Part shown: in pieces, positions 1-37,640 of the stretch
Layout of the letters: every line of letters starts with the position of its first letter
Numbering within the stretch: the first letter of the stretch is position 1
IMG/VR virus record: IMGVR_UViG_3300042340_000042
Coordinates: 1 to 37,640 of that record
Source of the DNA: a virus
DNA: 37,640 bases
Strand: one strand, 5' to 3'
The notes under the pieces: model-generated
The model's input: only the letters and a program-made list of their open reading frames with translations
The model's database searches: none
What the model was told of the DNA's origin: nothing
Made by a program: the position numbers and the translations under genes

Positions 1-141
1 GCCGGTCTTTTATATATAATATTATATACCTTATTATTATTATGGTATATATTATAACTTTTTCTGTATAGTAATTACACTACCTACACTGCCTACACAT
101 TCCTTCAAGTCAAGCACAGCGCGGGGTTGCGCGTAGGCAGT
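1..141. repeat. Direct terminal repeat, left copy
   Basis: These 141 bases recur at 37500-37640 with one difference (T at 127, G at 37626). The contig ends inside the repeat on the right, so this is either the overlap of a circular or circularly permuted assembly or a true terminal redundancy. The length equals a k-mer size often used by assemblers, which favours an assembly overlap; the mismatch then needs a variant or an error. Confidence 0.93.
10..62. other. AT-rich inverted repeat, candidate origin unwinding element
   Basis: This stretch is almost pure A+T, broken only by the ACC/GGT of an inverted repeat with arms TATATACC (23-30) and GGTATATA (44-51) around a TTA-repeat loop. On the circle it lies between two 9-base-spaced tandem pairs of the GTAGGCAGT element facing away from each other (37472-37490 and 79-97). 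Binding repeats beside an easily melted AT-rich block is the layout of iteron-type replication origins. The origin role is inferred. Confidence 0.55.
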
Positions 142-212
142 CTAAGTGTCATTTAACTGCCTACACACCGCCTACACGCCACCTACAAAACATCTATTCG
201 CAAAACAAAGTA

Positions 213-240
213 TTGCATTTAAATTTTATTGCTTTATAAT
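213..240 (+). promoter_or_regulatory. Promoter of rightward unit 304-2147
   Basis: A perfect sigma70 -10 box TATAAT lies at 235-240, 16 bases after a weak -35-like TTGCAT at 213-218. Transcription would begin near 247 and read the 66-aa gene, ardA and the clamp gene. A dyad at 250-267 and repeat copies at 266-304 sit just downstream, placed to act as operators. Confidence 0.6.
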
Positions 241-249
241 GTTTTGCAA

Positions 250-267
250 GTCATCTATTTTGATGAC
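250..267. promoter_or_regulatory. Dyad GTCATC-N6-GATGAC, possible operator
   Basis: Perfect 6-base arms (250-255 and 262-267) around a 6-base spacer directly follow the -10 box at 235-240 and touch the repeat copy at 266-275. The position at the expected transcription start suits a repressor site; it could also fold in the leader RNA. No binding protein is identified. Confidence 0.4.
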
Positions 268-303
268 TGCCTACACTAACCACACTATAGAGAGACTGCC
301 TAC

Positions 304-504
304 ATGAACACACTAACTATTTATACTGCACTACTTGCGCAAGGTTTAAATGTTACCGCGTTTGATAGCGATAAAAATACAATTACTTTTGACCGCGTAA
401 CAACAAGTGAAATACTCGCGATTAGCAACACCCTGAACGCAATGCTACACGCTAACGAAGTATTATTAATTGATAGCTTAAAATTCAAAATCAGATTCAT
501 TTAA
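304..504 (+). CDS. Hypothetical protein, 66 aa
   Basis: I do not recognise this protein. It is a small soluble-looking chain with no cysteine or membrane segment, predicted to mix short strands (around residues 15-32) with a helix (33-52). The start at 304 has AGAGAG nine bases upstream and is overlapped by a copy of the ACTGCCTACA repeat. It is the first gene after the TATAAT promoter at 235-240, so it would be made early. Its place next to the repeat cluster makes it one candidate for a repeat-binding or autoregulatory protein, but no DNA-binding motif is visible. Confidence 0.7.
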   Translation: MNTLTIYTALLAQGLNVTAFDSDKNTITFDRVTTSEILAISNTLNAMLHANEVLLIDSLKFKIRFI

Positions 505-510
505 CCTGAC

Positions 511-530
511 GCGCCGGTTAACGCCGGCGC
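511..530. other. GC-rich hairpin between the first two genes
   Basis: GCGCCGG (511-517) and CCGGCGC (524-530) form a perfect 7-base stem with loop TTAACG, seven bases after a stop codon. There is no following T run, so it is not an ordinary terminator. It may protect or process mRNA upstream of the next gene, whose AGAGAGAG ribosome site lies at about 541-549. Confidence 0.6.
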
Positions 531-558
531 AACAACTAACAAGAGAGAGAGCAATAAC

Positions 559-1041
559 ATGAAAATTTACGTTGTGACCTATGCAAAATACAACAATGGC
601 AATTTAACCGGCGCGTGGTTAACATTAACGGACTACAACGACGCGGAACAATTTATTGATGCTTGCAAGGAATTGCACAATGATGAATCAGACCCTGAAC
701 TAATGTTCCAAGATTTTGACGATGTTCATAAAAATTACCAAAAAGAATGTGTTGACCTTGAAGAAGTCTATTACTACGTTAACGCGTGTCTATCTAATGA
801 CAAAGAAGTTATTGACGCTGGACTAGATTGTGAAATACCGCTTGATTCAATCATGAACGCGTATATTGGCACATATGACAGTGATAGTGATTTTGCTTAT
901 GATATGGCCGACCAATGTGGCTATATAAATGACGTTAGTGAACAATGGCCATTTTGCCATATGGACTGGCAAGCCGCTGCTAAAGCGTTAATGTTTGACT
1001 ATGTAGAATCAAACGGCCATTATTTTTCTAATAACTGGTAG
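559..1041 (+). CDS. ardA: ArdA-like antirestriction protein
   Basis: ArdA proteins mimic the charge and shape of B-form DNA and block type I restriction(-modification) enzymes, protecting incoming phage or plasmid DNA. The 160 residues match the usual ArdA length of about 165. The N-terminus has the family pattern IYV-x-YN-x-G-x-L-x-GAW (residues 3-21), followed by FQD (50-52), an IGTYDS segment near 103 and the C-terminal pattern D-x-x-AAAKAL near 137. The chain is very rich in Asp and Glu, as expected of a DNA mimic. A long AGAGAGAG ribosome site precedes the start. It is in the first-transcribed rightward unit, suited to action just after entry. Identification is by motif and composition, not by alignment. 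Confidence 0.85.
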   Translation: MKIYVVTYAKYNNGNLTGAWLTLTDYNDAEQFIDACKELHNDESDPELMFQDFDDVHKNYQKECVDLEEVYYYVNACLSNDKEVIDAGLDCEIPLDSIMNAYIGTYDSDSDFAYDMADQCGYINDVSEQWPFCHMDWQAAAKALMFDYVESNGHYFSNNW

Positions 1042-1051
1042 AAGATTTCAA

Positions 1052-1085
1052 CGTATAGCGCGTGGCTAACGTCGCGCGTTATGCG
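1052..1085. other. Stem-loop between ardA and the clamp gene
   Basis: CGTATAGCGCG (1052-1062) pairs with CGCGTTATGCG (1075-1085) as an 11-base stem with two G-U pairs and a 12-base loop. It buries the ATG at 1081 and lacks a T run. It resembles the hairpin at 511-530 in position, so both junctions of this unit carry a non-terminator stem-loop. Confidence 0.5.
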
Positions 1086-1122
1086 GTGTAATTTTGCACC
1101 TAATAAAAATAAAGGCTTAACA

Positions 1123-2088
1123 ATGAAAAACATAATTTTCGCGGAAATAGTAAAACAAGCACTGAAGGAACGCGCTGCAGGTTATCACCTTGCAAAATTC
1201 GAAAGTGATTGCGTAAAAGTAAACACTTCAACGTTAAATGTTGAACTATACAAGCACCACAATATAAGCGCGGTTTTAGATCTAGCTAAAATTAAAGCGT
1301 TTAAATTAACCGATATAGACGCGGATCTAACTGTAAAAGGTAACGCGCTGCCGTTATCTGAACGCGAGTTTTTTCAAGGTGCTAAGGACGACAATAAAAT
1401 TATCGGCATCCAGCACATACCGGCCGGCTTTATAAATGCCAAGTGGTTAAAAATGACGGGCGGACCGAAGGAAGTACGTTACTATTTAAAAGGCATGAAT
1501 TTCAAGCGAGAAAATAATAAATTGCAGATTGCCGGCAGTGATGGCCATCAGCTCATTATGAATACCGCCATAGGTGAAACGGGCCCTGATTTTAACGCTT
1601 TAATTCCAAGTGAGGCCCTACTCATATTAAGTAAGATTAAAACATCCTTCCTAATGACCGTTACAGAATCTCACGCTAAATTTACGGGCGAAGACTGGAC
1701 TATTGAAACGCGGTTAATCGACCATAGATACCCTGATTTTTCAAAAGTGTTTAATACTACAATTAACGGTGATATAGACGTTAATAGAAAACTATTAATC
1801 CAGGCAATAAAGGATGTCACGCCGTTTTTGCCGCCTAAATTGCAAGGCGTGATGTTAACCGTTACAGATAAAATGCTAGATTTTAATCATCACGGTGACA
1901 CGCTTGCGAGTATACCATTCATTCATTCAAGCGGTACGAAAGCAAGCGAAGGCGTTAATATCAGTTATTTACTTAACGCGCTCGAATGCTATAAAGACGA
2001 AAACATTATGCTAAGTTTTCGTGATGGATTAATCCAAATTAATCGTGATACGTTTCAAACTAGCATCGTCATGGGAATGAGACTATGA
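1123..2088 (+). CDS. DNA polymerase III beta subunit (sliding clamp) homologue
   Basis: The bacterial beta clamp is a dimeric ring of six similar domains that holds polymerase on DNA. This 321-aa protein keeps recognisable second and third domains: EVRYYLKGMNF then GSDGHQL (near residues 125-145, matching the DnaN R-x-x-L-N-G-x-x-F / DGHRL block), RLIDHRYPDF (near 197-206, matching LIDGRFPDY) and a C-terminus VMGMRL that parallels VMPMRL of E. coli DnaN. The first about 100 residues are much less clear, and the chain is about 45 residues shorter than E. coli DnaN. I chose 1123 because the ATG at 1081 is inside a stem-loop and has no ribosome site. It is the third gene of its unit and close to the putative origin. 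Whether it forms a functional ring or disturbs the host clamp cannot be told from sequence. Confidence 0.85.
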   Translation: MKNIIFAEIVKQALKERAAGYHLAKFESDCVKVNTSTLNVELYKHHNISAVLDLAKIKAFKLTDIDADLTVKGNALPLSEREFFQGAKDDNKIIGIQHIPAGFINAKWLKMTGGPKEVRYYLKGMNFKRENNKLQIAGSDGHQLIMNTAIGETGPDFNALIPSEALLILSKIKTSFLMTVTESHAKFTGEDWTIETRLIDHRYPDFSKVFNTTINGDIDVNRKLLIQAIKDVTPFLPPKLQGVMLTVTDKMLDFNHHGDTLASIPFIHSSGTKASEGVNISYLLNALECYKDENIMLSFRDGLIQINRDTFQTSIVMGMRL

Positions 2089-2147
2089 TAATTGTATTTT
2101 TGATTCTAGTTAAATTCACCATTTTGGCGATATTACTGGAAAGCTAA
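2085..2147 (+). CDS. 20-aa hydrophobic peptide
   Basis: An ATG overlaps the clamp gene stop codon as ATGA and opens 20 codons of almost only Ile, Leu, Val, Phe and Thr, with one Lys near the middle and Glu-Ser at the end. The peptide would span a membrane once. It sits between the clamp gene and the terminator at 2156-2177. The tight coupling supports translation, but so short a reading frame may be chance, and no family is recognisable. Confidence 0.4.
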   Translation: MIIVFLILVKFTILAILLES

Positions 2148-2155
2148 ACAAGAAG

Positions 2156-2177
2156 GCGGACGAAAGTCCGCTTTTTT
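2156..2177 (+). terminator. Rho-independent terminator
   Basis: GCGGAC (2156-2161), loop GAAA, GTCCGC (2166-2171), then six T. This is a classic intrinsic terminator with a stable GNRA-type tetraloop, ending the rightward unit 304-2147. Confidence 0.93.
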
Positions 2178-2197
2178 ATTGCGTCAAACAACTGCAA

Positions 2198-2218
2198 GGG
2201 CTTAAATAGCCCTTTTTT
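2198..2218 (+). terminator. Second, tandem rho-independent terminator
   Basis: GGGCT (2198-2202), loop TAAAT, AGCCC (2208-2212), then six T. It backs up the terminator 20 bases upstream. Confidence 0.82.
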
Positions 2219-2506
2219 ATTGCCTACCATTTAACGACGTATAAAGCCCGTTACACTGCAGTAAATAGTTTAGCAATACCCTAGTATTGCCTTCCAGTCA
2301 AACAAGGCAACAAAGGCCAATAAAGGCTATAAAAACGCCATATACAATACCAGGCGCGGGCGTAAAATCACGCGCAAAATCTTATTTGATGGTTATTTGA
2401 TAAGGTCGGAATTTCGAATCTGGAGATGTACAGGATTTCAAATCTAATGAACGCTCAATTTTTGCCACGAAACGATTTGCAAATTTTTGCCACGAAACCA
2501 AATGCC
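2219..2506. other. Non-coding gap between convergent units, with a 17-base direct repeat
   Basis: No convincing gene lies here. The notable element is AATTTTTGCCACGAAAC at 2457-2473, repeated exactly at 2482-2498 with a 25-base period and ATTTGCAA in the gap. It lies just beyond the leftward terminator at 2507-2545. Two exact copies at near two helical turns suggest a protein-binding site, but no partner is known. Confidence 0.6.
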
Positions 2507-2545
2507 AAAAAAATTCCCCAATCATCCGAGCCGATAATTGAGGAA
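2507..2545 (-). terminator. Terminator of the leftward replication unit
   Basis: Read leftward, TTCCTCAAT (2545-2537) pairs with ATTGGGGAA (2522-2514) as a 9-base stem with one G-U pair, followed by seven T (2513-2507). It lies about 40 bases past the primase-helicase stop codon and faces the rightward terminators at 2156-2218. Confidence 0.7.
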
Positions 2546-2554
2546 CACATGAAC

Positions 2555-2576
2555 TAACAATTAGAGAGAATTGTTA
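2555..2576. other. 8-base inverted repeat after the primase-helicase stop
   Basis: TAACAATT (2555-2562) and AATTGTTA (2569-2576) flank AGAGAG. There is no T run on the leftward side, so it is not the main terminator, which is at 2507-2545. It would form a stem-loop in the 3' untranslated RNA and may protect it from decay. Confidence 0.5.
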
Positions 2577-2584
2577 AAGGTAGT

Positions 2585-4861
2585 CTACTTAATCGCTACA
2601 ACTTTTGCAACAGGTTTTTGCTCTGCTAAATCACGCAGCGCAGACTTGCTCATGTGCGCAAACTCAGGTGCGCAGAAAATGTGTTTCTTAGTCTTAGCCG
2701 AGCGCGAATTGCACATTCCCTTATCAGCCCACCCAGCTTCTTCAAGTGCATGAAACAAAGCAGCAGGCGGGAATTGTTTACTGCCAAACGACATAGCGGC
2801 GCGTTCACAAATGGCTTGAAAGGGAGAGGCAATCACACCGGATGCAAACTCACCCATACGCAGCGTAATCATGTCAAGCAGCGACGACTCAACAGCGGAC
2901 AGACTATTCTGCACCAGTGACATTTTAAAGTCTGTCATAGGCGCAGGCGCAGCAGGGTTGAACGCAGACACATCACGCAAGAACAACCAGTTAGCAATAA
3001 GGTCATACCCACCGCCGTCATTAAACCATTTCCATATAGCGGTAGCTGATTGCGGCGCAAGACGCTCCGCCGTACTCCAAGTAGCAAACCAACGACGGTC
3101 GCCCGATTCGAGTGACAACGGCACACGGTCATTAGAGAACGCAAGCACGGCAAGACGGTTTACAAGGTTATACGGGGCAAGGCCTTTACGGTTAACGGAT
3201 AGCATCTCAGGTGGCGCGGCGATAACAGGCTTGAGTTTGTTGGCTAGCATCCGACGGGCGGCGCTGTCGGCTTCTTTAAGCTCATTAATAACAATAACCT
3301 CTGCTTCTAAATGATAGCCCCACGCGGACTGAATGGTGTCAGTAGACATAAGCGAGTAATTACGCAAATGAGGTCCACACACGGCGTAAATGAATGGGGC
3401 ATACATCGTATCTTTACCGATACCTTGACCACCCGCGTGAAGAATAGCGTGGTTAATCTTAACGCGCGGATTCTGCACCTTAAACGCCATGTAATTCCAA
3501 ATGTGTTCCAGCTCACGCTCGTCAGGAACAAGCGATTTACAGTGGTCAAGCCATAGGGATATATTGCCACCCAAATTTCCGCCACGAGATGAATCTGGAC
3601 GGGCGTCACGCCATCGGTTGCCATACAATTCACCGTCACGCATAGCAATCACCGAGTCACCAGCGGCAAAGGTGATACCTGCCAGCACTCTAGCGCCCAT
3701 CACCTGACGGTTCTCGTCAAAGCTCATGGCGGCCTCTATCTTGCGGTCAGAGTGAATACTTTTGCACGACACATGACGAAACACGGCGTTGAACGTCTGA
3801 CGTGAGAATTCACGACGGTTTTGCAAATCAAAATAAGAGTCGTCTGACATGACGTAAGCAAAGCGTTGATACCACTCCGCCTTTTCAAGCCGCGCGATTT
3901 CCTTCTGCTCGACTTCTGCAATGATAGCCGCCGCCGCGTCAGTGCTGAACATATCAGTGGGTTCGAGTTTGTTAATCGCTGTGTGCATCACCTCTGCAAG
4001 TATTTCTTCACGAAGACCATGTGAGTGTTTAGGGCCGCCCATCTCAGCTACCCATGCGAGGTAAGTACGGCTATCCCACGACGCGCAGTGACCATGAAAG
4101 CAACAGTAAGCGCGGTTAAGCGGGTGGTATCTGCCCATCAACTGCCCGTCTGTATGCTCAGCGTGGTTAGGGCAAACAACCCCAACCCACCCCTCAGCGT
4201 TAGCGGACTCCATCACGTCACCACGCGAAGATAGCCATTCCAGCACGTCATCATTACCCGTGTCGATGATAGCAATCGGGCGCACTGTCGCCGTGTCAGC
4301 CGCAGACGGGTGAACGTTAAGCGCCGAGCAAATTTGGTCAAGCGTAAATTCACGCTCAGGGTGAAACTCCACAAGGATAGATTTGAACGACGCACGGTCA
4401 GGCTTCAAATTGACTGACGCAGGAAGGCGAAAATTACGCACGGGGTTAATCGCGCCACTGTCAGTATAGCCCGCGTCAGCGATTGCTTTAATAGCGGCGC
4501 TAAACTCACCTTTAGTTGGCATATCATCTAAAGCAAACGTGTAGCCCCACTGGTAATTCTGCGGTGAGGTTTCCATTATCCATGTCGGCTCAATAGGAGG
4601 ACGCAAACTCTTGGTGCCAATGTCGTCAAGCACGAGAAAAGCAACGTACTCGCAGTTGCCCGCACTCGCAGACGGTTTGCCATCTTTAAAACGTGACGAG
4701 ATAAACGACGCGGTATTGCCATACCACGCGCCTTTGCCGTCGTATCGAGAAGGAAGATAAGCAGGCCATGCAAACTGACCGTTGTCTTTAGCAATTTGTT
4801 TGACTAAAAGGATACTTTCGCCTTCAGGCGCGATACGTTCCAAGTAAGTAATAAAATTCAT
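2585..4861 (-). CDS. Primase-helicase (RepB-type primase fused to helicase ATPase)
   Basis: The protein (758 aa) should prime and unwind DNA for phage replication. The N-terminus has VLDD (77-80) followed by IGTK, and NFRLPASVNLKP (143-154), the pattern of RepB-like archaeo-eukaryotic-type primases. A Cys/His cluster at 230-259 (C230, H233, C254, H256, C259) looks like a primase zinc finger. The C-terminal part is a P-loop helicase of the DUF5906/NrS-1 polymerase-like type: Walker A GGQGIGKD (477-484), Walker B VIVINE (522-527) and a sensor segment FSND (575-578). The start at 4861 overlaps the polymerase stop as ATGA and has an AGAGAG ribosome site eight to thirteen bases upstream; an in-frame ATG 57 bases earlier is inside the polymerase gene. 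It is last in the leftward unit. The motifs are clear; the exact subfamily is less certain. Confidence 0.87.
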   Translation of the reverse strand: MNFITYLERIAPEGESILLVKQIAKDNGQFAWPAYLPSRYDGKGAWYGNTASFISSRFKDGKPSASAGNCEYVAFLVLDDIGTKSLRPPIEPTWIMETSPQNYQWGYTFALDDMPTKGEFSAAIKAIADAGYTDSGAINPVRNFRLPASVNLKPDRASFKSILVEFHPEREFTLDQICSALNVHPSAADTATVRPIAIIDTGNDDVLEWLSSRGDVMESANAEGWVGVVCPNHAEHTDGQLMGRYHPLNRAYCCFHGHCASWDSRTYLAWVAEMGGPKHSHGLREEILAEVMHTAINKLEPTDMFSTDAAAAIIAEVEQKEIARLEKAEWYQRFAYVMSDDSYFDLQNRREFSRQTFNAVFRHVSCKSIHSDRKIEAAMSFDENRQVMGARVLAGITFAAGDSVIAMRDGELYGNRWRDARPDSSRGGNLGGNISLWLDHCKSLVPDERELEHIWNYMAFKVQNPRVKINHAILHAGGQGIGKDTMYAPFIYAVCGPHLRNYSLMSTDTIQSAWGYHLEAEVIVINELKEADSAARRMLANKLKPVIAAPPEMLSVNRKGLAPYNLVNRLAVLAFSNDRVPLSLESGDRRWFATWSTAERLAPQSATAIWKWFNDGGGYDLIANWLFLRDVSAFNPAAPAPMTDFKMSLVQNSLSAVESSLLDMITLRMGEFASGVIASPFQAICERAAMSFGSKQFPPAALFHALEEAGWADKGMCNSRSAKTKKHIFCAPEFAHMSKSALRDLAEQKPVAKVVAIK

Positions 4862-6777
4862 TTTCCATATCTCTCTAATGTTGATACACCAACCGCTAAG
4901 GGTAATCCTTCTGCCCACGCAGGGGCGCTACACATCACGGTTTCCAAGTCTTGCGCGGCTGTCGCCGCATCTTCTTTTTTCACTTCCAGCACAATCTCGT
5001 CGTGAACATGAAGCACGACAGTATGCCCGATTCGCGCTAATGCGTCACGAAGTAAATCATTTGCAATCGCCTGTGTAATATTCTCACAAGCGAGTCCAGC
5101 CCATAACCTAGCTCGCGGCCATTCGACTGCATCAGCAGCGGGTTTCCACGCCGCCTTAGCGTAAGATACCGACCCGTCTTCAATATATGCCGATGGGTAG
5201 CATAGCACCCGACCAGACGGCAGGGCGTACCACAAATTCACACCGTCAAACAGATACGTCACGCGACCAGCGGTAAACTCACGCCCCTTATGGCGCATGG
5301 CGCACATATACGCTCGCTCAAGCTCACCCCAATACTGCACCGCCCATGAGTTACTGCGACGCCACGCGTCAACGGTGCGCTTAGCCTCCGCTTCAGGCAG
5401 TGAAATGCCATAGGCTTTACCCATCGCGCCAAACGCCCCAGCCCCACCCATATAGCCGCACGACAAAATAGCGACCTTACCAATCTGACGTTGGTCAGGC
5501 GTTATCATATCCATCGGACGGTTAAAGATACCAGCGGCGGCGCGAACGTAAATGTCCTCGCCACTGCGAAACACGTTAAGCACATCTTCACTGCCATGCT
5601 GCAAACTAGCCCAAGGCGTCACACGCGCTTCAATACCTGCCCAATCTGCTACCACAAAAACATTACCGGCGGCAGGCATCAACGCAGGGCGAAGCATACC
5701 CTTTAAAACGTCCGTCACACGCTTGCCATGCACCGGAACAATGTCACGCCCAACGACCATATCATCACGCACCCGTTGTGGCTCTTTAGCGCATTTACGC
5801 GTAAAGTTATGCACCTGCGCACCATAGGACGACGCTCGACCAGTCGCACTGCCACCATTAAACACAAACGCGCCACGCACACGATGGTCTTCAAAATCTG
5901 CAAGAGAAAGCAGACGGCTAAACTTCGCCACAGACGACGCCCACAAGTCATCAGCGCATTGAATAACCTCCGCAACGTGCGGCGGAATTTCTTCAGGGTC
6001 GTCCATCAACAGCAAATTAGCGCGAACGCTTTTGTCGATAGAATACTTCTCACCATTCCACATTAGCTCACGAGCGACAGAACCAACACGCTCAAGCACC
6101 CACTCACGCATCTTCGGTGAACGAACAGATTTAATTGCACCGTCCGTTAGCTCCACGACGCGAGATTGGATTTCCTCAAGCTCAACGCTAGCGTAGCGCA
6201 TGGCGGCACGGCACAAGTCAACGTCCACGAGAACACCTGCGTCGTTAATGCGCTCGTTGACGTGATAGTCTGCAAGCTCGTCATTTGTCAACTGACGCAG
6301 TGCAGTAGACACTGCTCGCATGGTTCTTACGTCTTGACGGCAATACTCGATAAGCTCAGGTAGCAATTTGGTGTTAAACGGAGGAGTACAGCACTGCTTA
6401 ACTAACATCTTGCCACGATGGTCTTTGCGCATCTCGCTAGAGATAGCACGTCCAACATCCTCAAGACTGCCCGGAAGGCAATTAGCTCGTGCTTGCACAG
6501 CGGTGCAGTAAAACTGCTCAAGCGTATAGTCTATCTGTAGAACGTACCAAAAGATTAGCCGCTCAAACGCGGCGTTATGCGCTCGTATCTGACCCGTGAA
6601 GTTGCGAACGTTGTCAGGAAACGGCATATCAGGCGTCCATGTCTGCACGTCCTCATCATCAAAGGCGTAGCACATACACAGCACGTCAGTAGTCAGGTCT
6701 TGCGCGTAATTGTAAACGCCATGCTTAGGCAAATCACATTCGCTTCTTGTTTCAAAATCGATATAAAGTATAGGCAT
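4858..6777 (-). CDS. Family A DNA polymerase with 3'-5' exonuclease
   Basis: This is the replicative DNA polymerase (639 aa). The N-terminal proofreading domain has DFE at 7-9 (Exo I), N68 within RAHNAAFE (Exo II) and Y145-x3-D149 (Exo III). The polymerase domain has TGRASS at 312-317, motif A D378-WAGIEAR, motif B R430 to K434 and Y442 (RQIGKVAILSCGY) and motif C VHDE at 591-594, so the catalytic residues are present. The 5' nuclease domain of bacterial Pol I is absent, as in phage polymerases. The start is secure because Exo I begins six residues in, yet no ribosome site lies next to it; the only good one (AAGGAG, 6810-6805) is on the far side of a terminator-like hairpin. I see no T7-type thioredoxin requirement or clear clamp-binding peptide. 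Confidence 0.95.
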   Translation of the reverse strand: MPILYIDFETRSECDLPKHGVYNYAQDLTTDVLCMCYAFDDEDVQTWTPDMPFPDNVRNFTGQIRAHNAAFERLIFWYVLQIDYTLEQFYCTAVQARANCLPGSLEDVGRAISSEMRKDHRGKMLVKQCCTPPFNTKLLPELIEYCRQDVRTMRAVSTALRQLTNDELADYHVNERINDAGVLVDVDLCRAAMRYASVELEEIQSRVVELTDGAIKSVRSPKMREWVLERVGSVARELMWNGEKYSIDKSVRANLLLMDDPEEIPPHVAEVIQCADDLWASSVAKFSRLLSLADFEDHRVRGAFVFNGGSATGRASSYGAQVHNFTRKCAKEPQRVRDDMVVGRDIVPVHGKRVTDVLKGMLRPALMPAAGNVFVVADWAGIEARVTPWASLQHGSEDVLNVFRSGEDIYVRAAAGIFNRPMDMITPDQRQIGKVAILSCGYMGGAGAFGAMGKAYGISLPEAEAKRTVDAWRRSNSWAVQYWGELERAYMCAMRHKGREFTAGRVTYLFDGVNLWYALPSGRVLCYPSAYIEDGSVSYAKAAWKPAADAVEWPRARLWAGLACENITQAIANDLLRDALARIGHTVVLHVHDEIVLEVKKEDAATAAQDLETVMCSAPAWAEGLPLAVGVSTLERYGK

Positions 6778-6810
6778 AAAAAAAGGCGGCCTTTCAGCCG
6801 CCCTCTCCTT
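6778..6810 (-). terminator. Terminator-like hairpin with split ribosome site before polymerase
   Basis: Leftward: AAGGAG (6810-6805), then GGCGGC (6802-6797), loop TGAAAG, GCCGCC (6790-6785), seven T (6784-6778), and the polymerase ATG immediately after. It has every feature of an intrinsic terminator. The hairpin separates the Shine-Dalgarno from the ATG by 27 bases; folded, it would reduce the effective gap to about nine. It may therefore both limit transcription and present the ribosome site, as known for the split site of phage T4 gene 25. Confidence 0.85.
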
Positions 6811-6815
6811 ATCGG

Positions 6816-7460
6816 TTATGCGCGTCTGCGGCGGGTGGCAGGCGCGTCATCTTCGATGACTTCTTGAGGTGTGTCTTCTGAAGGTTCGCCGTCAAGGCTA
6901 ATCCACTGCACAATGTCAAACATCGGGGTGTAGATACGCCCGTAGGCTTTGTGCTGATAATGTTCTTTACCAAGAGATACAACAGCAACAGGTTTAGTTT
7001 GGTCTGTTTCTACCTGATTAGCGATATTGACTGCTAATGTTTGCACGGCGCGTTTACCGCCTACGCTGGTGACTGTGTAGCGTACTTCTTCGCCTTTGTC
7101 TTCACCGTCGATACATTTGAGGGAGAAGCCCACTTGCGTTTCCCAACCGCGTTTAGCCGCGGCAGGCGCAGGTTCAACTTGTGGCAATGGTTCAGTCACG
7201 CTTACCATTTTCTCACCTAATACTTCACCTTCACCCCACGCAATAAAGCCGTGCGTGAAACTGAAAGGATTAACTGCCCACACGCTATCATTATCCACTT
7301 CAGTTTCAGACGCGCCATATACCCAATGACCTGTTCTATCCATTTTAAGGATAGTCACGCCACCAGAAGTATTGGTGTCAGTCTGAAGGTTACGAAGTGC
7401 AGATGAAATTGAATTTACGGCTGGAAGGTTGGCATTGCCAAATACTGTTAGATTAGACAT
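6816..7460 (-). CDS. Hypothetical replication accessory protein, 214 aa (possible ssDNA-binding)
   Basis: I cannot assign a family with certainty. The chain begins MSNLTVFG, is predicted to be mostly beta strand (for example 33-110 and 125-190), has a Pro/Ala linker near 95-105 and ends with an acidic stretch (near 190-205) followed by RRRR-A. A beta-rich body with an acidic tail, between a nuclease and the DNA polymerase in one unit, suggests a single-strand-binding or annealing role, but the final arginines are unlike a standard SSB tip. The start has AGGA seven bases upstream. The stop lies just before the polymerase ribosome site. Confidence 0.65.
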   Translation of the reverse strand: MSNLTVFGNANLPAVNSISSALRNLQTDTNTSGGVTILKMDRTGHWVYGASETEVDNDSVWAVNPFSFTHGFIAWGEGEVLGEKMVSVTEPLPQVEPAPAAAKRGWETQVGFSLKCIDGEDKGEEVRYTVTSVGGKRAVQTLAVNIANQVETDQTKPVAVVSLGKEHYQHKAYGRIYTPMFDIVQWISLDGEPSEDTPQEVIEDDAPATRRRRA

Positions 7461-7469
7461 TTTAGTTTC

Positions 7470-8588
7470 CTATAGTTTATTGAGGGCGTTTGTTAATTGT
7501 TGCCCGATTAATAAGACAGTAGGGCGCGGGTCAGATTCGTGCGCCATTGTACTGCCAGAAGATACCACTGCGACAACATCATCCGGCATAGGCAGTTTCA
7601 GAGCCTTTAATTTCTTCTCTGCTTGCGCCGGTGAAACCAATTTGGAATCGTAGATGTCGTCATTTGTTAGGCCAAGAGCCAAAAGCGATTCAACTGCTTG
7701 CGCTTCGTTAGTCCATTTTCTTGTCCCACGCTTCGCAACAAGTTTGTAGTTTGGGACGGGTTTACCCGCTTCAAGCATTTGAAACGCTAATGCTCTCAAA
7801 TCGGTAATCCATTGTTCCAGAATCTCAGCTTGTTGTAAATAGTTTGCAATAGATTCTGCATCGATACTGTCAAGCGTTGCCTTTAGCGCCCTATCTACCT
7901 CACCTGTCATTAACGGGCAAGTTGGTTTAGCCGCGCACCACTTGCAGTGTTTGCCACTGGCTAATGGCGCATTAGGTGTTTCAGATAAATCAATAGCTTT
8001 CTTGAGCGTTTTCTCAAACTCACGAATGCGTTTAGCGGTGGTTTTCCAGCGTTTAACAGACGGGGGTTGAACAATCACAAGCTCAATAGATGCCGCGCCA
8101 TCAAACACCCATTCTAGCCCTTTTGTGCGCATAGCGGCGGCGGCGTAGAACATGAGCTGCTCGTTTTCTTCCACTTCTACGCTAACGCCACTGCCAAACT
8201 TCCAGTCAAGAATAACAGCGCGGTCGCCAAGTCTGCCAATAAGGTCAACGCTACCAAACACGTCAGGCAAGAAATCACCGTAGCTTACGTTAGCTTCAAC
8301 GGTAAACTCCATCGATTTAGAAGGGTCAATTTCATCAAGCGCCGCCAGCGCCGGTTCAATCTTTTCTTTTGCCAACTCAGTTGTCATATCAATGCCCGCA
8401 TACGACAAACTGTAAATGTTAAAGTTATCCTCAGTGAGTAGTTTTTCCATTGCAAGGTGGCAAAGCGTCCCTTCATCGGCATACGATGATGATGGTTTAG
8501 GTGGCATTTGTTGCACCAACTTAACACTGGCAGGACAAGCAATAACTCGTTTGGCGGTGCTACCGCCAGCAATACTTGAATGGCTCAT
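7470..8588 (-). CDS. DUF2800 / Cas4-like PD-(D/E)XK nuclease
   Basis: This 372-aa protein fits the RecB/Cas4-like exonucleases annotated as DUF2800 in phages, which probably process DNA ends in recombination or replication. Visible motifs are ADEGTLCH (37-44, His of motif I), GSVDLIG (112-118, D115), ILDWKFG (126-132, D128 and K130) and NEQLMFY (142-148, Q144, Y148), which is the order of the nuclease core. Cys18 near the start and C215, C218, C224 near the middle follow the Cas4/AddB spacing for an iron-sulphur cluster. The start overlaps the upstream stop as ATGA, with GGAG upstream. It is encoded with the polymerase and primase-helicase. Confidence 0.87.
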   Translation of the reverse strand: MSHSSIAGGSTAKRVIACPASVKLVQQMPPKPSSSYADEGTLCHLAMEKLLTEDNFNIYSLSYAGIDMTTELAKEKIEPALAALDEIDPSKSMEFTVEANVSYGDFLPDVFGSVDLIGRLGDRAVILDWKFGSGVSVEVEENEQLMFYAAAAMRTKGLEWVFDGAASIELVIVQPPSVKRWKTTAKRIREFEKTLKKAIDLSETPNAPLASGKHCKWCAAKPTCPLMTGEVDRALKATLDSIDAESIANYLQQAEILEQWITDLRALAFQMLEAGKPVPNYKLVAKRGTRKWTNEAQAVESLLALGLTNDDIYDSKLVSPAQAEKKLKALKLPMPDDVVAVVSSGSTMAHESDPRPTVLLIGQQLTNALNKL

Positions 8589-8737
8589 TTGTCTTTCTCC
8601 AAAACATAGTCAGATAAATCGTCAATAATTTTAATCAACTCATCACTGTGGTGGTCGGGTACATCGGTTTGCATAAAAACATACATCTCTAAACCAGATA
8701 GCAACTTTAAGATACGGAGTGCTTGTTCTTTATTCAT
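8585..8737 (-). CDS. Small acidic protein, 50 aa
   Basis: I do not recognise it. The protein starts MNKEQALRIL and ends in an acidic, likely helical segment. The start codon has GGAGAG eight bases upstream, and both ends overlap neighbours as ATGA, so it is almost certainly translated in the replication unit. The chain is predicted to be two helices, with a short His/Asp-rich turn (DVPDHHSDE, near 25-33). Confidence 0.72.
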   Translation of the reverse strand: MNKEQALRILKLLSGLEMYVFMQTDVPDHHSDELIKIIDDLSDYVLEKDK

Positions 8738-8934
8738 TTCTTCTCTCCACTAAGTTGATAAGGGTGGCAGGTTAGATTCCATCTACCTGCAAACTGCAAA
8801 TTTTTAAACGCAAAATCCTGTCTAACTGCCGCGCTTTCACACGAAGCCTTATCTGCAAATTCGATTGTTGATTGTGTAAGCTCACCGTGAGTTGTTACAG
8901 CGATAATTAGTATATAGGCTGTTGTTGCAATCAT
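8734..8934 (-). CDS. Small exported or membrane-anchored protein, 66 aa
   Basis: Residues 1-15 are hydrophobic (ATTAYILIIAVTT) without a strong positive start, so either an uncleaved anchor or a weak signal peptide. The rest is soluble with Cys33 and Cys56, which could form a disulphide outside the cytoplasm. The start has GGAAG seven bases upstream. The N-terminal coding part overlaps the upstream gene by 53 bases in another frame. The pattern around the first Cys (A-x-C-x-x-A) resembles the 82-aa protein at 9567-9815 in the divergent unit. Confidence 0.6.
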   Translation of the reverse strand: MIATTAYILIIAVTTHGELTQSTIEFADKASCESAAVRQDFAFKNLQFAGRWNLTCHPYQLSGEKK

Positions 8935-9073
8935 TTTGTTTCTTCCAATATTGTTTTAAGTTAAGCCTAACGTGGTCTACATCCACGTCGTACCGCTGGT
9001 TTAGTTCGTCCATCATCTTCACTCGTGACTTCCTGCCGTAGTAATAAAACTTACCGCATTTAGTTAGGGGCAT
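8882..9073 (-). CDS. Small basic protein, 63 aa, first gene of replication unit
   Basis: I do not recognise it. It starts MPLTKCGKFYYYGRK and is strongly basic, with a likely helix over 16-52 (R/K, D/E and hydrophobic residues alternating), which suits nucleic-acid binding. AGAGGA lies five bases before the ATG, the best ribosome site of the unit, and the gene follows the promoter at 9104-9112 directly. The last 17 codons overlap the next gene in a different frame; that overlap may couple their translation. Confidence 0.62.
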   Translation of the reverse strand: MPLTKCGKFYYYGRKSRVKMMDELNQRYDVDVDHVRLNLKQYWKKQNDCNNSLYTNYRCNNSR

Positions 9074-9103
9074 CGTCTTCCTCTAATTGTTTAATGAGAT
9101 TGC

Positions 9104-9112
9104 AGTATATCA
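9104..9112 (-). promoter_or_regulatory. Leftward promoter, extended -10 TGATATACT
   Basis: Leftward reading gives TG-A-TATACT at 9112-9104, an extended -10 element that can work with a poor -35. Transcription would start near 9097 and serve the genes from 9073 to 2585. The repeats at 9115-9140 cover the spacer and -35 side, so a bound protein would affect it. Confidence 0.6.
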
Positions 9113-9114
9113 AA

Positions 9115-9140
9115 AAAAGTTTGCAAAGAAAAGTTTGCAA
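9115..9140. promoter_or_regulatory. Two direct repeats AAAAGTTTGCAA, shared operator
   Basis: Exact 12-base copies lie at 9115-9126 and 9129-9140, 14 bases apart, in the 82-base gap between the two divergent units. They overlap the upstream part of the leftward promoter and the possible rightward promoter. This is where a switch between the two units would be expected. No regulator has been identified; the HTH-like protein at 10155-10349 is one candidate. Confidence 0.55.
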
Positions 9141-9149
9141 TGATAAACT
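9121..9149 (+). promoter_or_regulatory. Possible rightward promoter reaching the VRR-NUC start
   Basis: TTGCAA (9121-9126) and TAAACT (9144-9149) are 17 bases apart and each match four of six consensus bases. Transcription would then start at about the ATG at 9156, which has no ribosome site before it, implying a leaderless mRNA. The match is weak, and a phage-specific promoter is equally possible. Confidence 0.35.
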
Positions 9150-9155
9150 TTAGCC

Positions 9156-9431
9156 ATGTTAGAAAAAGACATCGAAAAATACTTAATAAAAGTCGTCAAA
9201 GAAATGGACGGCAAATCGTATAAGTTCACCTCCCCTGCTTGTCGAGGAGTGGCAGATAGAATTGTGTGTTTACCTAATGGCAGTACATGGTTTATTGAGC
9301 TTAAAACCGCAGGTGGCAAGCTGTCAGCACTGCAAAAAGTTTTTGCATCAGACATGGGCAAACTTAATCAAAAGTACGCTTGTCTTTGGAGCAAAGAAGA
9401 TATTAACAACTGGAGAGAGAATAATGATTGA
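9156..9431 (+). CDS. VRR-NUC domain nuclease
   Basis: VRR-NUC proteins are small PD-(D/E)XK nucleases; phage members act alone on branched DNA such as Holliday junctions and often accompany SNF2-type helicases. The 91 residues contain the core: GVADRI (31-36, D34), FIELK (46-50, E48 and K50) and KLSALQ (55-60, Q60). The start at 9156 suits the family N-terminus (M-x-E-x-x-IE) but lacks any Shine-Dalgarno sequence. It is the first gene of the second rightward unit, which also encodes a SNF2-type helicase at 13526-14812. The assignment is firm; the DNA substrate is inferred from the family. Confidence 0.92.
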   Translation: MLEKDIEKYLIKVVKEMDGKSYKFTSPACRGVADRIVCLPNGSTWFIELKTAGGKLSALQKVFASDMGKLNQKYACLWSKEDINNWRENND

Positions 9432-9570
9432 ATTTTTACAATACCTTGATGAAAGCAATTTGGCATACCTTATTATGCTGTTTTGCTTCTTAATAATGGC
9501 GCGTTTACATTTGTCAGCGCTAACTGAAATTACACGTCTGCGTAAAATCATGAAGCAGGTGATGAGATGA
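9424..9570 (+). CDS. Single-span membrane protein, 48 aa
   Basis: GGAGAG stands eight bases before the ATG, inside the end of the VRR-NUC gene, which it overlaps by eight bases. Residues 13-32 form a membrane span (LAYLIMLFCFLIMARLHL region) followed by a basic tail with RLRK near 38-41, so the C-terminus probably faces the cytoplasm. No family is recognised. It ends in an ATGA overlap with the next gene. Confidence 0.6.
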   Translation: MIEFLQYLDESNLAYLIMLFCFLIMARLHLSALTEITRLRKIMKQVMR

Positions 9571-9815
9571 GCGCAACACTAGCACTAACATTATCGTTTT
9601 TGACTGTTGATACTAATATCGACAAACGTGGCAAAACAACCACGCATGAGGTAATCGCGTACACAAGCGTTGCAATACCTTACGACACTATGCAAGCGTG
9701 CAACAACGCAAAGGAAGAATATACCTTTGCAGTAGGCGCATATCAATTATTCAAACGCCCGACGCGCATTATTGGCGCAATTTGCAATGATAGTGCAACG
9801 GGGACAGTACAATGA
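9567..9815 (+). CDS. Small, possibly exported protein, 82 aa
   Basis: The start overlaps the preceding stop as ATGA. The first 14 residues (MSATLALTLSFLTV) are moderately hydrophobic but lack the basic end of a normal signal peptide. Two cysteines (near 45 and 73) could pair outside the cytoplasm. The block MQACNNAKEEY resembles KASCESAAVRQ in the 66-aa protein at 8734-8934, so the two may be distant relatives placed on either side of the divergent promoters. Function unknown. Confidence 0.62.
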   Translation: MSATLALTLSFLTVDTNIDKRGKTTTHEVIAYTSVAIPYDTMQACNNAKEEYTFAVGAYQLFKRPTRIIGAICNDSATGTVQ

Positions 9816-10162
9816 GTTTATTAACAAAAGAACAACTTAAAGAAATACTTTTAATTATTGAAGAAGAAGTAAATGTTGAATGGCCATGTTCTATGTTGGA
9901 AATGCTCCATAAATGGAACGAAAAACAACCACCGCAGACGGCACGCGAAATGTATCAACGGGGGTATGCAGCGGCAGAGCGTGATTTAAAATTGCTTGTT
10001 GTAGTTTTAAAGCAACAACTAGCTGAAAAGGTCGCTCATATAGAACTAGAGCCACAACGCCAAAAAGATATAACTGCGAAACAAAGGATTGAATCGTTTA
10101 GGTCAGGTTATTTTCGAGCCATACTTGATTTAAAGCCTGTAAATGGGGCAGACAATGACTGA
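9812..10162 (+). CDS. Hypothetical helical protein, 116 aa
   Basis: The chain is predicted to be nearly all helix: 5-20, 28-34, a MYQRGYAAAERDLKLLVVVLKQQL helix around 50-75, and 80-110. It is charged throughout, has one Cys and no membrane span. The ATGA overlaps at both ends show that it is a true member of the unit. I recognise no domain. Confidence 0.65.
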   Translation: MSLLTKEQLKEILLIIEEEVNVEWPCSMLEMLHKWNEKQPPQTAREMYQRGYAAAERDLKLLVVVLKQQLAEKVAHIELEPQRQKDITAKQRIESFRSGYFRAILDLKPVNGADND

Positions 10163-10349
10163 AACAACGATAAAAAAATACTGTGAGCAATATAAAATTA
10201 GTCGCTCTGGCATGGATTACCATATTCGCCGGTCAGGTGTGTTTCCAATCGGCAGTAAACGATTCTCCGAAGCAGGCGCACCATCATTCTTGTGGCGCGT
10301 TACCGATTTAGATGAAATCAAAGCGCTAATTAAAGGAAAGAAAAAATGA
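10155..10349 (+). CDS. Small HTH-like DNA-binding protein, 64 aa
   Basis: The sequence TIKKYCEQYKISRSGMDYHIR (residues 4-24) has the spacing of a helix-turn-helix: helix, turn at KISRSG, recognition helix. A wing-like part (GSKRFSEAGAPSFLWRVTD) and a short C-terminal helix with KGKKK follow. That suits a phage regulator or excisionase-like binder, but there is no integrase here, so a transcription role is more likely. I prefer the ATG at 10155 (GGGG seven to ten bases upstream); an in-frame ATG at 10143 would add four residues. It could bind the repeats at 9115-9140; that is a guess from location. Confidence 0.6.
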   Translation: MTETTIKKYCEQYKISRSGMDYHIRRSGVFPIGSKRFSEAGAPSFLWRVTDLDEIKALIKGKKK

Positions 10350-10546
10350 AAGATGAACTACTTTGGATTGCAGTTGGCGCGTTCTTAATTAGCGCTATTG
10401 CGTCAACGTTAACAATTTACGCAACACACAGGCAGTATCAAAACATTATTAAAACTAACATTGGCGAATTTATGCTTCGTGACGGTAAAGTGTATGGCGT
10501 TTATGAAATGACGCGCGATGTGCAAGGTAATATGGTGTCAAAATGA
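10346..10546 (+). CDS. Single-span membrane protein, 66 aa
   Basis: An N-terminal membrane segment (residues 6-26, LWIAVGAFLISAIASTLTIYA) is followed by a soluble tail of about 40 residues with a DGKVYGVYEMTRD strand-turn-strand. AAGGAAAGAAAA precedes the ATG, and both ends overlap neighbours as ATGA. No family recognised. It is one of at least three single-span small proteins in this unit (with 9424-9570 and 11984-12061). Confidence 0.66.
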   Translation: MKDELLWIAVGAFLISAIASTLTIYATHRQYQNIIKTNIGEFMLRDGKVYGVYEMTRDVQGNMVSK

Positions 10547-11853
10547 AATTTGGAAGCGTATGTAGCGGCATTGAAGCCGCAAGCGTAGCATGGAATAAAC
10601 TTAAATGGAGCGCATCTTGGCTTGCTGAGATAGAGCCATTCCCATCAGCAGTATTGGCGCATCATTATCCAGATGTGCCAAACCTTGGTGATATGACGCA
10701 GCTACCAGAGAAAATTCTTTCTGGTGAAATTGAAGCACCAGATGTTTTTTGTGGTGGTACGCCATGTCAAGCATTCAGTATTGCTGGCAACCGAAACTCT
10801 CTTGATGATGCAAGAGGAAACCTTTCACTCATTTTTTGCGAGATAGCAGATGCCATTGACACAGTTAGAAGTATTCCAACCATTATCTTCTGGGAAAACG
10901 TCCCCGGAGTTCTCAACACCAAAGACAATGCCTTCGGATGTTTTCTGGCTGGACTCGCAGGAGAAGATGGTGAGCTTAAGCCATCCGGGAAAAAATGGAC
11001 AAACGCTGGTATGGTGCTTGGACCCAAAAGAGCAGTCGCGTGGCGCGTCCTCGATGCCCAATATTTCGGACTGGCCCAACGACGCAAACGTGTGTTTGTT
11101 GTCGCAAGTGCTAGAGACGGGTTCAATCCCGCAGAGGTTCTTTTTGAGTTCGATGGCTTGCGCAGGGATACTGCGCCGGGCAGAATCTCGCGGGAAGCAA
11201 CTGCCACCGATGCTCAAAGCGGCATTGGAACATACAACAAACAACGCATAGGTGAATATAGCACTGAAGATGTTGCAAGCACTTGCGCTGCTCGTGATTA
11301 TAAGGATGCGACTGATTTAGTTACTTATGAGAATTTTAAATCGGTATATGAGATGCACGCTCAAGACGCTAGAGTTCAAAATGTAGGTGATGTGCTACCA
11401 ACGATGTCAGCAACTTATGGTAGTGGTGGTGGGAATATTCCAGTTACTTATGGTATTGCAGAAAACATTATCAATCGACAAGACCATAACGGTGGAAATG
11501 GCATAGGCAGTCAAGAAGAATTGCAATACACATTAAACGCAACGGGTGTGCATGGTATCTGCACCATGTCTGATGTAGCAGGCCCACTTGATGCGTCATA
11601 TTACAAAGGACAAGGTTCACGGCAAGGTGGTGAGCGTGAATTTGTAGGTTATGAAATGGCAGTACGCAGATTAACACCCACAGAATGTGAACGCCTGCAA
11701 GGTTTCCCAGACGGTTATACACAGATACCTTGGCGTAATAAATCCGCTGAGAATTGTCCAGATGGGCCACGATATAAAGCATTAGGCAATAGCTGGGCAG
11801 TTCCAGTTGTTGCGTGGATTGGTGAGCGTATAGCAAAAGAGGTAGCAAAATGA
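10543..11853 (+). CDS. DNA (cytosine-5) methyltransferase
   Basis: The enzyme (436 aa) transfers methyl from S-adenosylmethionine to C5 of cytosine in a specific sequence. Motif I is FGSVCSGIEA (3-12), motif IV GGTPCQAFS with catalytic C75, motif VI FWENV (116-120), motif VIII QRRKRVF (near 178-184), and motifs IX-X are RLTPTECERLQGFPDGY and RYKALGNSWAVP near the C-terminus. All essential motifs are present, so it should be active. The segment between VIII and IX (about 210-370) is the target-recognition region; I cannot read the target. No restriction endonuclease partner is visible, so it probably protects the phage genome or alters host methylation. It is coupled by ATGA to both neighbours. 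Confidence 0.96.
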   Translation: MKFGSVCSGIEAASVAWNKLKWSASWLAEIEPFPSAVLAHHYPDVPNLGDMTQLPEKILSGEIEAPDVFCGGTPCQAFSIAGNRNSLDDARGNLSLIFCEIADAIDTVRSIPTIIFWENVPGVLNTKDNAFGCFLAGLAGEDGELKPSGKKWTNAGMVLGPKRAVAWRVLDAQYFGLAQRRKRVFVVASARDGFNPAEVLFEFDGLRRDTAPGRISREATATDAQSGIGTYNKQRIGEYSTEDVASTCAARDYKDATDLVTYENFKSVYEMHAQDARVQNVGDVLPTMSATYGSGGGNIPVTYGIAENIINRQDHNGGNGIGSQEELQYTLNATGVHGICTMSDVAGPLDASYYKGQGSRQGGEREFVGYEMAVRRLTPTECERLQGFPDGYTQIPWRNKSAENCPDGPRYKALGNSWAVPVVAWIGERIAKEVAK

Positions 11854-11984
11854 CAAAAGACGAATGTTACAAACGCCTTGAGATGGCTCAAAAAAACAAG
11901 AAGGAGCTGAAAAAAATTAAACTTCAACTCCTCAAAGAAATCGAGCAATTAAAGTTAATGCTTCGCGCACTGGAGGAAGGGTAA
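11850..11984 (+). CDS. Coiled-coil small protein, 44 aa
   Basis: ATGA overlaps the methyltransferase stop. The 44 residues are lysine- and leucine-rich with a heptad-like pattern from about residue 19 to 41 (ELKKIKLQLLKEIEQLKLML), predicting a dimeric coiled coil. One Cys at 6. The last codons contain GGAGGAAGG, which is the ribosome site of the next gene. Function unknown. Confidence 0.6.
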   Translation: MTKDECYKRLEMAQKNKKELKKIKLQLLKEIEQLKLMLRALEEG

Positions 11985-12061
11985 TGCAAATCGATGACGT
12001 TGCAGCGCTCATGTTTTACATTGGCGTACTATTTTTAACGGGGTTATGGCTATGTCATTAG
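11984..12061 (+). CDS. 25-aa membrane peptide
   Basis: TAATG overlap with the preceding gene and a strong GGAGGAAGG ribosome site 5 bases upstream support translation. Residues 8-24 form one hydrophobic span ending in WLCH. Its reading frame overlaps the next start at 12052. Too short for family assignment. Confidence 0.5.
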   Translation: MQIDDVAALMFYIGVLFLTGLWLCH

Positions 12062-12210
12062 TAAAACCCATATCACCAGTGACGCCTGCGCCAACAACGG
12101 TTGACTGTAAACATGACCATTGGCGCATATATAATAGTCTTGGTTACCGCGAATGTGACCGCTGCAAAGAACGAAGACCCATTTTTAATGATATACGGCA
12201 CCAAAGATGA
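12052..12210 (+). CDS. Small zinc-finger-like protein, 52 aa
   Basis: A proline-rich start (MSLVKPISPVTPAPTT) is followed by C19-K-H-D-H23, then C35-D-R-C38, the arrangement of a small metal-binding knuckle that might use C19, H21 or H23, C35 and C38. The ATG lies in the end of the previous gene, and the stop overlaps the next start as ATGA. Such basic zinc ribbons in phages often touch nucleic acid, but I cannot name the family. Confidence 0.6.
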   Translation: MSLVKPISPVTPAPTTVDCKHDHWRIYNSLGYRECDRCKERRPIFNDIRHQR

Positions 12211-12443
12211 ACATTTCACAAATATTTATAGGGCTTAGCCCTTTTTTAAAAGACAGATTTACTAGCGAAGTGTTTACGCTTGGCTTAATTAACGAGCTTA
12301 ACGAGCAACGCTTTCGTGCTAGATGCCGGCGCTTGGTACGTCAGCACAACGGCGAAACGCGCAAGCTATATAAAGCGCTAAACAACTTGACGATGGACGA
12401 CAGATTACGATTTTTTGACGTGGTAAGTGGAAATGAAAGATAA
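12207..12443 (+). CDS. Hypothetical basic protein, 78 aa
   Basis: A helical, arginine-rich protein (RFRARCRRLVRQHNGETRKLYKAL over 36-59) that begins with a hydrophobic stretch. The ATGA overlap with the zinc-finger-like gene supports the start. Its codons 9-14 contain a terminator-like hairpin (12230-12247), so expression of everything downstream may depend on read-through or on ribosomes disrupting the hairpin. Function unknown; nucleic-acid binding is plausible from charge. Confidence 0.62.
   Translation: MNISQIFIGLSPFLKDRFTSEVFTLGLINELNEQRFRARCRRLVRQHNGETRKLYKALNNLTMDDRLRFFDVVSGNER
12230..12247 (+). terminator. Terminator-like hairpin inside a coding region
   Basis: AGGGC (12230-12234), loop TTA, GCCCT (12238-12242) and five more T. 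It is a short version of the terminator at 2198-2218 (both GGGCTTA...AGCCC-T6). Inside a translated region it would work only when ribosomes are scarce. Confidence 0.35.
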
Positions 12444-13017
12444 AGATTTAGAGATTATAAGAAGCGCGATACGATACAACAGTAACACCGGACACTTCTT
12501 CAAAGGCGGCGCAAATACGCCTGCCGCGCTTAGTTGGAAAAACAAAAACGCCACCATTAACGTCAAGAAAAGCGGTATGCACTCCTATTTTCTAGCGTGG
12601 AAGATTGCCGTGTTTTTAGCTTATGGATGGTATCCGGAGCATACTGACGCAGTAGAGTATTTAGACGGCAATCCGTGCAACTTAAGCATTAGCAACATCA
12701 AGGTTATTAAAGCAGGCGAAGATGAAATGACCATGATTGACTTTTGCGACGAAAACGATTTGCGCTACCCTAGCGTGTCAGCGCTCATGCGCGGTGAGCC
12801 GTTTATTCGTCGAATAGAAAATGGCTATTCTCGAGCATATTTTAAGAAAAGTTTACTAGAACAAAACTGCGCCAAACTAATGGCTAAAAAGCATCGCGAC
12901 GAAGAAATCAGAAGTAAGCCCAAGCGACCTATGGGCAGACGACGTAATCAGCACTTTATGGACTTTTTAAAAACGCACTACATAGTGCCTAAACGTTGGG
13001 AGATGACATTATGCTAA
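12433..13017 (+). CDS. Degenerate HNH-endonuclease-like protein
   Basis: Residues near 45-90 (HSYFLAWKIAVFLAYGWYPEHTDAV, then EYLDGNPCNLSISNIK) parallel the HNH family core, in which a W..A...G..P element is followed by VDHIDGNPxNNRxxNL. Here the metal-base dipeptide D-H is E-Y and only some of the later Asn remain, so nuclease activity is probably lost. The C-terminal third is strongly basic (KKHRDEEIRSKPKRPMGRRR), fitting DNA binding. It may serve as a DNA-binding factor derived from an HNH enzyme. ATG at 12433 is preferred; GTG at 12427 would add two residues. It overlaps both neighbours. Confidence 0.6.
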   Translation: MKDKDLEIIRSAIRYNSNTGHFFKGGANTPAALSWKNKNATINVKKSGMHSYFLAWKIAVFLAYGWYPEHTDAVEYLDGNPCNLSISNIKVIKAGEDEMTMIDFCDENDLRYPSVSALMRGEPFIRRIENGYSRAYFKKSLLEQNCAKLMAKKHRDEEIRSKPKRPMGRRRNQHFMDFLKTHYIVPKRWEMTLC

Positions 13018-13253
13018 GAGGTGACAGTGTTCATGTAGATGGCGACGCAGTAAACGCGCCAGCGCATTATCAAGGCGACAAGATGCAGTGCATTGACGCG
13101 ATGGAAGCAATGCTTACGCAAGATGAGTTTCGTGGGTATTTGCGCGGTAATGTTTTTAAGTATCAATGGCGCTTTAGAGAAAAAGGCGGCGGTGAAGATT
13201 TACGCAAAGCGAGATGGTATTTAGACAGACTAATCAAATTGGAGAATTTCTAA
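13011..13253 (+). CDS. DUF3310 family protein, 80 aa
   Basis: DUF3310 proteins are widespread small phage proteins of unknown role, often within nucleotide or replication gene clusters. The pattern is clear: VNAPAHYQGDKMQCIDAM (near 14-31), then GNVFKYQWRFREKGGGEDLRKARWYLDRL (near 47-75), matching P-x-HY ... IECID ... GNVIKY-x-x-R-x-x-K-x-G-x-EDL-x-KA-x-x-YL. I choose ATG 13011, preceded by GGGAGA; an in-frame ATG at 12996 is inside the upstream gene with poorer context. Confidence 0.88.
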   Translation: MLRGDSVHVDGDAVNAPAHYQGDKMQCIDAMEAMLTQDEFRGYLRGNVFKYQWRFREKGGGEDLRKARWYLDRLIKLENF

Positions 13254-13414
13254 TGTACGCATTTAAAAGTGGACCTGTTGACCAAGACCCAACCATCAAA
13301 GGCCTTCGTGGCGAAGATATGGAAAACTACATGAATTTGCTTAAATGGCTAGATTCTGTACCGTTTATTCCCCTAAAGGTTAGCGACTTTGTGCTACCTT
13401 GGCGGGATAGATGA
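13253..13414 (+). CDS. Hypothetical protein, 53 aa
   Basis: TAATG overlap with the DUF3310 gene and GGAG nine bases upstream support the start at 13253. The chain is acidic in the middle, with a helix GLRGEDMENYMNLLKWLDSV (20-39) followed by a hydrophobic, proline-containing end. Not recognised. It ends in ATGA overlap with the next start. Confidence 0.63.
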   Translation: MYAFKSGPVDQDPTIKGLRGEDMENYMNLLKWLDSVPFIPLKVSDFVLPWRDR

Positions 13415-13821
13415 AGCCAAAGCTCAAAACGATGAATGGGGTATGGATATGCTATACCCCTTGCTGCACCATTCCAATGATGGCAGACCACCCACAAACG
13501 GCGTATTTAAGATGGAAATTTATCAATGCTAAGACCCAATCAGATAGAAGCTGTTGCCTTTTTGAGCCAAATAGACAAGGGCATGATTCTCGCCCCAGTG
13601 GGGGCAGGCAAAACAGCGATAACGCTAACCGCCATGCAGCAAGCGCTCGACACGGGGAGAGTACGCCGGTTCTTAGTGATAGCGCCAAAGCGTGTCTGCA
13701 CGGACGTGTGGACGATAGAGCCGGCCAAGTGGGCGCCAAATCTGACAGTATCTATCGCCGTTGGCTCTTACGCGCAACGGTTAATCGCGTTCAACAAACC
13801 AACGCAGGTAGTGGTGACTAA
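13411..13821 (+). CDS. Small protein with long out-of-frame overlap into the helicase gene
   Basis: Translation should start at 13411 (ATGA overlap, GGCGGG upstream). The first 45 residues (MKPKLKTMNGVWICYTPCCT onward, with a CC pair and WKFINAK) look like a genuine small phage protein. From 13526 the frame runs 296 bases through the helicase gene in another frame; that part is Arg/Ser-rich, low in hydrophobic residues and looks like a shadow. Either the true gene ended near 13540 and lost its stop through a frameshift, or a long dual-coding overlap exists. The N-terminal 45 residues are credible; the rest is not. Confidence 0.45.
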   Translation: MKPKLKTMNGVWICYTPCCTIPMMADHPQTAYLRWKFINAKTQSDRSCCLFEPNRQGHDSRPSGGRQNSDNANRHAASARHGESTPVLSDSAKACLHGRVDDRAGQVGAKSDSIYRRWLLRATVNRVQQTNAGSGD

Positions 13822-14812
13822 TTACGATACGCTGCAAACGCTACCGCCATTGCCTGACTTTGACGGCGTGGTGTTTGACGAGTTGACTGTTTTAAAGAAC
13901 CCATCAGGTAAACGTTTTAAAGCGTTGTTTGCCCGCATTAAGGATTTTAAAATTAAATGGGGTCTTACCGGCTCATTTACCAGTAACGGACTTGAGGACG
14001 TATTTGGGCAATGCAAGATAGTGGACACAGCGCTACTTGGAAAATCTAAGACCGCCTTTCTTCAAACGTATTTTGTGCTTCTTAACAAAGACTTTGGTGA
14101 ATGGGTAGCTAAGTCCACTTCACTGCGTGACGTGATGGCGGTAATTAAGCCTGCAACGTACCTTATCGACACGCAAGAGTATATGGATACTTTACCCCCG
14201 CTTAACGTTGTGCCGGTCAAATGCGCAATGGATATGAAGCAGTACAAAGAGATGAAGAAAGACTTTGTAGTGTATTACGACGATAAAGAAATCATAGCGG
14301 TTAACGCCGCTGTGGTGGTAAACAAACTGCAACAAATGGCTAGCGGGTTTTCGTATATTGAAGGGCAACCCACCGCATGGTTTTCGCGCCACAAGTTTGA
14401 CCGACTAGACGAAATACTGGCAGAAAACCAACACGCCAATACGATTATTGTGTACAACTTTCAAGCAGAGCTTGAAGAACTTAAACGCCGATACCCTAAT
14501 GCGCGGACAATTGACCAGCAAGGTGTTATCTCATTGTGGAACGCAGGGCGAGTGGAATTACTGCTCGTCCACCCTAAGTCAGCAGGGCATGGGCTTAACC
14601 TTCAATTTGGCGGCAGTAAAATGGTGTTCCTGTCGCTTCCTTGGTCACTTGATAGATATGAGCAGACCATTGGACGATTGCACCGTAGTGGACAAAAGAA
14701 CGCCGTATATTGCTATGTACTGCTAACAGACAAAACCGTAGACGAGCGCATATTTGCAAGTCTACATGACAAACGCGCAATTTCAGATATTGCCTTAGAG
14801 GAATTAAAATGA
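13526..14812 (+). CDS. SNF2-type DEAD/DEAH-box helicase
   Basis: A superfamily 2 ATPase of the SNF2-like group (428 aa), expected to move along double-stranded DNA and perhaps to work with the VRR-NUC nuclease from the same unit. Motifs in order: Q-like RPNQIEAV (3-10), Walker A APVGAGKT (23-30, K29), Ia LVIAPKRV (50-57), II VFDEL (116-120), III GLTGSF (146-151), V HPKSAGHGLNLQ (near 350-361) and VI QTIGRLHRSGQ (near 384-394) with two arginine-finger candidates. No extra nuclease or binding domain is attached. The start lies inside the out-of-frame overlap with 13411-13821 and has no strong Shine-Dalgarno, so it may rely on coupling. Confidence 0.93.
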   Translation: MLRPNQIEAVAFLSQIDKGMILAPVGAGKTAITLTAMQQALDTGRVRRFLVIAPKRVCTDVWTIEPAKWAPNLTVSIAVGSYAQRLIAFNKPTQVVVTNYDTLQTLPPLPDFDGVVFDELTVLKNPSGKRFKALFARIKDFKIKWGLTGSFTSNGLEDVFGQCKIVDTALLGKSKTAFLQTYFVLLNKDFGEWVAKSTSLRDVMAVIKPATYLIDTQEYMDTLPPLNVVPVKCAMDMKQYKEMKKDFVVYYDDKEIIAVNAAVVVNKLQQMASGFSYIEGQPTAWFSRHKFDRLDEILAENQHANTIIVYNFQAELEELKRRYPNARTIDQQGVISLWNAGRVELLLVHPKSAGHGLNLQFGGSKMVFLSLPWSLDRYEQTIGRLHRSGQKNAVYCYVLLTDKTVDERIFASLHDKRAISDIALEELK

Positions 14813-14988
14813 ACAACTTAACATGGCGTGACATCTTCTTTAATTTGAATACTTACACAGAAGGTGAATTACAGGTGATGATTGAATCAGAGCGTCACGG
14901 TAAACGTAGACGCTCTATATTAGTGCGATTGCATCAGCGCTATTGCATCCTTCGCGCGACTCGCGAACGTGATGATTTACTCGCTTAA
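14809..14988 (+). CDS. Small basic protein, 59 aa, last of rightward unit
   Basis: AGAGGA precedes the ATG, which overlaps the helicase stop as ATGA. The centre and C-terminus are arginine-rich (ESERHGKRRRSILVRLHQRYCILRATRERDDLL), a pattern I have often seen in small phage proteins next to VRR-NUC and SNF2 genes, but I know no name or function. The last 12 bases overlap the endolysin gene on the other strand. A 6-base stem TTCGCG/CGCGAA (14951-14967) lies in its 3' end. Confidence 0.7.
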   Translation: MNNLTWRDIFFNLNTYTEGELQVMIESERHGKRRRSILVRLHQRYCILRATRERDDLLA

Positions 14989-15423
14989 AAACAACTCCGC
15001 TTCTGCATTTCTGCGTCGAGTAAGACCGGCTAATACTTTACCGCCAGCCTTGTTCCAGCGCAGAAACTGCGCCGCTATTTCAGACTTAGGTTCATCGGCT
15101 TTTAGCATCTTAACAAGCGTTGACGAAACAAAGTTGCCCGTGCCAATGTTATAGCAAAAGCATACCAGCGCATCAAACTCGTTCTGCGTTAGCTCAACCT
15201 TAACTGCGTTTACAGCGTGTTCGTAGGGGGCAAGCGTCTGCGCTAGTAAATGCAAAGCCGCTGCTTCGGTTGGTAGCGCCTGATTGACTTTCACAGGTGT
15301 TCCATCAGCGTAGCGAGTTGAGCCTATGCCAATCGTCCACACGCCCGCAGGGCATTTATATGACAATAGCTTACATCCTTCAAATTCTTTAATTAGGGCT
15401 AACCCTTTTTCACCTATCTTCAT
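14977..15423 (-). CDS. Endolysin, GH24 lysozyme
   Basis: The enzyme (148 aa) cuts the glycan strands of peptidoglycan at the end of infection. The T4-lysozyme-type triad appears as E15-x8-C24-x5-T30 (EFEG, YKCPAGVWTIG); the position usually Asp is Cys, a variant known in active members. NEFDALVCFCYNIG (near 84-97) and the C-terminal RWNKAGGKVLAGLTRRRNAE signature are intact. No signal-anchor sequence is visible, so release probably needs a holin, and small membrane proteins precede it. The start overlaps the upstream stop as ATGA. It is the last gene of the long leftward unit and converges on the rightward unit. Confidence 0.95.
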   Translation of the reverse strand: MKIGEKGLALIKEFEGCKLLSYKCPAGVWTIGIGSTRYADGTPVKVNQALPTEAAALHLLAQTLAPYEHAVNAVKVELTQNEFDALVCFCYNIGTGNFVSSTLVKMLKADEPKSEIAAQFLRWNKAGGKVLAGLTRRRNAEAELFLSE

Positions 15424-15662
15424 TTTTTTTCTCGTAGCAATAGAATAGTGGTCAGTTTTTGCGTCAGTCTTATCATGTCATTATCCAGCACCCGCACTTG
15501 GTCGATTAGCTCAATTAGCGCGTCTGTGGCTTCTTGCAGGATAGGCTTTACGACGGTGGTTGCCCAAAGCCATACAAAGTAAACAATATAACCCATGCCG
15601 CCAGCGGCAATAATTGGGAATCCATACTGGTTAATATATTTAGCGATTGCATTGGCGTCCAT
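15420..15662 (-). CDS. Holin-like small membrane protein, 80 aa
   Basis: A membrane span covers about residues 14-38 (GFPIIAAGGMGYIVYFVWLWATTVV), followed by a helical cytoplasmic tail ending in REKK. It lies directly before the endolysin, the expected place for a holin. The N-terminal region YGFPIIAAGGMGYIVYFV closely resembles VGFPIAAATGGMYFVYL in the upstream 89-aa protein, so the two are probably paralogues and may form a holin/antiholin or two-part pair. AGAGG stands eight bases before the ATG. Confidence 0.65.
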   Translation of the reverse strand: MDANAIAKYINQYGFPIIAAGGMGYIVYFVWLWATTVVKPILQEATDALIELIDQVRVLDNDMIRLTQKLTTILLLREKK

Positions 15663-15931
15663 TAATCTTTCCTCTCAACAGGAGGCGGTCTTGGTCTGTC
15701 TTTTTCTTGCGGTATGTTAAGCGCCGTTGACGCCAAATCATCAATTTTGGTGATGTCACATGACATAGCGGTAACGCGCTTATCAAGTTGCTTGATGATG
15801 CCTATTAGGCTTTTAATCTTCTCAAGCACACTATCGAGCAAGAATTTCTGCGTCAGGTAGACAAAATACATTCCGCCAGTCGCCGCCGCGATAGGGAATC
15901 CTACGTCCGAAGCAAACTGTAGGAATTCCAT
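15662..15931 (-). CDS. Holin-like paralogue, 89 aa
   Basis: It has one membrane span at about 10-28, an amphipathic helix to about 65 and a proline/charge-rich end (PRPPPVERKD). Both this and the 80-aa neighbour share a GFPI-A-A-x-GG-Y pattern in the span, pointing to tandem duplication. TAATG coupling joins it to both neighbours. Its role as holin, antiholin or accessory cannot be told apart from sequence. Confidence 0.6.
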   Translation of the reverse strand: MEFLQFASDVGFPIAAATGGMYFVYLTQKFLLDSVLEKIKSLIGIIKQLDKRVTAMSCDITKIDDLASTALNIPQEKDRPRPPPVERKD

Positions 15932-16143
15932 TATTTACCCGACCACCATGTGAGAAACGAAAACAACGCGCCAACGGTAAAAACGATACCGCCGATAAAG
16001 CCTTTGTAGCGCGACTGCTCTGCTTTCATCTCATCAAGCGCGGCTATGATAGCGTCTAGCTTTTTCCCTCTGTCTTCAAACACTTCTTCTAGCGCATCAA
16101 TGCGCTGTTCTACTTTAGCTAAACGGCAGGCTTCGTCAGGCAT
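15931..16143 (-). CDS. XhlA-like coiled-coil membrane protein, 70 aa
   Basis: Residues 6-45 form a charged coiled coil (KVEQRIDALEEVFEDRGKKLDAI), and 47-66 a C-terminal membrane span ending WWSGK. This is the layout of XhlA-type haemolysin/lysis proteins, which help holins. GAGG lies near the ATG. Its place three genes before the endolysin fits a lysis role. Confidence 0.62.
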   Translation of the reverse strand: MPDEACRLAKVEQRIDALEEVFEDRGKKLDAIIAALDEMKAEQSRYKGFIGGIVFTVGALFSFLTWWSGK

Positions 16144-16150
16144 CTCGACC

Positions 16151-16507
16151 TCACTTCAAGAATCTAAGTTTATAAAGAACGGTAAAATAGGTTTCCATAA
16201 TCCCATCAATCAAGTTTTGAATTGGCGTGTCATCTTTACCGCAGACTTTATAGCGGTTTTCATCAATCCACGTCACTTGTTTCTTTAAGAAGTCTTCAAT
16301 ATTATCGACATTTTTACTGCCGATAATCTCAAGGTCTTTAAGGAGCTGATAGCTGCCCTGATACGCCTCTGTAATGCCGTCCGCTTGCTCGATAATCTCA
16401 TGATAAAAGTCGTTAAGCGCTATGTGCGCGGCAAAACTTCTAGTGCGTAGATGCTCACGATGCGCAACGTCCCTTGCGAGGAATAATAAAGAGATAAAAT
16501 GCTCCAT
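16151..16507 (-). CDS. DUF5856-like helical protein, 118 aa
   Basis: The protein is nearly all helix with ARDVAHREHLRTRSFAAHIALNDFYHEI (11-38) and E-x-Y-QG (47-51). The spaced His and Glu residues are what I recall of DUF5856, a phage family with a possible ferritin/Dps-like four-helix fold; metal binding is thus conceivable but unproven. It lies between tail-fibre and lysis genes and is coupled to its upstream neighbour by TAATG. Confidence 0.55.
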   Translation of the reverse strand: MEHFISLLFLARDVAHREHLRTRSFAAHIALNDFYHEIIEQADGITEAYQGSYQLLKDLEIIGSKNVDNIEDFLKKQVTWIDENRYKVCGKDDTPIQNLIDGIMETYFTVLYKLRFLK

Positions 16508-16914
16508 TAAGCTACCTCAACCCAGTTAATTATTGATTCATCCCATTGATAGTATTTACCGTCTTGCGGATACCTTACAGGTGATTGCCACGACATAGTA
16601 TTAATATCACCTACCCATGATGGGTATGGTTGACGTGCTAAATGTTCTGCTTGTTTATCTGCATTAAATTCAACTTCTGATAGCACTTTAACTACGCCAA
16701 CTAATGTTGTGTCTGCATCATCATCGCACGTTCCATAAAGCAGTGGTGCTGTGCTGAGTGAGCCATCGGCATTTGAAGCAATAGGGAAGTCAGATTCGTT
16801 TTGAAAGATAAACTGGAAACCTTTTACATTTGGGAGTGCCGGTCCTGTACGCATTGGTGCTTCTGTGCAAAGAATACCCGTGTCTGCGTCAATGTTTGTT
16901 ATTTGTATGTACAT
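16507..16914 (-). CDS. Probable tail-fibre-associated protein, 135 aa
   Basis: The C-terminus (SWQSPVRYPQDGKYYQWDESIINWVEV, 108-134) carries the Y-P-x-DGK-x-Y-x-WDE-x-x-x-x-W pattern frequent at the ends of phage tail and fibre-assembly proteins. The N-terminal half is beta-rich. It directly follows the lectin-tipped fibre gene, suiting a fibre component or fibre chaperone. AGGA lies six bases before the ATG. Confidence 0.55.
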   Translation of the reverse strand: MYIQITNIDADTGILCTEAPMRTGPALPNVKGFQFIFQNESDFPIASNADGSLSTAPLLYGTCDDDADTTLVGVVKVLSEVEFNADKQAEHLARQPYPSWVGDINTMSWQSPVRYPQDGKYYQWDESIINWVEVA

Positions 16915-16934
16915 TATTATTCCTATTTAATTAA

Positions 16935-16950
16935 CGCTGTTTACACAGCG
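16935..16950. other. Hairpin over the stop codon of the lectin-tipped protein gene
   Basis: CGCTGT (16935-16940) and ACAGCG (16945-16950) form a 6-base stem with a 4-base loop that holds the stop codon of the gene at 16941-17588. There is no T run. In diversity-generating retroelements such as that of phage BPP-1, a short stem with 4-base loop just after the variable region is needed for retrohoming, so the position is suggestive. Confidence 0.5.
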
Positions 16951-17588
16951 ATTCTCCGAACAGCTCTGACGTAGAGACTATTGTTCTTATTGACGTTGTT
17001 CTGAGTACCATTGTCGAAGGTCTGTATCCATGATTGGTTAGCATCGAACTCAGTAGAAGACCAATAGGATTCAGAGGCAAACGCATTTGTTTCCCCCGTT
17101 CTAAAGCCAATACCCGAGCTTGTTCGAGCGGGTGAGCCACTTGTGTAGTTTGTGCTAATAGGCTCTGGTGATACCGCATTAGCATTTGAACCCGATGAAG
17201 TACTGTTAGGGATAGTAGTCGGTTTTAAGAAATAATACAGCACTTCTAGCTCGTTTTTAGCAGGTAGATACCAATCGCTATATCCTCCAATTGTTAAGCC
17301 TTCAGCAAATACGGCAGCTTGATAGCCTAACGCTGCTTCCACAGCACTATTAGTAGGTCCATTAATGACAGACGTTATTCCCGTTGTCGTTCCATAAACG
17401 CCCCACGTACTACCTGTGCTTTCACCAGATGCTTTAGGTGCAACAACTAAGTTGTATTTAGTGCCAGACACATTTATTTGCCCTGCAAAAAAGCCACCTC
17501 CGTATGCCGCGCCAATATTAGCAACAGGCCATCCATTAGCAAAACCAAAAGAACGACCATATGCAAAGTTTTGTTGAATTCCGCTCAT
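16941..17588 (-). CDS. Tail protein with C-type-lectin-like (DUF1566) tip
   Basis: This 215-aa protein ends in a DUF1566/Lcl-type C-lectin fold: GYSDWYLPAKNELEVLYYF (near 100-118), YWSSTEFD (near 175-182), Gln/Asn-rich TQNNVNKNN and the closing YVRAVRR. The same fold forms the receptor-binding tips diversified by retroelements. The true start is the ATG at 17588 in TAATG overlap; ten further upstream codons belong to the gene before. The last about 40 codons use TTC, AAC, GTC, CTC, TAC, AGA and CGG, unlike the AT-ending codons of the neighbours, hinting at a recently acquired tip. It probably binds the host receptor. No reverse transcriptase gene or second copy of the tip is seen in the window. 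Confidence 0.82.
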   Translation of the reverse strand: MSGIQQNFAYGRSFGFANGWPVANIGAAYGGGFFAGQINVSGTKYNLVVAPKASGESTGSTWGVYGTTTGITSVINGPTNSAVEAALGYQAAVFAEGLTIGGYSDWYLPAKNELEVLYYFLKPTTIPNSTSSGSNANAVSPEPISTNYTSGSPARTSSGIGFRTGETNAFASESYWSSTEFDANQSWIQTFDNGTQNNVNKNNSLYVRAVRRIAV

Positions 17589-18358
17589 TAGGTCAACCCC
17601 GCACCAGAAATAATCCAAGTTGTCGATGTCATTTTAAGTGCTGTTGCTGTACCGTATTGCGCTAATGAGCGTGTGCCTGTTGTGCCTGTACCAGCTAAAT
17701 ACATCGTGTCTGTTGTGATTGCGATACTGACCACTTGAGAAGTCATATTAACAAACGAAATTGCTGTGCCAATTGGATACGCTACTGAACCATTTGCAGG
17801 GATAGTAAACGTCCGAGCATTAGCGTCAGTTGATGGGTGGAAGATATGTTTTCCTGCATCCGCAGCAACAAGTGTATAAGCCGCTGATTGACTGTTTTGA
17901 GGGATGTTAATATAGCCAACGCCATTTGTACCATCAACGGTACAAGATGACAGCGTACCGCTAGAAGGTGTGCCAAGCACAGGTGTGACAAGTGTAGGTG
18001 AAGTTGCAAATACCGCTGCGCCACTTCCAGTTTCATCCGTTAACGCAGCCGCTAAGTTAGCACTTGAGGGTGTTGCAAGAAACGTCGCTACGTTTGTGCC
18101 TAATGAAGCAGAAAGCACCACCTGCTCATAGCGCACACTGTCCCCCGCAGACGTGCCAGCGGCAAGACCTGTGAGTTTCTTAGCGTTCATTGGCAAGTTA
18201 GCTGACGGCGTAGACTGCCCGTCACGCGTGATACAGTTTGTCAACGCCGTTGCAATGTCACTGTTGGTTGTGTTAGTTGTTGATGATGAAATCGTTGTGC
18301 CGGTAACAACGGGGTTGCCAGCAGGCAGGTTATATGTCCCAGAGCCATTAAAAGCCAT
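17588..18358 (-). CDS. Tail fibre / structural protein, 256 aa
   Basis: The start MAFNGSGTYNLPAGNPVVTG resembles the N-termini of podovirus tail-fibre proteins, where this part attaches the fibre. The middle is low-complexity Ala/Ser/Thr/Gly, with a repeated LVTPVLGTPSSGTLSSCTVDGTN element around 122-145 found in phage fibres. The C-terminal third is beta-rich. AGGAG precedes the ATG, and TAATG joins it to the 964-aa protein gene. With the lectin-tipped protein it probably forms the adsorption apparatus. Confidence 0.75.
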   Translation of the reverse strand: MAFNGSGTYNLPAGNPVVTGTTISSSTTNTTNSDIATALTNCITRDGQSTPSANLPMNAKKLTGLAAGTSAGDSVRYEQVVLSASLGTNVATFLATPSSANLAAALTDETGSGAAVFATSPTLVTPVLGTPSSGTLSSCTVDGTNGVGYINIPQNSQSAAYTLVAADAGKHIFHPSTDANARTFTIPANGSVAYPIGTAISFVNMTSQVVSIAITTDTMYLAGTGTTGTRSLAQYGTATALKMTSTTWIISGAGLT

Positions 18359-21252
18359 TATTTTTCTCCTGTTATTGAGGTGACTGCGCCAGCAGCAGTG
18401 CGTGGGAGGATTCTACCATATTGCAATGCCCAAGCCGAATTAGTTTGAGATGGGCCTTGTTGCGCCCGTTCTAACGCATTAGCAAACGCTTCAGACGACA
18501 TTAGCTCTTTGGATAATTGGTCTGCAATAGACTTATCCGCAACTTTTATTAAAGATGAGTGAACCCATTTAGCTACTGAAGCCCAAGTAGTTAATGAAAA
18601 CGGCGTAGCTGGCGTTGATTTTGTAGCTAGTTTAGCAGTGCCTTCGTCGGCTTTAAGCCCGCGTTCCGCTAATAAATTAAACTTTCTTTGGTCGTTAATA
18701 GTTGTCATTATGTCTTCTACCGCGCGTTTAACTTGAGGCTTACCCTCAGTCAAATTATCCAATGTTTGCGCGGTGTCATAAGGATGTTTGGGTGTAGCTT
18801 TTTTAATGTCTTCAATCATTGATTGAACGTGCGCAGTATCTTTGTAATCCGCCAGTTTAGCTGCGCCTTCTTCTTTACCATAAGTAGCCTTTAGAAGCGT
18901 AGCAATACGCGAATTTTCAAGCGCTTTAGCCGTTTTATCACCTGCTCTTTCAACGCCTGCGGTAATAGGCTCAAACGCATTGCTAATGACTTGACGTGCT
19001 AATTCTGGTTTAGCTTCAGGTGTTAATTTGTGCAGTATGCGCCCCATTACGCGAGCGTCAGCGTTAACCGCTACTTTAGCTAAATTTTCCGCATCAGTTG
19101 CACCACTTAAATCTTTGGCTGATTTGCCAATAATGCGCTGTTGGTTTGCAACCGATTCATCTACTACTTTAGGGATTGCTTTAACTTGTTCGCCAAGCGC
19201 CGCTTGACTTCCTTCAACCTGTTTCATGCCGCGCATAATTTCAACAAGTCTATTTTGAATACCAAGACCCGTAGAATCTAACGTTGCCAACGCTTCACGA
19301 TTATCTTTTAAAAACTTTTCAGGTGATTTACTTCCCTGCACAACCTCATTGTTAAACTTACCTTCAACGCCGGTTTTAATCGCCTGCATTGCTTCTGGGT
19401 CGTTACCAAACGCCCGCATATAGTCAGTTGCATGGTCAGGGTGAAGAAACTTATCGGCTACCTCAGAAGGGTTAATTTGAGGCCGAGCAAGTGTATTCTC
19501 ACGCGTTAGCTTATCTACCATACCTTCACGATACGGCTGCGCCACTGTTGTTCTATAAAGCTCATTGGCTTTATTAAACATAGCTTTCGCTTCTTCTGGC
19601 GCGTGTTGAGCTATAGACGCGTCAATACCTTCTTTTAACTTATATAAATTAGCGCGTGTCAGATTAGCGCTAGTGTCAGAATTTCCTTCGATACTTCTAA
19701 TATCTTCTAACACGGCAGACCGTAAAGCATGAATATCTTGTAGCGTTCCACCATAAGGTAAATCCGCCGATACGGGCTTCATTGGCCTACCTTTAGCGTC
19801 TAATAGTATCGGCGCTTCACTCTCTTTAGCTTTAAACACGTCTAAGGCTTCGTGAACTTTAGGTGCAATTTTAGGGTCAATAGCAGTAGAAACTTTATTT
19901 TTAATCTTTTCTGCTTTATCAAGTAAAGGTTGAAAGCTAAAAGGGGCAGGCGCTAAATCGTAAGCCTGTTGATATAGCGGGCTTACCGCCGCTTTAGCTT
20001 GGCTTTCAAGCGCTTCTTTGCGCCCTATAATAGCTTCACCAAGCGGACGTTGCGCAGGTTGTGCAACGCTTCCTTCTAACGCTTGTTTTTGCTGCTGTAT
20101 TGCCCCTTGCTGTGTTTCTGCCTGCCGTAATAGCTCTGCTGTACGCGCCGCTTTAGTGTCCTCAAGAGCGCCTTTTTGTGCAATTTGTGCATCTCGCACG
20201 TTCTGATATGGCGCGTTAACGCTAACTCCACTAACAGGCATTTCACCTTGATGAACAGCGTTAAGCGAGCTTTGCGCTTGATTAACTCTTGACGCTAATG
20301 CTTCTGCTTCGGCGTCGCGTTTAAGTATCCAAGAGCTAGGGTCAACTTTTTCTTCGGATGCTCTAATAGACGCAGCTATTTCAGGAGAATCCATAGTTAC
20401 TGCAAGCTGCTCTGGAGTCAGTCCTTTGTTACGCAAGCGGTCAATTAACCCGCCCATTGTATCTTTACCTCCTGCTAAAGACTCCAGTTTTCTGTTTAGT
20501 ATTGCTTCACGCCCTGCTTTAGTCACAGGTTCTGCAACCTTACCTAAAAACCGTCCAACAGGCGCAAGAGTGGCCGACGCGCCCCCAATTCCAGCGCCAA
20601 GTCCAGTATCTAATACCCCCATGTTATTCTCTGGCGCAATAACTTGGCCTGTAACGCCTTGCGTAGTTGCGCCGCCTAGTGTTCTGTAGCCTAAATCTTT
20701 AGCGAAATCACCTTCAACGACGTTTTTAGTACCGCCGTATTTAAGCGCGGTAGTTAACTTTTCAGGTATGCCAGATTTACCGGCGAGCCCTAAAACCTTA
20801 GCTCCTTCGCCAACGGCTTTTCCAAGAACGCCTCCAACAGGAAGGGTGGCAATTGATTCGCCGACTACTTGGCCAACACCAAAAGGAACGCTTTTCGTAT
20901 CCGCCCCTAACCCGCTTAGTTTAGCTTCAATAGCCGCTTTGTAGTCTTGCGCAGTTGAAGTTTGATTAGGGGCAATTAAAGAGCTTAAGTTTTGTTCTTT
21001 TTTGGGGAGCGCATGAACAATATCAGCTAAATTAATAGCCGTATCAGCCGCGCCTTGCGCCGCTCCAGCATAAATATTACCGATGTTTTGCCCAGTAGAT
21101 TTAAGATATTCTATGGCGTCTTGCGTAAGTGTTGGCGGCGTTTCTTCGGCAAACCGTTTAGGTACCGCCGGCAATTCTTGAGTAAAGTCTTCCCAAGGCA
21201 TATTTTTATTAGCTGGCGCTTGCGGCGCAAAATCTTCCCACGGCATAGACAT
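18358..21252 (-). CDS. Large internal virion / DNA-ejection protein, 964 aa
   Basis: The N-terminus has two PWEDF motifs (at 4-8 and 19-23 of the protein), a short repeat I associate with internal virion proteins of podoviruses. Glycine/alanine-rich amphipathic segments around 110-230 (for example GVGQVVGESIATLPVGGVLGKA) could insert into membranes, and the remainder is long charged helix, partly coiled coil. No lytic transglycosylase motif is visible. By size, position after the head and tail-hub genes and composition it is likely ejected with DNA to build a conduit through the envelope. Start at 21252 (GGAG eight bases upstream, TAATG overlap) rather than the earlier in-frame start. Confidence 0.68.
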   Translation of the reverse strand: MSMPWEDFAPQAPANKNMPWEDFTQELPAVPKRFAEETPPTLTQDAIEYLKSTGQNIGNIYAGAAQGAADTAINLADIVHALPKKEQNLSSLIAPNQTSTAQDYKAAIEAKLSGLGADTKSVPFGVGQVVGESIATLPVGGVLGKAVGEGAKVLGLAGKSGIPEKLTTALKYGGTKNVVEGDFAKDLGYRTLGGATTQGVTGQVIAPENNMGVLDTGLGAGIGGASATLAPVGRFLGKVAEPVTKAGREAILNRKLESLAGGKDTMGGLIDRLRNKGLTPEQLAVTMDSPEIAASIRASEEKVDPSSWILKRDAEAEALASRVNQAQSSLNAVHQGEMPVSGVSVNAPYQNVRDAQIAQKGALEDTKAARTAELLRQAETQQGAIQQQKQALEGSVAQPAQRPLGEAIIGRKEALESQAKAAVSPLYQQAYDLAPAPFSFQPLLDKAEKIKNKVSTAIDPKIAPKVHEALDVFKAKESEAPILLDAKGRPMKPVSADLPYGGTLQDIHALRSAVLEDIRSIEGNSDTSANLTRANLYKLKEGIDASIAQHAPEEAKAMFNKANELYRTTVAQPYREGMVDKLTRENTLARPQINPSEVADKFLHPDHATDYMRAFGNDPEAMQAIKTGVEGKFNNEVVQGSKSPEKFLKDNREALATLDSTGLGIQNRLVEIMRGMKQVEGSQAALGEQVKAIPKVVDESVANQQRIIGKSAKDLSGATDAENLAKVAVNADARVMGRILHKLTPEAKPELARQVISNAFEPITAGVERAGDKTAKALENSRIATLLKATYGKEEGAAKLADYKDTAHVQSMIEDIKKATPKHPYDTAQTLDNLTEGKPQVKRAVEDIMTTINDQRKFNLLAERGLKADEGTAKLATKSTPATPFSLTTWASVAKWVHSSLIKVADKSIADQLSKELMSSEAFANALERAQQGPSQTNSAWALQYGRILPRTAAGAVTSITGEK

Positions 21253-22715
21253 TATTGCGCTCTCCAACTAGCTGGATTAGATAAATCACCTCCAAGATAA
21301 ACATGTCCTTTGTACACTTCCCCCGGCTGAAGCGATTGAGGCTTCGCCGGTGCTTGTTGTACTGGCGGTTGCATGGGCATTTGTTGCTGTACTGGCGGTT
21401 GCATAGGCATCTGTTGTTGTACTGGGGACTGCATAGGCGCTCGACGTTGTACTGGGGGTTGCATAGGCGCGGCGACAGGAACGGAAGCACCATCTAACGC
21501 GCCGCCAACCGTGGGGCGTTGGTCTTTAGGAACTGCTGACAAAACGCCTTCAATAGCTGATTTTCTTGATGCCGCTTTTTGCGCTAAAACTTCTGGTGAA
21601 TCGTTTGGCTGGGGAAAATAAATTCTGTCCGCAGCTTCAAATTCATTAGGGTCAATTTTAGCACCTGACTCTTTACGCAGCTTAGCATGAATAAATGATT
21701 CTTTTGCTTGTTTTAATAGCTGTTCATTTACAGGTAGCATTCCTGTTGCTGCCGCGCCAATAATGGGTATATTTGTGGCGCTTTCACTAGCTTTAAGTTT
21801 CCACGGCGTATAATTAGTGCCAACTTTCTCAATAATAGCGTCAGCATCTTGCATACGAGTACCATATTCTAAAGAATTAGATGCTGCTTGGCTTAACCCT
21901 TTAGGCGCTTTATAAGTCAAATCTCCGGGCAAATTAGTGACTGGTTCGTACTCACCTGTTCTTCTGTTAAACCTACCTCTTTCACCATTTTCAAAAGTCA
22001 CCGGGGTGTAAGATGATTCACTCCCTTGATTTTGTCTGGACGCGGCAGCCAAAGCTGCGATTGCTTTTTGAGTCTCGTTACCCTGATTAGCAATAGTTTC
22101 ACGAAGAAGATTAGCTTCTTTTGCTCTTTCGTTTCTTCCTTCTTCAGATATATCAAATTGTTCGCGTTTATCCGTTCTAAGCGCGTCTGCAAGCTCTTTT
22201 TGAGTAGCTCTAGTGTATCTGTTATTAGCAATAGATGTTATTGTAGACGCAAGCTCTGGCGACGTTAACGCCATTGCGGGTGCAAGTTGTTCAAATTGGT
22301 CAGGCGTAACATTCTGAGCAACATTTTGCTCTAAAGGTTTGGCAGGTACGGTTTGAGGTTGTTCTCCACCTGTAACAAATGCCGACGTTTTATCCCACCA
22401 AGAAGGTTTTTGCTCAGGCGTTCCAGCTTGCAATGCCATTTCTTCAGGTACACGAATACCTGCTGAGTTAAACATTCGCATAGTAGCAGCCGTTTTTTCA
22501 CGCTCTGCTTTGTCCAAATCTTCTTTAGCGCCTTTTTCTTCATACGCGCCAAGAACATTGTTAAGTGCGCCAAGCACTGCGCCGCCTGTGTTCGGGACGT
22601 ACCATCCGCTAACCATTTGACCTGCTTGTTGATTAGCGCTTTGTTCTTGTAACTTACGAGCTAAAGCAATTCTATCTTTAGCACCAAGCACTTTTTCATC
22701 GTATAAACTAGCCAC
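21252..22715 (-). CDS. Probable internal virion protein with Pro/Gln repeats, 487 aa
   Basis: Largely helical; the segment AKESFIHAKLRKESGAKIDPNEFEAADRIYFPQPNDSPE (near 340-378) is a pattern I have seen in phage virion and ejection proteins. Residues about 415-460 are five imperfect 12-residue repeats of the type PMQPPVQQQM, a flexible linker. The start is best placed at GTG 22715 (protein MASLYDE): GGAGG is five bases upstream, whereas the in-frame ATG at 22736 has none and would lie deeper in the preceding gene. With the 964-aa and 99-aa proteins it probably makes the ejection set. Confidence 0.65.
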   Translation of the reverse strand: MASLYDEKVLGAKDRIALARKLQEQSANQQAGQMVSGWYVPNTGGAVLGALNNVLGAYEEKGAKEDLDKAEREKTAATMRMFNSAGIRVPEEMALQAGTPEQKPSWWDKTSAFVTGGEQPQTVPAKPLEQNVAQNVTPDQFEQLAPAMALTSPELASTITSIANNRYTRATQKELADALRTDKREQFDISEEGRNERAKEANLLRETIANQGNETQKAIAALAAASRQNQGSESSYTPVTFENGERGRFNRRTGEYEPVTNLPGDLTYKAPKGLSQAASNSLEYGTRMQDADAIIEKVGTNYTPWKLKASESATNIPIIGAAATGMLPVNEQLLKQAKESFIHAKLRKESGAKIDPNEFEAADRIYFPQPNDSPEVLAQKAASRKSAIEGVLSAVPKDQRPTVGGALDGASVPVAAPMQPPVQRRAPMQSPVQQQMPMQPPVQQQMPMQPPVQQAPAKPQSLQPGEVYKGHVYLGGDLSNPASWRAQ

Positions 22716-23007
22716 TCGCACCTCCAAATAGCCCATTCCATTTGTTTTGCAAACCGTTCATAAAGCTACCCTCGTCAGGTGTTTTAGCTTGCATCGCCGC
22801 AAATTGAGGGTCATATTGACCAAATTCATCCGCGTACTGCTGTGCGTCGCTTTTGCCAGCTTCTTTAATAGCCTGATAACCCTTACCAAGCGCTTCCGCG
22901 TTCTCCATTATGGATTGCGCTGACGGCGCGGCATTACCTCGCGGGTATTGCGGTTGGTTTCTAAGTGCAGCCACCAGCGCTGCGTGTTGGTCTTCACCTA
23001 ACATCAT
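22708..23007 (-). CDS. Hypothetical virion-associated protein, 99 aa
   Basis: A Gln/Ala-rich soluble chain, probably helical in 30-70, ending WNGLFGGASG. It overlaps neighbours at both ends (TAATG upstream, eight bases into the next gene downstream), and ATG is doubled at the start (23007 or 23004). Position between the S74-domain protein and two large ejection-type proteins suggests a small virion component. Not recognised. Confidence 0.62.
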   Translation of the reverse strand: MMLGEDQHAALVAALRNQPQYPRGNAAPSAQSIMENAEALGKGYQAIKEAGKSDAQQYADEFGQYDPQFAAMQAKTPDEGSFMNGLQNKWNGLFGGASG

Positions 23008-24965
23008 TACACTAACCCCAGCATTTCATAATTAACCATTTTAAACCCACTTGGGTGCATAACGATAGCTTCTGGCATGACTTGTTCCACTTCGTCCGCC
23101 ATAACGCCAGCAAACGGCTCACCCCACAAGTAATCCCATGTGTAAAGCCCAATGCCAAGAACGTGCGTACCAATGCGTTTAATGTTCTTTTTAAGCCTTC
23201 TGTCAGACGCCGCCGCTTTAATGCCCGCGCCGCCAAGCGCTCCCGCCGCGCCAATACCTGCGCTCATCATTTGCGCATTAGCCGCCGCTTGTGCATTGTA
23301 TAAACTTTGGTTATATTGACCTTGCGCAGTAGCCGCGCCTAACATATCCGCGCCTTGCCAGTTAGCTAGCTGTCCGGGCTGAGATACGCCAACCGCAGGT
23401 AAATTAGCCGTATTAAGTTGAGCGCCTGTTCTTAGCGCTTGCAAAATATTAAGTGGATTCTGTTGAACCGCTTGATTCTGCGCAAGTTGCTGATTACTTG
23501 CCGCGTTACTCATTTGCCCGCTTTGCAATTGCTGATTATATAATTGTGAAAGCTGCTGGTTATTTAAGTTAGCGTTAGCCATAGCAGCGTTATATTGCTG
23601 CGTTTGCGCGTTATTTGTTGACGCTTGGTTGGTTGTGTCCATACCAAAGCGTTGACCAACGGCTGTGTTTTGCGCCTGCATATCAGACAAATTTTGTCCG
23701 TATTGTTGTGCTTGCGCAGCATTTTGAAATTGTGCATTACCTTGTGCTTGGTTGTACGCTTGTTGTTGCGCCGCGTTAGCAAAGTTAGCTGAGGTGACAT
23801 TTTGACCAAATTGTTGCCCTAATGCGGCGTTAGTAAGCCCCATATTAGTTTGTGCGTTGGCGTTGTTTTGCCCTGCTGAAGCGTTAGCTAATTGTTGCGC
23901 GGTAATGTTTTGACCAAACTGTTGACCTAGTGACGTATTGCCAAATTGAGCGCCTTGAAGCCCCATCCCAAACAACCCTTGCGCCGCCGCCGTGCCTTGC
24001 CCAATCGCTTGATTTCGAGCGTCCGTGTACGCTTGTTGCTTTTGATTGTTAAAGTTAAGCATTGCGTTGTTATACGCTTCACTACCGCGCGTAATGCCTT
24101 GGTTAGCCAATTGGCTTTCCATCTTTGCTTGGCTTTGCGCAAACTGCGGGTCAAGATACTGCGTATTCGCTTTGTATAGCGCATCAACGGCTTGTTGATT
24201 AAGTAATGTTGGGTCTAGCCCTAATTTAGTTTGAATTTTATCTGAGTTGTTTAACCCCGCTCCAAGACCACTAGCCTGCTGATTAGCGCCAGATTGCGTT
24301 AAAATTCTATCCCCGTTATTATCTACAACATATTGCTCTACCCCGTTTACGGGGCCAATAGACGTTCTCATTTGACCGGCATTACTTACGCTGCCCTGCA
24401 AACCGGAGGTATCTAATCCACCGCCAACAAAGTCAGGCGCATTAACGTTTGTCGTCATGCGGTCAGCGGTAGATTCAGGGCCACCTTGAATTGCAATTTC
24501 TGGCGCAACCCCTTGCGAAATGGCTTGCTTAACTTTATCAAGCCCAGTCAACGCCATTTTAGATAAGCCTAATTGCGTAGCTTGGCTTTGATTAAATAGC
24601 TGTTGGTCGTTAGCACCTAATGTTTGAGTTTGGCTCCATTGCTGAGGGTCATACGTTTTAACAAAGTCTTTAGGCAGCCCTTTTCCCGCATAATAAGTAT
24701 CTTTTTGCTTTTGCGTTAAAGAAGACATATCAAAAGGCATACTGCCTTGAGAATCAGGTTTTGCAGGGTTTATATAAGTTACGCCAGTTGATGTGCCAGT
24801 AGGCGAGTACGCTCCTGTTTCTGCATCATAAGTAAATTGCTGTGGGCCAACTTGATTGGTCATGTTGCCATATTGCGCTGCAATAGACGCGTTTTGGTTT
24901 CCTGCTGCCGTTTGTTGCGCGGCTAATTTATAGTCTGGCGCTGGCGGAGGTGAAGGTGTGCACAT
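23007..24965 (-). CDS. Tail protein with C-terminal S74 intramolecular chaperone domain
   Basis: The last 66 residues (from S587: SDRRLKKNIKRIG, then TWDYLWGE, FAGVMADEVEQVMPEAI) match the peptidase S74/endosialidase chaperone domain, which helps phage fibres trimerise and then cleaves itself off before the Asp of the SD pair. Residues about 330-500 are extremely Gln/Asn/Ala-rich, with a recurring QQFGQN/QQYGQN motif, a likely extended helical or trimeric shaft. The N-terminus MCTPSPPPAPDYK is typical of podovirus tail proteins. GAGGAA precedes the start. It may be a fibre or ejection component; assignment of the domain is firm, the overall role less so. Confidence 0.8.
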   Translation of the reverse strand: MCTPSPPPAPDYKLAAQQTAAGNQNASIAAQYGNMTNQVGPQQFTYDAETGAYSPTGTSTGVTYINPAKPDSQGSMPFDMSSLTQKQKDTYYAGKGLPKDFVKTYDPQQWSQTQTLGANDQQLFNQSQATQLGLSKMALTGLDKVKQAISQGVAPEIAIQGGPESTADRMTTNVNAPDFVGGGLDTSGLQGSVSNAGQMRTSIGPVNGVEQYVVDNNGDRILTQSGANQQASGLGAGLNNSDKIQTKLGLDPTLLNQQAVDALYKANTQYLDPQFAQSQAKMESQLANQGITRGSEAYNNAMLNFNNQKQQAYTDARNQAIGQGTAAAQGLFGMGLQGAQFGNTSLGQQFGQNITAQQLANASAGQNNANAQTNMGLTNAALGQQFGQNVTSANFANAAQQQAYNQAQGNAQFQNAAQAQQYGQNLSDMQAQNTAVGQRFGMDTTNQASTNNAQTQQYNAAMANANLNNQQLSQLYNQQLQSGQMSNAASNQQLAQNQAVQQNPLNILQALRTGAQLNTANLPAVGVSQPGQLANWQGADMLGAATAQGQYNQSLYNAQAAANAQMMSAGIGAAGALGGAGIKAAASDRRLKKNIKRIGTHVLGIGLYTWDYLWGEPFAGVMADEVEQVMPEAIVMHPSGFKMVNYEMLGLV

Positions 24966-24977
24966 GGATATTCCTCG

Positions 24978-25439
24978 TTAAAATGTATATGTCATGTTTG
25001 CGCAAGTGTGTTTAAAGCCCATTCGCTCCCACAACTTTGCAACGCGTAAATCGGTCATCGCGCTAACATTTAGACGTTTCACTCCACGGTTGCGTAGGTC
25101 AATAAGTCCAAAGCGTACTAAATTCTTACCGATGCCTTTTCGATGTTCTTTTGTAATGTAAAGCGCGTCTTCTTGCGCTATTAAGTCCATATTGTGCATA
25201 TCGTTTGTTATATAGATTGCACAATGGCCTACTGGTTTGCCATCTAACCGCGCAACATACATGATTAAATAGCCTGCATGGCTAGCTTTCAAATATTCAT
25301 CAAGCCGCCAATTAAACGGCGAAAAGTTTATATCTTGCTTTACTAAACGCTCAAGCATTTCACTGTAATGTGCCCGAAATAACGGCTCAAATTCTTGCCA
25401 AATATCGTGGAACTTTTCTATGCTGTAAGTGTACTCCAT
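24978..25439 (-). CDS. GNAT-family N-acetyltransferase
   Basis: GNAT enzymes move an acetyl group from acetyl-CoA to an amine. The 153 residues show the fold: strand VARLDGKPVGHCAIYI (62-77), strand DALYI (90-95) running into the acetyl-CoA pyrophosphate loop EHRKGIGKNLV (98-108) and the late block AMTDLRVAKLWERMGF (126-141). It is encoded between the tail hub and tail proteins, coupled by TAATG, so it is made with virion proteins. The substrate is unknown; it might modify a structural protein or a host factor. Confidence 0.87.
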   Translation of the reverse strand: MEYTYSIEKFHDIWQEFEPLFRAHYSEMLERLVKQDINFSPFNWRLDEYLKASHAGYLIMYVARLDGKPVGHCAIYITNDMHNMDLIAQEDALYITKEHRKGIGKNLVRFGLIDLRNRGVKRLNVSAMTDLRVAKLWERMGFKHTCANMTYTF

Positions 25440-26998
25440 TATAGTACGCCTCCGCCTTCAAATACATAGTCTGTTGCATAGTAGCGAATATCAGACGTTT
25501 TACTTGATGTTCTGATTCTAAACGTGCCGTAATAGCCCATGCCCGATGCCATTTGCCAACGTGAGAACGGCATGATGTTTCCACCCCATTGTACATTGTC
25601 CCAAGTGCCAGAGTCCCAAATGCCGGCGTTGGTAGCAAGAAGGTTATAGGGTTGTGGTGGTTGAGAATCTAAATCAAAATTAAGGTTAATCTGACCGGAA
25701 AACGCAAACGCATAATCGTAGCCCATTGACACTTTAGCCATCGTCCAACGCTTAATCTGACTTTGACTGCCAAAGGCAGAAAAAGCAGGTAAAAGGTCGG
25801 TATTGATGACTTCGCCATTATCAGTTGGCCCATCCCAAAATTTAAAGACTTTGCCGCCTTGTCCGAAATACATTACGTTGTTAACAAACGCCCAACAGGT
25901 AGCATTAACGCCTGTAAAACGTGACCATGCCCCGCTAATGGTGTTCATAACGTATTGGTCAAACTGCGTTGAACTGATTGGTACGTTAATAAACAGCATA
26001 TTATTAGGTGGGCTTAACACGACTTGCCAACCGTAATTTCCTGCATACGCTACGGTTGCATCAGTAATACGTTTTTGTATTTTGTTTGTGATAGACGTTT
26101 TGACGTTAACACGGCTAGACATTAACCACTGTGACAAAGGAACTAGGCCATCTTTGTTTAGCAGTAATATGTCACCCCCGAACTTAATTGTGCAACTGCG
26201 CCCTACGGGTGAACCACCATAATACACGCCATTAAGCGACCATGTATCGGCTGACGCAGGGTTTGTTCCGCTATAGACGGCAATCTCACCTACCGTAGTA
26301 ATGACGACAAAATAGTCATCCATACCGTTACCGGCGTCAAGCGTCCATGTTTCAATCTTAGCAATACTGCCGCCATTGATAAACAAAGGTGCAAAGTCAA
26401 AAGAAGTTGCTGTGCCAGCAATCGAATCAGTCGCTAAATACCAGCATTTCATGCTGTCTTTTTGGACAAACCACGCTCTGCGATGATGCACTAAAACGCC
26501 AACAAGTAGGCTTGTGTCAACGCCTGTGATAGCGTAAGGCGTAGATACGCCCGTCACTTGTTGCCATGTTGTGCCGTTATAGAGAAGCATATAATCTTCG
26601 CCATTCACAGCAAGCGTAAATGTGCCGCCTGACGTTGATACTTGACCAAAATACCATCTAGCGTTAGAAAGCCCTGTAACAACTTCAGTTGGTGCGGTAG
26701 GTGTTTTCGCCGTTACGTTCCACACACTGCAATCGCCAGCGTCGTCAGCTACCGCAAAGACGCGCGAAACGCCGTCTTGCCCGTCATAGGTGATAAACGA
26801 TTCAATATCGCCCGCTATGCCACTTGACCACAATGTGTAGCCTTTGCGCGATTGCAATTCAGTAGGTAAGCAAAACCAGTTGTCGATGATGACCGCCTCG
26901 TTAGGCGACATTGCGGCTAATTGATTGACCGCATTCCACCCACCTATTGGCGCGGTGACAGTGACGGTACCTGAAGTTTGGCGTTTAGGACGTAGCAT
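25439..26998 (-). CDS. Tail hub / stabilisation-type protein, 519 aa
   Basis: A beta-rich protein beginning APIGGWNAVNQLAAMSPNEAVIIDNWF (16-42) and RKGY, the start pattern of podovirus tail-hub proteins related to P22 gp10 'stabilisation' proteins. Repeated strand pairs suggest a propeller-like body. Near the C-terminus IWDSGTWDNVQW echoes LWDAGIWDTAKW at the start of the 260-aa protein (31924-32706). It follows the head-completion gene, as expected for a protein sealing the portal channel. Ribosome site weak (AGG). Confidence 0.75.
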   Translation of the reverse strand: MLRPKRQTSGTVTVTAPIGGWNAVNQLAAMSPNEAVIIDNWFCLPTELQSRKGYTLWSSGIAGDIESFITYDGQDGVSRVFAVADDAGDCSVWNVTAKTPTAPTEVVTGLSNARWYFGQVSTSGGTFTLAVNGEDYMLLYNGTTWQQVTGVSTPYAITGVDTSLLVGVLVHHRRAWFVQKDSMKCWYLATDSIAGTATSFDFAPLFINGGSIAKIETWTLDAGNGMDDYFVVITTVGEIAVYSGTNPASADTWSLNGVYYGGSPVGRSCTIKFGGDILLLNKDGLVPLSQWLMSSRVNVKTSITNKIQKRITDATVAYAGNYGWQVVLSPPNNMLFINVPISSTQFDQYVMNTISGAWSRFTGVNATCWAFVNNVMYFGQGGKVFKFWDGPTDNGEVINTDLLPAFSAFGSQSQIKRWTMAKVSMGYDYAFAFSGQINLNFDLDSQPPQPYNLLATNAGIWDSGTWDNVQWGGNIMPFSRWQMASGMGYYGTFRIRTSSKTSDIRYYATDYVFEGGGVL

Positions 26999-27014
26999 TT
27001 AGTTACCTATTTAG

Positions 27015-27032
27015 GATACGAAAAACCGTATC
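27015..27032. other. Hairpin after the head-tail connector gene
   Basis: GATACG (27015-27020) and CGTATC (27027-27032) form a 6-base stem just past the stop codon at 27034. It lacks a T run on the leftward side and sits 5' of the tail-hub gene. A processing or stability role is possible. Confidence 0.4.
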
Positions 27033-27033
27033 T

Positions 27034-27942
27034 TTACGATGTAGTGTTGCCATAACCCGTATCCGGTATATTGTTCTGAGTGAGTAGTATATTTGGATAG
27101 CGTGGTGCGAGGGATAGCGTATCTGCGCCGCTCTCTGCTGCTTTCCATTTCTCCAACTCACGAGTGTAATCTTGAAGCACTGCGGTGGTGTCAAAACCTT
27201 TAATCTCAAATAATTTGAGCTTTGTACCAAGCACCATTACACGGTCTGGGAATAACGTAGTGTCAGTATCAACCGTTAAGCGTGTTTTAGGTGTTCCGTC
27301 AGCCGCTACAACCCATGCGTTAGAAACGTATTCGAAGCCCATTACTAGCACTGCGGTAGGCGCAGGCCAGATAGTGAACTTGTTACCCATCATTCTAAAG
27401 CGCATACGAGGGCCTGTCGTAACATAGCTTGCTTTAAGCCATTGCCATTCTTGGGCGTCTTTAGGACCAATAATTGACCAACGATTTGATTTATTGTATT
27501 GGGTTTTGTCTACCATCCGCGCGAAGTCGCTAGGCATTGCATACTTAGCTTGACTAAATGTAATGGTAATGCCTGTTGCAGTGGCAGTAGCAGGAATAGA
27601 AGTTGTAGCCGTTGTTGTACCAACAAAAGTGACAAAAGTGTCTTGTGACAACCCTTCGCCAATGGCCATAAAATCAGTCGATAAACCTGTTACTGACGAC
27701 AAATTGGTGATAGTGGTTGAACCTTCAGTAACGTCACCCGTATATTGATAGTAAACCGTTTCAAAACGGTATTCTGCCGCTAAGGCTTGCCAGTCACGCT
27801 CAGTTGATAGCGTGTCGCCTGTACGGTTCATCAGCGCTTGAATTTGAAGCACTTGAGGGTCTGTTGATGTCGCCACTTGCGTGGGGACAGGCAAACCTAT
27901 TTCTAAACAGACATCTTGAACATTCGTAAGTAGGTTTGCCAT
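27034..27942 (-). CDS. Head-to-tail connector / head completion protein, 302 aa
   Basis: The protein starts with a helical part (LLTNVQDVCLEIGLPVP, then QALMNRTGDTLSTERDWQAL near 32-51), holds a beta insert of about 70 residues (near 65-130) and returns to YAMPSDFARMVDKTQY (near 133-148). YxLP-x-DF-x-RM following an N-terminal helix pair is typical of tail-adaptor (gp4/tubular A-like) proteins of podoviruses. Position between capsid and tail hub genes agrees. It should attach to the portal and nucleate the tail. Confidence 0.72.
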   Translation of the reverse strand: MANLLTNVQDVCLEIGLPVPTQVATSTDPQVLQIQALMNRTGDTLSTERDWQALAAEYRFETVYYQYTGDVTEGSTTITNLSSVTGLSTDFMAIGEGLSQDTFVTFVGTTTATTSIPATATATGITITFSQAKYAMPSDFARMVDKTQYNKSNRWSIIGPKDAQEWQWLKASYVTTGPRMRFRMMGNKFTIWPAPTAVLVMGFEYVSNAWVVAADGTPKTRLTVDTDTTLFPDRVMVLGTKLKLFEIKGFDTTAVLQDYTRELEKWKAAESGADTLSLAPRYPNILLTQNNIPDTGYGNTTS

Positions 27943-27947
27943 GCATT

Positions 27948-28460
27948 TTATTCCTTAACGGTTCTAACTCTTTTGACTTCAGGTGGTTGTGCTTCCATCA
28001 AAATTTTCATTTGCGCTTGAAGCTCTGCAATTTGGTCAGATTGAGCTTTAATTAGTTCATCAGCGTCTATTTTACCACGATTTAAAAAGGCTTGTGCTTT
28101 ATTGCGAAGTTGTGTGCCGCCCATAATACGGATAAACGCCGCGTCAGGTGCGCCAGCAACTTGTTCAATATATCTAAACCCTTGGTAGGCTAGCTCAATG
28201 CGGAGTGTTTCGGCAATTTCTGGCCATTCCTCCATTGGCGTACCTTTAATATCTTTTAAGCCTTTATAGGCTTGCCATTGCCGTGCAAAACGGGCTTTGT
28301 GGTTATCGTCGGCAATCGTGTCAATTGACAGTGATTTATCGCCGGGTACATTGATTCGGATAAAGTCGTATTCTTGCCCATCGTGCGTTCCAATGTAGAA
28401 TGAAACGTCTAAGTAAGCATCGCCGCCGGTATCGCCGACATAAGAAAGTTGTTCGCTCAT
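27948..28460 (-). CDS. Head module protein of unknown function, 170 aa
   Basis: The middle has an aromatic-rich part (ARFARQWQAYKGLKDIKGTPMEEWPEI, about 57-83), and the C-terminal 50 residues form a helix (ADELIKAQSDQIAELQAQMKILMEA) likely to be a coiled coil. It lies between decoration and connector genes. Proteins of this shape occur at this locus in BPP-1-like phages in my recollection, role unknown. The start at 28460 follows a strong 10-base stem-loop. Confidence 0.65.
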   Translation of the reverse strand: MSEQLSYVGDTGGDAYLDVSFYIGTHDGQEYDFIRINVPGDKSLSIDTIADDNHKARFARQWQAYKGLKDIKGTPMEEWPEIAETLRIELAYQGFRYIEQVAGAPDAAFIRIMGGTQLRNKAQAFLNRGKIDADELIKAQSDQIAELQAQMKILMEAQPPEVKRVRTVKE

Positions 28461-28478
28461 ATTTAATCCTAGTTAGTT

Positions 28479-28504
28479 GGCGGTAAGCCGTCTAGCTTAC
28501 CGCC
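28479..28504. other. 10-base-pair stem-loop after the decoration protein gene
   Basis: GGCGGTAAGC (28479-28488) pairs perfectly with GCTTACCGCC (28495-28504), loop CGTCTA. It lies between the decoration gene (stop at 28512) and the 170-aa gene. There is no T run on the leftward side, so it is more likely an mRNA 3'-end stabiliser or pause that raises capsid and decoration mRNA over tail mRNA. Confidence 0.75.
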
Positions 28505-28511
28505 TTAAAAA

Positions 28512-29006
28512 TTATACTACTTGACCTTGGTGGAATGGACGGTTGATTTGAATCAACGCCAAGCCAGAGCTAGGAGTACCTGTTGTGGTAGATACTTTAG
28601 CATTCAAGATTTGCTCACCGTTTACTTGAGCATCATCAACACTGCCCGGAGTTGCAGCTAACGCATAAACGTCAGCGCCAGCAGTCATTGCATTAGGTGC
28701 TTTAACAGCCGCGACACCAGAAATTTGATACCAGCCGTATTGTGATGCCACGTTAGCTGACATTGCTACAGCAACTGGGCCAACCCCGCCAGTAGCAGGT
28801 GCTAATGCAGTTGTGGCTAAGTAAGAGTCATAATCAACTAATGAGCCAACAACAGTTGATGCAACGCCTTTCAAATAAATGAATTCGCCAGCGCCGTAAG
28901 TTGGGTCTACCGCAGTAACGATAGTGCCTAATGCGTGGTTCTGTGTGGTATCAGTAAGCGCGATACCTTGAAAACCCGCTAAAGGGGTCGTAATGTTATA
29001 AGCCAT
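28512..29006 (-). CDS. Head decoration / cement protein, 164 aa
   Basis: A beta-rich, Ala/Gly/Thr-rich chain (MAYNITTPLAGFQGIALTDTT onward) next to the major capsid gene. Composition and position match small decoration proteins that bind the capsid surface, such as the cement protein of phage BPP-1. No membrane span or catalytic motif. The gene is ten bases after the capsid stop and is followed by a stem-loop. A head fibre base is the alternative. Confidence 0.72.
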   Translation of the reverse strand: MAYNITTPLAGFQGIALTDTTQNHALGTIVTAVDPTYGAGEFIYLKGVASTVVGSLVDYDSYLATTALAPATGGVGPVAVAMSANVASQYGWYQISGVAAVKAPNAMTAGADVYALAATPGSVDDAQVNGEQILNAKVSTTTGTPSSGLALIQINRPFHQGQVV

Positions 29007-29015
29007 GAATGCCTC

Positions 29016-30014
29016 CTAGGTTGTGCTGAATGTTGCGTTGAATTGCGCGCCAGAACAGGTTAACGCGCCAGAGAAGCCCATTAAGCGAACAATCGCGTCT
29101 TGGTTAACTGCTTGACGGTCGCCGCCGATTGGCACGAAATTACGGTCTTTGTGAGGACGGAAGTACACATATTTTGTGTTAATAAAGTCCATACGAGTTG
29201 CAGTTTGGTTGCCGCCGATACCGCCACCAAGTACAACGTCAGCAGAGCCAGCGCCGCCGTAGAATTTCAACGCAGAGAAACCTGCCGCGCCTAATTTATC
29301 GTCAGTGATACGTTGGATTGCCTGCAAAGACGCTAAGTAAAGCGAATAGGCGGTTGAGCCTGCATAAATTAAATCAACATGGTCTGTGCCACGAACAACT
29401 GATAACGCGACAGTGTTCATGCTGTTTTGAATGTTAGCCGCTGTTGCCGCTGCGCCAGTCAAACCAGTTGAAGTGTACGCGCCATTACGCCAGAAAGTCC
29501 ATGTAGCACGGTCAATACCGCCGTAAGTACCTGTACTTGGTGAAGTGCTAATCATAGCCGCTAAACCAACTAAGTTTTTACCTGCGTTGCCTGTACCGTC
29601 GCCATGTAAGTCGATGTCGATTTTGTTGTTAAGTCTTGCTTCAGCAATTTCAACACGGGTAGCAAGCAATTCAATCATTGCTTCTTTACCGCTGTTAGCA
29701 AGCATTTCAGGGCCAGAAATCGTTACAGCGTCTGCATAATGTTTCAAATTGAACTGCGCAGCACTGATTGGAGAATCAGGTGAAATGTTGATAGTTTCGT
29801 AACCGCTATAGCTTGACGCATAATTGGTTGCAGGGTCGTTATAAAACAATTCTTGCAAGATGGTTGAGCCACCGCTGATTGTTTTTACGTTACCGCGTTC
29901 TTTCAAACGAAGTAATAACGCGTTGTTGTTTGTTAAGTTATCTTGAGCCGATTTGGTACGGCTTTCGATGGTGGTTGCGATAATGTCACTAATCGCGCTG
30001 TTTGCAAATGCCAT
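29016..30014 (-). CDS. Major capsid protein
   Basis: The 332-aa protein should form the HK97-like shell. Support: an N-terminal helical arm (SAISDIIATTIESRTKSAQDNLTNNNALLLRLKERGN), an E-loop-like region with IISGGSTILQEL-type strand, the ISGPEMLANSGKEAMIELLATRVEIAEARLNNKIDIDLHG spine helix (near 97-137) and a P-domain with DHVDLIYAGSTAYSLYLASLQAIQRI (near 205-230). Size and location, after the scaffold and before the decoration gene, agree. It belongs by eye to the BPP-1-like capsid group. Confidence 0.85.
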   Translation of the reverse strand: MAFANSAISDIIATTIESRTKSAQDNLTNNNALLLRLKERGNVKTISGGSTILQELFYNDPATNYASSYSGYETINISPDSPISAAQFNLKHYADAVTISGPEMLANSGKEAMIELLATRVEIAEARLNNKIDIDLHGDGTGNAGKNLVGLAAMISTSPSTGTYGGIDRATWTFWRNGAYTSTGLTGAAATAANIQNSMNTVALSVVRGTDHVDLIYAGSTAYSLYLASLQAIQRITDDKLGAAGFSALKFYGGAGSADVVLGGGIGGNQTATRMDFINTKYVYFRPHKDRNFVPIGGDRQAVNQDAIVRLMGFSGALTCSGAQFNATFSTT

Positions 30015-30033
30015 TGCTTAATCCTCGTAAAAT

Positions 30034-30975
30034 TTAAAATCCGTGAAGGCGCATTGCCTGTCTAACGGCTTCTTCAGTAGTTGCAGGGATAACTGTTCGG
30101 TTCGCGCCCGCAGGTGAACCTTTAACCGATACCGCTGCTGCCTTTGCTGCCTTTGCAGCTTGGTCTGCCTGCGTTAAATTTTGACGATTCCCGCCGCCTT
30201 GCTGTTGAGCATAGACTTTTTGAAACGTATTATCGTTTAACCGCAATGCTTTTTCATAAGCATCATCTAAGTCATTTGCAAGTCCACGTTCTAGCAGGTC
30301 TGCCATCGTTGACTGCACCTCAGTAAAATACTCATGACGTTGCGCAAAATCCGAAATTTTAGACTGAATTTGAGCGTCTTCGTGACTTTGTTTAAATTCC
30401 GAAGCCTCTCGCAGTTGTCGTTCTTTTTCGTCTAACTGCGCCTTAAGATTGTGCATGGTTGGGTCGTATGGCAAGCCGGCTAGCTGAGTCATATCGATTT
30501 GATAATCATGCGCTAATTTCATTAGCATTTCCGCTTTTTCTTGGTATGACCCTCGACGAAGCGTGTGTTCTGTTTTTAGAAGATTGAAAAACGCGACGTC
30601 TGGCGCGACTTGCATTTCCTCTAAATAATTTTTATATGGGGCAATCGACTTATCAATGGTTTTAGCAAAGTTAGCCGCTGATTTATACTGCTCTATCCCT
30701 CTGTGGAACTGTTCTTCACGCTCTATGATATGCTTCTGTACAGTTTCTGGCAACTTTTCTAACTCGGCTGCCGCTTCGGCTTTCCATGATTTCCACGGAG
30801 AACGTTCAGGAGGCGGTGCTTTTACTTCTTCTTTTACGGTTTCTTCAGGTTCGCTTGTAGATGTTGATTCTTCAAGTTTATCCAGCTCACGCCCAATAAT
30901 ATCATGGGTAGATTGACTTTCTTCTTCTACTGCAACTTCTTCAACTGAGTCTTCAGCCGTCGTTTCTTCGCTCAT
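30034..30975 (-). CDS. Scaffolding protein
   Basis: A 313-aa, strongly acidic N-terminus (Glu-rich to about residue 50) is followed by helical, charged segments (WKAEAAAELEKLPETVQKHIIEREEQF near 64-90; QLDEKERQLREASEFKQSHEDAQ near 180-202) and a small basic tail ending MRLHGF. This composition, without Cys and directly upstream of the capsid gene, is typical of internal scaffolds whose C-terminus binds capsid protein. AAGGA precedes the ATG. Confidence 0.82.
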   Translation of the reverse strand: MSEETTAEDSVEEVAVEEESQSTHDIIGRELDKLEESTSTSEPEETVKEEVKAPPPERSPWKSWKAEAAAELEKLPETVQKHIIEREEQFHRGIEQYKSAANFAKTIDKSIAPYKNYLEEMQVAPDVAFFNLLKTEHTLRRGSYQEKAEMLMKLAHDYQIDMTQLAGLPYDPTMHNLKAQLDEKERQLREASEFKQSHEDAQIQSKISDFAQRHEYFTEVQSTMADLLERGLANDLDDAYEKALRLNDNTFQKVYAQQQGGGNRQNLTQADQAAKAAKAAAVSVKGSPAGANRTVIPATTEEAVRQAMRLHGF

Positions 30976-30988
30976 TTGGAGTCCTTAG

Positions 30989-31315
30989 TTAGTTTATTCT
31001 TGCGGCAATTTCTTGTCGCAACGTTTCTTTTTTACGCTTTTGCGCAAAATGGTCTACTTTGGGCGTCATGTCCTCGTTACCGACTTCACTGCACCCATTG
31101 TTCTTTAAATGCCTACGATGCTGACCTCTATCAGAAATCATACTGCCATCAATTTGTGACCTATAAGGTGCAAACTCGGCGTGTACAAACGACGCTGAAA
31201 TAACTCGTGTCATTATCGTGTCGCAACACTCCGGCAAATTGTCATAGTCTGCCAGCTTTCTAAAGATGTCTTGCGTTGCTCCGCATTCTTTACATTTGAC
31301 TTCGTACAGCGGCAT
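30989..31315 (-). CDS. FmdB-type zinc-ribbon protein, 108 aa
   Basis: The N-terminus MPLYEVKCKECG contains C8-x2-C11 followed by C31-C32, a zinc ribbon of the FmdB type. The rest is basic and helical (QHRRHLKN; RKKETLRQEIAAR). Start 31315 is set by TAATG overlap; an upstream in-frame start would add seven residues inside the preceding gene. Found between structural genes, it could act in late gene control or in virion assembly; neither is proved. Confidence 0.72.
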   Translation of the reverse strand: MPLYEVKCKECGATQDIFRKLADYDNLPECCDTIMTRVISASFVHAEFAPYRSQIDGSMISDRGQHRRHLKNNGCSEVGNEDMTPKVDHFAQKRKKETLRQEIAARIN

Positions 31316-31911
31316 TACGCAACATCCTCTGTCCACTCAATTCCTAGATACAAACTAGCGCCAGTTGGTACGGCTTGCCCGTTAAAATTAATTGCTAAAG
31401 ACTCTGAAGTGCCTCTAAGAACGATAGCTTTGTCATTACGAACGCCAAACTCGTAAGATGACGGCAGTGCTGCCGCGCCCGGCGTTGCGCTAGCGGATAA
31501 GTACGTTTTATGGGCTTCTATTGCAATGCCAGTGCCTAAGGCTGAAGGGTTTGCAGTATAGAGTTTTAATGTTGCTGTTTGCGCGTCATCGGCTGAATCT
31601 GCCTGTGCAGCGGTCACGTTAGTTGATGTACCTGCGGTGTTAGCAACGGTGCGCTTAATAATGTAATGGTCATATATGGATGCTGTCGTAGCCGTACCCA
31701 CAATCTCCACTTTTGTCACGCGAATAATTTTTGTTGCAGAACCAGATATTACAAGCACGTCTGTAGCGGTTGCCACAGGTGTAATGTCCTGCGCAACATA
31801 TCGAAAAGTGGCGCGTGTACCGTTGGTGCTTATGCCTACAACGTTGCCGTCGGCTCTTGCAGCGACTGGAACACCAGTGCTACTGACAGCGGATATAATT
31901 TCGTACCCCAT
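31315..31911 (-). CDS. Virion-associated beta-rich protein, 198 aa
   Basis: Mostly Ala/Thr/Val/Ser-rich beta strand sequence; begins MGYEIISAVSSTGVPVAARADGN and ends YLGIEWTEDVA. The start is ATG 31911 with GGAG six bases upstream (a TTG start four codons earlier is less likely). It lies between portal and scaffold in a group of beta-rich proteins; a head fibre or minor capsid role is plausible. Not recognised. Confidence 0.62.
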   Translation of the reverse strand: MGYEIISAVSSTGVPVAARADGNVVGISTNGTRATFRYVAQDITPVATATDVLVISGSATKIIRVTKVEIVGTATTASIYDHYIIKRTVANTAGTSTNVTAAQADSADDAQTATLKLYTANPSALGTGIAIEAHKTYLSASATPGAAALPSSYEFGVRNDKAIVLRGTSESLAINFNGQAVPTGASLYLGIEWTEDVA

Positions 31912-31923
31912 TTTAATCTCCAA

Positions 31924-32706
31924 TCATAATAGTAAAAGTATGGCTTCTTCGTCGTCACGCTCGTCTTCAAGCATTTGCGCGATAGCAAGCTCTAGTGCAG
32001 CTTTTTCAGTTTCCATGCGGAGGATTGCTTCATAATCCTCAACAAAAGTAACAGGCTTTTCTTCAACTTTAGGAGCAACCCTAACCTTTGGTTTAGGCTC
32101 TCCAGTGACTGCTTCAACGGCGTCTTCAATCGCTTTTTTAACGTCGGCGCTGTTGTTTTTGTATTCTTTTTTCTTGGCTTTTAAGCCGCCGCGTCTAGTG
32201 TCAATTAAAAACGGTGGTATTTCTGAACCTGTAGCTGAAAAAATAATATCATCTAACGTAACCGCTAATACGCCCGTTTGAACCTCATTCCCCGCAGCTA
32301 CAAATGTAATATCATCTAACGTAACCGCTAAAGTACCGCTGTTAACTTTGCCACCTGTAGCTGCAAACGCAATATCTTCTAACGTAATTGCTAATATTCC
32401 CGTTTGAACTTCATTGCCTGTAGCAGTAAAGATGATGTCCGCTAACGTAACGGCTAATGTGCCGTTGTGCGTTAGCGTCCCCGCGCCAGCAAACGTAATG
32501 TTATCAAGCGTAACGGCTAACGTGCCGTTGTGCGTTAGCTTTCCTGTACTAGCAAACGTAATGTTATCAAGCGTAACGGCTAACGTGCCGTTGTGCGTTA
32601 GCTTTCCTGTACTAGCAAACGTAATGTTATCAAGCGTTAGGGACGCCGTCGCTTCAATGGTAGACCATTTAGCGGTGTCCCATATTCCAGCATCCCATAA
32701 AGCCAT
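31924..32706 (-). CDS. Tandem-repeat protein (seven 21-residue beta repeats), 260 aa
   Basis: After an N-terminal LWDAGIWDTAKW motif, residues 19-165 are seven copies of a 21-residue unit with consensus GTLAVTLDNITFASTGKLTHN or variants, predicted as pairs of strands that stack into a beta solenoid or fibre. Residues 170-200 are basic and the C-terminus is acidic helix (EKAALELAIAQMLEDERDDEE). Copies 2 and 1 are almost identical in DNA, so the array has expanded recently. The gene lies between two beta-rich virion genes after the portal, so a head-attached fibre is likely. Confidence 0.72.
   Translation of the reverse strand: MALWDAGIWDTAKWSTIEATASLTLDNITFASTGKLTHNGTLAVTLDNITFASTGKLTHNGTLAVTLDNITFAGAGTLTHNGTLAVTLADIIFTATGNEVQTGILAITLEDIAFAATGGKVNSGTLAVTLDDITFVAAGNEVQTGVLAVTLDDIIFSATGSEIPPFLIDTRRGGLKAKKKEYKNNSADVKKAIEDAVEAVTGEPKPKVRVAPKVEEKPVTFVEDYEAILRMETEKAALELAIAQMLEDERDDEEAILLLL
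32212..32652 (-). repeat. 63-base tandem repeats within the 260-aa gene
   Basis: Seven units of 63 bases encode the 21-residue repeats. Units at 32521-32583 and 32584 onward agree over more than 50 bases, whereas the four C-terminal units are diverged, showing ongoing duplication at the N-terminal side. Confidence 0.88.
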
Positions 32707-33077
32707 TATGCGTTACCTTCCGTAATAGTTGCAGAAGAAATAGCCACGCTGTCGCCAGTTGTAACAGACGTGCTTGATAAGTTAATATTACTGCCTGACG
32801 TGCCAACGGTTAATCCTGATACGACCAATGTCGTACCGTCTGATTTATAGATACTTGCGTTAGCTGCTGTCCCTGTTGCGCCTGCTGTACCTGCTGTAAT
32901 TGCGCTTAAGGTAAGCACTCCGCTAGAAGCCGCGCCAGCAAACGGTGTTCCGCAAACGCATTCCACTAGCTGAACTGCGCCAGAAGTATAAATTCTAAGT
33001 TTAGCGCCGTTACCAGCAAAAGTGGTAATTGCATCCGCGCGTGAATTGCGCAAGGTAGTGTTAAGTGTGACTGCCAT
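32706..33077 (-). CDS. Small beta-rich virion protein, 123 aa
   Basis: MAVTLNTTLRNSRADAITTFAGNGAKLRIYTSG begins a chain that continues as Thr/Ser/Ala/Gly-rich strands with a CVC pair at about 40-42. I remember similar short proteins beside the portal in many phages but no function. AGGAG is eight bases before the ATG, and TAATG couples it to the repeat protein gene. Confidence 0.66.
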   Translation of the reverse strand: MAVTLNTTLRNSRADAITTFAGNGAKLRIYTSGAVQLVECVCGTPFAGAASSGVLTLSAITAGTAGATGTAANASIYKSDGTTLVVSGLTVGTSGSNINLSSTSVTTGDSVAISSATITEGNA

Positions 33078-35297
33078 TTATTTGACTCCTATAATTTTGC
33101 CGTTAGCGTCCCGAACAACTTGTTTTGGACGAGTTACTTGGTTGTGCATTTCAGACATTCTGTCGAGCAATGCTTGGTTTTGTTGATTTGCCATTGTCAT
33201 CATTTGAGTCATGTTCATGTTAACGCTGTCGATAACATTGCCTAGTGAGCTTGACAATAATTGACTGACTTGAGGTGTTCCCGTTTCGTCAAGCTCTGTC
33301 ATTGCATCCGCGTCTTTTCCTGCGTTAAGCGTTAAGACGTGTTGTTTCATGCTATTTTGAGCTTGAATCTGTGCAATAGCAATTCTAGTGTCGTTATCAA
33401 GCTGTGTTTTCCATCTATCAAACTCGAGTTTAGCTTGTTCAAGCTGATTGCTTGCTTGAAGTTTCACTTGTTCAAGCTGCATTGTCGCCTGCTCTGACTG
33501 TTGTTGTGCTTGCATCTTCATTTGGGCAATTTGCGCCTCGGCTTGTGTGCGTTGCTCGTCTTTGCTTGGTGGTTGAGGCCCTTGTGCTTTTTTAGCCGCT
33601 TGGTCAACAAACTGTTCAAGTACACCTTCAAGTTCACGCCCTGCTTTAAATCCTCGAACACCATAAAGCAATAGCTCTCCAACTAACGGCGCTATAGCAG
33701 GGTCTTCTTTAACCGCGCCAATACCGTCTTTAATAAAGCTACTCACCGCTTGCAAAAACTCCATGCGGTTTGCTTTTTCAGTCTGTTTATCAAGCTCAAC
33801 TAACGTGTCTGTTTGTATGTCAACGTTAAAGACTCTAGCAGGCTCATTTTTAAGTAACTCAATTGCCTGCTGCGCAAATTGAGCGTCAGGCGTGTTCATA
33901 ATACCTGACACTTCAATTAATGTCTGTGGTTGGTATTTTGAGCAGATAATCTCTGACTTCATGCGTAGAATTTCACGCGCAAAACGGTAAAGCCCATCTT
34001 TCATGTTGCCTAGTCGCAACGACGCGTATTGGCTCTTAATCTGCTGCGCTGTCGCTGTTTCACTCGCTACCGACGCGCCACGCATAATGTCGGAAAGCCC
34101 TGTTGTTTCGTAAATAATTTGTTTACATGATTCACGCGCTTGATAAAGCTGTTGCAGTGCTGACGCAACGTCGCCAAGTGGCATAAACTGAACCGCGCCT
34201 TGCAATCCGCCTTTTTCAACAAACGCCGCCCAGTTTTTGACAGGAACAAGCACCCCATCATTACCTTCTTTCATCAAGCGTTCAATCGCAGGCTCGTCCG
34301 CCGCGTAAATACCCATCACTTTGAGCGCTTTGGTCAAATGCTTGATTCGACCTGTTAACTCGTCAATTTCGTCTGCTTGGTCTTGATAAAGTAAGAAATC
34401 AGCTACAGGAATCAGCGTCCCTGTTGATGTAGTGGCAAAGTAAGGCTTAGGGCAGGGGTAAAAGCTAGTCAAGCCTAGAGGGTCATCTCTGTGGTCTAGG
34501 ATGACATCGTAATTATCCGCAATCCAATAAACGCATTTTTCAGCTTTGCACCAAATTTCCCAAATTTCCGCTTTTTTATCGGCTTTAGTGGTTTCTTTGT
34601 CGCCGTCTTTACGGTTTGACGTGTTAGTTAACGGAACTTTCTCAAAAATGTCGCCAAAACGCTCAATCCCTTCATCTAACGTCATATAGACGCGGCGCGC
34701 TACCCATGTCACCTCGTCCCATGTTCGAGCAGGTAGATGTGCAAAGTCTTGCCAGTAGACATAATCCACCGGTGTTGTTTCCGACACGACACGTTCATAG
34801 ACTTCGGTCTGTGCTAACCCGTTTTCTTCATCCGGTGTGCGCTCTGCGGTATATTCACTATCACCCACTTCCGTATAATTGGTAATTTGAGGCTCAAATT
34901 CTTCAATCTTAGGTTCGTAGCGAAGCCACGCCACGCCTCTGCCCGGAAGCAGTCTGTCGTCCACCACGCAAGACAGCGTGTCGTGAAAATCAGGGTATTC
35001 TTTAATTTCAAAATCAAGAACGCGCTCTAAAATTATGCTTGCTACTCTGCCGGCGTCATTTCTGTCGTCAAAGCGTCTTGAAATCTCAGGGTTAGGTGGT
35101 TTTGCGTAAATGGCAGGCTTTAGTGTCTGTACGTTAGACCAAAGAATATTAAATCGTGCGTCCGCTTGCTCTGCGTCTTTGCGCTCGTCACGGTAGCGCT
35201 TGACAATCTTCTCGCCACGCTCCGTCCACTTCTTATATTCTTCTTGGTAGCGCGATATTTCGTCGTGCCAAGGCTGTGCTGATAGTTTGTCACTCAT
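33078..35297 (-). CDS. Portal protein
   Basis: The 739-aa portal forms the 12-fold ring for DNA entry and exit. The N-terminal part (RYQEEYKKWTERGEKIVKRYRDERKD; FNILWSNVQTLKPAIYAKPPNPEI; RRFDD; VDDRLLPGRGVAWLRYEP) is typical of podovirus portals of the P22-like class. Residues 340-460 form the crown/stem helices (DQADEIDELTGRIKHLTKALK; ASETATAQQIKSQYASLRLG). The last 180 residues are Gln-rich coiled coil, like a barrel extension. It directly follows terL, as usual. Confidence 0.93.
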   Translation of the reverse strand: MSDKLSAQPWHDEISRYQEEYKKWTERGEKIVKRYRDERKDAEQADARFNILWSNVQTLKPAIYAKPPNPEISRRFDDRNDAGRVASIILERVLDFEIKEYPDFHDTLSCVVDDRLLPGRGVAWLRYEPKIEEFEPQITNYTEVGDSEYTAERTPDEENGLAQTEVYERVVSETTPVDYVYWQDFAHLPARTWDEVTWVARRVYMTLDEGIERFGDIFEKVPLTNTSNRKDGDKETTKADKKAEIWEIWCKAEKCVYWIADNYDVILDHRDDPLGLTSFYPCPKPYFATTSTGTLIPVADFLLYQDQADEIDELTGRIKHLTKALKVMGIYAADEPAIERLMKEGNDGVLVPVKNWAAFVEKGGLQGAVQFMPLGDVASALQQLYQARESCKQIIYETTGLSDIMRGASVASETATAQQIKSQYASLRLGNMKDGLYRFAREILRMKSEIICSKYQPQTLIEVSGIMNTPDAQFAQQAIELLKNEPARVFNVDIQTDTLVELDKQTEKANRMEFLQAVSSFIKDGIGAVKEDPAIAPLVGELLLYGVRGFKAGRELEGVLEQFVDQAAKKAQGPQPPSKDEQRTQAEAQIAQMKMQAQQQSEQATMQLEQVKLQASNQLEQAKLEFDRWKTQLDNDTRIAIAQIQAQNSMKQHVLTLNAGKDADAMTELDETGTPQVSQLLSSSLGNVIDSVNMNMTQMMTMANQQNQALLDRMSEMHNQVTRPKQVVRDANGKIIGVK

Positions 35298-36601
35298 TAT
35301 ATTCGTCTACCTCTACGTTTCGAGCTGTGTTCCCACAACTCCTCTAAGGACTGGTCTTCCCAGTATTTCGCTTTGGGTTTTGCCGCTGCTTCAGGGCGTT
35401 GTTCACGCCATGCAAGACACGCGTACCGGAAAGCGTCAGCAAAGTGAGATGTCCAATCGTGTTTGGGTCGTTCATTAAACACCTTTTTCTCCACATTATA
35501 CTCTCTTTGGTACTGTGTGAGCGCTTCCATCCCCTCTTTACAGCTTGGGTCAAACCAACAGTTTGCTAATGATAACCTAGCGGCTTGTATCCCGTCCATA
35601 AGTGATATATTTGGGACAATTCTAGGTGACCAACCAAGCGAGCGAAATTGCTCCTCAATACTTCTGCCCGTCTGCAAAGATTTAGCCTTCGCGTCGTGCG
35701 GCAGATATAACCATTCGCCATAATCATAGCCTTTACTCTGCAAAATGTCATGGTAATGCGCGATGGGCATTCCACTATTGCTGTAGCAATCAATAAACCT
35801 AAGCTCTTTGCCGGCCACCTGAAACCACCAAATCGCCGTGTCGTCGCTCCACCCCAAATCGATAGCCGCATACGTCTTGAGTTTGCGGTCATAGCAAGGC
35901 CTTACCCTACCCGATTGCCCCGCTTCGTACATTTCTCTGCCGTAAATAGCCCCCGGTATCGCCGCGTCGAAGTTGCACTCCATCTCCTGTAGCCATGCGT
36001 CCTCCGACAACTCCTTTCGCAACGCGTCAATCTCTTCTTGGTCGAGGATGCCCGAATTAGATGCTGTCAGCAGCAAGGTAAAGCAGTCCTTGTCTTGCTT
36101 GCCCGCTTCAAAGCGCTCATAAAAGCTATTCTTACCCTTTGGCGTCCCAATAATTATCGCCCACCCTTTGCGGTCAGCCAGCGCAGGACGGATAACATAT
36201 GGCCATACAGTTGACTTCCAATCGCCATACTCGTCAGCAATAATCCCGTCAAAGTAAAGACCGCGCAACCTGTCAGGATTGTCAGCACCAAATAACTGAA
36301 TACGCGCCCCGTTTGGAAAATCAAGTCGTAATTCACTTTCGTTCACCTTTATGTTGGGTATGGGTTTTGTAAACGTCTTACAATAATCCCAGATTACTTG
36401 TTTTGCCTGTGAGTAGTATGGGCAGATGTAGGCATACCTACCATCTCCGCTGGCGTCTGTACAAGCACACTTTATCAATTCGTTAATACACGCTACCGAC
36501 TTGCCCGCCCTTCTGTGAGCGACCACAACTGCCCATCTTTCTTTTCTTGAGTGTAGCGGTTTAAACACATCTCTTGGCTTGTAGGGAATGACAACCTTCA
36601 T
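35297..36601 (-). CDS. terL: Terminase large subunit
   Basis: TerL (434 aa) powers DNA packaging and cuts concatemers. The ATPase has Walker A AHRRAGKS (28-35), Walker B GIIADE (119-124; D123, E124) and the coupling motif IIGTPKG (150-156). The RNase H-like nuclease begins at YAAIDLGWSDD (244-254; D248 and D253 or D254), with a later Asp near HFADAFRYA (about 402-410). Start 36601 is set by the ATGA overlap with TerS, with GGGAG upstream; three earlier in-frame residues are discounted. Confidence 0.95.
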   Translation of the reverse strand: MKVVIPYKPRDVFKPLHSRKERWAVVVAHRRAGKSVACINELIKCACTDASGDGRYAYICPYYSQAKQVIWDYCKTFTKPIPNIKVNESELRLDFPNGARIQLFGADNPDRLRGLYFDGIIADEYGDWKSTVWPYVIRPALADRKGWAIIIGTPKGKNSFYERFEAGKQDKDCFTLLLTASNSGILDQEEIDALRKELSEDAWLQEMECNFDAAIPGAIYGREMYEAGQSGRVRPCYDRKLKTYAAIDLGWSDDTAIWWFQVAGKELRFIDCYSNSGMPIAHYHDILQSKGYDYGEWLYLPHDAKAKSLQTGRSIEEQFRSLGWSPRIVPNISLMDGIQAARLSLANCWFDPSCKEGMEALTQYQREYNVEKKVFNERPKHDWTSHFADAFRYACLAWREQRPEAAAKPKAKYWEDQSLEELWEHSSKRRGRRI

Positions 36602-36975
36602 GACTCCCACCCTATAACAAGGCTTGCCGCTGTGCCGTCCGCGTTAGTGATGCCAAACGCCACCTTATTCTGCTCCTTAGCACTTGCCCACCCGTGTACG
36701 TTTTGAAGGATAGCTAACGCCGCCTTTGTATCGCCCCCTAGCGCCGCGTCTTTTAACACCTGTGCCATTTGCGCCTCTGCGTCAGCGGCACCCTTCATGG
36801 TCATCAGCTCAACGTTTGGGTCGAGTTGGCACAACTGCCGATACTCGCTTGGAAGTAGCCCTGCCGCAAGCGCGAGCTTGTCCCCTTTTAGCCCTAGCGC
36901 AGACGCTTCGTAAATTGCGCTCAGACGCGCCTCTGTAACTTTTAATTCTCTTGGTGAATATGGAAATGATTGCAT
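36598..36975 (-). CDS. terS: Probable terminase small subunit
   Basis: At 125 aa, just upstream of and overlapping terL, this is the expected TerS, which recognises viral DNA for packaging. Residues 14-50 (TEARLSAIYEASALGLKGDKLALAAGLLPSEYRQL) form an HTH-like DNA-binding segment; a helical oligomerisation part (ADAEAQMAQVLKDAALGGDTKAALAIL) follows. The call rests on position and fold; the family is too diverse for more. A 12-base repeat ATATGGAAATGA occurs inside its first codons (36958-36969) and 60 bases upstream (37018-37029). Ribosome site weak. Confidence 0.78.
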   Translation of the reverse strand: MQSFPYSPRELKVTEARLSAIYEASALGLKGDKLALAAGLLPSEYRQLCQLDPNVELMTMKGAADAEAQMAQVLKDAALGGDTKAALAILQNVHGWASAKEQNKVAFGITNADGTAASLVIGWES

Positions 36976-37029
36976 GGTCGCATGAATCCTTAGCTTGTTA
37001 AAAATTATTTATAATATATATGGAAATGA
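36958..37029. repeat. Repeat ATATGGAAATGA bracketing the TerS start
   Basis: Exact 12-base copies occur at 36958-36969 and 37018-37029, 60 bases apart, and GGAAATGA again at 37063-37070. Terminases often bind repeats in or near terS, so these are candidate packaging recognition sites. They could also be incidental in AT-rich DNA. Confidence 0.45.
37013..37018 (-). promoter_or_regulatory. Possible late promoter -10 (TATATT)
   Basis: Leftward, TATATT at 37018-37013 lies in a TATA-rich block 38 bases before the TerS start. No good -35 is seen, so a phage- or activator-dependent promoter is likely. Some promoter must exist here because the late unit has no other upstream gene. Confidence 0.35.
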
Positions 37030-37085
37030 CTTTTTTGTCTGTGAATCTTTTGCATCACCTTCGGAAATGAACGCCCCCCCTATGC

Positions 37086-37110
37086 GTCATTTATTTGACA
37101 TTTATTTGAC
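37086..37110. promoter_or_regulatory. Overlapping dyads GTCATTTATTTGAC / GACATTTATTTGAC
   Basis: Two half-overlapping 14-base sites start at 37086 and 37097, 11 bases (one helical turn) apart. They match the sites at 37282 and 37338 in the outer GTC/GAC bases and AT centre. Likely cooperative binding sites for a dimeric regulator upstream of the late unit. Confidence 0.5.
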
Positions 37111-37281
37111 GGTGTATATGGAAAATGCAAATAGTATAGGAAAAATGCAAACGTTGGAGATAATGCCCCCGCCAGTCGTCTTGTCAAGTCCTCCCCGCCT
37201 GCGCTTTATTTTTTATTTTAACCCCCCCCCTATCGCTGCAAGCCACGAAATACGCGGGCTGCAAGGGATTCAAGGTTAAGT

Positions 37282-37295
37282 GTCAATTATTTGAC
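37282..37295. promoter_or_regulatory. Dyad GTCAATTATTTGAC
   Basis: Perfect 5-base arms GTCAA/TTGAC around TTAT. It is preceded by GCAAGG and TTAAGT, like the site at 37338-37351, so the two sites and their flanks form a diverged direct repeat 56 bases apart. Confidence 0.55.
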
Positions 37296-37325
37296 GTTAT
37301 TGTATGTCATTGATTTATAAGGCTT

Positions 37326-37368
37326 GCAAGGGTAAGCGTCAATATATTGACACTAGTGCTACCCTTGC
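37326..37368. promoter_or_regulatory. Nested inverted repeat around GTCAATATATTGAC
   Basis: The outer arms GCAAGGGTA (37326-37334) and TACCCTTGC (37360-37368) are perfect. Inside lies the perfect palindrome GTCAATATATTGAC (37338-37351). The structure sits 16 bases before the first TGTAGGCAGT repeat of the putative origin. It could be an origin element, an operator or an RNA stem-loop; it lacks a T run. Confidence 0.65.
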
Positions 37369-37383
37369 TGTCTGCCCTGATAG

Positions 37384-37490
37384 TGTAGGCAGTCATGTAA
37401 GCATATGTAGGCAATTAAAAACAGTGTGACTGCCTACGCCTGCGCCCAGTGATGACGCGGTTTAGCGCGATTGTAGGCAGTGTAGGCAGT
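37384..37490. repeat. Iteron-like TGTAGGCAGT repeats, left cluster
   Basis: Inverted relative to most of the right cluster: 37384-37393, 37406-37415 (one mismatch), 37472-37481 and 37481-37490 (tandem, 9-base period), plus one opposite copy at 37429-37438 (one mismatch). On the closed circle these mirror the copies at 79-304 across the AT-rich block at 10-62. Confidence 0.82.
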
Positions 37491-37499
37491 CATTTTACC

Positions 37500-37640
37500 G
37501 CCGGTCTTTTATATATAATATTATATACCTTATTATTATTATGGTATATATTATAACTTTTTCTGTATAGTAATTACACTACCTACACTGCCTACACATT
37601 CCTTCAAGTCAAGCACAGCGCGGGGGTGCGCGTAGGCAGT
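37500..37640. repeat. Direct terminal repeat, right copy
   Basis: Copy of 1-141 with G in place of T at 37626. It carries second copies of the AT-rich block and of three iteron-like elements (37578-37587, 37587-37596, 37632-37640). If the contig is a circle, these are counted twice. Confidence 0.93.

Follow-up and report, generated by a model that had tools for sequence, protein, structure and literature searches.

A dnaN gene in a phage is usually annotated, untested, as coding for a processivity factor, and the locus described here raises the question of what a beta sliding clamp homologue does in a phage that encodes its own family A DNA polymerase. The gene lies in a viral contig of 37,640 nucleotides (IMG/VR record IMGVR_UViG_3300042340_000042), the whole of which is hereafter called the window. 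A first-pass annotation, made from the sequence alone, had proposed three roles for the product, namely a processivity ring for the phage polymerase, a decoy that binds host clamp-interacting proteins or a hybrid partner for host DnaN, with a lean towards host takeover. The two ends of the contig (1-141 and 37500-37640) overlap over 141 bp with a single mismatch (T127 versus G37626), and the genome is therefore circular or terminally redundant, with about 37.5 kb; the window is thus a complete or nearly complete genome. Besides the features in Table 1, it contains genes for an Mx8-like capsid protein, a DUF2800 exonuclease, a C5 methylase and a SNF2 helicase. Its close relatives are all metagenomic, the relatives of the capsid protein are found in Mx8-like phages with mixed hosts, and TerL has a single relative in GTDB genomes, with 34% identity.

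Table 1. Features of the window that bear on the clamp homologue, with positions in the window.
Feature	Position	Strand	Evidence
Iteron-like array, right part: TGCCTACA copies at 90, 158, 268 and 297	1..306	.	
orf66, at the head of the early unit, found in some relatives only	304..504	+	no family match
ArdA antirestriction protein, upstream of the clamp on the same strand	559..1041	+	PF07275 E=6e-20
Conserved leader with a 15-bp hairpin (1052-1085), left exchange junction	1042..1134	+	alignment, hairpin scan
Beta-clamp (DnaN) homologue, 321 aa	1123..2088	+	PF02767, phrog_947, E. coli beta, AlphaFold2, Foldseek
N-terminal region (residues 1-92) at the position of clamp domain 1, about 30 aa shorter, unrecognisable	1123..1398	+	
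Clamp domain 2, residues 93-216, first helix shortened, half of the peptide pocket	1399..1770	+	PF02767, AlphaFold2, pocket residues
Clamp domain 3, residues 217-321, remainder of the pocket, ends GMRL	1771..2085	+	phmmer, profile, AlphaFold2, pocket residues
Conserved right flank, where homology to clampless relatives restarts (2085)	2085..2585	.	
Two hairpins followed by T-runs (2156-2171 and 2196-2214), end of the early unit	2156..2214	+	scan, consensus only
Primase/helicase (RepB-like primase, DUF5906), convergent with the clamp unit	2585..4918	-	profile matches
Family A DNA polymerase (PolA), 92-100% identical across the core group, whether or not the clamp is present	4858..6777	-	PF00476 E=2e-21
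Iteron-like array, left part: TGTAGGCA, copies in - orientation, plus an AT-rich element	37384..37640	.	continues at 1-306

The DnaN homologue and its domains

The ORF at 1123-2088 is a genuine DnaN homologue, and its coordinates and strand had been given correctly. The longest ORF begins at 1081, but ATG 1123 is the better start because all 17 full-length relatives found in IMG/VR (73-91% identity) align starting from MKNIIFAE, and because the in-frame codons upstream of 1123 belong to a leader that also precedes unrelated ORFs in other phages. An apparent N-terminal region shared with 72-aa ORFs of clampless phages was an artefact of translating this leader (MRCNFAPNKNK), and vanishes at the correct start. 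Domain 2 was recognised by Pfam (PF02767, E=2.7e-11, 44 bits against a cut-off of 27); despite a PF02768 score that stays below the cut-off by Pfam alone (E=0.01, 16 of 27 bits), phmmer, profile search and fold all reach through domain 3. Residues 115-320 matched E. coli beta 148-365 in a phmmer search of solved structures (E=1e-17), and the E. coli beta match of a profile search against the PDB extended to residue 366 (E=3e-20); in all, clamp domains 2 and 3 are matched by residues 114-321 of the ORF. The match to phrog_947 (DNA polymerase processivity factor, E=7e-23) spans only positions 149-364 of the 368 in the profile, the ORF aligning from position 149 onward and not over the full length. 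The DnaN motifs of domains 2 and 3 that had been noticed at first are therefore borne out, the former by PF02767 and the latter by the phmmer, profile and phrog_947 matches; the C-terminal MRL is likewise present, in a protein that ends GMRL.

AlphaFold2, run on a 39-sequence alignment, modelled residues 91-321 as two clamp domains with helices and sheets of clamp type (block-mean pLDDT ca. 80-96, and ca. 80-91 in domain 2). With this model as a query, Foldseek retrieved E. coli beta (E=9e-19), many further bacterial clamps and, at E<=0.001, 165 viral proteins, a large share of which are named as phage beta clamps. Structure prediction, which had been suggested as a check, thus returned the clamp fold for domains 2 and 3 and low confidence for residues 1-90, which mostly had a pLDDT below 50 in both of the models obtained from two different alignments; in the second, most of these residues were covered by family members alone. 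The first domain had been described as poorly conserved, which is correct and even understated: PF00712 (domain 1) gave no match at E<=1 in the 321-aa protein, residues 1-92 scored against the DnaN domain 1 profile inside the range of their shuffled versions, and there was no PDB match to the N-terminal region. Identification of this region as a remote clamp domain 1 gained no firm support from BLAST, HMM, global hhalign or the two AlphaFold2 runs, although by its fold it may still be one. Nevertheless, the N-terminal region is under purifying selection like the remainder of the protein and is not decaying, with dN/dS values of 0.10 for this region, 0.07 for domain 2 and 0.08 for domain 3, and of 0.085 over the whole ORF (17 full-length relatives).

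In E. coli beta, the pocket that receives clamp-binding motifs is formed by V247, L177, V360, P242 and M362, with R152, G174 and R246 (PMC3716654). Compared with, and numbered after, E. coli beta, from which the DnaN of the local host may differ, the window protein has identical residues at R152, L155, G174, H175, L177, P242, V247, Y323 and M362, and conservative changes in T172S, R246K and V360I; these pocket residues are invariant or nearly so within the family. Domain 3 of E. coli beta contacts domain 1 of the other subunit, and the double mutant I272A/L273A is a monomer at low micromolar concentration (PMC4041429). In the window protein, I272 is aligned to P and L273 to F, E298, E301, E303 and E304 are replaced by H, T, A and S, and retention is only partial at E300, which is D in 11/14 sequences. 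In E. coli beta, the acidic interface residues of domain 3 pair with basic residues of domain 1. With most of these interface residues lost, the protein is unlikely to join host DnaN in a normal head-to-tail ring, as judged from the substitutions, but it may form a ring with itself through other contacts. Of the two sets of residues whose loss had been proposed as decisive, those of the pocket are kept and those of the interface largely lost.

Clamp presence and the replication genes of the phage

We retrieved 55 IMG/VR loci with a relative of the polymerase of the window, including a core group with about 92-100% identity to the window in PolA and primase. Searches with Pfam, PHROG and tblastn indicated that the clamp is missing in 20 of the 38 contigs with PolA and primase proteins that are 92-100% identical. 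In one clampless phage, L027, PolA and primase match those of the window with 100% identity over 4248 bp. In a tree built from the PolA plus primase DNA of the 38 phages, the clamp state changes at least 14 times, against a mean of 12.8 for shuffled states; clamp and polymerase did not therefore show co-inheritance, there being no clustering beyond random on this tree. Likewise, no alignment column of PolA, primase, SSB or exonuclease was associated with clamp presence beyond shuffles. The median dS was 0.88 for the clamp versus 0.35-0.38 for primase and PolA, indicating that the clamp alleles predate the shared backbone in which they are found and are being reshuffled.

We also scanned for possible partners of the pocket, within the consensus forms of the clamp-binding motif. 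The consensus pentapeptide (QL[SD]LF-type) appeared in none of the window proteins, and looser patterns were absent from PolA and primase, with isolated matches in SSB and exonuclease. The scanned proteins included none that was recognisable as a phage clamp loader. That L027 has no clamp, although its PolA and primase are 100% identical to those of the window, argues against the phage polymerase needing the clamp as an obligatory processivity ring, and this part of the first-pass proposal is disfavoured.

A ring that is optional is a different matter, and constitutes the main rival to the host-directed role proposed below. The protein would then be a genuine processivity ring that dimerizes through a divergent domain 1, is loaded by the clamp loader of the host and tethers the phage polymerase or host polymerases on phage DNA, being of help in some hosts only. 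The intact domains 2 and 3 and pocket, which would be kept here too, are consistent with this, as are the clamp-like helices and sheets of both modelled domains and the similar purifying selection on the three regions of the protein. There is also a precedent in Burkholderia phage KL1, whose pol III beta gene directly adjoins the DNA polymerase gene (PMC3483164). However, an optional ring has to accommodate a PolA and a primase without clamp-binding motif, an exchange of the gene that leaves no trace in the replication proteins, the replacement of E298, E301, E303, E304 and the I272 contact (E300 being partly D), and a domain 1 without confident fold or profile match. We consider it doubtful, albeit far from negligible.

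The exchange slot and the early unit

The clamp gene is an exchangeable allele, which we report here as new. It occupies a slot between the primase gene and a TerS-like gene and, with many contigs being fragments, exclusion between occupants was scored on complete slots alone. Such slots are filled by the clamp or, in its place, by a cassette of small ORFs: a 72-aa ORF, p72, was present in 16/18 clampless slots and in 0/10 clamp slots, with two slots containing neither, so that clamp and p72 are mutually exclusive (Fisher P=5e-6). The junctions are fixed: homology to clampless relatives breaks inside the ORF at ca. 1134 and resumes at 2085. The 93-bp leader at the left junction is 87-88% identical in the clampless phages L027, L028 and L030, is part of a longer matching stretch in L046, and precedes the gene in the slot regardless of whether this is the clamp, p108 or p72. 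This leader may have a regulatory function or serve to anchor recombination.

In the slot of L027 (14190-17247) and its equivalents, the cassettes are made of the families p108, p72, p65, p78 and p77, in combinations that are mosaic between phages. These small ORFs, of unknown function, are likely host-directed early genes; p72 corresponds to phrog_3436 (function unknown) and occurs in many enterobacterial phages too. In the slots of L027, L032, L035, L037 and others, p65 carries the sequence QA[ILVF]A[LI]F (e.g. QAIALF) and p77 carries QFSIL or QYSIL. The likeness of these sequences to clamp-binding motifs is loose, concerns single families and is perhaps due to chance, and we considered it too weak to be used.

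On the + strand, orf66, ArdA and, in third place, the clamp make up a unit that runs from an iteron-like array to the T-run hairpins, with the primase gene converging on it from the opposite side. From this gene order, we infer that the clamp is expressed early, together with ArdA. The array comprises eight TGCCTACA/TGTAGGCA repeats in 440 bp over the contig junction, compared to a maximum of 2 in 2000 shuffles, and the location of the gene beside a putative origin had thus been fairly described.

The iteron-like repeat exists in two types that differ in one base, TGTAGGCAG in the window versus TGTAGTCAG in L027, L030, L037 and others, with arrays at L027:16503-16739, L030:7029-7265 and L037:10533-10610. 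Most genomes contain largely one type, even where PolA and primase are identical, which suggests that the iteron types co-evolve with a type-specific DNA-binding protein. Clamp presence and iteron type were not coupled. Beside the iteron region, L027 (16787-16898) and L030 (7302-7458) also contain perfect tandem repeats of 12-14 bp, which are absent from the window.

The proposed role and its relation to known phage clamps

The neighbourhood with ArdA, the exchange against small early ORFs and the conserved pocket together favour an accessory, host-directed early protein that engages host clamp-binding proteins. The gene product is a divergent and probably accessory homologue of the beta clamp that has kept the pocket-forming domains 2 and 3, with a first domain that was probably rebuilt and a changed subunit interface. 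Produced early with ArdA, the protein would act on the host side of the infection, offering an alternative clamp to host partners with clamp-binding motifs, such as polymerases, the clamp loader delta subunit, Hda and MutS/MutL, and these would be either drawn off host DnaN or presented on phage DNA. The family A polymerase of the phage would not depend on it for processivity, and we give this reading as a whole a probability of around 0.5. Host partners are indicated because the pocket is conserved without an evident partner in the phage, and it is from the pocket that we infer the step of host capture. The original lean towards takeover is strengthened by an exchange that is independent of the replication genes, by the early unit with ArdA, by the retention of the pocket and by the absence of the motif from PolA and primase, whereas the ring and hybrid roles proposed alongside it lose ground. 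Tentatively, the protein might also be a clamp mimic, in which domains 2 and 3, joined to a new N-terminal domain, would form a soluble docking platform and not a ring. Exchanged among phages as an early effector, such a mimic would capture host clamp-binding proteins (or DnaN-directed toxins) and have no use in replication.

The location of the gene alongside ArdA, in an early locus that varies between phages, and its exchange in the manner of anti-defence genes, would also suit a decoy for toxins or defence systems directed at DnaN, with the phage clamp soaking up or resisting a host toxin. DnaN-targeting toxins do exist, for instance RipA of Streptococcus pneumoniae (PMC12795458). Nevertheless, PADLOC gave no match for the clamp or its neighbours, and a conserved peptide pocket is not obviously needed for such a decoy, which we regard as improbable. 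Still less probable is a hybrid partner that enters and alters the host DnaN ring: the protein retains domain 3, whose E. coli counterpart contacts domain 1 of the partner subunit (PMC4041429), but the acidic residues that would face host domain 1 are mostly gone, I272 is aligned to a proline and its own domain 1 is unrecognisable. Finally, a decaying relic of a captured dnaN gene, to which the shortened and unrecognisable domain 1 might point, is contradicted by the selection test, because purifying selection on residues 1-92 is similar to that on other parts (dN/dS about 0.1 or lower everywhere) and the ORF is open and of constant length in 17/17 full-length relatives.

Phage beta clamps as such are known, including in phages of 38-41 kb, and the initial claim that they are uncommon in phages of this size was not supported. 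Size-matched examples are Paracoccus phage Psul1 (37.9 kb), Alteromonas phage XX1924 (40.6 kb) and Synechococcus phage S-H1 (39.2 kb), to which KL1 can be added; Aurantimonas phage AmM-1 (47.8 kb) also has a beta clamp, and a motif scan of IMG/VR viral contigs yielded 337 stretches. DnaN matches from phage collections that lie in host-type sequence (e.g. dnaA-dnaN-recF) were left out of the count of phage clamps. The window protein resembles bacterial DnaN (PF00712/PF02767/PF02768) in the sequence of domains 2 and 3, the predicted fold and the pocket, but it is 45 aa shorter than E. coli beta, has no detectable domain 1, has lost most of the acidic interface residues of domain 3, has a short first helix in domain 2 and is not tied to dnaA or recF. 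The phrog_947 clamps of AmM-1, Psul1, XX1924 and S-H1, together with that of KL1, are likewise DnaN homologues from tailed phages of about 38-48 kb. However, the first four match nearly the whole of phrog_947, domain 1 included, whereas the window ORF matches from position 149; and, unlike in these phages and KL1, the window gene is exchangeable, lies distant from the polymerase gene on the opposite strand and is beside ArdA.

Reduced clamp homologues have also been found, although they are shorter than the window protein. Burkholderia phage AH2, which also has DNA polymerase, SSB, Cas4-like exonuclease and primase, encodes a 209-aa homologue (gp20) similar to a 237-aa protein of BcepNazgul (PMC3483164), and neither showed similarity to the window protein by tblastn. 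The 222-aa protein of Xanthomonas phage Suba resembles it by fold only. A similar outcome to the one proposed here, early interference with the host clamp, is found with Twort Gp168, which binds the DNA channel of the host clamp (PMC11139829), but in our case the protein resembles the clamp itself. In the literature, as far as it was covered, no phage clamp homologue was found described as a decoy or as an allele that is exchanged.

Polymerase and primase are identical between a phage that has the clamp and one that lacks it, a natural comparison that opens the purpose of a phage clamp to direct test, and the peptide pocket of the clamp emerges as something that phages may use against their hosts.

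Follow-up and report, generated by a model that had tools for sequence, protein, structure and literature searches.

The window, which is the whole stretch of DNA that was analysed, is a virus record of 37,640 bases, in which two gene units diverge from the region 9074-9155 (Table 1). The leftward unit comprises the genes of a DUF2800/PD-(D/E)XK exonuclease-like protein, a 214-aa protein, a DNA polymerase and a primase/helicase-like protein. It opens with an ORF of 63 amino acids that matched no PHROG or Pfam family, is overlapped by a further ORF of 66 amino acids and is not conserved here among close relatives. The rightward unit begins with a VRR-NUC-type nuclease and includes a C-5 cytosine methyltransferase, an SNF2-type helicase and small ORFs. 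The name of the nuclease derives from the PHROGs, with phrog_5702 (Holliday junction resolvase, E=7e-5) as the second match, and from annotated relatives in staphylococcal phages, which carry the VRR-NUC annotation at 39.5% identity; the Pfam scan of the protein gave no match at E<=0.001. The kinds of genes are those of the DUF2800/polymerase/VRR-NUC/SNF2 replication module of many phages. While this module seems to run in one direction in other phages, it is split in the window into two divergent units, with a predicted promoter pair between the DUF2800 gene and the nuclease.

Table 1. Coordinates of genes and of predicted regulatory elements in the window
Feature	Position	Strand	Remark
Primase/helicase-like gene	2585..4918	-	PF19263 DUF5906, phrog_1156 DNA primase
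DNA polymerase	4858..6777	-	phrog_17 DNA polymerase, E=5e-92
214-aa gene	leftward unit	-	phrog_9528 match
DUF2800/PD-(D/E)XK exonuclease-like gene	7470..8588	-	PF10926 (E=7e-60), PF12705, phrog_69
First leftward ORF, 63 aa	8882..9073	-	start at 9073
Predicted leader of leftward transcript, ~24 nt	9074..9097	-	SD AGAGGA (9084-9079)
Leftward extended -10, TGATATACT	9104..9112	-	no clear -35 in window
Repeat copy 1, AAAAGTTTGCAA	9115..9126	+	contains rightward -35 candidate
Rightward -35 candidate TTGCAA, 17-bp spacer	9121..9126	+	inside repeat copy 1
Repeat copy 2, AAAAGTTTGCAA	9129..9140	+	in spacer of rightward promoter
Dyad AAAGTTT (9130-9136)/AAACTTT (9145-9151), possible operator	9130..9151	.	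overlaps rightward -10
Rightward extended -10, TGATAAACT	9141..9149	+	6 bp before ATG
VRR-NUC-type nuclease, 91 aa, first rightward gene	9156..9431	+	phrog_93 endonuclease, E=2.5e-24
64-aa protein	10155..10349	+	AlphaFold: predicted beta-helix-helix...beta-helix
C-5 cytosine methyltransferase	10543..11853	+	PF00145, E=1e-39
SNF2-type helicase	13526..14812	+	PF00176, phrog_62

Elsewhere in the window, the endolysin is a PF00959 lysozyme, and the gene at 1081-2088 encodes a sliding clamp domain of the DNA polymerase III beta type (PF02767), which is probably uncommon in a phage of such size. Within the methyltransferase gene, the stretch 10996-11184 has about 82-89% DNA identity to Vibrio and Pectobacterium phages (20 of the 27 records listed) and, save for a slightly longer first row, is the only matching part of 2400-14900 among the matches listed; its similarity would likely reflect a recent exchange.

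The leftward extended -10 described in the earlier note was found on the minus strand, and transcription from it would start near 9097, leaving a short leader with a Shine-Dalgarno (SD) sequence whose anti-SD energy for the start at 9073 amounts to -6.0 kcal/mol. A generic promoter scan listed a second leftward candidate, TTGATA-16-AACAAT (9113-9086), with a start near 9079. Since that start would fall inside the SD sequence, the extended -10 is preferred as the leftward promoter.

At the nuclease ATG, 9156, the absence of a ribosome site was likewise confirmed; the anti-SD duplex has an energy of +0.6 kcal/mol, compared with -3.0 kcal/mol or lower for 34 of the 45 gene starts listed in the window, the other ten weak starts including mechanical GTG/TTG ORF starts that are perhaps wrong. 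The rightward unit has a promoter of its own, which the earlier note had not named: on the plus strand, TTGCAA is followed after 17 bp by TGATAAACT, TTAGCC and the ATG. Among the 45 listed starts, 9156 has the top -10 score at 4-8 nt upstream. The generic scan of positions 1-19000 was without enrichment (33 sites versus 32.9 in shuffles), and the rightward promoter is absent from its list, with 8 of 12 hexamer bases matching where the scan needs 9. By consensus, this putative promoter is weak; the case for it rests on conservation, not on consensus. The usual distance from the -10 element to +1 is 6-7 nt, and from the spacing between the -10 and the ATG it follows that the nuclease mRNA would start at the AUG or no more than about 2 nt from it. 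As would be expected of a leaderless gene, the start codon is ATG and no SD sequence precedes it.

For comparison, IMG/VR was scanned with the DUF2800 and nuclease proteins, which yielded overlapping sets of 80, 80, 80, 80, and 77 loci. Of the 360 loci that contain both genes, 359 have them in divergent orientation, although many contigs occur repeatedly. Identical 5' ends were merged prior to clustering, which left 141 distinct 5' ends, grouped into 50 clusters. Where the nuclease is the first gene, 23 of 34 clusters have a -10 hexamer (score >=5) at 5-8 nt from the start, versus 1 of 16 where it is internal (Fisher p 4.6e-5). These flags were set automatically, with L321, L287, and L335 apparently misflagged and the start of L163 mis-set, and the counts are uncorrected; moreover, the clusters share ancestry, so that p-values overstate their independence and the statistics given here serve as guides, not as probabilities. 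The spacing in the 24 clusters with a near -10 is 7 nt in 16, 6 nt in six, and 8 nt and 5 nt in one each. Starts for the 50-cluster counts were chosen by a revised rule, by which L322 and L346 were seen to be re-chosen.

A second comparison employed 22 clusters in which the DUF2800 gene and the nuclease are directly adjacent and which were chosen without a promoter criterion. It was made with the older choice of starts, in which L346 is mis-set, as are L322 and L342. The mean -10 score is highest at 7 nt (z 5.6), and for whichever of 6 and 7 nt scores better the average is 3.20 versus -0.20 in 1000 shuffles (sd 0.62, largest 2.03); 13 of the 22 pairs have their best hexamer at 6-8 nt, and nine, L346 among them, have it elsewhere. 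On the leftward side, the best -10 in 25 clusters has a mean score of 6.57 versus 5.29 in 300 shuffles (sd 0.28, max 6.45), and 16 of the 25 show the TG typical of an extended -10, where 3.9 would be expected (max 9). By eye, a GGA-type site was seen before the leftward start codon in the 18 cases in which the 40 bases displayed extend to one.

Start codons and ribosome sites were compared across the same division. All 24 clusters with a near -10 start with ATG, while a non-ATG codon is found in 6 of the 26 others (p 0.023), or in 5 of 25 when the mis-set L163 is left aside (p 0.050). The median anti-SD energy is +0.5 kcal/mol with a near -10 and -3.2 kcal/mol without it; SD-like pairing of -3.0 to -4.0 accompanies a near -10 in 3 of 24 clusters (L346, L321, L199). 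Eleven of the 34 first-gene clusters are without a near -10. Among them, L319 and L327 have SD leaders; L352, L142, L147, and L163 have adjacent divergent genes with no SD sequence and no convincing -10; in L240 the hexamer is 4 nt away, L316 and L078 are weak, and in L287 and L335 the gene is probably internal. With the near -10 so distributed between first and internal genes, and with exceptions that carry SD leaders, the suggestion of the earlier note that the nuclease mRNA is possibly leaderless is well supported by comparison. The clusters L352, L353, L142, L147, L154, and L163 share the lack of an SD sequence and of a recognisable -10 at the usual place before the nuclease ATG, and in at least some members the divergent genes are separated by no more than about 61-64 bp; the metagenomic record MW202483 from Manatee Spring, though divergent in arrangement, is a member of this group without a clear -10.

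Natural variants exist in which the promoter is kept and the first gene is swapped, namely for a Mom-like gene in L220, a Cro/CI-type gene in L068, phrog_1273 in L175 and L215, and a gene for a 59-aa protein in L140. In others (L308, L216, L205, L287, L340, L319, L327) a longer leader that includes an SD-like site comes after a like promoter, and in L205, L287, and L340 the position of the leaderless ATG is taken by ATC. A protein-free scan with a pattern ending before the G of the ATG retrieved at least 120 stretches, many of them of recent shared ancestry. Among the matches listed, the next base completes the ATG in 116 of 120. Of these 116 listed matches, 95 begin a nuclease gene (94 by BLAST, one cut by the end of the stretch), 19 a different small protein of other phages (57 aa in L375, 54 aa in L385), one a YdaS/Cro-like protein that narrowly misses the Pfam cut-off and one a Mom-like protein; the four remaining listed matches comprise, by eye, two with an SD-like leader and two that look like chance. 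In the 19 small-protein stretches among the matches listed, tblastn found no DUF2800 or nuclease gene. In L385, the one stretch printed, promoter and ATG are located just downstream of a 671-aa ORF, in the manner of a mobile or convergent module. A YdaS/Cro-like small regulator begins at the leaderless position behind a like promoter in L447 (about position 313, minus strand). Judging from these arrangements, promoter and first gene are separable.

Taken together, 9074-9155 would most probably contain overlapping divergent sigma70-type promoters, with a leaderless nuclease mRNA and with output shared by competition. According to this reading, transcription from the leftward extended -10 would yield a replication mRNA whose short leader carries an SD sequence, while the rightward elements would start transcription at 9156 or about 2 nt from it at most; the nuclease mRNA would then begin at its AUG and undergo leaderless translation like that of lambda cI. 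The two -10 elements of the window lie 34 bp apart and the predicted starts about 60 bp apart. Over 25 clusters, the predicted start-to-start distance ranges from 35 to 84 bp, with 18 clusters at 46-66 bp and seven outside that interval. At distances of 46-66 bp, the polymerases probably exclude each other: from known footprint sizes, two polymerases would not be able to occupy both promoters. A polymerase on one promoter would thereby block the other, and promoter overlap alone could couple the units via competition for RNA polymerase.

Leaderless phage mRNAs have precedents. Lambda cI is presented as the standard case (PMC4965119, PMC9031893), and for phage PY54 both the cI and the cro mRNA are reported as leaderless, with ends found by RACE (PMC4488713). 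AUG is described as strongly preferred as leaderless start codon in E. coli, with looser demands in some actinobacteria (PMC9031893). As in these phages, the gene of the window would have an mRNA beginning at the AUG; it differs in encoding not a repressor but a nuclease, or in relatives another accessory protein, beside a replication operon, and in looking leaderless in one direction only, with a predicted 5' end. Bidirectional promoters of E. coli are reported to share one -10, with starts 10-23 bp apart (PMC12825309). Like the window, they drive divergent transcription from one short region at which opposing polymerases cannot co-bind; the window, however, has two separate -10 elements and no shared one.

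The earlier note had also drawn attention to two exact copies of AAAAGTTTGCAA, which are there, 14 bases apart from start to start, and are the only exact copies in the whole window. With up to two mismatches, 13 occurrences were counted versus 11.25 expected, from which it follows that the motif is not enriched elsewhere in the window. Of 20,000 shuffles of 9074-9155, five produced a 12-mer that recurs at a distance of 4-30 bases. Window-wide there are 16 such repeated 12-mer starts, at about six places, versus a mean of 0.16 and a largest value of 3 in 100 simulated sequences; other short direct repeats are therefore also present in the window, and repeats within 30 bases were seen at 2457-2470 and 21358-21430. 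An inverted AAACTTT at 9145-9151, absent from the earlier note, mirrors the AAAGTTT at 9116-9122 and 9130-9136.

These repeats invite an alternative, namely that TTTGCAA and the inverted AAACTTT serve as operators at which a dimeric regulator, of the phage or of its host, shuts one direction in a switch of the cI/Cro type. Such a switch, which could also act on top of the leaderless promoter pair, is a possibility with rather less than even chances. In its favour, 9115-9139 is without any variation in 45 distinct close relatives, even though the third codon positions of the nuclease vary at 42 of 92 places (7.4%); the last base of copy 2 is A in 41 of the 45 and G in four. Per base, variation is 0.8% over 9100-9155 (9 of 56 positions variable) and 17.8% over 9074-9099 (15 of 26). 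The spacer part 9127-9139 is invariant beyond the demand of sigma70 contacts alone, and the constancy of copy 2, which sits in this spacer, hints at a second function, for example a possibly bound protein. Dyads occur at the same place in other lineages, such as TAGCACAG-N8-CTGTGCTA in L160, although by our own reading two facing extended -10 elements would partly explain them, and a Cro/CI-type protein is the first rightward gene in one lineage, L068.

Against operators, 58 stretches of the viral collection contain the exact two-copy pattern, one match each, all with the promoter of the window: in each, an extended -10 (with single-base variants in three) and an ATG follow at the same position. 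The repeats are nearly invariant in the clade of the window only; more distant relatives have promoter elements in both directions with other sequences in place of the repeats. That one regulator balances both units via the repeats, as the earlier note proposed, is no more than a possibility. Among the gene products considered as regulator, the first leftward ORF is unlikely for its lack of conservation, and the 64-aa protein, the one small candidate of the rightward unit that was examined, is a weak candidate DNA-binding protein with poor structural support: pLDDT is 82.7 for the best AlphaFold model and 54-59 for the other four, and Foldseek gave no match at E<=0.001 (best E 0.56), with several MerR-type proteins among the weak matches and a MerR-like outline. 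The window proteins scanned gave no match to a repressor family, small ORFs being partly covered in the two libraries.

According to a further alternative, the rightward transcript would start further upstream and the nuclease would be translated from an SD-less leader. Such leaders are translatable in bacteria, and the rightward -35 is imperfect; the opposing promoter, however, occupies the region upstream of the -10, the two first-gene nuclease clusters with a clear leader have strong SD sequences (-8.5 kcal/mol in L319 and -7.4 kcal/mol in L327), and the short -10 spacing recurs across clusters, which makes an upstream start improbable. Least probable of all is a replication origin between the two units with the repeats as its iterons. 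Although direct repeats, an A+T-rich stretch and adjoining replication genes would suit an origin, there are two copies only, they coincide exactly with promoter elements, and relatives keep the promoters and not the repeats.

The overlapping promoters with a leaderless nuclease mRNA permit an extension that is offered tentatively and is somewhat unlikely in its full form, namely that the site is a fixed launch site, with +1 at the A of the AUG and with different first genes fused exactly at the start codon. Its scope would be a widespread phage group with a nuclease, a Mom-like modifier, a Cro-type regulator, or other small proteins as first gene. If true, the rightward unit would be expressed via 70S leaderless initiation and the opposing replication unit via SD-dependent initiation, and the two halves would respond differently to the state of ribosomes and initiation factors during infection.

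The phage group is known mostly from environmental sequence data. Phage-collection matches amounted to 671 records (40 listed) and 280 records (30 listed). Rhodoferax phage P26218 is the first of 12 terminase relatives listed (43.6%); as a match in arrangement it was rejected, its replication region being ordered differently by annotation. The hosts of the 12 listed relatives are Rhodoferax, Pelagibacter, Microcystis, or unassigned, and a terminase tally over 1,227 records includes many enterobacterial and Vibrio phages and also actinobacterial ones. A pattern-based scan of species genomes returned one relative, a contig in the MAG of an uncultured actinobacterium, perhaps assigned there by a binning error. 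In an actinobacterial host, leaderless genes would cause less surprise.

That phage transcripts often lack a leader is remarked on in a 2017 paper (PMC5312081), and the mechanism as such is to that extent less novel. Among the literature matches listed, in which subscription journals are thinly covered, neither a nuclease nor a replication operon of such phages was seen to be described as leaderless. What looks new is that a leaderless start is conserved on this operon, that first genes are exchanged at the start codon and that leadered versions coexist; the leaderless phage mRNAs cited above for comparison are those of repressor genes. Such a promoter can escape a generic consensus scan and yet be found by conservation of spacing. 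With 141 distinct 5' ends in 50 clusters, natural versions of the leaderless type and with SD leaders are available behind similar promoters, and they let one ask why a phage keeps or drops its leader and whether overlapping divergent promoters alone divide transcription between the two units.
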